From Spirogloea muscicola (lineage: Eukaryota; Streptophyta; Zygnematophyceae; Spirogloeales; Spirogloeaceae): DNA of 64,000 nt. The notes beneath the pieces were generated by a model. That model was not told the origin of the DNA. It ran no database searches and worked only from the letters and a program-made list of their open reading frames with translations. The stretch is taken from the NCBI GenBank assembly GCA_009602725.1, contig WELB01000049.1, positions 659,833-723,832 of the forward strand, written 5' to 3'. This document shows, in pieces, positions 1-64,000 of the stretch (positions within the stretch are counted from its first letter, which is position 1; each line of letters starts with the position of its first letter). The position numbers were made by a program, and so were the translations under genes.

Positions 1-102
<102 letters not shown>

Positions 103-216
103 CTGCCGCGCCGAGAAGACCGCCGCACGGAGCTCCTGTGGGGCGCCGCGGCTCCCCGCCGTGGCAGCTGCGGCGACCACCGGAGCGGCAGCGCCCGCGC
201 GGCGGCCGCCGTCCGG

Positions 217-1229
217 ATGAGCCTCTCGCCCTTCGCCGAGCAGGTGCACCGGGACCCCTAAATCTAAACCCTAGAACTCCAAACTTCAAACCCTACGACG
301 GGCCTGCAAGTGGGCTAGGTCCAGGCTCCAGACCTTCAGCCACCGACTGCGGCTGCATTGCGTGGGGTGGCCGCCGGCCTCGCTCAGCTGCGAGCGACTG
401 TGAGCTAACAGCTTTTGCCGTCAAGCTTGGGCTCGCGGCCAGCCTCTACTCGGGCCCTCACCGCCTCCTGGGTTTTGCTGTCACGCGGGCTTGAGCTAGC
501 TGCCCGGTGCCGCTGCGGCCAGGAGCCAAGGGCTCAGGCTGCTGTGCTCTGGCGAGGCTGGCCGCCTGCAGGAGGCCGGGAAGTTCCGGGAGGACTTTGT
601 GCAGCTGCTGGAGCGCGACGTGCAGGTCGGGGCGGAGAAGGCGTCCCGCATTGCTGACATCTGCGCTCGGGTATTTGCGCCTCTGCGCCCACTCCTCTAG
701 CAGCTCCAGAAGCGGACGTAGGACGGGTTGACAAGGCCCCCATTTCTTTGCACTAGTTTTTTGTCTGAACAATGTATTGGCTTGAATTGGCCACACATTC
801 AATTCATGCTCGCAGCGCGCCTTCTCTCTCTTTCCTTCCCCTCAAACACCCCCTACCTCCTGCCCCCTCACCTTCAAGCTGTGACGAGCTGTGCTTGTTC
901 CAGCCTACAATATTCGTGAGCAATTTCATATTATGCCCATTTGTTCCAGCACCGATGTATAATACGGGCGAGTACATTGCTTGTTCACTGCATACTCCTC
1001 CTTGATTATATATTCAGCTGCCAATGTCAAGCTCGTTCCTCTGCAGGTTTTTCGGGAGTACTTGGGCACCTACAAAGGCGGCTTCTCGCCGGAGCCATTT
1101 GCAAAGATGCGGACGGAGCTGGAGTCGGCAGGCTTCTCAGACAGTGCAAAAATCGTGCTGGCTGCAATTGGGTGGACAAGGGGCAACCTCTACACGGACT
1201 GGAAGAGGCAGGCCAAAGAAGGCCAATGA
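217..1229 (+). CDS. small conserved-looking hypothetical protein, 3 exons, 102 aa
   Basis: Three exons (217-243, 572-670, 1047-1229) join in frame to give a 102-residue, soluble, charged protein. It starts MSLSPFAEQ and ends RQAKEGQ. Both introns end in pyrimidine-rich CTGCAG acceptors. The donors are GTGCAC, which is weak, and GTATTT. The last exon is the clearest coding stretch: it has an amphipathic helical look, with FSPEPFAKMRTELESAGF followed by an IGWTRGNLYTDWK segment. No signal peptide or membrane segment is visible. I do not recognise the family and assign no function. Intron 1 holds a short tract resembling CCCTAAA telomere repeats. The next gene lies on the other strand, so the two converge. 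Exon 1 is the least certain part, and an upstream start in the GC-rich leader is possible. Confidence 0.5.
256..291 (+). repeat. degenerate plant-type telomere-like tract in intron 1
   Basis: Units resembling CCCTAAA and AAACCCTA occur close together inside the first intron of the small gene. They are degenerate and few, so this is at most an interstitial telomere-like tract. Confidence 0.4.
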
Positions 1230-2093
1230 AGTTCTGATAGAGACCATTCCCTCCAATTCTTTATGTTATAGATACTTCTGAATGTCAGATGTCCAATTCG
1301 GCACGAGGCTAAGCTCCAGAAGTCCAACCAGGCCCAGCAGGCATAGTCACCAGTCACAACTTGGATAATAGCAATGGCTGTGCTGCTATTTTTGCCCCCT
1401 AAGCAACCCCAACGTCACCACAGTGAGGCAGATTTCCAGCCTCTATAGTACGAGAAGCTCATCCCTAGCACAGTGCACCTGTTCTCCAAGATGCTCAAGT
1501 TGCTGCATAGCTTATTCAGCTACTAGTTAAGGAGGCAAGCTCCTTGATACGGGTTGGCAGGGCCTTGGACTCTCCAGTCAGGAAGAATTAGAAGAGACTG
1601 CTGCTGCTTGCTATCAGCAGCTATTAGTGACACATAGCTTGGTGATAAATGAATGACAACAACTTGATACAAGCAAGGTGGGCCGAATATATGCAGGTCG
1701 AAAGCACATGGCACTGTGCGCAAGATGTGGTTCCTGTTGCAGACACGCGTACAGACCTGTGGACCATTGGGCATTAATACCTGCCATAGTCTGCGTGCAG
1801 TTGTGCTGTATTTAAGACGTGGTCAACAGAAGCACAATGGCCGAATATTTCTCACACAGCATTTTCTCACATAAGCAAGTACAGTGGCACAGCACCAAGT
1901 AGCCAACATTGCCATTGAGCAGGAAGTAGGTCCTCAGAAGGGGCAGTGGCCACGAATGACCAGCACAAGAGAACAACGAATTCTTCAAATTCTTGTCAGG
2001 TTTTGGTGACCTGCATTACTGTCATTGGCCCACTCTATAGATAATAGTTGGCGAGTTTACTTGCTCAGGTTGCTGCCTGCCATATAAATAGCC
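1230..2093. other. intergenic space between convergent genes
   Basis: No gene is visible here. It holds the 3' flanks of two convergent genes and, at 1295-1307, a cDNA adapter-like sequence. Confidence 0.6.
1295..1307 (+). other. cDNA-library EcoRI adapter-like sequence
   Basis: AATTCGGCACGAG matches the adapter used in many directional lambda cDNA libraries, including the half EcoRI site. It lies about 65 bases past the stop codon of the small gene. A 13-base match is unlikely by chance in 64 kb, so an assembly join or cDNA-derived sequence is suspected here. Confidence 0.6.
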
Positions 2094-4509
2094 TCATATT
2101 TTGGCTGAGCTGCTGCGTCTCCAGCGCATGAGTCTCTCCTTACCCTGCAAAAATCCACCACCAGCTTGAGTGCCCAACCGGAGACTGTTACAATTTTGCT
2201 GGTGCATGCCAGAGACCATCCGAAAATGCACTACGTTAGCAGAGTGGCAATCTGTCTTAAGCTTAGGCCTGCAGAGGCAGTCTTTGCAAATATATGTACC
2301 TGAAACTGTGCACGAAGATAAGAGGACCCTATTTTGCACAGCTAGCTGCTATGCCTGTAGCAAAGCTGTCCGTGCAGGGAGGGTAATGGCAGCACACCGT
2401 TCGCAGAGGGAAACTCTCTGGCACCTCGTTTGAAGTCATCTCAAAGCCCAGTGGTTCAAGCACTTCCTCATATCTACAGCACATATAAGACCAGAAAATA
2501 TCTTACTTACTGTCTGCTGCAGAACCTGGCCCATTTGCCAGCCTCTTTCTGCAATTTCCGTGTATATGAGCAAAGCACAAGCAAAGCACAAGGATTGAAA
2601 GAGTTCCAGACAATTGGCTGACTGTGGTAGGCAAGCTGAGAGGCGCTCGCAGGTCAGGCTGTAGCACGCCAGTGTTCTGCATTGAAGATGAAGGCTTACG
2701 CTTCAACAGAGACGGCATATGGTGGGCCTCCAGTGAATTCACCAATCTGATGAGCACAGTACACATCAAGCCAAGGCCTCATCTCAACGGCAGCAATTTC
2801 ATGTATTGAAGCCTTTGGAAGAGCATGTCATGCCTAGCAGCTGCCTCACAGCTATTCCCTTTCAGCAATGCTTCTGTTCTCTGCTTTCTTCAGGAAGCCA
2901 TTGATTCAACACATTTTCACATGCAACAAGCAATGCCTAATCCTAATACAGCAAAATGCCTACCGGGAAGGCCAACGTTATCAGCTCTCCATCAGGTTGA
3001 AGAAGCTCAGTGTACTTCTGAGCCCATTGGACCCTCAACGAAGGATCCAAGGCACAAAAGAAGCTGTAGACGACACACAGAATGATGTCAGTCCTTGAAG
3101 GATGAGTTTCAAATTAGAATATCACCACCATCTCAGCTGATAAATTTTACAATACAATATATTGGAATGCCAGCTGCGCAACACCAGTCGTAGCATCCTC
3201 ACTCCAAACAGACTGGCTGAAACTTTTCATTTGTCGTATACAATCTTCAACGTTGTTGCTAAATCAGCGAACCTGTAAAGACAAGCAATGATCTTGTTGG
3301 GACTGAAGGGCCCATTGCTAGCTTACGTGTAATCAAATGCGAGGTCAAATAGCTCAGAAGGCTTGTACGCGAAGAAATCCCCAGAAATGAAGGTTGCGTG
3401 AGGACCCCCTGGCTCACCTTCTGCAAGCTGTGAGGAAGCTTCGACTAGCATCAAACAAACACCACATATGTGGCTAAGCCTTGACTATGCAGTCATACAA
3501 GAACAAGCCTACACAGAGCTTCAGGTGCAAAACAACAGACTGGTCGTGAAGGACAAGCGATAAGCTGACCTGACGGGCCCGCTCTATGGCTGACTCAGCC
3601 ATGTCTAAGCCAACAACGCGACGAGCGGGACTTGCCAAAGCGACCACATCATACCCCTGAGATACGGGACAGTAATTTTGTGCTGTGCTACAGTAAGGCA
3701 TAAGATAAATGTACGCTTGACAGCTATTTTTGGCCACTTGCTGCCTCTGTTGATGCACGAGTAGTCACTTGGTCAACTTTTCTTGCTCTACCGCTCTACC
3801 AAACATCTCAAGGCCAAGTGTACAGTTGCTCACTGATGTGTCAGCAAGCACTGTGCCAGCATGGAAGAATCAAGACCACTGCCACCACAACTAATAGGCA
3901 GGCACAACATTCAGGAAGTCCTTGCAGGCTGATGGCCTGGCCTGCTGGCCAACTTACAGAGCCGCATCCAGGGACCAGTGCGCGGCCACTGGGCAGGCTG
4001 CCACTCTTCACCAAGGAGGCCACAGCCGGAGTCACCCCCTTGCCGTCCCACGGTGTGATGCCCAGCTGCCACGCCTTCTCCCATCCGTCTGAACCAGCAA
4101 CCAGGGCAACCAGAGCAACCAGAAGAGCAACTTGCACTCAGGACGGGGCACACATCATCAAATCCATGACCGCTTGTACAAGCGCCCCCGTTTTTCGACA
4201 AAGTGTAGAGCAGCTACTCTGCACAGGTGCTTCTGTCACGGTGGAGACCAGCTAGGTTGGCAACCATCTTGTCATATAAGAAAAAGCTCGGCAATGCTTT
4301 GAGCTGGTGGCTGTTAGGGATGCGGCACTTATTTAGTCCTCCTGATCAGGGTGCTGTCTGTAACCAGAATATGTGCTCTGAAGGCAGTGTATGACTTGCA
4401 GAATCAGCACAAATTGAGCTGCCCGACGCGGCAAACCAGATAACTCACTGGGCTGGCGAACCGCCTCCTGCAGGCGCCTCATCGTCTCCGGATCGGCCCC
4501 GGCAGCCAT
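2094..4509 (-). CDS. TPMT/HOL-type thiol (halide/thiocyanate) S-adenosylmethionine methyltransferase
   Basis: Eight exons join in frame with canonical splice sites: 4509-4449, 4088-3958, 3656-3570, 3427-3327, 3063-2964, 2746-2700, 2473-2398 and 2144-2094. They give about 217 residues, the usual length of this family. The start is ATG 4509, before AAGADPET. Family signatures appear in order: [16 protein letters not shown] near residue 22, the SAM-binding loop [16 protein letters not shown], the acidic VVGLDMAES, then [33 protein letters not shown] and the C-terminal GKERLMRW. Plant relatives methylate iodide, bromide, bisulfide or thiocyanate; animal relatives methylate thiopurines. The substrate here is not readable from sequence. 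No signal peptide is visible, so it is probably cytosolic. An in-frame upstream methionine at 4608 would add an alanine/proline-rich leader and cannot be excluded. Confidence 0.88.
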
Positions 4510-4671
4510 GGTGTCGCCGTTCTCGGCTTCAAGAACGGCAGGCGCCGGCGCACTCGGGGAGGGGCTGTCGAGAGGGGCGGCGGCGGCGGCACACAACCCG
4601 AAAGCCACCCTCCTCTGAGCGCGGGAACGGGAAACAAGAGCGGCCGCCGGGAGCGCGAGGCGCGCCAGTGA

Positions 4672-4705
<34 letters not shown>

Positions 4706-5944
4706 CAGGGGCATGCTCGGGACTGCAGGCGGGGGCGCGAAGTGGGTAAGGAGGGAGGGGCCGGAGGAGAGGGCTCCGGTTAGCGGATGGGGCACCTCCG
4801 GGGAGGCGGAGCGGCGCGCCGGGGAGGAGGGGGGAACCAGGGGCGAACCAGGCCCCGTGCGCTTCCAGTAGCCGGGCGCCTGCTGACGAAACGGGGAGCC
4901 TCGGTGAGCCTCCGCGCGCCTTCTTCAGGGGCAAGCGCGGCCAGATTCTTCTCGATGGGCCATGCGCGTCATCAGACGTGCTTGCCGTTGTGCTTGGCCA
5001 CTCTGGCATTCTAATGATTACAAAACAGCAATGATTACACAACAATCATCAAAACGGGAAGATATCGATTCAACACACGCAAGTTTCTCGATGTGCTTTT
5101 TGCGCTTCGAGGAGGTTGGGACTTGGGACAAAGGGTGTACTGGCTTGGTTTGGCCTTCCCTTTCGTTTCATCATTTTGCATTCATCGTATTCGTTTCATG
5201 CGCACCGCGCGCCTTCTTTTGTGGACCATCGATCTGGACTTTCAAGGGGCGGTGGGTTACCACAAGCATTAGAGCAGAAGTACTTGTTGCAGAATGCGGC
5301 TCTCGCTTATTTTGCAACATTCTACGCTCTAGCCACCCATCAGCGTGCTGAGCGTTCACTAAGCCAGGCCACAGACTTTGCGGGCTCTAGCACCCCAGGT
5401 TAGCCTGTCGAGAATCTGTTTGCTCACTCGTGGGTGCTAGAGTCCCCCTTCACTTGTGCTTCTCGTTCTGTGCAATCTACCATGCAGCCTGACAAGGTCA
5501 ATGTGATTGGATGCTTGACATCAGGCATGCACAAGTCGACCTTCACGTCGATTGACTTCCTCATACCTTATAGTGCTGCATTTACAGCGAGAAACTCTAA
5601 TGAATATCATCAGATCTAGCATTCATAGACATGCCACTTGAAGGAAGAGCAACTTGGTGCAGCCTACAGCAGCACTCTCTTTGCTTTTCCTCTGCACACA
5701 AAGTCATTCCAAGTTGTTCCCTATCTAAAGCTCATTTGTCTGCAGCACTTTTCTGGCAAAGTGATCTGACAGTGTGCATGTTCTCGCCACTCATGCCCCG
5801 AGCCCCGAGCTTGCCAATAGCTTTTCCCAAGCAGGTCCAGAAATACGTCTGTCGGTGTGCCTGACATGGTATCCAGTCAACACTGCCTGCTGACAAGTGC
5901 AGTCCTGTGTGACTTCTACCCTCTTGTGCTGCAAGAATTTGCGG
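4510..5944. other. intergenic, GC-rich promoter side then retroelement relics
   Basis: The first 400 bases are GC-rich, with an alanine-coding GCG microsatellite at about 4672-4704. An ATG at 4671 on the plus strand is followed by a good donor (GTAAGG) near 4746, so a divergent first exon is possible, but no later exon was found. After about 4960 the sequence resembles retroelement 3' tails. From 5460 to 5944 I see nothing recognisable. Confidence 0.4.
4960..5460 (+). mobile_element. retroelement 3'-end relics
   Basis: A tail-like segment near 4970-5015 (GTGCTTGCC then TTGGCCA) matches tails at 9588, 59310 and 61190. Around 5415-5451 the translation ends in LLTRGC followed by a stop. This is a variant of the LLTRGY C-terminus carried by all copies of the repeat family in this window. 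Between them is a stretch (CGCACCGCGCGCCTTCT) shared with 13896. No reverse transcriptase is present. Confidence 0.45.
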
Positions 5945-8900
5945 TTACTTGGACCCAGTCAACTGTCTATTGTTGACTGGCTCAGCAAAGCTTGTCCCGC
6001 TCCAAGCTTGTCCAGCGACCAGTCTGTGAAGGGCCTCACTATTGTGTATCTGATCCCAGTACACTCGCTCTTTCGGGTCTGTTGCAATTGCACAAAGCTC
6101 CTGAATCAGCACCGACAATGTTCTGTCGACTAGAAACATGTACTTGTTGCACGCTAAGCTGTACACATCCTTCTCAGCAGTTGCTAGCAGAGCACCACAG
6201 CTTGGAAATTCACTTGTTCGTGACAGTATGAGTCTGTGTCCTAGTTTTGTCCTGAACGGTGCGACATCTTACACCTCATCGTCGTTCTTATCAGGAGATT
6301 GCACAGTCCTTTGTAGCAATGGCTTGCAGTACCTGAGCACAGTGTGTATGCGCCACTACCCCCGCATGCTGCCTCGCCATTGAAGCGACCCGATCCGCAG
6401 CAGGCCATTGAAGCATTCTTGAAGCCCCAGTGATGTGGGTGCTTGAGGACATCTCTGCATTTCCAAGTCATAGGCTCACCCAATCGGAGGTCAAGAGAGA
6501 CGTGAAGGGCGTACAGGTTACTAGTAAGCGTCTTTTCCGCTTTCTGCAGTACCTTTACATAAGAACACGATATGCCATCTGGTGAATATCTACACGAATG
6601 AGCTGAGACCTTCTTAAGTGCCATGCTTTGCTGCCACTGCGACCTTGTTAAGGGCTATACTATGCTGCCAACTCACACTGACAGGCCAAGTACAGGAAAA
6701 GCGAAGTCACAAGCACAGCATCCCGCGAGGAAGCTTCAGTGTCAGGCATTGTCTACCAGAAGCGAGCTCTCATCACATCAATTCTGGCATATCAGTACAT
6801 ATACAAGCTGTCCAGAGAGGGTAAGAGCATCGTCGCAGTTCTGACACTCACTTTAATATCTTGTCAGCTCGTACAAGAGTTATCTTGATGCTGGGCAGAG
6901 TGGTCCGAAGGTTCTCCATGGTCTCTCTAAGGAGCTCGTCATGGCGAGCCACAATGTCATCACCAACCTCCAGACATTGTCCACCAGCGCTGGCACGCCA
7001 ATGTGAAGCACCTTGCTGATTTTAGTAACGAGGACCATCTACAGCCAGTTGTAGATCAAGTGTTTAACCCGAATTTAAACAACCAATTTACACTTGCAAA
7101 CGTTTGCAAAGCTGATATTCTCACATTTGCTTGCAAGTTGTCCAGGAATTGCCAATATTTGAGTTTTATCACGGCGTCATGTAGGAGCAGAATCCCAGAA
7201 GGGGCTCACTTTTGTAGTTCTGGCTCCTCAATATAGGCATGCAACCAAGTGGAAAGACCGTAAGAATGTCAAAGAGTCTGCCTCCCGCATTGTGAAGTTC
7301 TTGCACGGCTCCTGAGATTGCTCCAACCACTGCTTGTGAATGATGTGCCAATGTACTAGCATACAAATCAGCACTATGAAGCGAACGTACACAGGTCACA
7401 CTAGAATGTCAACATCAACATGTGTGGCATGCATACATGCCCTATGTGCAGGATTCTATGAGTAAATGTGCAAGATCCTATCTGTACACCTGGATTAGGA
7501 AGTCTGTGAGGCTTGAATTTGCTGGGGGAGTCATTGCGCCAAGATCCAGGATTCTTGTCAGGTAGTCCACCTCGCCGACCTGGATACAGTACAGAGCCTT
7601 GCTGAATGTGCTGTCAGGTAGCGTGTGATTGTTCCGAAGTCCTTGGAAAGATAACAATTGGCGCTCAAGGGGAATGCCGGAATATCCTTATGAAGGTTCC
7701 ATGCCAGCTCATATCAACAGTGAACGTGTCGGTTAGAAATATTTGCCACAGTGACTAGCAGTTCCGCTAATGTAGCTGAACTTGTTCCTTCAAGCAAAAG
7801 TTATTCCATTGCAGCTTCGTTTGAACGAATGTCTTGGTATTAGTAGTCAGTAAATAGCTCATTTGGCTGGTTATCTTGTTTGAGCACAGGCAGCGTCACT
7901 GAGCAGTGGTCCAACAAGGTCGGCGGCTGGTCTGCGTTGTCATTTGCATGTATACTTCGGGCATTTGTGCCCAGCAGCCCAGAGCGCAGAACTGTACCTG
8001 GGAAACCAGTGCTTCTCAGCGCGGCCCCTCCACCCGAGCTCAAACTGGCCCCGTGTGTAAATCTTATGCCAGGCATCAAATCTGGCTCAAGGAACGACAG
8101 CCCGAGCTTGGTGGCTGCCACACCCAGCCAAAGGCAAACTGCATTTCTCAACCTGCTCAGGGTCATCACTCCTTGCTGGGCAAAGCAGACAAACCCACAA
8201 CGACTGCATTGCCTGGGTGCGTATCACCACAAGTATGCTGTGCATAAGAGCACTGCAGATAGCATAGAAGTAACTGTCGGGCTATTCAGAAAGCAACGTC
8301 CAGCAACCAAGTAGACTGGCAAAAAGGAGGGACGATTTGGATGGCAGCTGCAGAGGCCTTGGGAATGCCAATGCCACCTAGAAAGTCAATGGTGATGCGG
8401 CCATCACAAACTCGCCCAAATGGGTGCCCTGAGTTTGTCACTCCGAAGGGCGCGAGATTTCGTTTGAGCTTTGTGTTGTAGTAGTTGTTATTTCTGTGTC
8501 TCTGGATCCAAGACCGAGAACAAGATGAGGGCTCAGCAGTCATCGAACCTCGGTGCTCCAAGTCAGGCTTCGACCCAGCTGACTGGCTTGCTGTTCGCTG
8601 TTGCTTTGCGCATTGCAGATATTAGCAAGCTATGCTACTTCTGACTTTGCACAGTCGGGAAGTGTTAGTGACTAAACGTTCTATACAAAGCGCAGGATGT
8701 GTTTCAGTAAGAAGACAGTATTGACATTTGATAAATTGATTAGTTCAATAATGTGCATCGTCACAGCTCTTGTGCTGCCATTCACGGGCTTTGCCAACGA
8801 TTCCAGAGGTGATATTGACTTAAACAGCTTGCGTAGACATGCAAGCGTTATTCATGCAGCTTAAGGAGCCACTGCAGATGCATCTGGTTAGGTGCAGTCC

Positions 8901-8972
8901 GCAGCCACGACGGGCTGCGAGGGGGGCCCGGCGTGGTAACGTACCGACATTCGCATCACCGAAGGCGAACAT
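5945..8972 (-). CDS. GDSL-type esterase/lipase-like protein with degenerate nucleophile block
   Basis: Exons read 8972-8941, 8493-8378, 8114-7998, 7686-7490, about 7332-7210, 6989-6852, 6454-6333 and 6078-5945. The order of blocks is that of plant GDSL hydrolases. They are MFAFGDANV; PFGVTNSGHPFGRVCDGR; FTHGASLSSGGGAAL; ALYCIQVGEVDYL; LTVFPLGCMP; CLEVGDDIVARHDELL; WGFKNASMACCGSGRFNG; and the last block VYWDQIHNSE, which holds the Asp-His pair. Two expected catalytic residues are changed. The nucleophile Ser of GDS is Ala, and the Gly-x-Asn-Asp block reads GEVD. It may be a non-catalytic member, or the first exon may be wrong. A signal-peptide-like sequence (ATG 9084, ARPLLLL then poly-Ala) lies just upstream but in another frame. 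Both junctions of exon 5 are one base out of frame with canonical sites, so that exon's edges are uncertain. Confidence 0.75.
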
Positions 8973-9587
8973 GGCGGGGAGGCGGGCCGCTACCGCTGCC
9001 GCCCCCAGCTCCGGCAGGCAGTCCGCAAGCGCGCAGGGCGGCGGCCGCAGCCGCCAGGAGGAGCAGCGGCCGGGCGGCCGCCATGGCGGCGCAGTCGGTG
9101 GCGGCGGCGGCGGCGGCGGCGGCCTGGGGCGTGGCCTGCCTGCCGAAGGACTGACTGCAGGCTGCAGGCTTGTAGCCTTATGATCACCGGGCTGATTTAC
9201 ACAGCCGCCCCTAGAAAGCAGCAGCCGCCTTCTTAATCAGAAGAAAAAATTCTTCATCAGATTTCCTTTCTCTTTATCTGGTTAAAGACTGTGACAAGCT
9301 GCTGATTTGTAGACTTGCGTAATCCAGTACCCGTCCCCATCCCCCTGGCCTTCCTCCGCAGCTCGCTCACGTCCGCCCTGTCGCCCGACTCACTCAACAG
9401 GCGCTCTTCCCTACGCGCCTGTCGTGCCTGCCTGACCGAGCGGGCCCCACCTGGCCCGACGCCTCGGCAGTGGCAAATGCCCCTGCCTACCCGTGCGAGC
9501 TTGTGCTCGCTCTACGACCCCTTGGTCGTAGAGCTTCTTCATTGCTCCTTGTTTTCCCGGGTCCATTTATGATGGGTGGTGTACGTC
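8973..9587. other. GC-rich upstream region of the GDSL-like gene
   Basis: On the minus strand an ATG at 9084 opens a leader (MAAARPLLLLAAAAAALRAC) typical of a secretory signal peptide. It runs into the GDSL exon in the wrong frame. The plus strand carries a short poly-alanine ORF over the same GCG repeat. From 9200 to 9587 I see no gene. Confidence 0.4.
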
Positions 9588-10292
9588 ATCAGATGTGCTT
9601 GCCTTAGTATTTGCCATTTTGGCCTTTGTTTGTTTCAAATACACGAGAATTCCTTGTTTCTGCTATAGGCACAGAATATTTTAATTGAGTACAACATCCA
9701 CTCCTGCTCACGTTGATGGTAGTCATAGACAATTGCATTGCTTATGAGCCGTCTTTACTGGAAGAAAGTCATCAGGCGCCAGCTGAAGTTTCTCTAATGG
9801 TTTTCAAGTATTGATGTGATGATTCCTTGCTTGTTGCTTCACTCCAATATTGTGGCGCACCGTGTCCAGGGCGGGACGAAGTCTGCTGCCAAAGGATGCG
9901 CTATCCGCCCTGTTCTCGGCTTCATGGTAATTGAACATCACTACGCTGTCTGTTGACTGCTCTGTACTAATCATCAGTATGTGGCTTACTCCAGCATCGC
10001 TGGGTCAGACGCTTAGGTGATCCACATGCGACTATCAAGTCCGCTCCAGCGTACCCAGCTACCATGGTGTACCTGCGTGCAGGCCGCACTTTAGCTGCTG
10101 CTTCTGAGTTTCTCCGAGGCGTCACTCTGCGGGATGCAAGCTACTCTGACTTGCGGCTGCTGATTAGGGGTGATTAGCACCCACTCATTGTCGCCACTTG
10201 CCTAGGTGTGTGCTTTGACTTTCCGCTCCCCTTATACCTTGTCATTTTCGGGCTGGCAGTCACAGCCATCGCCCCTTCAGAAAGGATCTCAT
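9588..10292 (+). mobile_element. retroelement tail, C-terminal relic and hairpin cassette
   Basis: A family tail lies at 9588-9655 (ATGTGCTTGCC, then TTTGTTTGTTTCAAATACACG). The C-terminal codons of a copy lie at about 10060-10179 and translate as LRAGRTLAAASEF then SDLRLLIRGD and a stop. A hairpin cassette (GGGCTGGCAGTCACAGCC) is at about 10240-10275. The stretch is 5'-truncated and broken. Confidence 0.6.
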
Positions 10293-11392
10293 GACCCATA
10301 TCAGGAAGATGTTAAGTAAAAATACCAGCAAAGAGCTCCTGAACCACCCTGTCATGCCACAGGGCGTCAACAAACCAAATAAAGTGCAGAAGAGAGTTAG
10401 CGAAATCAGCATATAGCTTGCATAAACGAGTAGGATGGAATAACAGATGACATGGTGCGTAATCAAGAACTTCGAATACATGAAAGTCTTCATTCGTAAA
10501 ATGGGGTGGGGGTGGGGGAGGAATGCAGACATTCGTCCATCCCAAGTTCTGGATTCAGCACCACGTCATCTGTTGTTTACTCCTATACTGTTTTGCAAGA
10601 TACTACTTTAATTTCGCTAACTTTCGTTCACAAAATGTTTGATTTGCTCTGCCTGCCACGTAGAACCTCTGACACGTCTTCCGATTCGCTACTGCCATAT
10701 CGACGTAGTATGGCAATCGACGCCCTGTGGCATGGGTCTACACCCCCTTGACTTAAGCCTTCCCTCAAATCCTCAGCCCTACCCCTCCTTGGGCCCTTCT
10801 CTGACTGTCAGGCACTTTAGTGCTCCTCTTGACTGACCCTGGCCCGCCCTGAGTCCTGAAGTAGCCTCATAAGTCCTCGTATTGAGTACTACCCATGACC
10901 AGGAGAAACACCCGACTGCTGCTGCTTACACCTCGATGAGCAAGAATGTGGTTGCACAATCTGCTAAACCCGAGCTGCAGAGTGAACATACCTATGACAA
11001 GCACAGCGGCAAGTTACGCCACCAGTGTGCAGCCAACTGCCCAGCTGAGAAGCTCAGCTGGGCAGTTGCAACAGGCAGCAAGCTCATCCTCCCCAGCGTG
11101 CCTCATACAAGCTCCACGGTGCTAGCTACTGTTATTCCAAAGTGCAACAATCACTAACAGACATGAGATAGCAAAGCTGACTGATCCTGCAGATAGCAAC
11201 CAGCAGCGTAGCCATGCCAATGCTAGCATATGGTTGACTGGCAATGCCTGCTTGCACAGACCACCTTCCGACGTCGCCGGCGCCGCGCAAGGAGTGGAGG
11301 ACTCTAAGCCAGCCAACATGGCAGCGCCTCGCAATTGTGACATTGGACAAGCAGGCCAGAGCGTGTACCTAAGCGTGGGGTAATCCAGCCAC
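10293..11392. other. intergenic; no gene seen
   Basis: Short inverted copies of GACGCCCTGTGGCATG occur near 10353-10369 and 10718-10734. A perfect 16-bp hairpin lies at 11034-11068. Otherwise this is the 3' flank of the isoaspartate methyltransferase gene. Confidence 0.5.
11034..11068. repeat. perfect 16-bp inverted repeat
   Basis: CAACTGCCCAGCTGAG and its exact reverse complement are separated by three bases. It lies about 325 bases past the stop of the methyltransferase gene. It could be a remnant of a small inverted-repeat element or an RNA hairpin. Confidence 0.75.
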
Positions 11393-13191
11393 CTACACGT
11401 TCGCAAGCTGTCTATCTCGTGCCGTCAGCGGCACGTACCGCACGCCCATGGCACTGTGGCGCCGCACAGTCCCATCTGGCTCCTTGTCTACGACCTCCAG
11501 GTCCTGCACCAACAAGGTCATCTCGGTCACCTGCTTAGCATCTGTCTTGCTGTATAGCAAACTACCCTCCTTTTTGCACTTGCACTTCATGTGCTTATGG
11601 ACCTGTGAACACCATCAGCACCTGGCTGGATGCCAAGGGCAGACTGCTAAGCATATCACACACCACCACCTTGAGAGCCTACATACCTGGAATATGCTGC
11701 CGACTGGAACAACCATGCGCCCGCCTGGCCGCAGCTGGTCCACGAGCTCCTGCGGGAGCTCTATGAGTGCGAGGTAGCAGCACGTGCGTTGGCGGCTGTC
11801 ATTGAGAAGCAACAGCTTGTGCGCAAATGCAGCTCCAAGTTCACATTGCCTCCTATCCGCGACAACATAGATTGCAGCCACACGTGGGCAGCCAGCGAAG
11901 ATGCCGCAGGCCTGTCTGTGGCTGCAGTGATCAGAAAAGAGCATGCCCACCGGCAGCGGCTGCTCCGACGTGGATGGCGTGATAGGGCCCATCCTGCGCA
12001 TGCCCCAGTCGTCCATCTGCCACTGCAGGCTCACCAATAACTTCAACCTTTAATCATTTTGCTGGCAGCAAATACATGGAGCAAACTGCGGGAGGGAAGG
12101 GGCAGCAGGGGCCAGGCTCACAGTGGATGGTTAGGCTGCCATTCTCCAGCAGCTGGCCAGCCTTGCCCTTGCTTATGGCTTTCAGGGACCGCTCAACAAG
12201 CTCTGGGATGTGCTCAACACCAACAACCCTGCCCTTCTCTCCAACCTGGCCCCAATGTGAGCACCACCCACAATGTGAGGTCGTTCCACACCATAGGCTT
12301 CTTGAAGTAGGAGTTGAATGACACATGTTGTGCGAAGATAGTAAGTAGCAGGACAGAGGAGGTTGGTGTCGGCCAATTCACCAGCAGCGCCATGATGGCG
12401 GTAAGGTAGCCGGAGCCTGAGCCGACATCCAGGACACGCATGCCAGGCTGGAGATGGTCGGCGAGCAGCGACAGGCAGTAGCCGTGCTGCGACACCAACT
12501 CTGCGGCTACTCACAAGACCGACCCAAGGACCATGATACTACCACAAGCGGTCACATAGTAGCAAATTCTCCACTAACAACCAGCCATAGCGGCAAGCAT
12601 TCCAGACTTCTGGCGATTGGGTTGGGTTGAGGCAGGCAAATAGTGGCAGCACGTTCTGCCCAGCAATATGCAACTTTTATGTTCTGAGGACGTCTTACAG
12701 TCCAGAGCTAATTCAAACATTCTCCTCTCGCGGGAGCTTGGAGGCCCATTGCCTCACCATGTGCGGCGCGGAGATGGTCGCGTTGTACCCTGAAACGCCG
12801 CAGCAAGACCGGCGCCGTCAGCAGGCGGCCTCAGCGGCGGCGGTTGCAGAAGCACCAGGAGCTCGCTTGCCGCCACAGAGGCCGCACCGATGAGCTGGGG
12901 GCTGTCCTCGTACGCGCCGCCTCCGGGCTGCACGAAGTCCGCGCGGTCCACCTGGCGCATGGTCGCCGCCACGCGCGCCGACGACACGATGCCATTCTCT
13001 GCGGCCGAAAACGGCGAGAGCTCGAGCGCCAGCGGCCAGGTGAGATCATCGCCCTCGCCATTCTCGCCGCGGCGGCAGTGGCGGCGTCCTGCACGGCAAT
13101 CCCGGCGACGACGCTGAGGTGCTCCGTGGGCCTCACTCTCCAGCTGTGCCACGAGGGTGTCGTTGTCACGGCCCGAGCTGCGCCAGCTCAT
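11393..13191 (-). CDS. PIMT: protein-L-isoaspartate(D-aspartate) O-methyltransferase
   Basis: Eight exons join in frame with canonical splice sites: 13191-13137, 12998-12888, 12789-12758, 12486-12382, 12245-12122, 12022-11951, 11760-11687 and 11503-11393. They give about 228 residues, normal for the family. The enzyme methylates L-isoaspartyl residues in damaged proteins and starts their repair. It begins MSWRSSGRDNDTLVAQLE, the typical eukaryotic opening. Signatures in order are MRQVDRADFV, YEDSPQLIGYNATISAPHM, the SAM loop VLDVGSGSGYLTA, VVGVEHIPELVERS, GPYHAIHVGAA, LRPGGRMVVPVG and the C-terminal MGVRYVPLT. There is no targeting peptide, so it is probably cytosolic. A GC-rich stretch upstream (13192-13440) is the likely promoter side. 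Long plus-strand ORFs over this gene are shadows. Confidence 0.93.
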
Positions 13192-13472
13192 GGCCGCCAG
13201 CTGCTGATTGCGCGCCGCAGCCGGCAGGTACGACTATGGTGGCGGCGGCGGCCGCGGCGGCGGTGCTGGGAGCGGCAATTCGTCGTCGGCCCCACGCTCC
13301 CTGGGCGCCCGCGCACTGGCAGGAGCCCCTCGGGAGCTCCGCGAGTTCGCCGCCGGGCAGGCCGCGCCGTCGCCGAAACTTGCCGCCGTCGGGTGGCGAT
13401 GCCGGCCTTCCGTCGGAGACCCGGTGGCTAGTCCACCGTCACAGACTCAATGCGCAACTCGGTTTGCGCTTT

Positions 13473-14340
13473 AGAGAGAAAGGGCTCGCCCATTGAGGAT
13501 AGGGGCTGGAAAAAGCCAGCCCAAAAAAGAATGAACAAAGGACGAGAAGGGGCCAGGAGAAGTACGAAGAACAACAAGCACAGAAAAGAAACGAAGCAGC
13601 TACGAAGCACTCAGTAACCCCTGCTTCAGGTCAGAGAGACTGGGTTCCTGGAAGCGGGTCCCCTGGCCAGAGCCAGAGGCAGCAGCGAGGGCTCTGCCTG
13701 CACGCAGGTGCAGCGCGCGGGCCATAGACCTCTGCAGCGAGACGGCCAAGCGCATGCGGTACACCTGCGCTAGCGACCCTGCTGCATGTGAGTCCACCGG
13801 CTCCCCATGGAAGCGGCGGGCAATGGCGTGACGAGAGAGCTGGTTGAGCAGCTTTCCGCCTCCCTTTACTTTCATTGGCCTCCCTTTCAAATTCATGCGC
13901 ACCGCGCGCCTTCTCTCTCTCATTCCGGCTCATGAAAAGCGCTGAAACACACAACTAAGCAAGTCTTATTGTTGGAGATTCCGTCAGTAAGGAAATTTCG
14001 TGTATTTGAAACAAACAAAGGCCAAATGTTCAAGTATAAAGGCAAGCACATCGTAAGACCTACATAGAGAAGTGCGCGCCCATAGAGAAGAGAGAAGGGC
14101 TCGCCCATTGAGGATAGGGGCTGGAAAAAGCCAGCCCAGAAAAGAATGAACAAAGGACGAGAAGGGGCCAGGGGAAGTACGAAGAACAACAAGCACAGAA
14201 AAGAAACGAAGCAGCTACGAAGCACTCAGTAACCCCTGCTAAGCAGCCTCAGGTCAGAGAGACTGGGTTCCTGGAAGCGGGTCCCCTGGCCAGAGCCAGA
14301 GGCAGCAGCGAGGGCTCTGCCTGCAGAGAAGTGCGCGCCC
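13473..14340 (-). mobile_element. two near-identical retroelement 3' ends with hairpin cassettes
   Basis: Segments 13473-13700 and 14092-14333 are almost identical. Reading the minus strand, each has the family C-terminal codons, a stop, a tail running through ACTTCCCCTGGCCCC, and a GGCT-loop-AGCC hairpin cassette (13502-13522 and 14117-14137). The first copy continues into more coding sequence (HALGRLAAEVYGPRAA) to about 13860. Between the copies, at 13980-14060, lies a tail matching those at 43325 and 59310. No intact ORF is present. Confidence 0.7.
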
Positions 14341-14344
14341 ATAG

Positions 14345-15240
14345 AGAAGAGGGGCTGGCAAAGCCAGCCCAAAAAAAGAATGGACAATGTCCAAAGCCAA
14401 AGAAAGAGGAGCCGGAGAAAGGACTACACTACAAAACACTGCAGAACACAGAAACGATGCAGAGGGAAGCTCAGTACCCACGAGTGAGCAACATCAGGTC
14501 TGAGTAGCTCGCTGCACGCAGGTGCACGCAGGTGCAGCGCGCGGGCCATAGACCTCTGCAGCGAGACGGCCAAGCGCATGCGGTACACCTGCGCTAGCGA
14601 CCCTGCTGCATGGGAGTCCACCGGCTCCCCATGGAAGCGGCGGGCAATGGCGTGACGAGAGAGCTGGTTGAGCAGCTCGAGCCACCGAGCGCCCAGCTCC
14701 CCGTGCGTATCGATGGCGAGCGGGAAGAACTCGTCTTCCCGCGGGTGATCTGCGTATTTTAGCTCCTTGGCCCGAGCGGCGCAGGCTACCGCATACCCAG
14801 CCTTGGTGGCACACTGGGTTGGATGTGAGCGGTCATAGGAGTCAGTGGTCACCACGTCCAGGAGAAGACGTGGCCCGCCTGCTGGTGGGGTGGCCACAAG
14901 GTCCACGCGACGAGCGTGGAGACCGTCGGCCCGTTGCTGGAGCGGCATGACGGCAGAGTTCTCGGCTGCCACCGAGAAGCCAGCCTCCACAAGGATGCCA
15001 TGCATCGCATCCCGGAGGTCATGGGCCGCTGTCCGCTCTCCGCCGTGGGAACAGCGCAGAACATGCGCGGCCAGCTCCCCATGCTCGGCCCTTGGTCGCC
15101 ACATTCACACTGTTGCACACCCTGGAGACATGGCGGCGGCAGGCCCAGGAGCCGGTGGACGGCACTGCGGAACACCTCGTCCGGGAGTGTGAGGGCTTCA
15201 TTGAGGGGGAGGGCCTGGAGCCACGCCGCGGCCCCTGGGG
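14345..15240 (-). mobile_element. retroelement C-terminal fragment, subfamily A, with endonuclease-like domain
   Basis: The minus strand encodes a CECG then HVLRCSHGG zinc-binding motif. Next is a restriction-endonuclease-like core with RVDLVATPP, LLLDVVTTD and AKELKYADHP, then EFFPLAIDTHGELGARW. This arrangement resembles the C-terminal endonuclease of non-LTR elements of the R2 and Dualen types; that assignment is inference. The coding region changes frame near 15100, so it is not intact. The 5' end stops abruptly at about 15240 against a hairpin cassette of another copy. The 3' end carries a tail of another subfamily instead of its own. Confidence 0.65.
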
Positions 15241-16300
15241 AGAAGAGGGTCTGGCAAAGCCAGCCCAAAAAAGAATGGACAATGTCCAAAGCCAAAGAAA
15301 GAGGAGCCGGAAAAGGACTACACTACAAAACTACACTACACTGCAGAACACAGAAATGATGCGAAAGAAAGCTCAGTACCCACGAGTGAGCAACATCAGG
15401 TCTGAGTAGCTCGCTGCAGGGAAAGAGGCACTTCGCCGAGACCCAGAGGCGGCGGCCATAGCACGGCCTGCTCGCGTACATAACCTACAGCAAATTGACC
15501 GGCAGTGACCACGGGTCAAAATATGAAGGTCGCTAAGCGATTCCTGAATACTAGATGGCAGATGCGAAGCCCTTCTGCCACCAACTAGAGCTCGCCCGCC
15601 CAGCTTTCTGGTGCAAAGCATCAGCCTGAGCACGCTGCACACAGGCCGAAACTCGTCGTCGCAACAACGACAGATAAGCAGCTGGCAAGCCCATCTCAGC
15701 CGGGAACACGTCTGCATGTCGTGTGTAGCCTAGATTAGCAATGTTTTGAAGGAGAGTAAGGAAACGAGGACCTAAGCAGCCAAAGATGTCGATTGCCGCC
15801 GGCAAGAGCTGATCACATCGAGGGTAATCGGAGTAGTGCTGCAACTTTCTTTGTTCAGCACTGCCCACTGCGTGGCCAGCGATGTGTGTCGATGCTGGAC
15901 CTTTATAGGCCTCCGTAACCACAATGTCGACCAAACCCCGTGGTCCTCCACCAGGTTGCACGCCCACAATGTCAAGTGTGCGGCGATGATGACGTCCCTG
16001 GGCATCCGTGGTGATAGGCATGATGTTGTTCACTTCCACGACCGCACGGTACCCGGCGTCGCGCATCAAACCCGCCAGAGCATCACGGAGGAGGTTGGAG
16101 ATGCCCACCACTTCTGGTCCAGTGGGGCATCGCAGCATGTGAGTGGCGAGCTCAGCACCCTCTGCACGGAAGCCGCACTCACACTGGCGCACCCCAATCA
16201 GGCAATTAGGTGGGAGGCCGAGGAAGAGTTGAAGCAACGTCCGAAAGGCCTCGGAGCTGATGCTGAAGGCGCTGGCCACGGCGTGTGAGGTGATCTAGTC
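15241..16300 (-). mobile_element. retroelement C-terminal fragment, subfamily B, with endonuclease-like domain
   Basis: The minus strand from 16279 to 15551 stays open for about 242 codons. It has CECGFRAEGAELATHMLRCP, the endonuclease-like pair RRTLDIVGVQPGG and GLVDIVVTEAYKG, then KLQHYSDYP. The element's usual LLTRGY ending is replaced by a mosaic of other subfamily tails (15360-15550), including a hairpin cassette at 15247-15266. The reading frame does not reach a reverse transcriptase. Its 5' end abuts the Copia fossil on the other strand. Confidence 0.65.
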
Positions 16301-16499
16301 TGTGGCTCCAGGTGTGGCGAGGGAAGTAAGTCTTGCCAGGCTCCTTGTTGTGAATCTCTGGCAGCCTCTTCAAGCTTCTGCGGCGCTCATCTTCCACTGT
16401 CGTAACCAGTTTGGCTTGTGCCCCTCTATCCGAAGCTTGGGCGAAACAGTAGGGAGCCGCAGGAGTTCTGGACTGGAAAGAGACCTACATTTGCCCATC

Positions 16500-18490
16500 T
16501 TAGGGGGCTTGGTTGTTCTGCGTGGATGCATGTTTCATGAAGTGAGACACAAGCTGCAACAAAAAGCTCGTCAGAGTGTCATGGTAGGATACGGTGAACA
16601 CGTAAAAGGGTGGACACTGTTTGATCCTGAGAGAAGGAGATAGGTGTTCAGCAGAGATGTAGTGACAAGAGAAGTCCAGATAACTCTGCCTTTCCGTTAG
16701 GATCATCGGAGAGAGTTGAAAATGTGCAATGGTGGCCTGTATCTTAAGGGACAGAATTTGTGGCTGACGTGGAGGCAGGGTCTGTATTTTGGCGATGGAA
16801 TGGAGGCCAGAACAGTTGGTGTGAATCTGGAAGAGACTGCTGCTACAGTGGGAGTGCCAAGCCACAGGATAGATATTTGTGCTCTTGCTGCTGTTGTGTT
16901 CCATGAGCCTCTGAGTTTTGAAGAAGCCATGAGTAGTGCTGAAGCTGTCAAATAGTCAGCAGCTGCAGAAGCAGAACTGAGCTCCATCAAGGAGTATGAT
17001 ACTTGGAAATCTGTAGACTTACCAGCTGCCAGGAATGCGATACCCAGTAGATGGACTTTTACATTTCAAGCTGAAGGGCGATGGGTCTGTGGATAAATAC
17101 AAAGAGAAGTTGTGCACGGAAGTAAGGCATAGATTGTATAAAGACAGTTGCTCCTGTTGTCAAGAACATTGCTGGTGAGGATTTTGCTGGCCATGGTGCC
17201 CATTCATGACTCGGAAGTAGAGCAAATGGATGTGACCACAGCTTTCTCGAATGGGGATCTAGAAGAGGAGATATACTTGCAGCAACCTGCAGGTTTTGAA
17301 GTGAAAGGCAAGGAGAGCAAAGAGTGCAAGCTCAAAGAAGCATAATATCTCCTTAAACAGGCGCCCAGGGCTTGGTATGCACAGATATATAATCTACTAC
17401 TGGGGCCAAGGCCTTAAGAGAACTGACGCTAATCACAGTGCGTATGTGAGGGAGCAACCTGCTACAGTAGTCTGGCAATGTTTTGACCTGATGTCAATGG
17501 GAGACTCAGCTATTGAGGGAGAAAAGTAAAGCAAGAGCTGAGTAGGTTCAAGATGAATCTACTACTTTTGGGTATTCAAGTAGAGAACAATAGAACCAGA
17601 AAGATATTGACATTGGGTTTGTCAAAGTACATGATTGAAGACTTGGACAGGTTTGGTATGCAAGACTGCACTTTTATCTCTACTCCACAGATTACAAGAC
17701 AAACTCTGAGCAAGGATCAGGGACCCAAGAGGAATCCAGACAGACAACACATGGCACAGATGCCTTACAGGGAGGTTGTGGGATATTTGATGTACGTAGC
17801 TGCGGCAGAACGTCCATATACAGCAGCAGCAGTAGGAGTGATTGCTCAGGTTTTGAAACAAAAAAGAGTTGGGAACATTTGCAAGGTGTAAAGAGGATCA
17901 TGCGATATTTGCAGGGGACCAAGAATCTCTGTCTGACGTTTAAACATACGGGAAACAAATCTGATTGGTAGCTTCTTGTGATGCTGAGTGGGCAGGAAGT
18001 TTGGATGACAGAAGGTCGGTGACTGTTTGAACTCTTGAGCTGGAAGGAGCAGCAGTTAGTTGGAGTTGTAAGAAATAGCAGACTATGGCGACTTCAAATG
18101 TTGAGCAGAGTACATGGCTACGACTGCAGCAGCAAAGGAAGCAACCTGGCTGAGGAGACTACTACAAGAATGTGGATCTCTTTCTTCGTCAGGTGCAACC
18201 AATCTGTTCAGTGGTAGTCAAGGTAATATTGCATTGATCAAGAATTTTGTCTATCATGCTCGTATTGAACATATAGTGATACAACAGCATTTCATCAGAG
18301 AAAAAGTACGAAAGAGTCATCAAGATGCAAAACTGTAGTACAACAGATATGACTGCAGATAGTCTGACCAAGGGCTTGCCTAAGCCGACGTATGAAAATC
18401 GTAGACGTTTACTAGGTCTGGCTGAAGGTAGCAATATGGTGAATCAGCGGGCCGGGATGGTCACACCCCTCCCGGCCCGCTGATTCACCA
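16500..18490 (+). mobile_element. Ty1/Copia LTR retrotransposon fossil, 5'-truncated and broken
   Basis: Parts in order are the integrase C-terminal end (VGYGEHVKGW, from about 16540), the reverse transcriptase region (about 16950-17900, with EQMDVTTAFSNGDLEEEIYL) and the RNase H region (about 18115-18330). It ends with the family's closing TADSLTKGLPKPTYENRR. Gag and most of integrase are absent. It is broken in several places and looks old. No flanking LTR pair was found by eye. A large inverted repeat marks its 3' end. Confidence 0.85.
18437..18490. repeat. perfect 21-bp inverted repeat at the end of the Copia fossil
   Basis: Arms 18437-18457 and 18470-18490 are exact reverse complements with a 12-base loop. 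The stem is rich in GC (GCGGGCCGGGA). It overlaps the last codons of the fossil's reading frame. Confidence 0.85.
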
Positions 18491-19629
18491 TTCACCACCA
18501 GCAAGGAGCGCGAAAACCCCGACGGGGTTTGAATGCAGCACAGAACAAGCTTTGGGCTTCTCACCGAGCCCCGACATTGTGGAATAGCCCCAGCTTTCGT
18601 GCTCTTGAAATGCTATATACTGCATTTAGATGGGACAGAGCCGTGCTGATGTGCGGACTAATCATGCAACTTCGCTTACTGCCACTTTAAGTCAGTTGTG
18701 CATGGATCTCATTCTCGTCCTGCTCATCCTACATTACCTCCTGAATATGCAGGCCCTCAAGCGCGTGGAGAACCCCAAAGGAAGTATACACGTATGCCAG
18801 TCGCGAGCTCGTCATGTCCACTATGAGAGCGTCTATGTTGGGCCTGCGCCTACGGGAGCTACGAGTGCGCTGTGTTGTGCAAGCTCCTCTTTGACAAAAC
18901 CATGTATTGTTCTCTTACACACATAGCTTACGATGCTAAGGTGCTCAATAATATAGAACGACATGGTACTTACTTACATATTCACCTGGTTAGAAAACTT
19001 ACAAGCCGTGCCGATATGTCCAACTACACATACAGGTACCTACAAAGATGTTAGCTCCAGAAATGTAGTTAAGGCAACTGGAAGTATCATGCTGACCATT
19101 CTTCAAGTCTCTGGCTGGGTGTTGAACATCCACAACTCCGGAGACCAGCTTTGCTTCACATGTCAAGTGCTTGCTGGCAGTTGCCATATATTGGAAAATG
19201 TCATTGAGCACTTGTCTGGAAGTCCAAGGCTGTAAATCATGGCACCCTGATCGAGGACCCAAGAATGCATGGCCATGTTCTGCATGCAATGGTGGCTAAT
19301 AGCCAGCAGTGACCCATGGCCTCATACTGTACATGCTGACCCTATCATCGGAGCAGCAGTGGGTGCTCTGGTACACCGTATTTATAGACTTTGTTGAGGA
19401 GTGGCCAAGTATGTAATCTGTTCTGGCACTTGCCAGCCGGCAATGCAGTATCAAGGGGGCAGAAGGTATATCTGACCCAACAATGGTTCTATGAATAAAT
19501 CCTATGTAAGTTCTTCTGGAGAGATGAGTGTTGCACGAGTGTTGCATATCTGGCGGATGTATTCAGAAGCCGCATTGAGCTGGCGCTGCAGTCAGCTTCA
19601 ACATTGATTTGACTTGGAGCATTGAAGCA
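18491..19629. other. no gene recognised
   Basis: The sequence is AT-balanced with scattered short ORFs. A stretch at 18750-18900 on the plus strand follows a good acceptor (ATATGCAG) and stays open, but I recognise no family and saw no partner exons. Confidence 0.4.
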
Positions 19630-22542
19630 TTATTGATAGGCTGCTGTTGCCAGCTGCACAGATGAAGTGGCTAACCTGGCAGCACCCTCCTCAACTGGTC
19701 TGCTTGTAGAACTGTCCTCTGCTAACTGCAGACTCTGTGTACTGACTGGGTCGCTCATAAGGCCAAGCGCATGCCAGCTGAGAGGCGAATTCCTCAAGTA
19801 AGCTGATGCAAGCTCATATAGACTGCCGCATGCATCAATAGGAGATAGCTGCAGGAAGGAGGTGCTGGCGTGATTATTGCCGCTGCCTCGCCCTGCAGCT
19901 GCCTCCTGCACCAGATCAGTCTGAGTGCCATTCTTATCAAGCTGCAGCGACCTGTTGCCTCAGCTGGGTGCCGTTGGCCACCACTGGCCATGCTGTCGCT
20001 CACGGCCAGGGACCATTTCTGATGGAGCAGGTCCTCCTGCAAGGCAGTTCTCCAATGGCCTTCAGCTATCATCCAGGCTACTCTTGCGAGCTGCCCGTTA
20101 CAAATCAGCAGGTGAGAGTGCTGCTGACTGGATATACAGAAGCTTGGCAGTGGGCTTCGCCACTGTACATAAGCGAGAACGGCGGGTCTATGGAGGTTGG
20201 GCCACGCTGCTGCATGCAGGAGGCGCCTGCAGGAGCCCGGTGGGCACCTTGTGTGGAGCTTGGCGTAGCGGCCGCACCATGTCCATCCCAGTGACTATCA
20301 GCATCTGGCGCGCCAGGCGAGCTTTGCCTGAGCTGCGGGAGGCTAGCAGTGCTCCACGAGGGGTCCTGCCCCTGCTCGCCACCTGTGGTGGTGCTGCTAC
20401 ACGGCGTGCTCGGTGAGGTCAGAAGGCGGGAGGCTGTGGGCTCGACAAAGCCACGCTCCAGGAGGGGCCTAGTCCTTGACGGAGAGCTCCAGGCAGACTG
20501 CCCTATAGCTGGGTGCCGCAACATAAGCAGTGGCCCACCGCTTCGCTCCCCCGATGCCAACACCTGCTCTTTGGAGATTGAGCCAGCCACGGCTTCTCTC
20601 AGCGACAGCTCCTCACAGAGATCCATGTGGTCGATCGTCTCCCTCACGACCTTACAAACCACCCACACAGGCTTGCCCATGAGCTTGTCTTCAAGCATCT
20701 GGGCGTCAGTCTTCATGGCGTACTCGTACATCTTCCAGAGCTCCTTCTCCCGCGCCGGACCCTCCCTTGCCCCAGGCTCCTTGAAGCGGAACATGCGACG
20801 TTCTGGTGTGACACCAAATTGGCTCTGACAATGATGGGGGCATAGGAACAGGTGAAGAAAGGTCTGAGCCAGCACATCATATTGGAGACAGCTTGAGATG
20901 CACTGGCTGCAATAGCAATCCTATTGGTGCGACTAATTTGTCTCGTATCACAGCAGATGCTGTCTCTGTATCTTCCTCAGCTCTTTTGAGCTGCAATTGC
21001 ACTGATCCTGTAAGCAGACTGGTGCATACATTGCAAGACAGCATCAGGCCCACATGCATGTCAGCACTGGTGACGCATTCTTGCTAATGCTGGTGCGAAG
21101 AGGCTTGCATCCACCTTGCAGAGTACGAGCCTGTGTTTGCGCCCACATAGGAAGACTTAGGAATCCCCCTATTGCCAGCTCAAAACACAAGGCTCACAAG
21201 CCAGAAGGAAGAGTGGAGGTAAGACTAGAGAAGGAAACAATTCTGGGTAGGAGATGCATGCTCACCTGGTGTTGGTGGTAAAGGGTAGTCTGGCAGACTT
21301 TCCAGCAAGGTGCCTTGCGGTCACACGGCCCGAGTGCGCACTCGCGCCGCCGGCGCTTGGATGTGCGCCACTGCGGTGCCATGCAGAAAAAGCCCACCAA
21401 CCCGAGTGCGCCCTTCCTATTGACCACTGCAACGCTCAGGCCTGCATGTTTGGGGCATAGAGGGCTCCTCTGCACGTCAGCCGTGGATAGGAAGGCTAGG
21501 TTGAGCGCACATTGTAAAATAGTGTGGTCAAGAGCAGCAGTACATAAGTAGAGCTTCGGAGAGAGCTGTGCACTTTCAGTGGGCAGTAGACGACGTCTGC
21601 TTGAAACGACAATCTGCTCACATCCTGCACCTGGACACCTATCAGCTACAAGCAGTGTTGACCACAAGGAAGCTGGATGCAGACTTGCTGGTGGGCCAAC
21701 AAGAGTGTATGACTGTGGATTCAGGTGAACAGACTGATAAGAACAAGAGATAGCGTAAGCTACTGGCAGACCTTGGATGAGCCAAGGCCGCGACTTAGAG
21801 AGGAGGTCATCCTCAGGAATGAGCTCCGGCAGGGCCTCAGGCGCGCAGCCCAAGGAGCAGGCCACCTGCTGGCTGTACTGCCGCAGCTGCGGAACACTGG
21901 CTGCGGCACCGCCGCTGTCACTGCCACCACTACTGCCACCGCTCGCGCCGGAAATAGGATCGAGCAGATGGTATTGGCCCTGCACGTGCTTCCAGTGGAG
22001 CCACTGGAAGAGCTGCGTCTCACTCGGCTCAAAGCCCGCTCGCCCAGAGGACAGCAGCCGCGCTCCTGAGGCAGCTGCCGCTGGTGTTGGCGCCTGCCAA
22101 CTACCGCGGCGGCGGTCACCTGCCACCTGCACGTACAGAGCTCGGAGAAGAGCTTGTAAGATCATTCTGAGATCATAAGGTACAACTTGTATACTTTGAG
22201 TTCATTGCACCTGCAATAGAGGGCTTCTGATGCCCGAGGTCATGTTCTAACCCTCCGAAAAAAGTCCATTGCAGACATTTGAGGGAAATCTCACTCGACA
22301 ACCTCGCCACAGCATCGAGCTTTGCCGATGCTGTGGCGAGCTGAAACCCCATGGCAGCTCTTGCTGCTGCAAAGGGCGGCACCCACCTGCTCGCCGTCGT
22401 CGTCGACGAATGCGGCGGCCTTGCGCCGGAGGCTGGGCTGCGGCGGGGGCGACATGGGGCCCGGGCCCGCGGAGGCATCGACCGCGGGCGCCGCCCAGCC
22501 GGCGGCCGCACCGTGGCTGGCGTCGTGGGCCATGGGGCCCAT
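19630..22542 (-). CDS. unrecognised multi-exon protein
   Basis: The first exon, 22542-22387, starts MGPMAHDASHG and ends AAAFVDDDGEQ at a GTGGGT donor. A long exon from about 22125 to 21770 follows, with FEPSETQLFQWLHWKH, QYHLLDPISG, a Gly/Ser-rich linker, LRQYSQQVACSLGCAPEALP and DDLLSKSRPWLIQG. Probable later exons include one near 21450-21310, one near 20980 (LKRAEEDTETASAVIRDK), a long one from about 20830 (MFRFKEPGAREG, EKELWKMYEYAMKTDAQ, GKPVWVVCKVVRETID), and a last one from 19906 to the stop at 19630 (CGSLYELASAYLRNSPLSW). The C-terminal half is rich in Ser, Pro and Gln and looks disordered. I do not recognise the family. Internal junctions were not all resolved, and two adjacent genes remain possible. 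Confidence 0.4.
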
Positions 22543-23740
22543 CCGGCATCCGCCGCCAGGCCCGCGCCGTCAGCTCCTCAGCTGGGCAGACTGCATTGCG
22601 GCCGCCGGCCCAGCGGCGGCAGGCAGTTCTGGGCCCCGGCCATCAGCGCGCCGCGGACCGAGGGCCGCCTGGCCGAAACCGCTGGTGACCCTCGCGACAC
22701 TCCCCGCCGGTGGCAACGAACGGGCCAAGCGATTCCACGCCGCCGTGGCGGAGACGGCAGAAGGGCGCCGAGTGCCCGTTGCCGCGGCTGCCTCGGCGGC
22801 GGCGCGGGCGCGGGGGCTCAGCGCCAAGCTCGGCCGTGCGGAGGAGGAGCCCCTTGAGCGGGCCGCGGGGGCGGGGGCGGGAGGGGGAGCGGCAAGCGGA
22901 GTCGCAGGCCGTCACGGGCGCCCCCCACGTCGTTGCCGCGAAGCGGGGGCTCAGTGGGGGCCCGTACGGGCGGCTCGGTCGGCGGGCCGGGGACCCCTCC
23001 GAGGGCCCCCCCCCGCGCCCGGCGCTTAGGTGGGCGCCCGCACGAGGGCCCCCGCCCCGGGGCGCCAACCCCGAAACAGCACTCCCAAACCCCCCCCGGG
23101 TGCCCCTCTCGGGGCCCGTTTTGCTCGCCCGGGCTCGTGGGAGGCGCCTGCCTTCCCCGTGTCACCGCCCGTCTCCGCCTGTCAATACTCCCCGCCCCCA
23201 TCCGCTTGCCGACTTGACACCCCGCCCCTTTTCCTGCAGAATCGCTGCTCTTGACGTGCTCGGCCTGGGGCCCTGGCGCGCGCGCCCGGCCGTCCCAGCC
23301 TCCCCCACTCCGTGCCTTTCACGTGTCCGTATTCCAGGACGTGGCCTTCACTTCGCAGCCATTCGCGGTAGCCACTTCGGTAACAAACAGCTCTTCTTCG
23401 TAAGCTATGTAAATCGTGCCTCTGTGTACCTGTAGACCTTTTTGTCGGTTTTTGGGATCGCCCCTCGTGAAAGAGCTTCTTCTTCCTCCTCACACTCCTT
23501 ATCATCACAGCACTTGCCCCCCATTGGGAGAGCCACGCCACGTCCTCCTCAGCCACCCTTGCGGACATTTCCAAACTTGTGTGAGGCCAGCCCCTTCGGA
23601 CGTTGTCCACTTTTTCTGGGCTGGCCTCGCCCTCTCAGGAAGAAGCTTACTTGCATCTTGGTACGCGTGGGCTGGCCTTTCACATTGCCCCCGGCCTTAA
23701 GAAAACAGTTAACAGATGGTACAGCTCTTCCAACGTAAGG
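22543..23740. other. very GC-rich intergenic region
   Basis: Long Pro/Arg/Ala-rich ORFs occur on both strands, as expected by chance at this GC content. I see no protein family. It is probably the promoter side of the minus-strand gene, grading after about 23400 into retroelement tails. Confidence 0.4.
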
Positions 23741-25130
23741 CAGTGGCTAAAGAGAAGTGCGCGCCCATAGAGAAGTGGGGCTGGCAAAGCCAGCCCAAAG
23801 AAGAATGGACAATGTCCAAAGCCAAAAAAAGAGGCGCCGGGAAAAGGAAAGAGGCGCCGAATCCCCTGGCCCCTTCTCGTCCTTTGTTCATTCTTTTCTG
23901 GGCTGGCTTTTTCCAGCCCATATCCTCAATGGGCGAGCCCTTCTTCTGGAAAAAGGACTACACTACAAAGAGAGAAGGGCTCGCCCATTGAGGACTACAA
24001 AACACTGCAGAACACAGAGACGATGCAGGGAAGCTCAGTACTCACGAGTGAGCAACATCAGGTCTGAGTAGCTCGCTGCAGGGAAAGAGGCACTCCGCCG
24101 AGACCCAGAGGCGGCGGCCATATCACGGCCTGCTCGCCTGTGGACGGCGTGGGCAAGGGAGCATTGAAGCCGGGCGCGGAAGACTTGTGCGAGCGACCCG
24201 GCGGCGTTGAAGCCGGGCATCGCCCCTGGCAGACCCGGCCGCCGGTCAATGGCCTGGCGGGCAAGCCGCTGAATGAGATCCAGCCAGCGGCTGCCGAAAG
24301 AGAGAAGGGCTCGCCCATTGAGGATAGGGGCTGGATCGTGGACATCCATTGCCAGGGCCGCGAATTCATCCCCAACCGGGTGATCAGCATACTCTCCCAA
24401 AGAAGAAGTGGCTCTCCCAAAGAGAAGAGGGGCTGGCAAAGCCAGCCCAAAAAAGAATGGAGAATGTCCAAAAGGGGGCAAGGGCTGCCCACGCCGTCCA
24501 CACGCGAGCAGGCCGTGCCAGGCCATGCTTAGCAGGGTTTACTGAGTGCTTCGTAGCTGCTTCGCTTCTTTTCTGTGCTTGTTGTTCTTCGTACTTCCCC
24601 TGGCCCCTTCTCGTGCTTTGTACATTCTTTTCTGGGCTGGCTTTTTCCAGCCCCTATCCTCAATGGGCGAGCCCTTCTCGCCATGGCCGCCGCCTCTGGG
24701 TCTTGGCGGAGTGCCTCTTTCTTCTCTCCTTTCTCTTTGGCTTTGGACATTGTCCATTCTTTTTTGGGATTGCTTTGCCAGCCCCTCTTCTCTATGGGCG
24801 AGCACTCCCCTCTTCCTCCTCCCCCAGCCTCTCCCAGCCACCAGTTAATCTGGCCGCGCTTGCTCTCCTCTTTCCCTGCAGCGAGCTACTCAGACCTGAT
24901 GTTGCTCACTCGTGGGTACTGAGCTTCCCTCTGCATCGTCTATGTGTTTTGCAGTGTTTTGTAGTGTAGTAATTTTTCCGGCTCCTCTTTCTTTGGCTTT
25001 GGACATTGTCCATGCATTTTTGGGCTGGCTTTGCCAGCCCCTCTTCTCTATGGGCGCGCACTTTCTTCTTGAAAAGGAGAAGGGCGCTGCCATTGAGGAT
25101 AGGGGCTGGAAAAAGCCAGCCCAAAAATAA
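23741..25130. mobile_element. retroelement cluster, subfamily C fragment and hairpin cassettes in both orientations
   Basis: Hairpin cassettes of the GGGCTGG-loop-CCAGCCC type lie at about 23777, 23900, 24429, 24634, 24766, 25025 and 25095, on both strands. A minus-strand subfamily C coding fragment spans about 24058-24400 (GSRWLDLIQRLARQAIDRRP). Compared with the copy at 43.7 kb, its coding region carries extra cassette pieces near 24300-24440. A plus-strand 3' end with SYSDLMLLTRGY and a stop lies at about 24885-24921. All copies are fragmentary. Confidence 0.65.
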
Positions 25131-28100
25131 ATGAACAAAGCCAGCCCGAAAAGATGGACAAGGTCCAAAAAGCCGGAAGGAAAAGAGAAAGGGCCATCCC
25201 AGAAGGGATCAAGGTCAAGATCCACAATTGATCCGAGGACACGAATTGCGCTAGTGGCCTTGACGACTGGTTTGCTCGACGATGCTTCAACCCCCACGTT
25301 TGCAAGTGCTTTTCTATGGGCGAGCACTTCCTTTTCCCCCTCCTTTCTCCGTGTCGCCTGGCACGCCGACCTCGCCGGCCCCCCTTGCCCCTTACCCGGC
25401 CGCCCGCCGGCCGGCGGGCGCCAAGGGCTCGCCATGTGGCGCCCTCTACGTGACGCAGCTGCCTCCTCCCCTTTCAACCGGCGCTTCTCGTCTCTTCCTC
25501 CGTCTCCACCGCCCTCTCTCGTCCCGCCAACGTCGCCAGCCAACCTCCGTCGCCCATCTCGGCCGCGGCGGCAGAAGCGTGCCGCTCGCTCTCCCCTCGT
25601 TGCGGGCAGACTTTGCGGCTGTTGAGTAGTGGTTTCTCAGCACCCACTCGGAGCCACTTTCGTAGCTGCGGAGTTTGCGCCGTCCGTCTTGTCTTGACCC
25701 TGTCCGTCCCTTATAGCACTTTCCCTGGCCCCTTCGAACTTTGTTCAGTCTTCTTTCTGGGCTGGCCTCTCACAGCTACCGCCCTTTCCTGGAAGCGTCC
25801 TTCTTCGTTTAGGCTGCCCTTTCACAGCCAGCCTTCTTTTGGAAGGGCTTCTACCTGCTTATAAGAGAATGTAACTCTCGCTTAGTGCAGCGTTCCCAGG
25901 GTCTGGTTCAGACATCAGCTTGCTGGGTGCACACTAAGCCAAGCCACTGGCTTGCGTTATGGTGCTGCAGCTCCCCAAATTCAGTCTGTCGGCTACGTGT
26001 GCTCATTCGTGGGCAACAGTCCCCCTTCAGTTTTCTTTCATTCTTTTACCTGGATTCCTCTTAAAGTCTTTGGTCTTCTTACAAACAGATTAGAGGCTTG
26101 CTTCAGCTTTCATTCTATGCGGACCTCGCGCCCTCTCATTGCCGCCTCTTTTAGATCCATATTTTATTTTTGTGGGCTGGCCTCTTCACATCCGTTGTGC
26201 CCTATTGGAGAGCTTTTTCGTCTCTTATTGCCAATGAGCAGTGCAAGTGGGAAGAAGGCTGGGCTCCGACAAAAGAGAAGGTGCTCGTCTTATTAGAGGC
26301 AATGGGCCAGGGTCCAGTCCGACGGGCCAGTCCGAAATGGCTGCAAGGGCTGAGAATTTTGAAGTCGGGCGCTGGATTATGACCAGCCTAACTGCTTGGC
26401 AAGCGGCGCAATATTTGACATGCTAGCAGCCGCACAATAAGCACTTTGGGGCTGTGCGCTCGCTTGCCCGTTTGCACCGCCTGCAGGAGACGAGATGTCA
26501 ACAGCTTTTGACGAATGGGGCGACAGCAGTGAAAAGACCAAAGACGCTTCTTCAGAAGGGGGCGATTGCTGTGACAGCCCAGCTCAGAAGGGAAAAAAGA
26601 AGGCACGCGGTTTGCAGAGTGAAAAGGAGGGCCAAGCTGAGCCACTACAATCTGCATACAGAAGATGCAGAAAGTCGAGCAAAGAGTGGCGCTACACAAA
26701 GTGAGCCCTAGGCGGAGAAGGCTAAGACTACAGGGCTAGAAGTAAGCTCTTGCAAACAGGGCGAGGGCTCTGATTGCGAGAGCCACTTCTCTAATAGGCC
26801 AGCCCAAAAACTTGGACAAAGGCGAGGAATTGCTCGCTCCAAGAGGATAGGGGCTGGGGAAGGCCAGCCCAAAAAAATGGACAAGGTCCATTGAGCCAAA
26901 GGGTGCCATAAATGAAGAATCCGACACAGCTAGACTCTACACGACCGCAGATGGAAGCTCAGTACCCGCGAAAGAGCAGCAGCAAGTCCGAGTGACTCGC
27001 AGCTGGGAAAGCATCTTCAGGCCCCTTCGTAGCTGCTTAGCGCTTTTTTTAAGAAGAAGTGGCTCTCCCAATGGGGGCAAGGGCTGTGAGAAGCCAGCCC
27101 GAAAAGAATTGACAAGGTTCGAAGGGGCCAAACTACGAGCTAAGCAGCGACTGTGGGCCTGAAGAGGCTATGGCAGAAGGGGGGAGGTTGGACCACTCAG
27201 TAGTTACGAGTAAGGAGCCTCATATCCGACAGACTAGCTGCCGGAAAACTATCCCCCAACTATCCCCCAGGGGCTTTTTAGGCCCCTCCGTCATTTGGAA
27301 AGAGGCACTCCGTCGAGACCCAGAGGCAGCAGCCACAGCGCGGCCGGCTCGCGAGTGGCTAAAGCACAGCTGGTACGGGGAGTCCATCACCTCATGGAAA
27401 TGGCTTGAGGGTTCGCGAGGGCTGGCGGCCACACGCCGCCGCCCCGCCTCCAGACCCGCGAACCTTGGGGAACGACGCCCGTGACGTCAGCCGCGCCTCC
27501 GCCGCACGCCAGGCGTAGAGGGGACCGAGCCTGGCCGGCAGGCAAACTCCGCCCGGGGTGGGCAGGCGGGGAGGCGGACTGACATTTGCCGGGGGGCCGC
27601 AAAGCGGACTCATCAAAACCCCCCCGGTAATCGGATCCGTGGTGTTCGTACGGGGCCGGCCGCACGCTCACGTCACGCGCATGACGTCACTGAGTCGGCC
27701 GCCGCGTCGCCGGCCCGCTCGCGCGGGGGGCCCCACGTCGCCAAGCCGGCCGCGACGTGGCGCCCTCGGAGACGTCTAGGGCCTCCCGGGCGGCGGGCCC
27801 CTTAAAGGTCACACCTGGAAGGTTCAGGGGTCGAGACCATGTCCACCCACACGCTACCCCGCTGGCGCCGGGACATTCCGGGAACGCGGAACGAAAGCAG
27901 GCGACTCAGCTCTCCCAGATTTGGGCGATGGCGGCCCAGACGAGAGTAAGCTCCTCCAAATGGGGACGAGGGCTGTGAAGGAAACAGCTCCTCCAGTATG
28001 TAAGCGATGGCCGTGACTGGCTAGCCTGACAAGAACGGCCCGATAGATGGACTTTTCCAGGTAGAGGGCGATGGCTGTGATTGGCCAGCCCAGGAAAAAG

Positions 28101-29330
28101 CTTGGGATGCCCCTGAGAGGAGTGGACGGAAACAACAGAGGCGAGGCTGACCGGGCGTAGGCGCACGCAAGCCCTGTCCATTCTTTTGGGCTGGCCTCTC
28201 CCAGCCACCAGTTAATCTGGCCGCGCTTGCTCCCTGCCCCCTTGCAGCCAGTCATGGTCGTTGGCGGAAACGACTAATCCAGCAGAGGGCGATGGCTGTG
28301 ATTGACCAGCCCAGGTCATAGAATGAACAAATCTCGACGGGCACACAGCGACTCAACGATTGGAGAAAGCGATGAGAGTTGCCTGCCCCGCCGGAGGATG
28401 TGATGCTCTTGGAAAAGGACATTGCCCCTCCCAATAGGGGCAATGGAAAAGGGGGCGGGGGCTGTTCATGGCCACCTCAGAAAGAATGGACAAGGCCGGA
28501 GGGCCTGCCTTCGGAAGCCGCCAGTCATGGGCGGTGGCGTGTGCGCGGGACCAAAGAAGTGGTTCTCCCAATGGGGGCAAGGGCTGTGAGAAGCCAGCCC
28601 GAAAAGAATTGACAAGGTTCGAAGGGGCCAAACACGAGCGGGAGGGCCCTGCCCTGCCAGATGGCTTGCTACTCTGGTCGTAGGTGGCTGTGATGAGCCA
28701 GCCCGGAACGATCGCACAGGGGGTCCACCGGGAGCCAAGGAGGTGAGCTGTCGACGGTTAGCAATGTCATGAGGTTATAGTTCGTCGGACGCAAAGAGGC
28801 TGCTTTTGGTTGTCTGATGAGAAGCAGCAACGTAAAGTGAGAAGTATATGAAGCTCTTCCACAGGGGCGGAGACTTGACAAGACACAACAGCTTTGACAA
28901 GAGGGCTTCCACCAGAAGAAAGATTGAAACAGCTCTGCTAATGCAAGGCAATGGCTGTGAGATAGGCTCTTGCAAAGAAGTGAGTAAGAAGCTCAGTCAA
29001 ATGGGGCGGCCAGAAACACAGAGGCTGGCACCCTGCTGGCGCTCTTCTTGCCCTCCCTTGAACCCTTCTCACAGTGCCATTCACAGGCCCTCCCCCTCTC
29101 TGGATAGCCACTCTTCCCTTAGAGTTTGAATTTGTACCGAAGGGCTGGGACCATTGGCCAGCCCAAGTGTCAGGGCTTGTCCTCCAAAGGCACTGGTGCG
29201 AAAGGGAAAAGAGCTCTTCTGAAAGAAGTGGCTAACCCTCTGTGGCGAGGGCTGCACAGGGCCAGCCCACAAAACAATGACAAGGTCCAGAGAAGGGCGA
29301 TGGCTGTAAGGTCAGCTCAGACACAGACAC
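25131..29330. repeat. island of hairpin cassettes and retroelement 3'-end relics
   Basis: Variants of the cassette occur at about 25139, 25760, 25820, 26175, 26800, 26855, 27062, 27965, 28010, 28066, 28185, 28285, 28565, 28690 and 29245, in both orientations. Two long ones (27059-27130 and 28561-28635) are nearly identical. C-terminal relics of the family read LLLLFRGY near 26960, RLLTRNY near 27195 and LMTLLTV near 28770 (all minus), and RVLIRG near 26000 (plus). A GC-rich unique-looking block lies at 27400-27900. No host gene was found. Confidence 0.6.
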
Positions 29331-30024
29331 AACATTATGCACAAGTACAAGCTCTTCCCTGTCAAGTACTGCACAAGAGTACTTGTAGGAAGGACAATAT
29401 GAGGAGGTTCAAAGCGAAACCCTGAACCCTAAGATTTCATCACATGTATTACGCTCCTCCCTTACACCTTGGAGCATAATCTTCCAGATGAGCCCTTGGT
29501 TTTACTTCCTTCTGCACTCACTGACTGCTTGTCAACTTCAGACAGGCCGTTTTTTGTTGCTGTCGATCCTTAATACGTGGGGCCAAAGACCAGTATTCCA
29601 CTTCTGAGACTACCATCAACACTGCTTTGCACCCATGCAGTTCATGCCGTCGAACAGCGACTATACATCTTCCAATGCCATGGCCTTTCCAGTGGCAAGC
29701 TCCCACAGAGCTACATGATGTCAGGTCGCCACAGCCTTGAGCGCAGATGCTTCTACAAGACTGCATATGGTTGCGTGGTGACCAAGCCTCGGGCAATATG
29801 GTGATAGTGGCAGAAATGGATTACGAAGTCACAGGGATCCATCCATTAAGAGCATCATACTAAGGTGCTTGGCAATGCCAGATGCACATGACCCTGCAAG
29901 CACGGAGGCATGTGCATGTCCATCCAGATTGCTGGATCAAAGAATGTGATGCTACAAATGTGTCCACCATGACATGGTGGTGCTCGACACACGAAGAGCC
30001 GAAGCTGCAGCTCAAAAAGCTGGC
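29331..30024. other. 3' flank of the NFX1-like gene
   Basis: There is no gene here. A short AAACCCTGAACCCTAAG tract at 29419-29435 resembles telomere repeats. The rest is probably 3' UTR and spacer of the minus-strand gene that follows. Confidence 0.5.
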
Positions 30025-33000
30025 CTAATTGTCTAGCACCTGCTCCCAATCGTCAACTTCAGATTGAGCACTTGTCATTGCAGGAGTTTCTGGCCGAGCA
30101 CTGCTGGTGCCATGGCCGACATCCACTATGGGGAGCGCTGAAAACTGATTCAAGTTCTGGGGTCTGCTGGGCCTGCCAGCTGCCGCAGGGCCATCCCAGG
30201 CCGAAGAGACGGGTGACAATGCGTAGGTACTACCGACCTGGTGCCACGCACCATTGCCTGACTTGGCCTTGGCAATGGCCACACTTCCCTTGTGGCTAGC
30301 GGCGCCCCATGCTGCGCCTGCTGCACTTGGAAGGGGGGAGGGCGGGAGCGGGGGCGGAGCGGCAGAGACGGCGCCCCTGTAGGCAGAGGCCTGTGAAATG
30401 TGGCGTATGGCAGTTGCCGCTCGCGCCGGATGCTGGAAGACGGCCAGCGCTGACCGGTCAGTGAGCCAGACGACCTCGCACTCACCTGAGAAGGGCAGCA
30501 ACAAGCTGCCGAGCCCTGTACCGGGATCGAGGTCAAGCAGCGCTGCGACGCACGAGGGATCCATGTCGATGCCAGGCACGTATGGTGGCGCCTGCGAGCA
30601 GCTTGCGCCGCCGTTCGCCACTATCCGGCTGCTCACCAGCGTCCGCGGCGCCTTGGCCTTGCTTGTCGGCACCACAACCACAAAGCGCTTGGGCTCCCGC
30701 CCTGCCGCCTGCGCCACCATGCCCCACCTCACTGCGAGGTGCCGCAGCGCCTCTCGCCGATCGTGCCGCTGCGGTGCAAATACGTGACATACGGGGGGTG
30801 CACTGGAGCTAACGCGACGCCGCGCCGCCTGCGGTGCAAGCAGCCACAGCAGGCGGGCTTCCACAGCGACCACCCACTGCGGCTCCCGCTTGGCAAGGTC
30901 CACAAGCTCCGCTTGCACCACGGCATCGCCTTTCTCCTCCTCTGGCACCGCCAAGTCAAAGCCGCCCCCCGCCGAGATGGCGCCGAATGCCTCCGCAAGC
31001 TGGCGCTTCTTCTCCAGCGCCACACATTCATCGCCGCACGCCAGCTGCCGCCGGCTCAGCGGCACGCGGGCACTGGCGGCCTGGCCGTCGGCGCTGAGCG
31101 GCTGGAGGCTGCCGGGAAGGCCGGCGATGATCAGTGCCTCGGAACTTCGCGACTGGTCACTCTCCTTCCCACCGGCGCCGCAGGGCACCTTGGCACTAAG
31201 GTGGCCGCAGGCGCAGGAGATGGCGACCTGTATTGGGCACCGAACCTCAGGGCAGGGTGACTTCAGATGGCATGTGGCAAGGCACCGGTGCTGGCAGTCC
31301 CGCCGCGGTGCGCCGCAGGGCTGCCCACAGGGAGGAGGAAGGGTGGAGCCTGCCCTGGCCTGCGCGCTGCCGCTGTCTTCATCAGGCAGCGATGGCGCCA
31401 GCGGCGGGTCGCACGGCGGCAGATGGCAGTCGCGGGCGCAGAAGTGCAAGCCGCACGCCCGCTTGCGGCCGCACTTGGTGGTGCACTTGATGTCCCGAGA
31501 GCCGCAGGGGACGCCGCGCAGCACGACGTGGTCACCGACGCAGGGCTTGGCGACGGGCACGGCGCAGGGGGGGCAGGCGCCAAAGTGGCAGGGGTGCTGC
31601 GGCGGATGCCCGCAGAGCTGGGGCTGCGCACAGGGCCGCGGGCATGACGGCAACGGCGTGCCACAGGGCACGGGCGGCGGGATGGCCGTCGCGCTGCAAG
31701 CGCACGACAGCTCAGTGAAGGACGCTGCCAGACACGGCGGGCAGTGGCCCGGGTGACACAGCGCCTCGCAGATATGCGCACCGCACCGCAACTTCTTGCC
31801 GCAGGGCAGCATGCAGAGGTGTGGATCGAGCTCCACTATGCTGCCGCCGCCGTCCTCGGCTGGAGTCAGCTGGCTCTGCGCCGAGCAGCAGCGCACGCTG
31901 CAGCGGTGCCGCCCACAGCTCTTCTTCTGCCCACAGTTGCGCTCGCACAGGAACAGTAAGGCAGCCGCCCCATCGCTGCCGCCGCCCGAGCTTTTGTCAG
32001 CTGAAAGACGGTCTCCACCTCCGGCCATGGATTGGTAGCAGGGCACGATGCGCGAGCTGGCTCCGCACCGGCAGCGCTCCTCGACAGCAACCTGGCAGGA
32101 AGGGCAGGCCCCGACGTGGCAGCGCAGCCGGCAGGCGTGCGTGCCACAGCGCAAGTCCCTGCCACAGACGCCCCCGCACAGCGGCACTGGGTCCAGGCAC
32201 GACACCCGCTGGCTGCCACTGGGTAGGAGCTCTGCCATGCTGCGCTTGCCGCAGGGGCACGTGGCTACAACTGCGGGCGACCCACTGCACAGCCCACAGC
32301 TGCCGTTGTGGCAGATTCGCTCGCAGGCGTGCTGCCTGCAGTCCAGCAGCTTGCCACATGCCTCGCCGCAGGAAAATACTGGCATGCGCGCAGCTTCAGC
32401 GTCGTCCGCTCCCTCGCCATCATCTCCAGCACGCGGTTCCACGTCGCAGCACCTCATCATTTGCCGCTCCTGCTTCCCGCAAAAACAGCCAGCCGGCAGG
32501 CTTGCAGTGCAGCTGTCACAGGCGCCGTCGTGGCACATGCGTGTGCACCTGTGGCGACCACATCTCAGGAGGCGCCCGCAGGGCTTGCCACAGCTCACAC
32601 CACCCTTCTGCTGATCCGAGCACCGCTGCACAATCTCCAGCTTGCCGCAATGGCACGCCTGCAATTCCAAGGTTGCATATAACATGAGCACAGGCGACAG
32701 ATTGAAAGACACGACCTGGACAATTATGAACATACTGGTGGACTCCTACATAGTAGCACAAATCCTTATGTGTACCACTTAGGTCTGAATCCTGCAACAA
32801 CCTGTGTGGACATGAATCCACTTACGCACCACCCACTTTTCAGTGGGTGAACAGACAGTCACCAGCCATCATACAAGCAACATATGCAGGTGAGATAGAC
32901 ACCACAGAAGCTACATGTATATCCACAAGGTAGACAAGTCACAGGTGCCAAGGACTGTAGGCAGCAGCCTGCAAGCAAGAAAATGCATCAACGGTTGTGC

Positions 33001-34446
33001 AATGACCTGTGGCGGGGTTGAGGACATGCAGGGCGGGCAGGGGCCAGGATGGCAAGCAAGTGTGCAGTGGTGGGGACAACGCTGGTCGCCAGATCGGTCC
33101 AGGGACTTGCGGCACGGCTCTCCACAGGTGTGCGGCGTAATGTAGTGATCGAGTGGCGGGTCCTCACGGCCCTTGCAGAAACACAAGTACCGCAGTTCGG
33201 TGGCGCGCACTTTAATCACAGCCTGCGAAGCGAGAAAGAGCAGGCAAGGCAGAAACTGTCAGCAAGTGACAGCAGCTGTCCTGCATGAGCCACTGACAAA
33301 TGCTACCCAGGACAGGCGAGCTGGTCACCATTACCAGTCAGCCTCTAAAAGCAGCTTTCTGTAGAGGTCTAGCAAAGCTTCATCTTGCCCCCATGAAGGC
33401 TCCAGGACAAGTCTTATCAGAGCACAAGTGAGGTGTCATATGCTGCGAACCTGGCAGCCAGGGCAACGCCAGTTGTCCAGCAATTCGGCGCCGCCGTTGG
33501 CCGTGGCATGCGACAAGTCGGAGGATGTTGGGGCGCGCGCCCACCGCCGCGCACAGTTCAGGTGGAAGATAGAGTAGCAGCTCTCACACGACCACGTGGC
33601 TGCAGACCGACCCACGCCTTCATAGCAAATCATGCACTCCACCTGATCATGTGGTGACATGTAAGCTGAGTCAGAAGTAGAGCAAGGAAACCCATCTTTG
33701 ACGGCAGAACCAAGGAGCTTGCAAAATTTGCGGTACATGCTGTGGGGGCAGGTTCATGGACGGTGGCTGCACTGTCATCATGATGCGATATCTGCAGCAG
33801 ATCAAATCATGCTCTCCTCGGCGCTCAACCCTGAAGAGATGAGCCATTCCTCAAAGTCAGTCATCCAGACAGACAGCACCAAGGCCAGTGACAACGAATC
33901 TAACCTTGCCAGTGACGAGCTTGTCCTCGAGCTCCTGCACGAGCTTTGGTACGTAAGCGCGGTCCCATCCCCTGTCACCCGGCGCCGACACCTCCCTCGG
34001 CCGCGCCGCACGCGCCACCATCCTCGCCCGCTCGACCGCGTCCCTGCTGTAGGACTCATGGTCGTCGGCGCCCCTCTCGCCGCGCCCACGGCCCCTGCCA
34101 CCACCATTGGCAGGGCGTCCGCCGCCAACATAGCCATCAGTCGGCCCCTTGCTGCCCTGCTGCTGCTGGCCGATCCTGCCGCGTCTGGCGCCAGGTCCCT
34201 CCTGTGAGCTGATCGCCATGTAGCTGCCACTGCCTGCATGACCAGCTGCCATGACGTCCGCAGAGGGGCCAGCGGCCATCCTCGCGTCCTGGGACGGGCC
34301 AGCAGGCTGGCGCGGCGCGGCTCGCCTGGCGCGCTCCCTCCTGCTCGGCCCCGCCGGCGACGGCCTCGACGGCAGCAGCTCGTCGCTCGGCGACTGGCCG
34401 AGCGCCGGCCCCAACGGCCTCGTCAGGAGCCGCGGCGGCGCCTCCT

Positions 34447-34448
<2 letters not shown>
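30025..34448 (-). CDS. NFXL1: NF-X1-type zinc-finger protein (NFX1/NFXL1-like), 5' end lost in gap
   Basis: Exons are 34448-33905 (open at the gap), 33642-33451, 33222-33007 and one very long exon 32658-30025 of 877 codons; all junctions are phase 0. An N-terminal Gly/Arg-rich region with GRGRGRGERG ends in VPKLVQELEDKLVTGK. It is followed by a RING-like domain (VECMICYEGVG, WSCESCYSIFHLNCARRW, WRCPGC). After that come about nine NF-X1 cysteine-rich fingers, for example CGKKLRCGAHICEALCHPGH. The C-terminal part holds an R3H-like segment (EALRHLAVRWGMVAQ, GREPKRFVVVVP) and ends DDWEQVLDN. Family members are nuclear; NFX1 binds DNA and plant NFXL1 acts in stress and defence transcription. An ATG at 34279 is in frame, but sequence continues open to the poly-T run, so the true start is unknown. 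Long plus-strand ORFs here are shadows. Confidence 0.9.
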
Positions 34449-34505
<57 letters not shown>

Positions 34506-34659
34506 NNNNNNNNNNNNNNNNNNNNNNNNNNNNNNNNNNNNNNNNNNNNNNNNNNNNNNNNNNNNNNNNNNNNNNNNNNNNNNNNNNNNNNNNNNNNNNN
34601 NNNNNNNNNNNNNNNNNNNNNNNNNNNNNNNNNNNNNNNNNNNNNNNNNNNNNNNNNNN
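34449..34659. other. poly-T run plus 154-base assembly gap
   Basis: T runs from 34449 to 34505 and N from 34506 to 34659, followed by a CCG microsatellite. It interrupts the N-terminal coding region or 5' UTR of the NFX1-like gene. Poly-Lys and poly-Phe readings across it are artefacts. Confidence 0.95.
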
Positions 34660-36045
34660 CCGCCGCCGCCGCCGCCGCCGCTTCCTTGGATTTGCCGCAC
34701 CTCGCGGCGCAGCTGCCGAGGCTCTCTGGCTCTGCTCTAGCCGCCTTCGCCGCGCCGCGGCCGCCGCCGCCGCCGCCAAGGCCGCCGCGGAACGCGGGGC
34801 GGAGGACGAGGGCGGCGGGGAGGCGGGGTTCTGTCACTGACACAGACGGCGCCTCGTGACGGGCCCGGCTGAGCGCAATTACGGCACCGCTGGATCTGGC
34901 GGGAAGGGCCCTGGAAGCCTCTGCAAGGGCCCAGTACCTTTCCGCGGGGACGCGATCCGCCGAATATCGGATCCGATGGAGACGGGGCCCCGAAGCCCAC
35001 ACACCCCGGTGCTTCCGGACGTCCCCAACCATAAGGCAGACCTCTCGTTTTGCGGAGCGGCAGGTGACCCCCGGCGTCAGGCGCCAGGCGGCTCGCCGAC
35101 GGCGAGCCAGGTGGTGGCGGACTGGCGGCCCCGATGGTCAGTCGAGGCGGCGGCGTGGCGGGCCTGCACCAGCTTGACCAGGAGACGTAAGAAAGGAACA
35201 GCGCATCCAATTTAAATTTAAGACAATGGCGGTGAAGAAGTGGCTCTCCCAATGGGGGCAAGGGCTGTGAGAGCCCAAAGGAATGTAGGGGCTAGCTGTG
35301 GCCAGCAACACAGAACTACAGCTTGAAGGTGCAGCTTGTGCTCTGTAGCCTGCTGCAGCTCCTCGCGAAGCCCACCACATCGGCTCTTATATCTGACATG
35401 GCACTCTGTAGCATCGAGGTGTAGAAGTTGCCTGGTTGGATCCTTCCAAAGCTAGTCTGACCTACAGGCGTGCCTTACACATTGAATGCACATGCAGAGT
35501 GCACCCAGTGGCACTGCTTGTGCGTACACCTACTCAACCTTATCATACACGAAGTCAACACCTCTGCCACTGAAGCTGCTTTGTCCTCCTCAGCAAAAAG
35601 TGGGGTTCCAAAATTGAAAGAAACTAATCAGGCACTGTGCGCTACTTACCAATAAGCTGGCACATGGCAGGCATAATAGCTCAACACTATATGCTGTCTC
35701 TTTACTGGTCACCTTTACGAAGGGGGTCGGCAGAAAGATTACACGCGACGAACTAAATGAGAGCTCTCCTGCCAAGGAGAGGTAAAAAGCGTGTGCACAT
35801 TGCTCTATCAACAGCACCAAGAAGCAACTAAAAGAGAAAGGCAGAGTGAGATGTGAAGTGTCATGCGTGTGGAGCACTGCAGAAGTGCACCACACCGAAA
35901 GCCCATGTATGGTTGAGATGGACTTCTCCTCTCATTGGTCGGCTCAGTCAGTCCATTAGCTCAAAACTGGAAGCCAGATATCGCCACATGAGGCTGTGAC
36001 TTGAGTGACACAGTGTGATTGACCACTATGCATGTTCTGCAAAAT
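34660..36045. other. GC-rich leader, one hairpin cassette, then spacer
   Basis: From 34660 to 35160 the DNA is GC-rich and starts with a CCG repeat; it may hold the 5' end of the NFX1-like gene. A piece of the cassette (GTGGCTCTCCCAATGGGGG) is at 35239-35257. From 35300 to 36045 I see no gene; it is the 3' flank of the calcium pump. Confidence 0.45.
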
Positions 36046-41255
<5,210 letters not shown>

Positions 41256-41656
41256 AGACGATGGACCCACCACAAAGACTAGGTCTTGAGGTCAGCTGTC
41301 AGCCTGCAGATTGAGTGTGACTTGGAGCGGTAGAGAACTTTGTCATGATCGTTGGAGCAGGAGCAAGGACTAGGTACTCCCTCCAGACCACTAACTGATG
41401 TTTCGGAGAAGCAGTCCCGGCTATTACCCTTGCCGACAAGCAAGCAAGTATGTCTTTGAAGCATTGAACAGAGCCGCAGCTCACCGCACAAGCCGCCTCT
41501 GCGGGTGGAGAGGAAGGGCTGACCTGGGAGTGGCCAGGGGCTCGAGCAGGCGCATTGCCTGGGACCTGCAAGTCGGCCTCCGGCTCGTCGACCTCTGTGG
41601 CCACTCCAGCGTGCTCCGAGCTAGTCGCTGAGCACCGGGCATCGAGCTGCAAGGAG

Positions 41657-42142
41657 TCAGCAATCGGCTGATTGAGCACTCGGGCTGCTGGTCCCCTGAA
41701 ACAATGCTAAGCTTGCTCCGCTTGCACTACCCATTGACACTGGCAACTCGGTAAGCCCTCGCCTGGCCGCTGCCACGCCGCCTGCTCCAGGAGATGCAGC
41801 GGCCGGCGCCTGACTGGGCAGGCCAAGCACCTTGAGGTCAGCGGCTAGCCTCCAGCAGAGGTCCCGGCCGGTGCCACCAGTCGCGGACGCTGCCGAACGA
41901 CTCGCTCGCTGCAGGCCAGAAGCTTCACGTCGTCTGGGCCGCGGCACGGTCGCCTCGTAGAAATGACGGCAGCCGCGGGCGGTCTGGAGATGAGCTGTGG
42001 ATCTCCTCCCAACTAGCGCGGCGGGTTGGCACGAGGCCAGGACGACAGCACCGCAGGGCCGCCGCGCGCAGCCGCCGGAGTCCGCGGCCCTCGAGCGGGC
42101 CGCCACCGGCGCCCCTGCGGCAGCCCTGCAGGCCGCAGCCAT
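41657..42142 (-). CDS. possible N-terminal exon of an unrecognised protein
   Basis: An ORF begins at ATG 42142 with an Ala/Arg-rich leader that looks like an organelle transit peptide, continues through CRHFYEATVPRPRRRE and GRDLCWRLAADLKVLG, and ends at 41657. A second open stretch on the same strand (about 41650-41480, DEPEADLQVPGNAPARAPG) may be a following exon. The calcium pump gene starts 400 bases further on in the same direction. It could be a small separate gene or chance coding in GC-rich DNA. Confidence 0.2.
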   Translation of the reverse strand: MAAACRAAAGAPVAARSRAADSGGCARRPCGAVVLASCQPAALVGRRSTAHLQTARGCRHFYEATVPRPRRREASGLQRASRSAASATGGTGRDLCWRLAADLKVLGLPSQAPAAASPGAGGVAAARRGLTELPVSMGSASGASLALFQGTSSPSAQSADC

Positions 42143-42329
42143 GGCGTGCTGGCGCAGGCGCTGCCGCGATGGCGAATGCCTGCGCACGGCCTCGGCGACT
42201 TCACGCCAGAATGTGCCGCTCCTGGAGGCGACTGGAACTACTCGCCGTCGCCGCCGCCGCGGGCGCCGCCGCGTCCGGAGGTGCTGCAGGCGAGGGCCCG
42301 GCGGGCCAGGACTGGGAAGCGAGGAGAGG

Positions 42330-44160
42330 AAGTGGTGAGCTCGTCAGATGGGGGCGGGGCTGTGAATGGCTTGGCCAGCCGAGGAAAGGAGTGGACAAGG
42401 TCCCGGAGGGCCGAAAGGCGCCAAAACGTAAACAGAGGCTGTAGACGGAGGGCTTAGGGTTTAGCACTACAAGAAACAGCGCTTCCATATTGACTGGTGG
42501 CTGTGAGAGGCAAGCCCAAAAGAGTGGGCAAGGTCTAAAAGGCGCTAGAAGAAATTGCTCGCCTTTAGAGAAGAGGGGCTGGCAAAAAGAAAAAAGCCAG
42601 CCCAAAAATGGACAAAATCCAAAAAGCCAAAAAAGGTGCCGGAAGAAAGAAGGGTTCGCCCATTGAGGGTAGGGGCTGGAAAAGCCAGGCCAAGGCCAAA
42701 AAGATTGAACAAAATGCGAAGCGGGCCAGGGGAAGCGCTAAGAAACAAAACACAAGAAGAAACAAGCTACGTAACACTCAGTAATGCGCGCAGGCCGTGC
42801 TATGGCCGCCGCCTCTGGGTCTCGGCGGAGTGGCTCTTTCCCTGCAGCCACTTCTGCAGCGAGCTACTCAGACCTGATGTTGCTCACTCGTGGGTACTGA
42901 GCTCCCTCTCCATCGTTTCTGTGTTCTTTAGTGTTTTGTAGTGTAGTCCTTTTTCCGGCTCCTCTTTCTTTGGCTTTGGACATTGTCCATTCTTTTTTGG
43001 GCAGGCTTTGCCAGCCCCTCTTCTCTATGGGCTCTCACAGCCCTTGCCCCCATCGGGAGAGCCACTTCTTCTTCTATGGGCGCGCACTTCTTCTGCTAAG
43101 CAGCCTAAAGGAATTCCTACAAAACTAGACAGCGCTCAAACGAGTAGTTTGAGAACCCGTAACTGTCCTGTATAATCTCCCTCACGATATGGTCTTCCGT
43201 CTACTCCTCGGGCTGCACTGTCGAAATTCATCATGTTGACATATTCGACTTATTTCACAATGCTCAAATCAAGATGCCCACTGGTATTTACAGCCAATCG
43301 CCTTGCAGAAAGCTTCTCTATACGGAAAATTTCGTGTGTTTGAAACAAACGAAGGCCAAATGGCCAAGTACAATGGCAAGCACATCTTAAGAGAAGAGCG
43401 CGCCCATAGAAAAGAGGGGCTGGCTTGGCCAGCCCAAAAGACAATGTCCAAAGCCAAAGCAAGAGGAGCCGGAGAAAGAAGAAGAAGTGGCTCTCCCAAT
43501 GGGGGCAAGGGCTGTGAGAAGCCAGCCCGAAAAGAATTGACAAGGTTCGAAGGGGCCAAACTACGAGCTAAGCAGCGACTGCGGGGCCTGAAGAGGCTAT
43601 GGCAGAACGGGGGAGGATGGACCACTTAGTAGTTACGAGTGAGGAGCCTCACATCCGACAGACTAGCTGCCGGNGCGAGCGACCCGGCGGCGTTGAAGCC
43701 GGGCATCGCCCCTGGCAGACCCGGCCGCCGGTCAATGGCCTGGCGAGCAAGCCGCTGAATGAGATCCAGCCAGCGGCTGCCGAAAGCCCCGTGTACATCC
43801 ATCGCCAGGGCCGCGAATTCATCCCCCACCGGGTGATCAGCGCATTTTCGCTCCTTGCCGCGGGCCGCCTGGCCGACCGCGTGCCCTGCAAACGACGCCG
43901 ATCTGGTGGGGTTGGCGGAGTCGATGCAGTCTGTTGTCACCGCATCAGCGATGATGCGGGGACCGCCGCCGGGAGGGATGGCGACCAGGTCAGGGCGTCG
44001 CGTATGGGGCTGGCCGTCCGCGCCCAGCTGAATGGGCATGATTGAGGAGTTCTCTACCGCAACCTTGAAGCCCGCCTCCGAAAACACCCCCTGCATACCG
44101 TCGCGCAGGAGGTCATGGGAAGCGGTCCGCTCCCCCCCGGTGGGCGCAACATCTTAAGAC
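42330..44160. mobile_element. retroelement island with subfamily C fragment and cassettes
   Basis: Cassettes lie at about 42345, 42490, 42585 and 42665 (minus), about 42975-43075 (plus, two joined types) and 43420-43560 (minus, two types). A plus-strand 3' end with SYSDLMLLTRGY and a stop lies at about 42860-42899. A minus-strand subfamily C coding fragment spans 43676-44150: AGFKVAVENSSIMPIQ, RRPDLVAIPPGGGP, IIADAVTTDC, GKERKCADHP and GSRWLDLIQRL. One undetermined base is at 43674, where the fragment joins an unrelated 3' end (SLSDVRLLTRNY). The segment 43100-43300 is not recognised. Confidence 0.65.
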
Positions 44161-45181
44161 CTACATAACTTACAGTAGATTGAACCGCTCAGTAACCACG
44201 GGTCAAAACAAAACGGGAGGCCAACCGCTGGGCCACGCGGGCTTGGCACGTGGCGTCGCCTGAGATCGCCAGATGTCCTGCCGCCGGCAGGACGTTCCTT
44301 GAGGCTTGAGCTTGCCACGTGTCGCTGTGCCGGGCTTCGGCACCAGGAACCTTACGGGACCGTCATCGTCACCACACTTCTGACTGCTGGCATGGTCAGA
44401 CCAGCGTACTTATCATTATTTATTCTGTAGTGTATTCGCCACTCCCAATGCCCAGATCGAATCTTCAGGTCCTCAAATCATCACTTACGTGGAAAAGGAA
44501 GAGATCGAGCAGAAACAAACAGGAGATGGACTCGGAAGCAGCCATCTCACCTGCAAATGCACCTCATCATTTTCATTCTGAAGAAAGCGTACTAGCTCAC
44601 TGGACTAGCTAAATCGCACCGGCAATGAAACGGGGCTCAGGTGAAAGGACGGGACATTTGTCTTCTTGTACATCGTGGAACGTCCCTGTACGTCAGTAAA
44701 AGTTATGAAAACAACAGCTGGATTACTCAGGGGTGAGAATGCTGATTTGAGTAGCAATCAGTCTTGTGTAAACATGATCGCTGGGTGCCATTCAAGTGTT
44801 CCTGTGTGTGGTCAATCTGCGCAGCCCCAGTCTGCGCCGTCAAATGTCAAGCATTTGATGGAGCTGAGTGAACACCTTGTAGGAAACCCAATGAATTGGC
44901 TTCTATCATTAGCCATATTCCTACTTACATACCTCAAGCACGAGCTACAAGGAAAGAATGCTCTTGCAAGGAGCCTGCGCTTCATGGCACGTCAGAATCT
45001 TTACAATCTGTTCTGCCTTTCACAGACGTCGCCACTCTTGGAAAAGCTTCTGCCTGCATAATGGATGCAGTGGCTGCATGACCAGCCTAAAAGAAGAGGT
45101 GATAAGGCCGGAGGGGAAGCCCTGAAGCTTGCTTGCCATGTTGGGGTTGCTGCTGCAGATCAAGCCGCGCTACCCTAGAAA
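44161..45181. other. 3' flank of the fusion enzyme gene; no gene seen
   Basis: The first 50 bases still look like a retroelement end (the minus strand carries GACCCGTGGTTACTGAGC). Beyond that there are only short ORFs, plus a small hairpin (GTCCTGCC / GGCAGGAC) near 44275. Confidence 0.5.
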
Positions 45182-48100
45182 CTAATCCTCCAATGTCGCC
45201 TTGCCACTAGAGCCAAACATCCGCAACTTCTCCCTCACGACTTCCTGCGCATCCCATGAAACGCTGGTGAGCAACACCTTCAACACGAGCTTCACGAGCA
45301 TCGTGTCTCAACAATTTGAGTCTGCCTGCTTGCCTCAAACCTCAATAACTGACAGTCTGAAGCTATTTCTGAGCAACAAGCACGCAACCTGAGGATGAGT
45401 CTTACGTAGCCATCGGCTGTACATATTTAAGTACTCCCACCACTCCTAGCCAACTGCATCCTTATTCTACAGTACATCGACTTGTTCTGCTCTGATTGAC
45501 ATGGACACTTTGTCTACAAGTAATTGCCACACCATTAAAAGCCCTGCTCATATACATAGCCTCAAGAAGTAGTGATGGCATGTGACATGCAAGTTGCTCT
45601 GTGCTGCTTCTTCCGAAGAAGCAGCACAAAGCCATGTCCTCTACAGATCAAATCCTTACCTCCATAGCTGTGCGGGCCAAGCCCATGGCATCAAGGAGAT
45701 CCTTATGATTGCCTTGCAGGGCTGCCACATAGGCAGCTCTCAACTCAGTGTTGACATTAAACTTCCTCACGCCATACTTTATGCACTCCTGAACACACAA
45801 GCAACAGTGCAGTGTCTTATGCCTACAAGTTACGGCATTCTAGAGAATGATGAAAAAGCTACGCAGTATGACTTCAGAAGCACTTATGTGCTCACCTGCA
45901 ACCATGCACTGTAGTTAGCAGCATCAGTTTAAAGGCACGCATCATTGTTGGATCTGTCGCACGCTTTGGCGAGGCATCCTGTAACATGACCCCGAAACGC
46001 TTACCTTAACAAGATCGGCAGGAAGGCCTGAAGCACCATGTAGGACAAGGAATGCATGATGACGACTGGTTATGGCCTGAACGGCCTGCAGACGAAAGAG
46101 AACAGAGGTCAGGCCATGTGAACGACGCCAAATGGTTGACTTCGTGTTGCCAGGCAGTACTAATTGCTGCTGCAGCAGAGTGCAACTGCAGCAGCAAAAG
46201 CTTAATACAGGAGCATAGTGGATGACATACCTTCAATCGTTCAATGTCAATCTGAGGTCCCTGCGGAGGGTACTTGCCGTGAATGTTTCCAATGCAGACG
46301 GCTAAGGCATCAACTTGCGTTGTAGTCAAGAAGTCCTCAGCCTGCAAAAAACATTTTGCTAAGTATAGTGTGACTGATGCCTCATTTACGAATTTCTTGC
46401 ACAATGGCACTCATGCATCTTTCTGCATGCCAGTCATTCAAATATAAGAGATCTCTATGAGTTATCTGTTGGAGTGTTACCTGTTCCGGGTCTGTGAGAC
46501 AGCCCTCATACTCCTCCACGGTCAACCCGTCCTCTGTCCCAGACAGACGTCCCAACTCAGCCTCCACCAGCAGACCTCTTGCATGTGCAGCCTCCACCAA
46601 TCGCTTACTGTACTGGACATTTTTCTCATACTCTAGGCTTGAGCCATCCACCATGACTGAATGGAAGCCCTGAGCAGATGGACAACACACAATCATGAAG
46701 TTTACCAACATGTGTTCAACTAGTGGAACAGCAATGCAACTATCTGTTAAGAACAGCATACTGTCTGTGTGTGCCTTCTATATGTTTGTCCGAAGCTGAT
46801 GAGTAAATCGCTTTTGTACCCCAAGACGATCACATTACAGGCAATGCCTGAGCTGCCTTGACAGAAGAAAGCCTTATGCTCAGTAAGGGTGACTATGGTA
46901 GTACTAGGGCAACACCGTGGTTGGAGTCTAGCTAGCAGAGCTAGCTAGACTCCACTTAGGTGATGGAGGAGTACAATCGTCCAGTCACTTAGAGGTTAAT
47001 GGAAACAACGAGACCGCTTGCATGAGGCGTCGTGATGGTGACTGCTACTTTGGATGCTGGTACCTTGTCGAGGGCAGCCATCACTTCTTCCTCCTTGCTT
47101 GCATGATCCAGATGCACTGCTACTGGGACCTTGTGCAGAAAATAACATCCAAATTGGTCACTCAGCCGAGGATCATTAGTACAGAATAATTGCCAATTAA
47201 GCTTGGCGCTATTTCACACGAACATCAGACGCTTGGCCTTATACTGTTCCTCCTTGTTGTATGCACACGTGACAGAAAATTGCCACAAGAATATGACTCC
47301 ATCCCTGTGAAGAATGCAAAACGCGCAGCCTCGGCAGGCAAATGTGTATTAGATCTTGCAAAAATTGGATCCCACCTGAGAGTACATAGCAGCTGCTGCG
47401 CAGAGTGCCACAAGGGGCTCCCCACCATGCTTTAGGGCACTGGGGTGAATCTGAGATAAATAAGACTAGTGTAATGAGTGTAGTGGCATTAAGATTACTG
47501 TCTTGCAGTCTAATCAAGCGCACAGAGCCTGTAACCCTTGACTATTGGTGTGCTGTCGCATTTCCTGGCAAGTTCGACTCGACCGACCATAAGCATAGTA
47601 GAAGGCTCATCATTAGCAATTGCTGTGATTTCTAGATTGGCGAAAGTGGAAGCATGGGAAGATAGGTTGAGCAAGATGTCAACTTGTATGTGCACACCTG
47701 CAGTATGGCCGGGCTGCACTCAGCCTCAGCAGCAGATACTACCGCCATTGCTCCTTCCAGGTTGTAAACATTGAAAGCTCCCACAGCATAACCCCCCTTC
47801 TCAGCAGCCTGTTCCGAGAAGAATGTACTTGAGCCAGAAGGCGAAGGAATGACGATGGAGGTGGAGATTAAGAATGTCGATCTAGGAAAAAGTAGAAGAG
47901 AGCCAACAGAATTTTCACAAACATTTGAAGGACGCCAGTCCTTACAAGCACAGAGCAAAGGAATATGTTTATCAATCGACTAAATAGTACCTCTAGGATG
48001 GCCCTTGTTGAGGTTGTCGGAAGCAGTGCCCATGTCTTCACAATCATGGCAAGCGCGTCAGCGTCTCCGACATTCCCTGCATGCTCCTCATCTGCTTAGA

Positions 48101-51100
48101 TATAGCTTTTCTTAAACCACTGTGGCATTTATGGCAGCCTCAAGTTGCAGCCATCTATCACCTGTCAAGGACAGCGTTAGCATAATTGGAAGGCCAGCCC
48201 TTGCTGGCTACTAATTACTGTCCACTTTCTTAGCTTGATCTACACCATGTTTAATTTGATAGCTCTCTCGTTTAATTTACAGAGGCACGGACCTGGGAAA
48301 ACAATGTAGGGTACTCCCACATGTCGGCTGCCAGGCCCCAGTTGCCACAGTGGCACTCCTGACGCTGCCTGGCCGACAACCTCAGCCCTCCTTGCTTCCA
48401 AAGCCTTGACTGCAATGTCTGATGATGTTATTCCACCCTGCACAGACGTCCTTGAATGGCCAACTGAATGACATGGCATGCGCCAGCAATAGTATGCAGA
48501 TGAGCTTTTAACCGCTGTTCCTGCCACATCATCTGGTCTCCAGTTGCAAATCAGGTAGTATGATCATTTTGCAGATCATAGCAGCAATCTGGTTACCTTG
48601 GCTAATATGTATCGTGGCCTGGTGCTTATGCTGCTCACAATCTCCACCAGGCCCGAGCTCACTTTGGATCCGATCTCCAGGCTGGCATCGCCAGCTGTAG
48701 CCCCGGCAACCAACAATCGTCAGCTATGGCATAGGCATACTGGGTAAGCGGTAATGTGCCATTCTTCTTTGGAACACTCATCGGATGGTAAAAAACATCT
48801 ATTTGAGAAAGCGACTGTATAATCTCGACCGTAAATGGCCACATTGTCAGGACCACCAATGCTTCAATGTGAAGTTCGCGATGTTCGCGTCCAGCAGATG
48901 CACCGTGGAGATGAGATGGAAGAGTAAGCATGCAGAATCTCCTAAGCCTGCACAGGAGGAGGGCTTCGTGGCAAACATCTGCCAGTGATGAGCTCCCTGG
49001 ATGTCACAACAAGAACATCCTTCCCCTCCCTGATTGCTCCATCTGCCACCTCCGAAGCTCGCCGGATCTCTGCCTTTCTAGGGGCGTCGCCGTCAGTAGC
49101 AAGGCTCCGTGCATTCACCTGAATTCAGAAAGACAGAATTAGTTGCTCAGAATTATTAAGCTGTTGCCTTTGCCTTGGAGAGCTTACGCACAGCAGTACT
49201 GCAAAATTTAGCTACACACCAGCTGCACAGACTGGCAGTCAGAAGATCAGTCCACACGGATCAAGGCTCGGCCTCAACCGTAATAGTGGTGAGGATGCCG
49301 CCACAGTGCTTCTGAAGCTGCTGAACCTGTCATGCAAGTGAACTACCAAGCTGAAGTCAGTTTCCAAAGCTATAAACTCCTAGCAATTCTGGAGAGCACA
49401 ATTTCAGCAACCAAACAAGGCATAAACAGAGCTAGTAAATACAGCAGAAAAGCCTGCTGTACTGAAAGGCAGCTTCCAGCTGCAAGGCTGTCAATCTTGC
49501 CAAGGAATGTGCATGAGAATTGCCAGGGACATGGGTCAAGGCCAACCTGGCCCGTGGTTTTAGGGACGTAAGATCCAACTACTATAAGGGCACCATTCCT
49601 GGATCTGACGTTCAGGTCTCTTGGTGTCAAAGGTGGCCTCGTTATGATGCCTAAGCGAGCAGATACAAATGAAGCTGCAGTCCTACACAAGAAGCTCATG
49701 CCCTTCCGCTCGGCCTGCAACACCATGTGTATGACAATCTTTCATTGAGTGTCCTGTATAATGGAAGGACTCACAGTACTTGGAGTGTTTGTATCCGGAC
49801 TGACAGCTCCAAATTCAAGTGAATGGCAGAATAATGATTGGTTGGTGCATAGTCATAAAAGCTGCACTGAGAAAGCTGAAGTGCGGCAGACATCAACATA
49901 CGTATACGTGCAGTAGAGAGGCAGTGCAGCTGAGCTCACCTGAAGCATCCCTGCTGAGAATACCCTCATGTCCTTGTCACTTGCAGCATTGACGATGCAG
50001 GTGCCTCCCTGCAGACGTGCGTGCTAGACGGCTTTCATGGAGCTTCAGGCGACTTGATCGATCAATACTCAGGAGCTAAATAGTTGTATGGGTTGCTTGC
50101 CTTGAGACCAAGCGAAGACTTCACAAAGACAAGTGGGTAAGTATCCCTATTGAGAGGTATATATAGCGCCAGCTTTATCCCATTTCCTCACCTTCTTCAC
50201 AGCGCACAGCTGCTCACAAATTGCTGTTGGGCCTCCTCTGCGGATGGTCTCTATGGAGATGGAGGCAACTTCATTGGCTGCTACTGCACCTTGTGTCTTC
50301 TCTTCCACCCACTGATCAGAGTAGTGGGTAGCACATGTCGTCATCAGTGGTCAAGTTGGGCAGCAAGATGCAACATGGCAATTTTTCCAAAACTTTCCTA
50401 TAGAGACTGATAACTGGGCTGCATTTGGCTGGCCTCTTGCTCCTGCAATTTGCTGCAGCTCATTGTAAAGGATGGTTGTCATGACAAGGCTCGGCACCTG
50501 TCGGAGATTTGAACTTTTGTACCCGAATGCAGCGTCCTTGGCAAACTCTGTCTGACCAGCTGGCACTAATCTGGCACATATGGAGGTCAAGTGTATCCTT
50601 CAAGCCCTGATCTCAGCACCTTCAGCTACCAATAATCAACTACTTTCGACTAGCCAACGACAAGAGGCCTCTTCATGTATGTAGATGTGTAGTGGGCTAG
50701 TATTAGAAGCTAGCAAGCTGTATGATCTGAAGCTAGCAGACATCAACGTCCAAATAAGTGTTGTGCACGAGATTAGTGTGCCCTCAGCTGCCAAGTCGTA
50801 CTGCTGAGCACCATAGCTATTCAAGGCAACCTCATCCACGACAACTTCCATTGAGGAGTAGCAGCTCACAACCTGTCCCCATCTGCAACGTAATGTACAT
50901 CGTTGATGGTATATCTCCCACCCTGAAGGAAGAAAGGGCAGATGATGGTGGCATCAACAGTACCCACAACTGATGCTGCTGCTTCAGCCTCCTGCCAAAG
51001 ATCAGAAAGAAACGCCACTGCTCAGGCCTCAGATTCCTGCAGGCTCGGCAGAGCTGTAGTCCATTTATGATGTAACTGGGAAGCCTTCGTCCCGAGAGTG

Positions 51101-54100
51101 CAGGTCGTAATCTGTGGACCTGGGGATAATGACCTCTAAGTGTTGAGTCTCCTCGGAGGACTATGGTGAAGCCTTTTCCTTCGGCAGCCTCCTTCACGTT
51201 CCTGCAGATCTCTTGTGTCAACTCAAAAGCCTGCACGACGACGGCCCGAGTGCAAGCTGAGCTTTTCTGTGAGTCGGAGCATGCACTTTGAGAAAGGCAT
51301 GCAGAGTGGTGGATGGGACGGGCAAGCTCCGCATGCCTGCTTAGTGGGAAGAGATCTGGAATTTGTGAGGATGAAGAAGCATGCCGGCTTCTTCTCCATC
51401 TCACATCTCAGTGCCTCAACACTCCTGCAAATGAAGTGCTGCTCATAGTGAGTTGTTGCACTTCTTTAGTTGGTTTTTAAGGCTTTCTAATAAGCTCCAA
51501 TATCGAGCTGAGTGAGTTGGACAGGAACAGGCAGGTGGGCAAAGCTCAACTCACCACTCCATTAGAACAGAAACCCCGTGTACTGTCTGAGTGCCAGTGG
51601 GGTCGTCATCAAGGACAACCAATGTCTTGGCTTGGCCTCCCTCCTCTATTTCATGAATCTCTGCTGCTGGATCTGAGGGCCACTCTGGTGGCAGGCTCTG
51701 TAGAGCAGACTCCTTGGAGAGCACCTCTTCTTGAGTGTTGCCATCAAGCTGGTCTGGAGCAGGAAGGTCTTGCTGCTGACGGTCTGGCAATGGGGAACCA
51801 GCAGCTGTAGCATCCTTGGCAACCACCGGAGGCAAGCTTGCTTGTAAGGCACTTGACTGGTTGTCAGGACTTGCGGCCCTTGAGATGCTGACACCCGTTA
51901 GGATCTCAAAGACCTTCTCATGCACAACAAACACACAATGGAGGTCATGTAAGTGCCTCGTATAAGATCGTATGTGAGCATCCCAACTGGCATGTCCCCT
52001 CTGTCGAGGGTATGATATGAGGGCCTTGAAGCTACGGCTATGGGCTGGCTATCCAGGTCAGTGTCTCATACAAGGCCTACCTTTGCCACGGCAGCATCAT
52101 CCTCCCTACCGAATCCAGCAGCGGAAGCTGCCATTGACAGTCACACACGGTGTCACTTCCTCCACCACTGCTCTAGCCATGCATCTACATGTGTCTTATA
52201 ATGAGATAGAAATGTATGTATCTGGAAAGCTTGGTCACATCACTTCCTTGACATGCAATGGAAAGTTGCACAAACATCTGATCTGTGATCACCAACAGGC
52301 ACAAACCATCCTCACCAAACAGGAATTGCTGATGAGCAGCAGCAGCAAGAGGAAGAGGCATCCTCTGGCCTTTGGCTTCTCCCAACACAATACCCTACTC
52401 AGGACGTGCATCAAGCAGCCATGCGCATTTAGTAGGCACATACAAGGAGCGCACTACACCAAGCAAGTTACACCAGCATACTGTTTAACGGTCATTGAGC
52501 TGAACTTTGACAATGCTCATGCTGAAGTGACAGAAGCCAATCTTCATTCGAGGCAGCTAAATCGTGTGACAATTTAGCCCTTGCTTTTGTTGCGGGGGCA
52601 CACTGCAGCCACTATCAGTGCCGGTTCTTTGGAACATATGACAACTGATCATCCCAATACTATTTTCTTTCACAGGTCTGAAGTTCCTGCAGCATGTGAG
52701 GACTGACAAGAGGCTCATGCAGGGGGTTTTGGGTCTACCAGGTCCTTCACAAAAATGTCAACTGCTGATCGGGGGGAGTAGTCATTGTCTAACATATGTG
52801 GCACTCTGTTGTTGTACATCCTGTCACAATCCAGCACTTGTTGAGGACAATCTGGACCTCTTTGTAGTCACAGCACTGGGAAAGAGGACTTCCACCTCAT
52901 ACCACTGACAAACACTATGCTCGAGGGTAGAGGAGGTCATGATCATGAATCCCTTTCGGTTTTGCCATCCATTGAGTGAGATAGGCTTGATGTCAAGAGG
53001 ACTGAGGACCCATACTTACCATGAGGCGCCAGCAGCAGAGCTGATGACCTTGAATAGCAGCCGGGTGTCCAGCCCTGCTCTTGCGCCCAGGGCCATGGCT
53101 TCTGCAGCAACTGCGATGTGGACGCCTGCCAGCAGCTGGTTTACCATCTTGACTGCACTGCACACTCAGGAGGAAATATCAACATTGACATTTTCACACC
53201 GGGCCAAGCCAAGTCGCCCAAGCACATGTTCATGTCTGAAAGGCGATGAAAATGCTCATAAGCATGATGCTGTTGGTACCTTCCAGCCCCTGGGCCCCCA
53301 GGTATGATAAAAAGATCTTTGCTCAAAGCTGCCAGTCACAGGAAAAGTCGTCACCTGAGACCTATAATGTAACATGTTATGTGGCATAGGACCACGTCAC
53401 AAGGTAATCTACAAGTATTACCTTTCAGTTAACCTACAAGTATTACCTGCAAAATATGTTCACGTACTACCAACCTAACATGTAATTGCTACAATTGCAA
53501 AGCCACTGTTGAAGTACCTTTGAGTATGGGACTTGCAGCTCTCATTGCGGCATCTGACCCAGCTGCCATGATCTGCATGCCATTACATACACTGTGCCTC
53601 TCTGACGGGCCACGATGATGACAGGCAGAGATGGGCGGGCAGCGACGAACAACTTTGTTGTCCAAGAAAATTGACTTCAGCTGCTGAGGACCAGGGTGCA
53701 GGACCAGAAAATCCGTGCTACCTACACGACAGAAAGATATCTATTGCGTGAAGATGCTGAGCGCACATCTGTAAACACCTGAGAGGCATTAAATGGTGTG
53801 AGCATACAGTGCGAGCAACTATTGTGAAGGAGCACATAGAGCAGTGGAAACAGTATACCGTCAGGGTGCCATCAGCTGCACGTGCGGTACCGCCAGAGAC
53901 TGGACTATCAATCAGCATAAGACCGCGTTGCTCATCTGGGAGCACAAGGACAATTAGCAATCACACATGTAATCAGATCAGAAGACGTTAAATTGCTACA
54001 GCTATCTGGACTGCTGTTGTGTATACCAATGGCTAGCATGAGAGCGAGTGCTCCATTGGCTCCCAGTGCTCGCAGGCTGCTTACCATTAAGCTTCCTCTC

Positions 54101-57100
54101 TAGAGACTTGACATAGTCTGGAGAAACTGTGGAGCAAAGCATCAGAACTGCTCCTTCCTCCATGGCTGGCAGATGGAACAAATATGAATAAGTAACACAT
54201 CCTCACCATGCTGATGGCGATTATCTATGGACTCTCTACACATCTTGCAGCACGGCGTCTAATGGCCCACTCTGAGAGAGCTCTCCTTGCTGTAAGATGA
54301 TGGCAAGAAATTGCAGAGGCACATCTTCGATTTTGTGAGTAATGAGTAAGTGATACTGCATCACAGCATTGACCATCAATCTGAATAGCTGAGCCTGAAA
54401 AACCTGACACATTGTTCATACCTGGTGCCACCCCTTCGGGGCCCCGCAGAACTTGCTCGACCTGGTCCTCGCTGGTCACCATGATGATTACCACTTGAGC
54501 GCCTAAGTACAACCACAACAACACAATATTTACCACTTGGGCGCCTAATTACCACCACAACAACACATGTCCCCAAGGTTTCTAGAAGGGTTTCACAATT
54601 GGGCCTATGGTTTCATGTATGGCCCTGCCTGCCTGCCACTCTGATAGGCAACGTATGCACCAGTCCTTTTGTGTCATACTGAACATCACCAGAGCCAGAG
54701 GGGTAATGATGGAGTTAACACTGACCTTTCACTGTCATTGCTAAGTTGCTGGCCGCCTCTCCCCCTAAAGCTTGGAACTTATCTAGAGCAGGCTTGAAGA
54801 CCTGCACAACTCAAGGTCACCTCTTGTTACCTGTGCTGTCATGAACTCTCAGTGACCACAGCATGTTCAACATCGCGCACTATCACCAGCACAAGGGGAG
54901 GCTGGGTACATATCAAGAAGCACAACTGATAAGTGAAGTGAAGGGCCTTGTCAGTAATGTGGGTCACTGCCAGGTTGACTGCCTTACTTGCCCAGCTGAT
55001 TGACTAGCAGCTGGATGCTGAAGAGCCTAAGTTACCTACATCGAAGCCTCGCGTCCTCAGGCCAGCCTTAAGCAGTGCAGATGCCATGCCAATGCCCATG
55101 GCTCCCAGGCCTATGAAAGCCACCACATACTCCACATCTGAAGTACAGCCAGCCAGAGCTTCACTCTGATGCAAGTATTCAGCAACCTGGCTCTTTGACC
55201 CTGCACTGGTGGACACGTTGACTCCACCGGCCTTCTCCCAGATCTGCACATGCTTCATTTGTTTAGCTCTGCTTCCATGAGCCTTCTGTGCAAGATTGGC
55301 TTGGGACTTTGATGTATCCTGCTTGCCTTGTCAGGTTCTTTACTGTGAGCACAAGATACTTTTACACAAGTCTTGATGGTTACTTATGACAATACCCACC
55401 TTGACCACAGCAGCATCATCCTCTTTACCCAAGCCAGCTGCAGATGCTGTAATATAAGAAAAATCAATGCGTATTCCTCAGGACTACTACTTGCTGTAAG
55501 CTGAGGCTGTAGCACATGGAAATGCCCTTGGTAGCTTGAGTATGGCATTGGTGACCATACATCTGGAAAGACTGGATGGGAGCTGCGTGACATGCAATGC
55601 AGGCCATCACAAAGTCCAACTGACCACAGTTGCATAAGTAGTTGCAAATCTACATGCAAATATCTGTATCTCACCAAATAAGAATTGCTGGAGGGCTGTG
55701 GACGCAAGCGGGACTGGGAACTTCAGCAATCGCGCTTCCTCAGCCACGATGGCCTACATGTCCACCATGTGACACTCGTGCACTTTAGGCAGTTGTGTAG
55801 TAAGCGTAAGCCAAGAGGGGCTCTTATTGTACGTGCAAGTCACTGCCAGGAGCTGGCAACAATGTCATGAAGGATATACCCAAACATTGCTTATTCTGGT
55901 GCAAAGGCAGCAGCTGCAATGCTTACTAGGTCCTTGACAAAGATATCCAAGGCTGATTTGGGACTGAAATCATTGTCCAACATGTGCGGAACTCTGTTTT
56001 GAAACATCCTGCATATTCAGCGGTTAACAGTGTCCAGTTCCTGACAGTTAACAACATGTTATTGCAAAATGCAGGTATGACTGCAGCATGCAGAAACATA
56101 TACTTCATTGTGCAGCAACAGCCATGCTGGCAGGCTTCAAAAAGCCATTGTAAGTAATTGTAGAAATTGTTCATTGTTGATAACTTTCAGCAGCATCGCC
56201 TTAGAGAGACAGAAAGAGTCTCTGACACTTGATTGGTCTTACCAGGAGGAGCCTGCAGCTGAGCTGATGATGTGGAAGAGGAGTCGGGTATCAAGGCCTG
56301 TCTTGGCTCCTAGAGCCATGGCCTCAGCAGCAGTGGCAATATGTACTCCTGCCAGCAGCTGATTGACCATCTTCACTGCACTGCAGTTTTCAGCAAACAA
56401 GGCAGCATACTCACAAATGCGACATGTAAGCCTTGCTGCCAGACTCAGGCTCAAGACAACGTTCCAGCATATGGTGCAAAGAATGATCGTTGAGCTGACC
56501 AACACGGCTCCCCAGGACCTCTTAATGAGAGAGGAGATATATGTACGGATGTGGAATGTTGGTCCTGCCTGTAGTGACGTGCTGTGAGCAATTACCATGT
56601 CAGCTTATAAGACTATAAGTTTTTGGCAGATTGAGGGGGTTCAAGCTTACCTGCCGTAGCCTACGCCGCCAGGGATGGTGTAGAGATTTTCACTCAAGGC
56701 TGGACACACAAAGGCATGTCTGATTATTGTTAGCTTGCAATCACAATGTAAAAGTGTTGTAGCAATACATGGCTTTCATACATCTGCTGAAATTTTTAGC
56801 AGATGCCAAAAGCACGATATCATTGAGCTCTACTGCACTGCACCTCAACAACCTACTGAGTCTGCAAGTCAACCTGGACTCAAGTATCCTTCTGCTAAGA
56901 AAAGCACAGAGCAAAGGTTTACGGAAAGATGTGATACTTGTGACATAGCACCGGGCTTCAGTATCTCTTACCTTCGAGTATTGGGCCTGCTCTTTGAAGG
57001 GCCTCCTCAGATCCTGCACCCATGATCTGCACGTCTATGACATTGTCTGCTTGTCAGGCTTGTCACTTTGCACACGGAGCACAGACTGCACAACGAAGGA

Positions 57101-58631
57101 GTAACGCTTCCACACCTCTACATGATGATGTGATTGTGGTTACATACATGTACTGAGAGAAAGTGGCTCATAATATCATGAAGATAATTGTGAAGCTAGA
57201 CTAATGCAGCACTCTGTAAAACACCGTGACCTACAGTCAGCGCCCCTTCCGCAGCCTTTGCGACCCCGCCAGAGACTGGGGCATCCACCAATTCGATATC
57301 CCTGCCGCCACCTGATTGATATCAGTGACTGCAACTCAGATCCCTGTGCTGATAGTGAGAGTAGAAATGATTTCTGGCGGTTCTGACTAGCTTGTAAGAT
57401 CCTTCCCTACGGCGGATGCATTGTGACCTGGTCGTAAAGGTGGGTAAATAGCTTCTAGCTTGCGTAGACTGCAGACTCCTGAATTGTTTTGTGACTTGCT
57501 AATCGGCGTCTGCACTACTGGGATTGATGCTTGGAACTGAGTGGACCTTGGAGGCGCTTGACCAAGGAGCGCACAAAATCCGGTGGCACAGTTGAGCAGA
57601 CAATGACCACTGACTTGTCCTCAAGCCCTGCGTGAGTCAGTTGGTGTGCGCGCACGTGTAAAGCAAAATGTCAGGCCAGGCCCAAGGGGCCAGCATGAAT
57701 TGGCCACCAGGTCTTATGTACTGGCTCAATACATAGCAGACGACTTCAAGCACAACGGCAGATAGATGGATGATCCGTAGCAGCGCTGCCAGCTTGTAGC
57801 CGCCGTATGCCAAAAGCAGCAGCAATTGGTGAATATGGTCAGCGCCCGGCTTACACTAGCTTAATTGCAGGGCTGGGGAGAGTAACATTCCACTGATTGC
57901 AGTAATACCTGAAGCCGCTCCGTTGTCGCCAAACAGTGCCTCCGCCACCTGAACGGCATTGGTCACCATGACAACAAGTGCAGAGACACCTGCTCCAAAG
58001 TGCAAGATACTTAAGCTTCTTACAGTTGCCTAACCAACTCTGGTGCACTTATCTTCTGAACAAGTTCAATGTCCTTACTGCCTTCTTCTGCAAGCAGTCA
58101 GTGCGACCGCCTGATTGAGCAGATGTTGAGCAGCAAGCAGAAAGTTGGAGGACCTGCGGAGACAGCTGCTGGTGTGGCCGCAGCACAGCCTCCACTGGCT
58201 TCCAGGCGGTCCATGGAGGGCTTGTATACCTGCTTGCCCGGTAACGGAGCAGCAGCAGGCAGGCACTGATTAAGTCAGGAATTTGCCGCAGGTTCACGAA
58301 GCAGGAGTCAATTCACCAAATTGAAGCAGAACCATAAGATGCACTGCTAACACAAGCAAGATATAAGTCTCCAGCTGATAGAGGTTCTCAGCACTGGCTG
58401 GATACCAAAACAAGCCCAGCAGAACTGGGGCACCACAATTGGGCAATAGGCTGGCCCAATTGTGCAAGGTGACGGAGGAGCTCTGCGCTGTTCGTGCAGG
58501 CAGGCAAGGGGGCTGACATCGAAGCCGACGACGGTGAAGCCTCGGCGGACAAGGCAGGCGGCCATGCCGCCGCCCATGGCTCCCAGGCCGATGAAGCCGA
58601 CGGGCCCACCGGGAGCGCCCGCTGCCGCCAT
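45182..58631 (-). CDS. four-part fusion: two HIBADH-like dehydrogenases, acid-sugar kinase, class II aldolase
   Basis: About 43 small exons give about 1,430 residues in the order known for the plant ketose-bisphosphate aldolase class-II family protein: NAD-binding module 1, module 2, DUF1537/four-carbon acid-sugar kinase, aldolase. The start is ATG 58631 (MAAAGAPGGPVGFIGLGAMG); the stop is at 45182 after GSSGKATLED. Family knowledge suggests oxidation of a sugar acid, phosphorylation and cleavage of the product to a C3 phosphate, all on one chain; the real substrate is unknown. Each dehydrogenase keeps a GLGAMG nucleotide loop and the catalytic-lysine motif AVKMVNQ. The aldolase keeps HLDHA, VEAELGRLSGTED, GNIHGKYP and HGASGLP. 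No transit peptide is obvious, so it is probably cytosolic. One intron (51336) needs a GC donor; the others examined have GT-AG borders. Confidence 0.9.
45600..45628. repeat. perfect 13-bp hairpin in the last intron of the fusion gene
   Basis: TGTGCTGCTTCTT and its reverse complement flank CCG. It lies about 32 bases past the donor of the last intron (donor at 45659). Confidence 0.8.
46922..46954. repeat. perfect 15-bp hairpin in an aldolase-module intron
   Basis: TGGAGTCTAGCTAGC and its exact reverse complement are separated by AGA. It lies in the intron between the exons holding HLDHA and GFHSVMVDG. Confidence 0.8.
47991..51913 (-). other. module 3 of the fusion: DUF1537 / four-carbon acid-sugar kinase
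   Basis: The first exon (51913-51555) closes module 2 (VFEILTGVSIS), adds a Gln/Pro-rich linker and enters the kinase at TLVVLDDDPTGTQTVHGV. Later exons carry FFILTNSRSLP, FTIVLRGDSTLRGHYP, DATIICPFFLQGGRYT, VHYVADGD, LVPAGQTEFAKDAAFGY, GGTCIVNAASDKDM and FLCRTAASFVSARLG. The end has VVGSYVPKTT, then the nucleotide-binding domain (PRYILAKGGITSSD, GVPYIVFPGNVGDADAL). Relatives phosphorylate threonate- or erythronate-type acids or their keto forms. Confidence 0.88.
52081..55243 (-). other. module 2 of the fusion: second HIBADH-like dehydrogenase
   Basis: Exons are 55243-55040, 54801-54726, 54502-54422, 54165-54085, 53935-53859, 53572-53518, 53328-53280, 53157-53020, 52820-52739, 52394-52316 and 52127-52081. 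The first exon finishes module 1's tail (IWEKAGGVNVS), adds a linker and opens module 2 with AFIGLGAMGIGMA. The next ten exons equal those of module 1 in length and phase. Motifs include VIIMVTSEDQ, LMLCSTVSPDYV, LIDSPVSGGTARAADG, AVKMVNQLLAGVHIA and HQQFLF. Confidence 0.9.
54486..54569 (-). repeat. 42-bp tandem duplication covering a splice acceptor
   Basis: Two adjacent diverged copies each contain the acceptor-plus-exon start (TTAG then GCGC and CAAGTGGTAA, minus strand) and a GTTGTTGTGG stretch. The acceptors lie before 54502 and before 54544, exactly 42 bases apart. Confidence 0.75.
55400..58631 (-). other. module 1 of the fusion: HIBADH-like dehydrogenase
   Basis: Exons are 58631-58518, 58229-58154, 57989-57909, 57627-57547, 57311-57235, 57026-56972, 56699-56651, 56380-56243, 56008-55927, 55753-55675 and 55446-55400. 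They encode the Rossmann opening VGFIGLGAMGGGMA and the segments VVMVTNAVQ, VIVCSTVPPDFV, LVDAPVSGGVAKAAEG, GGVGYGSAVKMVNQ and ALQQFLF. The last nine residues of this set include KEDDAAVVK. This is the complete 3-hydroxyisobutyrate-dehydrogenase fold including the helical C-terminal domain. Confidence 0.9.
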
Positions 58632-58904
58632 TGCCTCCGCCCGCAAGCTCAACCCAGCGGGCTTGGCTCGTGCCAACGTATGACTGCCACTGCAGGCTGC
58701 TTGACGGCCTCGGCTTAACGAGCTTCCATTGTTTTGCCGTGACTGTCGCGCCCTCGCCGCAGCCTCTGGCTTGCGCCGCGAGAGCCCTCTTCTTCCCCTC
58801 AGCTCATCTGCCTCTCCGGCACCCCTTCCCCCAGCTCCCTCGCCAGCTCAGTGGCGTTGGGCAAGCCCCGTGGACGTCAACTGCAAGCGGGACACACTCG
58901 TCGC
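58632..58904. other. promoter side of the fusion gene
   Basis: GC-rich sequence upstream of ATG 58631. The minus-strand reading frame stays open a little upstream (KPAGLSLRAEA) without another ATG. A retroelement C-terminal-like stretch (plus, LACAARALFFPSAHL) may begin near 58750. Confidence 0.4.
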
Positions 58905-61640
58905 CCGCGGGGTGAGTGGCAAAGCCAGCCCAAAAAAGAATGGACAATGTCCAAATCCCAAGAAAAAGGTGCCGAAGAAGGACTACACTACAAAACACGA
59001 GATGATGCAGAGGGAAGCTCAGAACCCGCGAGTGAGATTGAGGCAAGGCTACTTGCCAGCCCCTCTTCTCTTTCCCGGCTGAGATGGGCTTGCCAGCTGC
59101 TTATCTGTCGTTGTTGCGACGACGAGTTTCGGCCTGTTTGCAGCGTGCTCAGGCTAATGCTTTCCACCAGAAAGCTGGGCGAGCTCTAGTTGGTGGCAGA
59201 AGGGCTTCGTATCTGCCATCTAGAATCCAGCCATCGGTTAGCGACCTTTATGTTTTGACCCGTGGTTACTGAGCGGGTCAATCTACTGTAGCTTATGTCG
59301 GTCTTAAGATGTGCTTGCCTCTGTACTTGGCCATTTGGCCTTCGTTTGTTTCAAATACACGATATTCCTCTTCTCTATAGGCGAGCACTTCCTTCCTAGA
59401 CTTGGAAGCCGTTACACTAGAAACCCAGTCTGGAAACCCAGCCATTGGTGTACGGCCACACTTCCAGCGAGCTTCGCTGAGCATCCCTCTGCATTATTAT
59501 TGGTGTGTAGTTTCTTTTACCGGGCACCGTTTGTGGCCTTTGAGGCCGTTTGAGGCCTGCGGACATTGTCCATTCTTTTCTGGGCTTGCTTTGCTAGCCC
59601 CTCTTCATGCCACTCCAGCAATGGGCTGACGGTCTCCACGCTCGTCGCGTCGACCTTGTGGCCACCCCACCAGCAGGCGGGCCACGTCTTCTCCTGGACG
59701 TGGTGACTACTGACTCATATGACCGCTCACACCCAACCCAGTTTGCCACCAAGGCTGGGTATGCGGTAGCCTGCGCCGCTCGGGCCAAGGAGCTCAAATA
59801 CGCAGATCACCTGCAAGAAGACGAGTTCTTCCCGCTCGCCATCGACACGCACGGGGCGCTGGGCGCTCGGCGGCTCAAGCTGCTAAACCAGCTCTCACGC
59901 CACGCCATTGTCCGCCGCTTCCATGGGGAGCCGGTGGACTCCCATGCAGGGTGCTAGCGCAGGTGTACCGCATGCGCTTGGCCGTCTCGCTGCAGAGGTC
60001 TATGGCCCGCGCGCTGCCCTGCGTGCAGGCAGAGCCCTCGCTGCTGCCTCTGGCTCTGGCCAGGGGACCCGCTTCCAGGAACCCAGTCTCTCTGACCTGA
60101 GGCTGCTTAGTAGGCGTTACTGAGTGCTTCGTAGCTGCTTCGTTTCTTCTTTGTGCTTGTTGTTCTTCGTAATTTCCCCAGAGCCAGAGGCAGCAGCGAG
60201 GGCTCTGCCGGCACGCAGGTGCAGCGCGCGGGCCATAGAAAGAAGTGCGCTCCCATAGAGAAGAGGGGCTGGCAAAGCCAGCCCAAAAAAGAAAGGACAA
60301 TGTCCAAAGCCAAAGAAAGAGGAGCCGGAAAGAGGACTACACTACAAAACAATGCAGAACACAGAGACGATGCAGAGGGAAGCTCAGTACCCACGAGTGA
60401 GCAACATCAGGTCTGAGGCCATAGACCTCTGCAGCGAGACGGCCAAGCGCATCGGTACACCTGCGCTAGCGACCCGGCTGCAGGGGCACTGCCGGCCCTT
60501 CTCCCCCTTCTCCTCCTTCTCCCCCTTCTTCTTTGGTGGCCGAACAGAAGAAGTTGCACAAGTACAAGGACCACCCAGCGGGTGATATCTTTTACCACCT
60601 GGCCATGGACATCCATGGGTGTTACGGGGGTCGGTGGTCCTCGTTACTTTCGCTGCTGGCATCTCAAGCTGACCAGCGGCGCCGGGAACAGGGTGCAGCC
60701 CTTCCCGGTGGCTCGGTGCCTTTGGGTCTTGTGTCCTGCTACCGTATGCGTTTGTCTATGTCGCTACAGCGTTCCCAAGCGCTTGCTTTGCATCGCCGCG
60801 CTGGTCGTGCCCTTGCAGCAGCCTCTGGCTTGCGCAGCGGGGTTGCTCTTCCTCCCCTCAGCTCATCTGACTTCCTACTGCTGACACGGGGTTACTAAGA
60901 GCGCCCTGGCTGTCTAGCCTGTGGCTCCGTCATGATCACCTGTATGCATCTGGCTGGCTTTCACAGCCGCTCTTTTAATATCAGCAGCCGCTTCCTTTTT
61001 CTCCCGACATTGTCCATTCTTTTTTGGGCCGGCTTTGCCAGCCCCTCTTCTCTATGGGCGCGCACTTCTCTCCCCCCCCCCCGGCCATCCCTCCTCCTAC
61101 CTTTGCTGCTGCCCTACTCCATTGGGAGAGCCACTTCTTCTAGCAGCCTCAGAAGCTGCTAGATGCTAGCTGCTACGTCAGAAGATGTGCTTGGCCGTTG
61201 TACTTGGCCATTTTGGCCTTCGATTGTTTCAAACGCACGAACATTTTCTTCGCGGCCCATACTCGCGTGTTAGCTGGTGGGACAAGGGCTTGTCAATCTA
61301 AGAGCAAGCGCGGCCAGATTAACTGGTGGCTGGGAGAGGCCAGCCCAAAAGAATGGACAAGGTCTGAAGGAGTCGGAGTGCTAAGGACTGAGACAGCAGT
61401 AAGAGTAGATGCAAGTCTGAGTAGCTAGCAGGCGGATCAATCTGCCGTCCGGTATTCGGGCATCAGTTTTGCGGGCTCTATGTGCTGACTCGTCGTTACT
61501 GAGCTGGTCAGCTTAGCAGCAGATGATGTAAATGTGTCACTGCGGTGGCCTCTGTACTTGGCCACTCAAGGCCCTCCACCGCTCGATCCACACCCCATTC
61601 CTCGCGACCTGGCTGGCTTTCACAGCCGCTTATTTAACGA
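58905..61640. mobile_element. retroelement island, subfamilies A, B, D and E 3' ends with cassettes
   Basis: Plus-strand fragments are B (59084-59274, MGLPAAYLSLLRRRVS to VSDLYVLTRGY), A (59607-60123, RVDLVATPPAGGP, LLLDVVTTD to LSDLRLLSRRY), D (60533-60898, KLHKYKDHPAGDIFYHLAMD to SSDFLLLTRGY) and E (about 61435-61502, ending YVLTRRY). A minus-strand mosaic lies at 60245-60470. Cassettes are at about 58915, 59565, 60258, 60954, 61010, 61330 and 61607. Tails occur at 59310-59365 and 61185-61240. Fragment A begins directly after a cassette at 59606. No reverse transcriptase is present. Confidence 0.65.
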
Positions 61641-61649
61641 CGGTGGTCC

Positions 61650-64000
61650 ATGTCCCTCCTAGCGCGCGGCCTGCAAGCCGCGGCGATGGCCGCCGACCTC
61701 CGCCCGCCGCCGCCGCCGCAGGCCATGGGCCCGCTCGACGTGCTCCCCGGGCCCGCGCACTCCCCGCTGGCCCGCCCTCCTCGCGCTCCGGCGCTGCCGT
61801 GGAGGGTGGGCCGTCGCCGGACAGTCGCCGGCCCGGCTCGACGGTCCTCCGATCGGCAGCGGCGGCTCCCGGCCCGTCCAGTCCTCGCCGTCGCTGCGGG
61901 GCCTGGCGCTGCCATCGCTGGCGAGGTCGAAGCGGTGGAGGAGGACGCGGAGGCCCCGCTCCTGGCGGCGCTCCGGGCGGCGGCGCGAGCGCCGACGGCG
62001 CCCTTCCACTTCCCCGGCCACAAACAGGGTGCGCCACCGCCCCGGCCGCAATTGCCGCTGCGCTACGTCGGGCAGAGCCCGGCCACGTTGGAAGCAGAAT
62101 GAACGACTGGAGTCCTCCGCAGGGACGATGGTGGAGAGTACCTCGGAGACCAGTTGATGGACTGGTGTTACTGTGCGAGTCCTTGAATGCAGCTGCCTCT
62201 CACTGACTCGTCTTCAGTGGCTTGCTAGTCGTACCATCAAAGAATGATGTTGTGGATCATTACAATTTGACGAGTAGCTTGTCTTTCTATAGTAACGAAT
62301 GGTTGACAAGTTTCGGCTTGCTATCTCGATGCACACACCACACAGCTGTACTGTGGTTGATCAACAGGGCAGCTGACTGTTGAGTCGCACTACCACCGTC
62401 TCCATCACTTAAGACACACTCCATTGACTTGAATCTCCCACTGACTGCAGGCCAGAGCGCGCCCCGCAGGCTGGCGGCCGCGCTGGGGCTGGGCGCTCTC
62501 AAGCACGACCTGCCCGAGCTCCCAGGCCTGGGCGCTCTGGCCGGCGGCGCCGGGCCGGTCGCGGACGCCCAGGCCCTGGCCGCGCGCTGCTTCGGCGCCG
62601 ACGCGACCTGGTTCCTCGTCAACGGCTCCACCTGCGGCATCCAGGCGCGTGCGCGGCAGCACTGGCCAAGCCTCTCCACAATCCGGTCCCTGCAGTTGCT
62701 CACAGCCTCTTCTCCCCACTTGTAGCGTTAACACCTCGATCTCTTGACTCAAAGAGACCCCAAGATAGCCGCATATAAGTCTTAGTCGCGTGACTAGGTT
62801 CAGGGTTTCAGGAATTAAGTTTAGGTTTTAGGTTTGAGGGGGTTTGGTTTTATGGTTGAGGACTGATCTGCGCTATTGCATCTACTCAGGCGGCGGTGCT
62901 GGCGACGTGCAACCCCGGCGACACTCTGGTCCTCCCCCGCAATGCCCACCAGTCGGCGTTCTCCGCCATGGTCCTGAGCGGGGCATATCCACGCTACATC
63001 TCGCCGGACTATGATGAGGCGTGGGGCATCGCGCATGGTGTTGCTCCCGCTGCCGTGGCCGAGGCCCTCGAGCGCGCTCGTTTGAAGGGCGAGGCCGTTG
63101 GAGCGGTCCTTGTCGTATCACCCACGTACTTTGGCGTCTGCAGGTGCCAGGTGTCGTTCAGCAAACAACGTCCCCCCCTCCCTCTAGACATGCCTCAGTT
63201 GGGTTCACCAGCTCTTACGTTAGTCCTGAAGCCTGGAAGTGAAATAGTATCCTGATCAGTGCATCGTCACAAACCTCGGAGACTAAGCTTACGCCTCAGA
63301 CTGTTCGTAGGGCTAGCACTGGCTGCCGCCGTTGATCTGACCGTGGACTCTTGTTGTCATCAGTGACTTGGGGGCGATTGCTGAGGTGTGTCACGACCAT
63401 GACGTCCCACTTGTGGTTGACGAGGCGCATGGTGCGCACTTCCTCTTCCACTCTGAGCTCCCGTCACCAGCGCTCGAGCAGCAGGCCGATGTCGTGGTGC
63501 AGTCCACACACAAGGTGGACGCCCCTCTTACTCCCGCATGGTGGCACAGGCCTGATGCACCAACTGCTCTCACCTCCTTGTCCCAGTGCCCATAGTTTCT
63601 TAGAGACCACATTGTAAGCCTTAAGAGGGAATCCGACTTAATGTGACAAGTCTCTCAGTCATGTAGAGTTGGCTTGCACATCAGCTGCAGTGTATCAGGG
63701 CTTGTAATCCTCGCTACAAATCCTGATAATCTGATGTTGTTGTTGCAGCAACTTTTACTTTGCATGCATGCTCGGCATCTAGGTTGTCAAATCTGCTCTG
63801 CCAAGTTAGTCTCATTTGTGTCCACAAATCGTTGACTCTGTTACTGGCTGCCTTGCAGGTCATGTCGTCGCTGACGCAGTCGGCAATGCTGCACGCAAGA
63901 GGTTGCCGGGTGAACCGTGCACGCCTGTCGCGGAGCCTGGCGCTGCTGCAATCGTCCAGCCCATCTTTCATTCTCCTTGCCTCCCTAGATGCGGCACGAG
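61650..64000 (+). CDS. ornithine/lysine/arginine decarboxylase (PLP fold I), plastid-type, 3'-partial
   Basis: Exons are 61650-62028, 62451-62644, 62890-63143, 63364-63514 and 63859 onward, continuing beyond the window. Joined in frame they read as the aminotransferase-like part of the prokaryote-type decarboxylase family. This group converts a basic amino acid to a polyamine precursor with pyridoxal phosphate. Motifs are PFHFPGHKQG, WFLVNGSTCGIQ, AAVLATCNPGD, PRNAHQSAFSAMVLSGAYP, VSPTYFGVCS, PLVVDEAHGAHF, the PLP-lysine motif VVVQSTHK, and SSPSFILLASLDAAR at the edge. The first about 110 residues (MSLLARGLQAAAMAADLRPP) are Ala/Arg/Pro-rich, as for a plastid transit peptide. The exon 2/3 junction keeps frame and family sequence only with a GC donor at 62645. 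Substrate cannot be told from sequence. A retroelement end lies just upstream. Confidence 0.9.
62798..62860 (+). repeat. degenerate telomere-like tract in intron 2 of the decarboxylase gene
   Basis: The tract contains GGTTCAGGGTTTCAGG, GTTTAGGTTTTAGGTTTG and similar units. They resemble TTTAGGG but are imperfect. Confidence 0.45.

Follow-up and report, generated by a model that had tools for sequence, protein, structure and literature searches.

The closest described counterpart of the gene analyzed here is LTD of Arabidopsis (AT1G18270), named for its L-threonate metabolizing domains in a 2025 study, the available text of which states that the gene is required for threonate metabolism, with a knockout linking it to L-threonate dehydrogenase activity in the plant, while recombinant LtnD1 gave no activity (PMC12540250). 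According to the same text, LTD is found in all land plants examined and is absent from five named green algae, a distribution from which a hypothesis on rising ascorbate was derived (PMC12540250). Flowering-plant genes of this type are described, in the accessible parts of the respective papers, as having about 41 introns (41 introns in wheat, 42 exons in potato) and encoding proteins of 1379 aa in potato and of 1380 and 1382 aa in B. napus (PMC5470051, PMC6888112, PMC11057440). Papers on cacti use an intron of AT1G18270 as a marker, with no intron positions in the text available, and in a 2025 article dealing with plant terrestrialization and ascorbate pathways LTD does not appear and threonate is named once, in the references.

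In a 64,000-nucleotide stretch of the genome of the zygnematophyte Spirogloea muscicola (the window) we identified what is, with a probability of roughly 0.87, a complete LTD gene of the AT1G18270 type in which an 11-intron dehydrogenase segment was duplicated in tandem and kept its splice positions. Unlike the LTD genes of Arabidopsis and other land plants, this one has an alga as its host. The five green algae in which the gene was reported missing are chlorophytes. An LTD gene in an alga is new relative to the absence from green algae stated in the available text of the 2025 study, and an intact gene in a zygnematophyte bears both on that absence and on the rising-ascorbate hypothesis (PMC12540250).

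Gene model and domain architecture

The predicted gene (45182..58631; this and all features below on the minus strand) consists of 43 coding exons for 1432 aa, with a reading frame open across all joins. Among its 42 introns 41 are GT-AG and one, within the kinase part (51231..51336), is GC-AG with the donor GCATGC. The genome holds two further copies, designated C80 and C48, at 84-85% DNA identity; the lengths of all 43 exons are unchanged in them, and GCAT is likewise found at the unusual donor.

Pfam domains give the order of the polypeptide as two L-threonate dehydrogenase (LtnD) modules, an OtnK-like sugar-acid kinase and, last, an OtnC-like class II aldolase. Exon 1 (58518..58631) carries the start codon and the first part of module 1, and is followed by module 1 exons 2-11 (55400..58229). 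A junction exon (55040..55243) joins the tail of module 1 and a linker to the first exon of module 2, the exons 2-11 of which occupy 52081..54801. Thirteen exons then encode a linker and the kinase (47991..51913; SBD_N, PF07005, 197.8 bits; NBD_C, PF17042, 123.4 bits), and eight exons the aldolase and stop codon (45182..47808; PF01116, 319.7 bits). This continuation into kinase and aldolase had been missed in the initial annotation of the dehydrogenase modules.

The succession of NAD_binding_2 and NAD_binding_11 twice, SBD_N, NBD_C and F_bP_aldolase is that given for Arabidopsis LTD and its land-plant orthologs in the available text (PMC12540250). Protein length (1432 aa against the 1379-1382 aa cited for potato and B. 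napus) and intron number (42 against 41 wheat introns and 42 potato exons) are similar as well, the latter likeness being one of counts and not of positions, as far as the accessible plant reports go. As in bacterial LtnD, glycine-rich and lysine motifs are present in both modules.

Shared exon-intron structure of the two modules

In both modules, exons 2-11 measure 76, 81, 81, 77, 55, 49, 138, 82, 79 and 47 nt in the same order. They lie at 58229-58154, 57989-57909, 57627-57547, 57311-57235, 57026-56972, 56699-56651, 56380-56243, 56008-55927, 55753-55675 and 55446-55400 in module 1, and at 54801-54726, 54502-54422, 54165-54085, 53935-53859, 53572-53518, 53328-53280, 53157-53020, 52820-52739, 52394-52316 and 52127-52081 in module 2. 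All 20 exons have AG and GT borders, and their lengths are kept in the two other copies. Exon 1 and the junction exon end at the same codon, with ...GFD in phase 0, and behind the 47-nt exon of either module the next exon begins at a homologous codon, also in phase 0. Equal exon lengths, the common GFD border and an intron set shared in its entirety had been claimed from the sequence beforehand, and all three observations stand; since the introns on both flanks of the ten-exon block match too, the modules share not only the introns within the ten exons but 11 of 11, in position and phase, within a 285-codon core. Eleven introns could be distributed over 766 sites in 1.2e24 ways. Spliced alignment without given borders placed introns at 11 of 11 positions in each module and added one spurious split, in an intron of module 2; this procedure was only partly independent, with splice-site weights taken from the LTD gene and a protein profile that included both modules.

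A further observation of the initial annotation, the absence of exon indels over 765 nt, is correct in that the modules align without gaps, but it is not remarkable. Bacterial pairs (rows of at least 270 aa; pairs not independent) were gapless in 43 of 69 cases at 55-60% identity, 37 of 46 at 60-65% and 6 of 15 at 65-70%, and the lack of indels is thus ordinary for the beta-HAD family.

Where tandem domain duplicates have introns at common positions and phases, this is an established kind of evidence that the introns are older than the duplication. The LTD modules resemble such cases in their 11 of 11 identical positions and phases and in being sister copies (see below), and stand out for the number of introns (11 in 285 codons), all of which are still in place in both modules and in all three genomic copies.

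Divergence between the modules

Mean protein identity between module 1 and module 2 is 0.65. Similarity had been described as uneven, with a nearly identical 138-nt exon and all other exons much less alike. The former holds (exon 8; 56243..56380 in module 1, with the segment AVKMVNQ, the lysine of which is presumably catalytic, and 53020..53157 in module 2; 40 of 46 residues equal, identity 0.87), whereas the latter does not, exon 9 (22 of 27) and exon 11 (13 of 16) being nearly as conserved. At synonymous sites the modules are close to saturation (pS 0.70, dS about 2 overall; 0.57-0.87 for single exons of the window copy), and their introns resemble each other no more than expected by chance.

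The synonymous sites of the 138-nt exon differ as previously noted, with fourfold differences at 18 of 27 sites compared to 49 of 72 summed over the exons elsewhere. The longest identical runs of the modules, 14-15 nt, lie outside this exon and do not exceed those of shuffled sequences (380-952 of 2000). Recent gene conversion between the modules, already doubted in the initial annotation, is not supported by this synonymous divergence and these runs.

Family assignment and phylogeny

Both modules score above the curated equivalog cut-off of NF043037, the NCBIfam model of the bacterial L-threonate dehydrogenase LtnD (362.7 and 366.1 bits; cut-off 350, margin 13-16 bits), and in the PDB module 2 has its best match in 3g0o. 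Unlike the separate and intron-free bacterial enzyme, the algal gene contains two copies that are fused and have 11 introns in common. A search of genome contigs gave 519 matches, of which the best 80 were taken as bacterial relatives; viral contigs yielded no relative.

A tree was built from all six algal rows and from those 66 of the 80 bacterial rows that reach at least 240 aa; with bacteria as the only outgroup, the modules form one clade and branch as sisters (SH-aLRT 98). The sister clade holds without the 138-nt exon (SH-aLRT 97; 36 bacterial rows and two of the three algal copies). In the larger tree, both modules fall together with 32 bacterial rows (SH-aLRT 100), apart from other bacterial beta-HADs. 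Of the 80 bacterial proteins, 10 were checked against NF043037, each read from the start of its match: six of nine rows within the clade were above the cut-off and three below it, although NF043037 was their best model, and the one row checked outside the clade had no NF043037 match at E 1e-60. Among the compared sequences, the best 80 of 519 matches, the nearest relatives of the modules are putative bacterial L-threonate dehydrogenases.

Origin of the shared introns

The intron positions were compared with 21 introns of three other beta-HAD genes of the genome: eight of family A (C244/C209/C325, most of them taken from the models of C209 and C325, as the C244 model deviates at some), seven of family B (C3/C24/C100) and six of C27, for which the stretch covered profile positions 3-223 only. 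We dropped the introns at the profile ends ((3,2), (278,1), (282-283)) as well as split introns that occurred in one model only; no dropped intron matches a module position. The C44 gene, which resembles 6-phosphogluconate dehydrogenase, was excluded. None of the 21 introns matches a module position exactly; by hand count, five lie within 6 nt, compared to about 3.5 expected. In C27, four of six introns are within 6 nt of a module intron with about one expected, which by hand estimate has a chance of about 1 in 100. An inherited beta-HAD intron set is not supported as the source, given no exact match in the three other beta-HAD genes of this genome.

Since the modules are sisters with near-saturated synonymous sites and unlike introns, and the other beta-HAD genes have none of the exact positions, the data argue, as initially proposed, for a module that was already rich in introns when it was duplicated and whose structure has long been preserved. 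That the module introns instead go back to the ancestor of eukaryotic beta-HAD genes and were retained by both modules, making a later gain unneeded, would agree with the intron richness of the three other genes and, if positions slipped, with the near matches in C27; we consider it improbable in light of the lack of exact matches, of near matches close to expectation overall, and of the grouping of the modules with bacterial L-threonate dehydrogenases. The C27 near matches might also mean that some sites attract introns, in which case the two already duplicated modules could have gained theirs independently. Such a course is scarcely credible for 11 of 11 exact positions and phases among 1.2e24 placements, at sites none of which is shared exactly with the other beta-HAD genes.

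Concerted evolution, in which gene conversion after the duplication kept parts of the modules alike, above all exons 7-8, has more in its favor and is nevertheless unlikely. Among 119 bacterial pairs with a comparable overall identity (rows of 270 aa or more; pairs not independent), none reaches the identity of the 138-nt exon. For exons 7-8 the module-to-module path is 0.27, against at least 1.0 from either module to bacteria, while the paths are similar elsewhere (1.25 versus at least 1.32 for exons 1-6; 0.48 versus at least 0.47 for exons 9-11; same rows as in the tree without the 138-nt exon). Exons 7-8 are also enriched in residues shared by the modules and rare in bacteria (5 to 12 differing residues, compared to 8 to 98 elsewhere; Fisher p 0.018; 32 bacterial rows), a level reached by one of 183 bacterial control pairs; four of the five residues lie in exon 7. 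Exon 8 alone is not enriched (p 0.55); as it has one shared-rare residue among 40 shared, its identity mostly reflects retained family residues. Gene conversion is further opposed by fourfold differences as frequent in exon 8 as elsewhere, by identical runs within shuffle range and by the dissimilar introns. Constraint is a likelier cause of the unusual conservation of the 138-nt exon than very old homogenization of exons 7-8.

According to the duplication model, an ancestral dehydrogenase gene similar to bacterial ltnD would have held 11 introns in its 285-codon core, and a tandem copy of this segment would have arisen within the gene, joined to the first inside one exon. All splice positions would then have been kept in both copies, even as the two diverged in their introns, at synonymous sites and over much of the NAD-binding part. 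A bacterial origin of the dehydrogenase and intron gain before duplication are what we infer from a tree in which the algal LTD modules are the sole eukaryotic rows. We lean, with some reserve, towards a dehydrogenase that came from bacteria, gained its 11 introns and only then was duplicated, and towards a dedicated catabolism of threonate, an ascorbate waste product, older than land plants. By analogy with Arabidopsis and bacteria, the two NAD-dependent modules of the LTD protein most likely oxidize L-threonate, the product of which would be phosphorylated and then cleaved to dihydroxyacetone phosphate, so that a single protein would carry domains for every step of threonate breakdown. The duplicated module provides an internal clock, with introns from before the duplication distinguishable from later gains, and tracing each module in land plants could date the duplication and test the stability of the 11 introns over very long times.

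Other copies in the genome

In C80 and C48 all 22 exons of the module region have the same length and AG/GT borders. In the three pairwise comparisons of the copies, exons agree at 5275 of 5544 bases and have zero indels, while the 21 introns agree at 11653 of 13693 aligned bases and contain 176 gap runs. The genome gave 92 GRAS matches, which together with LHC genes and the three LTD copies fit a zygnematophyte; the rbcL family was searched for in the assembly and not found. SBD_N occurs at no fewer than three places in the genome, which correspond to the three LTD copies, and the genome of this zygnematophyte looks triplicated.

Intron positions common to the two modules

All 20 exons in question (exons 2-11 of both tandem L-threonate dehydrogenase (LtnD) modules, located from sequence) have the lengths proposed in the initial annotation, identical between the modules, with AG and GT at their borders. 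Each ten-exon run is preceded by an exon that closes on GFD, in phase 0 and at the same codon in both modules as had been claimed, and the exon following starts in phase 0 at a homologous codon; thus 11 introns, including those flanking the ten exons, are common in position and phase, and no module intron departs from the claimed sharing. With 11/11 such matches, the gene belongs to an already known class, tandem domain duplicates with common introns. A profile-guided spliced aligner, from which the borders were withheld, recovered all 11 shared positions in each module, plus one spurious split within a module 2 intron; since this gene supplied the training data for its splice-site weights and both modules entered its protein profile, this recovery is not fully independent. 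The tail of module 1 and the head of module 2 share a single junction exon (55243-55040, minus strand), which means either that the join lay within exons or that this spot lost an intron.

Age of the duplication and origin of the introns

The modules are identical at 156 of 255 residues and near saturation at synonymous sites (pS 0.70, dS about 2 overall), with 67/99 fourfold sites differing (0.75 expected at saturation). For single exons of the window copy, pS between modules spans 0.57-0.87 and dN 0.08-0.77; in two further genomic copies pS spans 0.49-0.94. Among 121 intron pairs compared, no similarity between modules beyond chance was detected: the best match (E 0.018) joins non-homologous introns, and homologous pair 10 yielded a 12-base match (E 0.024 among the 121 pairs). 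In a tree with 66 bacterial relatives, and bacterial outgroups only, the modules were sisters (SH-aLRT 98), on a branch shared with 32 bacterial rows (SH-aLRT 100). By segment, sister support was 90 for exons 1-6, 100 for exons 7-8, 83 for exons 9-11, 97 without exon 8 and 99 for all exons. Sister modules, near-saturated synonymous sites and dissimilar introns support the proposed duplication of an already intron-rich module followed by long preservation of structure; the observation itself is borne out, and we conclude that the 11 introns of the module are older than the internal duplication.

Nine bacterial proteins of the modules' branch were checked, six scoring above the L-threonate dehydrogenase cut-off and three below (333.6, 296.8 and 315.9 bits); one checked outside this branch had no match to that profile at E 1e-60. 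The modules group with bacterial L-threonate dehydrogenases in a tree whose other members are all bacterial, from which we infer that the lineage first acquired a bacterial-type gene, which then gained the introns ahead of its duplication. None of the 21 introns of three other genes of the wider beta-HAD dehydrogenase family in this genome shares an exact position with the modules, and five come as close as 6 nt or less to one (about 3.5 expected, by hand count). Four of these five are among the six modelled introns of the gene on contig C27, presumably 3-hydroxyisobutyrate-dehydrogenase-like and so named by resemblance, none of them identical in position to a module intron (chance about 1 in 100, estimated by hand).

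Uneven conservation between the modules

The 138-nt exon 8 (56243-56380 in module 1, 53020-53157 in module 2), described initially as nearly identical in protein, is indeed so at 40 of 46 residues (0.87). This likeness is unusual, since none of 119 bacterial control pairs of 55-67% overall identity reaches 0.87 in this segment (mean 0.65; pairs from 44 sequences, not independent). Its fourfold sites differ as often as those elsewhere (18/27 vs 49/72), and the longest identical runs between modules, 14-15 nt, lie outside it, in agreement with the earlier view that recent gene conversion does not explain the likeness. The simplest reading of these sequences is strong constraint on the segment carrying what we take to be the catalytic lysine of the beta-HAD family, together with retained family residues.

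Possibly, exons 7-8 of the two modules were instead homogenised very long ago, as suggested by an enrichment of rare residues and a short path between modules there. In exons 7-8, five residues are common to the modules but rare in bacteria and 12 sites differ; the corresponding numbers elsewhere are 8 and 98 (Fisher p 0.018), and 1 of 183 bacterial control pairs was as extreme. The module-to-module tree path is 0.27 in exons 7-8, with 1.0 or more to bacteria, whereas the paths are alike in exons 1-6 (1.25 vs 1.32 or more) and exons 9-11 (0.48 vs 0.47 or more). Four of the five residues sit in exon 7, and the enrichment stems from IPGG in exon 7 of both modules (56651-56699 and 53280-53328), whose residues are rare among the 32 bacterial relatives. 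In exon 8 itself, 1 of the 40 shared residues is rare in those relatives, which, with its fourfold differences and the shortness and placement of the identical runs, speaks for constraint rather than homogenisation.

Exon 3 (57909-57989 and 54422-54502) is unusually divergent between modules (0.37, a value that 118 of 119 bacterial pairs equal or exceed), which may indicate that the NAD-binding parts evolve in different ways. Since 37 of 46 bacterial pairs at 60-65% identity are gapless, the indel-free module alignment needs no special cause.

Identity of the gene and its further copies

Downstream of the modules the reading frame stays open, giving a single gene with 43 exons and 42 introns that encodes 1432 residues (58631 to 45182, minus strand). 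Both modules pass the NCBIfam L-threonate dehydrogenase cut-off of 350 bits (362.7 and 366.1), and the domain architecture is that of Arabidopsis LTD, AT1G18270, as far as the available text describes it (PMC12540250). According to the same text, L-threonate dehydrogenase activity is no longer detected in Arabidopsis LTD knockouts and their L-threonate is raised, recombinant LtnD1 has no activity, and LTD is reported from all land plants examined and not from five named green algae (PMC12540250). Our searches found no literature joining L-threonate with Zygnematophyceae, and no title concerning algae among the 12 papers listed for At1g18270. The five green algae named in the Arabidopsis paper are, we assume, all chlorophytes. 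The additions made here are the gene's identity, its occurrence in an alga seemingly near land plants, and the conclusion on the relative age of the module introns and the duplication. For plant LTD genes, the available portions of the sources give 41 introns in wheat, a maximum of 41 across the B. napus family, and 42 exons in potato (PMC5470051, PMC6888112, PMC11057440), compared with 42 introns in the alga; these similar counts, the counts alone being compared, suggest that algal and plant LTD may have intron positions in common. The kinase part contains a GC-AG intron (51231-51336, donor GCATGC), with a GCAT donor in all three genomic copies.

A search of the genome (153 Mb, 471 contigs) identified two additional copies, on contigs C80 (85% identical over the region searched) and C48 (84%), and SBD_N was found in at least three places, the three LTD copies. 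All 22 module exons keep their length and AG/GT borders in both, as the other 21 exons keep their lengths, which lends independent support to the exon borders. Across the three pairwise comparisons, module exons are free of indels and show 269 differences in 5544 bases, and the 21 introns show 85% identity and 176 gap runs. The stop codon is absent from the aligned place in C48, and with its displacement the protein end differs. Synonymous divergence among copies (dS 0.05-0.24, vs about 2 between modules) places the module duplication far before the three-copy split. C80 and C48 are mutually closer (dS 0.05-0.09), the window copy standing at 0.10-0.24 from them. Between copies, the dS of module 2 is about twice that of module 1.

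Host lineage and gene surroundings

The host alga is probably a zygnematophyte, S. muscicola, for which a genome triplication is reported in the available text (PMC7994812). GRAS-domain sequences gave 92 exon-level matches in the genome and 0/14 in prokaryote controls. One Lhca fragment matched Lhca4 at 268 bits, followed by entries that we take to be from seed plants (258 to 247), Ostreococcus (185), moss (about 177) and Chlamydomonas (about 162); since moss scores only about 177, this ranking partly reflects which Lhca each species has. For one LHCII fragment the best single entries, presumably moss (338 bits), spruce (328) and Chlamydomonas (up to 316), were separated by a small margin, and polyprotein entry 9vfj outscored the other matches via two stretches.

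Ten short repeat matches, five inverted and five direct, join the gene's flanks (58917-60417 and 42546-44231), the longest being inverted (166 bp, 95% identity); they may be remnants of mobile elements. Two further minus-strand open reading frames lie nearby, one of 902 codons with NFXL1 RRM-like and NF-X1 zinc finger domains (30025-32733) and one with a cation-transporting ATPase C-terminal domain (36046-36927).

What the first reader, a model, noticed from the sequence alone, without database searches (positions are those of the whole stretch)
52081..58631. Two tandem dehydrogenase modules with ten consecutive exons of identical length and phase
Read on the minus strand, module 1 exons 2-11 are 76, 81, 81, 77, 55, 49, 138, 82, 79 and 47 nt. 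Module 2 exons have exactly the same lengths in the same order, and the exon ending GFD also ends at the same codon in both. So the modules share every intron position and have no exon indel in 765 nt. Protein similarity is uneven: the 138-nt exon is nearly identical in protein while the others are much less so. Synonymous sites in the 138-nt exon differ, so recent gene conversion does not explain it. This suggests duplication of an already intron-rich module followed by long preservation of structure.
Basis: partly seen in the sequence, partly recalled or inferred. Interest (0 to 1): 0.8.

Follow-up and report, generated by a model that had tools for sequence, protein, structure and literature searches.

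The report
Algal vitamin-C salvage gene, mirrored introns
In an alga closely related to land plants, a gene predicted to break down a vitamin C waste product holds two back-to-back enzyme units interrupted at the same 11 places, so the unit likely gained its introns before it was copied; in the flowering plants examined the first unit has lost its coenzyme-binding motif, which would explain a failed enzyme test published in 2025.

Summary
Confirmed and extended. The ten exon lengths, phases and borders are exactly as described; the two modules share all 11 internal intron positions. They are the front half of one predicted 43-exon, 1432-aa gene (window 58631-45182, minus): L-threonate dehydrogenase twice, a DUF1537/OtnK kinase, a class II aldolase. 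It is public model SM000049S16787 (Spirogloea muscicola, Zygnematophyceae, by its ID form) and the counterpart of Arabidopsis LTD (AT1G18270), which a 2025 paper calls absent from green algae after naming five species. Two homeologues keep the first 26 exons. Deletions in shorter plant gene models end at the alga's intron sites 40 of 64 times (shifted control 4.1); published plant genes have about 41 introns, 42 here. So a likely bacterial module gained 11 introns, was duplicated in tandem, and both copies kept them. Whether alga and land plants share one duplication is unresolved. Module 2 keeps its NAD motif in 121 of 121 aligned rows; module 1 in 10 (alga, Ceratodon, Selaginella, Wollemia, four unnamed), in no row named as a flowering plant. 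This would explain why recombinant Arabidopsis LtnD1 showed no activity.

The parts
58518..58631 (-). module 1 exon 1 (114 nt, ATG, Rossmann motif GLGAMG, ends GFD)
58154..58229 (-). module 1 exon 2, 76 nt
57909..57989 (-). module 1 exon 3, 81 nt
57547..57627 (-). module 1 exon 4, 81 nt
57235..57311 (-). module 1 exon 5, 77 nt (DAPVSGG)
56972..57026 (-). module 1 exon 6, 55 nt
56651..56699 (-). module 1 exon 7, 49 nt
56243..56380 (-). module 1 exon 8, 138 nt (KMVNQLL, putative catalytic Lys)
55927..56008 (-). module 1 exon 9, 82 nt
55675..55753 (-). module 1 exon 10, 79 nt
55400..55446 (-). module 1 exon 11, 47 nt
55040..55243 (-). junction exon (204 nt): end of module 1, linker, module 2 exon 1 up to GFD
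54726..54801 (-). module 2 exon 2, 76 nt
54422..54502 (-). module 2 exon 3, 81 nt
54085..54165 (-). module 2 exon 4, 81 nt
   Evidence: same 27-aa piece missing from four plant models
53859..53935 (-). module 2 exon 5, 77 nt
53518..53572 (-). module 2 exon 6, 55 nt
53280..53328 (-). module 2 exon 7, 49 nt
53020..53157 (-). module 2 exon 8, 138 nt (KMVNQLL)
52739..52820 (-). module 2 exon 9, 82 nt
52316..52394 (-). module 2 exon 10, 79 nt
52081..52127 (-). module 2 exon 11, 47 nt
51555..51913 (-). exon K1 (359 nt): end of module 2, linker, start of OtnK-like kinase
51337..51424 (-). exon K2 (88 nt), followed by a GC-AG intron; absent from public model P0001
51120..51230 (-). exon K3
50873..50991 (-). 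exon K4
50498..50570 (-). exon K5
50192..50311 (-). exon K6
49940..50008 (-). exon K7
49547..49714 (-). exon K8
   Evidence: K7+K8 missing exactly from a Citrus isoform
49279..49326 (-). exon K9
48977..49118 (-). exon K10
48597..48694 (-). exon K11
48293..48437 (-). exon K12
47991..48076 (-). exon K13 (corrected acceptor)
47698..47808 (-). exon A1, class II aldolase domain
47376..47450 (-). exon A2
47064..47129 (-). exon A3
46481..46669 (-). exon A4
46231..46341 (-). exon A5
46005..46085 (-). exon A6
   Evidence: missing (to within 1 aa) from a Ziziphus isoform
45660..45788 (-). exon A7
45182..45244 (-). exon A8 with stop codon

Best explanation
The two modules are the predicted L-threonate dehydrogenase half of a predicted 43-exon LTD gene of the zygnematophyte alga Spirogloea muscicola, and they likely arose by tandem duplication of one module, probably of bacterial origin, that already carried 11 introns, whose positions both copies still share. 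The predicted protein joins two LtnD-type dehydrogenases, an OtnK-type kinase and an OtnC-type class II aldolase. It would oxidise L-threonate, phosphorylate the 2-oxo product and release dihydroxyacetone phosphate, the three-step route of bacteria; this is inferred from the Arabidopsis knock-out and from domain content and was not tested in the alga. Both algal modules keep the NAD motif, the substrate motif and the lysine of the family and are under purifying selection, so both are probably active. In flowering plants module 1 has lost the NAD motif and evolves faster, so module 2 would be the working dehydrogenase there.
For: 11 of 11 intron positions and phases shared between modules. The public model of the same gene has the same first and last base and the same protein except for 36 aa. 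Same exon lengths in two homeologues over the first 26 exons. Both modules singly pass NCBIfam's L-threonate dehydrogenase cut-off of 350 bits (363.1 and 365.4); kinase and aldolase domains by Pfam. Bacterial relatives: the ORF at the match holds one module in 80 of 80 loci kept, and all eukaryotic modules form one group against the bacterial rows, 100/99 and 100/97. Plant gene models: 40 of 64 clean deletion ends lie within 1 aa of an algal intron, shifted mean 4.1; 19 of 26 in the modules, shifted mean 1.7. Wheat class II genes 41 introns, potato 42 exons (passages). Three other dehydrogenase genes of this genome have no intron at the same base among the sites that could be read. dN/dS between homeologues 0.25-0.28 for module 1, 0.09-0.18 for module 2. 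Arabidopsis module 1 scores 216.2, module 2 353.6 against the cut-off of 350.
Against: The trees do not show one module-1 clade and one module-2 clade: the alga's own modules pair weakly (92/75, 85/74) and the deep forks with fungi are unresolved (24/5, 50/69, 47/72). Only 1 diagnostic residue supports alga-plant orthology of modules, against 6 shared only by the alga's two modules. Within exons 8-9 alone a module-1 clade is nearly rejected (AU p 0.051). One other dehydrogenase gene (L011) has introns near three LTD sites, about 2, 5 and 6 nt off by my reading; I take these as coincidence, but slid older introns are not excluded. No transcript, no enzyme assay. The bacterial donor is unresolved: Caldilineaceae (Chloroflexota) is nearest with 92/78, 69/12 and 95/93 in three trees and not nearest in a fourth. 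Moss module 1 (Ceratodon) falls just under the cut-off, 346.8.
Confidence: 0.8

Rival explanations
1. The tandem duplication happened more than once: an intron-rich single-module LTD ancestor was duplicated separately in the Spirogloea line, in land plants and in fungi. Shared introns between modules would follow all the same.
For: Alga modules pair (92/75, 85/74), fungal modules pair (89/93), land-plant module clades are separate.
Against: One module-1 clade for alga plus plants is not rejected (AU p 0.475; with fungi 0.181), nor is one clade of alga plus plant modules without fungi (p 0.47). When exons 8-9 are left out the alga's modules no longer pair and fall among plant module-2 rows. A Lithocarpus model lacks exactly residues 251-361, which ends at the alga's junction-exon border.
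Confidence: 0.25
2. One old duplication, but the algal modules exchanged sequence long ago by gene conversion, mainly in exons 8-9 and 11, which makes them look like sisters and so alike there.
For: Exon 8 identity 0.87 within the alga against 0.69 to land plants of either module and 0.62 within land plants. Pairing of the alga's modules is lost when exons 8-9 are dropped.
Against: Fourfold sites are as different in exon 8 (18 of 27) as elsewhere (52 of 83), so any conversion is old; the exon-8-9 tree gives the pairing only 33/0 support; shared substrate constraint would do the same.
Confidence: 0.3
3. The introns were inserted in parallel at the same sites after duplication.
For: Several borders have an AG or similar exonic context.
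Against: 11 of 11 coincide in position and phase; about 2e-25 for random sites, about 3e-12 with only 60 usable sites, an assumed figure. Several borders (CGAT|GT, CTG|GAT, TTTG|CA) are not the usual AG|G context (recalled).
Confidence: 0.01
4. The exon model is an artefact of reading by eye.
For: No RNA evidence here; one of my own acceptors (K13) was 15 nt off and one border uses a GC donor.
Against: Public annotation is identical over the first 729 aa; all 26 exons examined recur in two homeologues with 86-99% identity; plant models break at the same sites.
Confidence: 0.02

Closest known systems
LTD, L-threonate metabolizing domains (AT1G18270; Yamamoto et al. 2025, PMC12540250)
   Same: Same order of domains: LtnD1, LtnD2, OtnK (SBD_N and NBD_C), F_bP_aldolase; 53% identical to the Arabidopsis protein over 99% of the query; similar number of introns in published relatives.
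   Different: From a zygnematophyte alga, while the paper calls LTD absent from green algae; module 1 keeps the NAD motif GLGAMG where Arabidopsis has GLDSFS.
Bacterial LtnD, L-threonate dehydrogenase (NCBIfam NF043037)
   Same: Each algal module alone exceeds the family cut-off; up to 56% identity to the bacterial loci found.
   Different: In the bacterial loci kept the matching ORF has one module (80 of 80) and needs no introns.
Ascomycete LtnD-LtnD-OtnK fusions (Colletotrichum, Fusarium, Verticillium, Pseudogymnoascus)
   Same: Two tandem LtnD modules in 10 of 10 examined, before an OtnK-type kinase (Pfam of P0126).
   Different: Mostly 1100-1140 aa, no aldolase domain listed; relation to the plant duplication unresolved.
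Class II FBA genes of wheat, potato, Brassica napus (PMC5470051, PMC11057440, PMC6888112)
   Same: Plant relatives named by their aldolase end: 41 introns in wheat, 42 exons in potato, up to 41 introns in the B. napus family (passages).
   Different: Intron sites of the two dehydrogenase modules were not compared in the passages seen.

Membership tests
LTD (AT1G18270 type) | two tandem LtnD-type modules at the N-terminus | tested here: met
   NF043037 over cut-off twice, 363.1 and 365.4 bits against 350
LTD (AT1G18270 type) | OtnK-type kinase (SBD_N plus NBD_C) | tested here: met
   PF07005 149.6 bits and PF17042 121.9 bits in public model P0001
LTD (AT1G18270 type) | C-terminal F_bP_aldolase domain, not Aldolase_II | tested here: met
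   PF01116 318.6 bits at 1116-1391 of P0001; Aldolase_II not listed
LTD (AT1G18270 type) | needed for L-threonate dehydrogenase activity in vivo | not testable with these tools
   shown in Arabidopsis knock-outs (PMC12540250, seen), not in the alga
L-threonate dehydrogenase LtnD | NAD motif GxGxxG, DxPVSGG, KxxNQLL with catalytic Lys (motif roles recalled) | tested here: met
   both modules: GLGAMG; DAPVSGG or DSPVSGG; KMVNQLL
L-threonate dehydrogenase LtnD | oxidises L-threonate with NAD | not testable with these tools
   no assay; family score only
Mirrored-intron tandem module | same intron positions and phases in both modules | tested here: met
   11 of 11
Mirrored-intron tandem module | same sites in land-plant orthologues | tested here: inconclusive
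   indirect and partial: deletion ends of gene models hit 10 distinct module sites with clean flanks, 14 in all, of 22; no plant genomic DNA was read
Mirrored-intron tandem module | modules 1 of alga and plants are sisters, likewise modules 2 | tested here: inconclusive

The most novel reading that the evidence does not exclude
Salvage of the vitamin C breakdown product L-threonate by one multi-domain protein began before land plants, with two working dehydrogenases; the flowering-plant line turned the first into a pseudo-enzyme, and the daisy family cut its NAD half off at the exon 7|8 border. The negative result with recombinant Arabidopsis LtnD1 is then expected, and the algal protein is the better one to purify. 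The 22 mirrored introns are a natural replicate showing that a gene of bacterial origin filled up with introns and then froze.
Probability: 0.55. Interest if true: 0.65.

Novelty: new member of a known kind. Interest (0 to 1): 0.52.

Why it matters
It moves the LTD gene back before land plants, against a 2025 statement of its absence from green algae on which a hypothesis about ascorbate levels on land was built. It offers a concrete reason for a published negative assay and names the module to test. And because the same domain is present twice in one gene, intron gain and loss can be counted with an internal replicate: 11 introns were likely in place before duplication, and none of the 11 pairs has lost a member in the alga.

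Tried and rejected
Recent gene conversion: rejected by fourfold sites that differ as much in exon 8 as elsewhere. Introns inherited from other dehydrogenases of the same genome: L011, L104 and L105 have no intron at the same base among the sites that could be read; L011 has near misses about 2, 5 and 6 nt off. Orthology of modules by tree: unresolved, with and without fungi, with and without exons 8-9. Rows dropped: 6 long bacterial rows after the first tree; flowering-plant and Diphasiastrum module 1 rows were not put in the trees; 25 of 80 bacterial loci went into the first tree; in the deletion test 22 of 96 shorter proteins were left out for low similarity, and 32 of 96 ends lacked clean flanks. 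Intron sequence similarity between modules: none convincing. Absence of LTD in other algae: not testable; the three protein searches list only the best 120 of 530, 515 and 363 hits, and Marchantia, which has LTD according to the paper, was not named among them. Taxon by ribosomal RNA: not obtained; the public model name was used instead.
Full report
OBSERVATION. The reading by eye was exact. On the minus strand of the window, module 1 exons 2-11 and module 2 exons 2-11 have the lengths 76, 81, 81, 77, 55, 49, 138, 82, 79 and 47 nt, the same phases, AG and GT at every border, and an open frame throughout. The exon before each series ends at GFD, and the exon after each series begins at the homologous residue, so all 11 introns inside the module coincide.

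WHOLE GENE. The modules are the front half of one gene, window 58631-45182, predicted at 43 exons, 4299 nt and 1432 aa. 41 of 42 donors are GT and one is GC; all 42 acceptors are AG (on the model before the K13 correction, which also uses AG). I first placed one acceptor (K13) 15 nt too early and corrected it. [quoted passage not shown]

ORGANISM. The best protein hit is SM000049S16787, locus s49:705014-718463 minus. The window is contig 49, 659833-723832, so that locus is window 45182-58631, exactly the span of my model. The form SM000...S... is used for Spirogloea muscicola genes (SM000027S09592 in a passage of PMC12290401). The species is a zygnematophyte. A passage of PMC7994812 speaks of its genome triplication, which fits the three copies of this gene found in the genome. 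The public protein agrees with mine except for 36 aa next to the GC-AG intron, which it lacks.

HOMEOLOGUES. Copies on contigs 80 and 48 keep the length and border type of all 26 exons examined, GC donor included; the rest of these copies was not modelled. Synonymous divergence between the copies is 0.05-0.22 in the modules.

CHANCE AND CONVERSION. Random insertion would match 11 of 11 sites with a chance near 2e-25; even with 60 usable sites, an assumed figure, near 3e-12. Between modules 70 of 110 fourfold sites differ, 18 of 27 in exon 8, so recent conversion is out. Exon 8 holds the KMVNQLL helix and is conserved in the whole family (0.65 identity to bacterial rows; 0.62 within land plants), yet the alga's two copies are closer still, 0.87. 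I leave open an old conversion or common constraint.

LAND PLANTS SHARE MANY OF THE SITES. I could not read land-plant genomic DNA. Published relatives have 41 introns in wheat, 42 exons in potato, up to 41 introns in the B. napus family (passages). As an indirect test I used plant gene models that lack internal pieces. Of 96 shorter proteins 74 were similar enough to use; they gave 48 internal deletions. Of 64 ends with clean flanks 40 lie within 1 aa of an algal intron site; shifting the sites gives 4.1 on average, 17 at most. In the two modules it is 19 of 26 against 1.7 on average, 15 at most. I take the large maxima to be shifts by one common exon length. The 24 clean ends that miss are not explained. 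Examples: Magnolia isoform X2 lacks exactly exons 6-9 of module 1; a Lithocarpus model lacks residues 251-361 exactly; four species lack exactly the 27 residues of module 2 exon 4; Citrus isoform X3 lacks exons K7 and K8 exactly.

ORIGIN OF THE MODULE. All eukaryotic modules group against the bacterial rows (100/99; 100/97). Other dehydrogenase genes of the same genome have no intron at the same base among the sites that could be read, though L011 has three near misses. So the likely order is: bacterial gene, intron gain, duplication. The trees do not tell whether there was one duplication. The alga's modules pair weakly, fungal two-module proteins form pairs of their own (89/93), deep forks are unresolved, and a common module-1 clade is not rejected (AU p 0.475; 0.181 with fungi). 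Without exons 8-9 the alga's modules no longer pair, but neither grouping is rejected (AU p 0.138 and 0.192); in exons 8-9 alone a module-1 clade is nearly rejected (0.051).

FUNCTION. PMC12540250 (abstract, text up to the start of its section on L-threonate levels, and Discussion read; [quoted passage not shown] Only recombinant LtnD1 could be made in soluble form, as a fusion, and no activity was found. In 121 aligned LTD proteins (the 120 listed hits plus my model; three rows are this alga, two of them the same gene) module 2 has GLGAMG in 121; module 1 has GLGAMG or GLGSMG in 10, namely the three algal rows, Ceratodon, Selaginella, Wollemia and four unnamed rows. No row named as a flowering plant has it; nor has Diphasiastrum. 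Against the NCBIfam L-threonate dehydrogenase model (cut-off 350) the algal modules score 363.1 and 365.4, Arabidopsis module 1 216.2 and module 2 353.6, Selaginella module 1 380.5, Wollemia 351 and 353.2, Ceratodon module 1 346.8, Diphasiastrum module 1 254.3. Among 16 flowering plants that I picked from the list, mean pairwise identity is 0.61 in module 1 and 0.815 in module 2; among the 7 non-algal rows with an intact motif it is 0.64 and 0.663. In 12 of 12 rows that I recognise as daisy-family species the aligned part starts at residues 174-181; 9 start at residue 178, the exon 7|8 border. could not return proteins over about 1286 aa, so full-length daisy proteins would have been missed there; none is named in the capped lists. 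The paper's text has no occurrence of GxGxxG, Rossmann, motif, intron, streptophyte, charophy, Klebsormidium or Zygnem.

WHAT IS NEW. The paper states that LTD is absent from green algae after naming five species, all chlorophytes by my own knowledge. In searches of the held library I saw no listing of an algal LTD. The gene family is known; the algal member, the mirrored introns and the loss of the module 1 motif in flowering plants are the additions.

Noticed in passing
window 51337-51230: GC-AG intron after exon K2, the same in all three homeologues; public models P0001 and P0002 both depart from my model exactly there.
   Followed up: yes
G000 C80:378500-388000 (L009) and C48:295500-305000 (L010): Two more copies of the gene (first 26 exons read), consistent with genome triplication; other dehydrogenase hits also come in threes (C3/C24/C100, C244/C209/C325).
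   Followed up: partly
most of P0121-P0158, P0161, P0162, P0165, P0168, P0266: Ascomycete fungi carry LtnD-LtnD-OtnK proteins without the aldolase (10 of 10 examined have two modules); how they relate to the plant gene (transfer or old inheritance) is open.
   Followed up: partly
12 rows between P0210 and P0233: Daisy-family LTD proteins listed lack the NAD half of module 1, 9 of 12 starting at the exon 7|8 border; Populus isoform X3 and a Rhizophora isoform start within about 3 residues of it, perhaps from an internal promoter. The search could not return full-length rows.
   Followed up: partly
protein P0012: Diphasiastrum module 1 has lost its NAD motif (GLGPIA), suggesting a second, separate decay of module 1.
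   Followed up: partly
L089 around 3589-5852: Kocuria rosea has an OtnK-like and an LtnD-like match in what reads as one 743-aa ORF, a bacterial fusion in the reverse order.
   Followed up: no
L066, L068, L069, L077, L078, L079, L083, L086, L088, L092, L093, L103: 12 of 80 bacterial loci have a second LtnD-like stretch downstream, outside the ORF of the match.
   Followed up: no
window 58600-61600: Upstream of the gene lies a patch of direct and inverted repeats (arms and copies of 20-92 nt, 78-100% alike), perhaps degenerate mobile elements.
   Followed up: no
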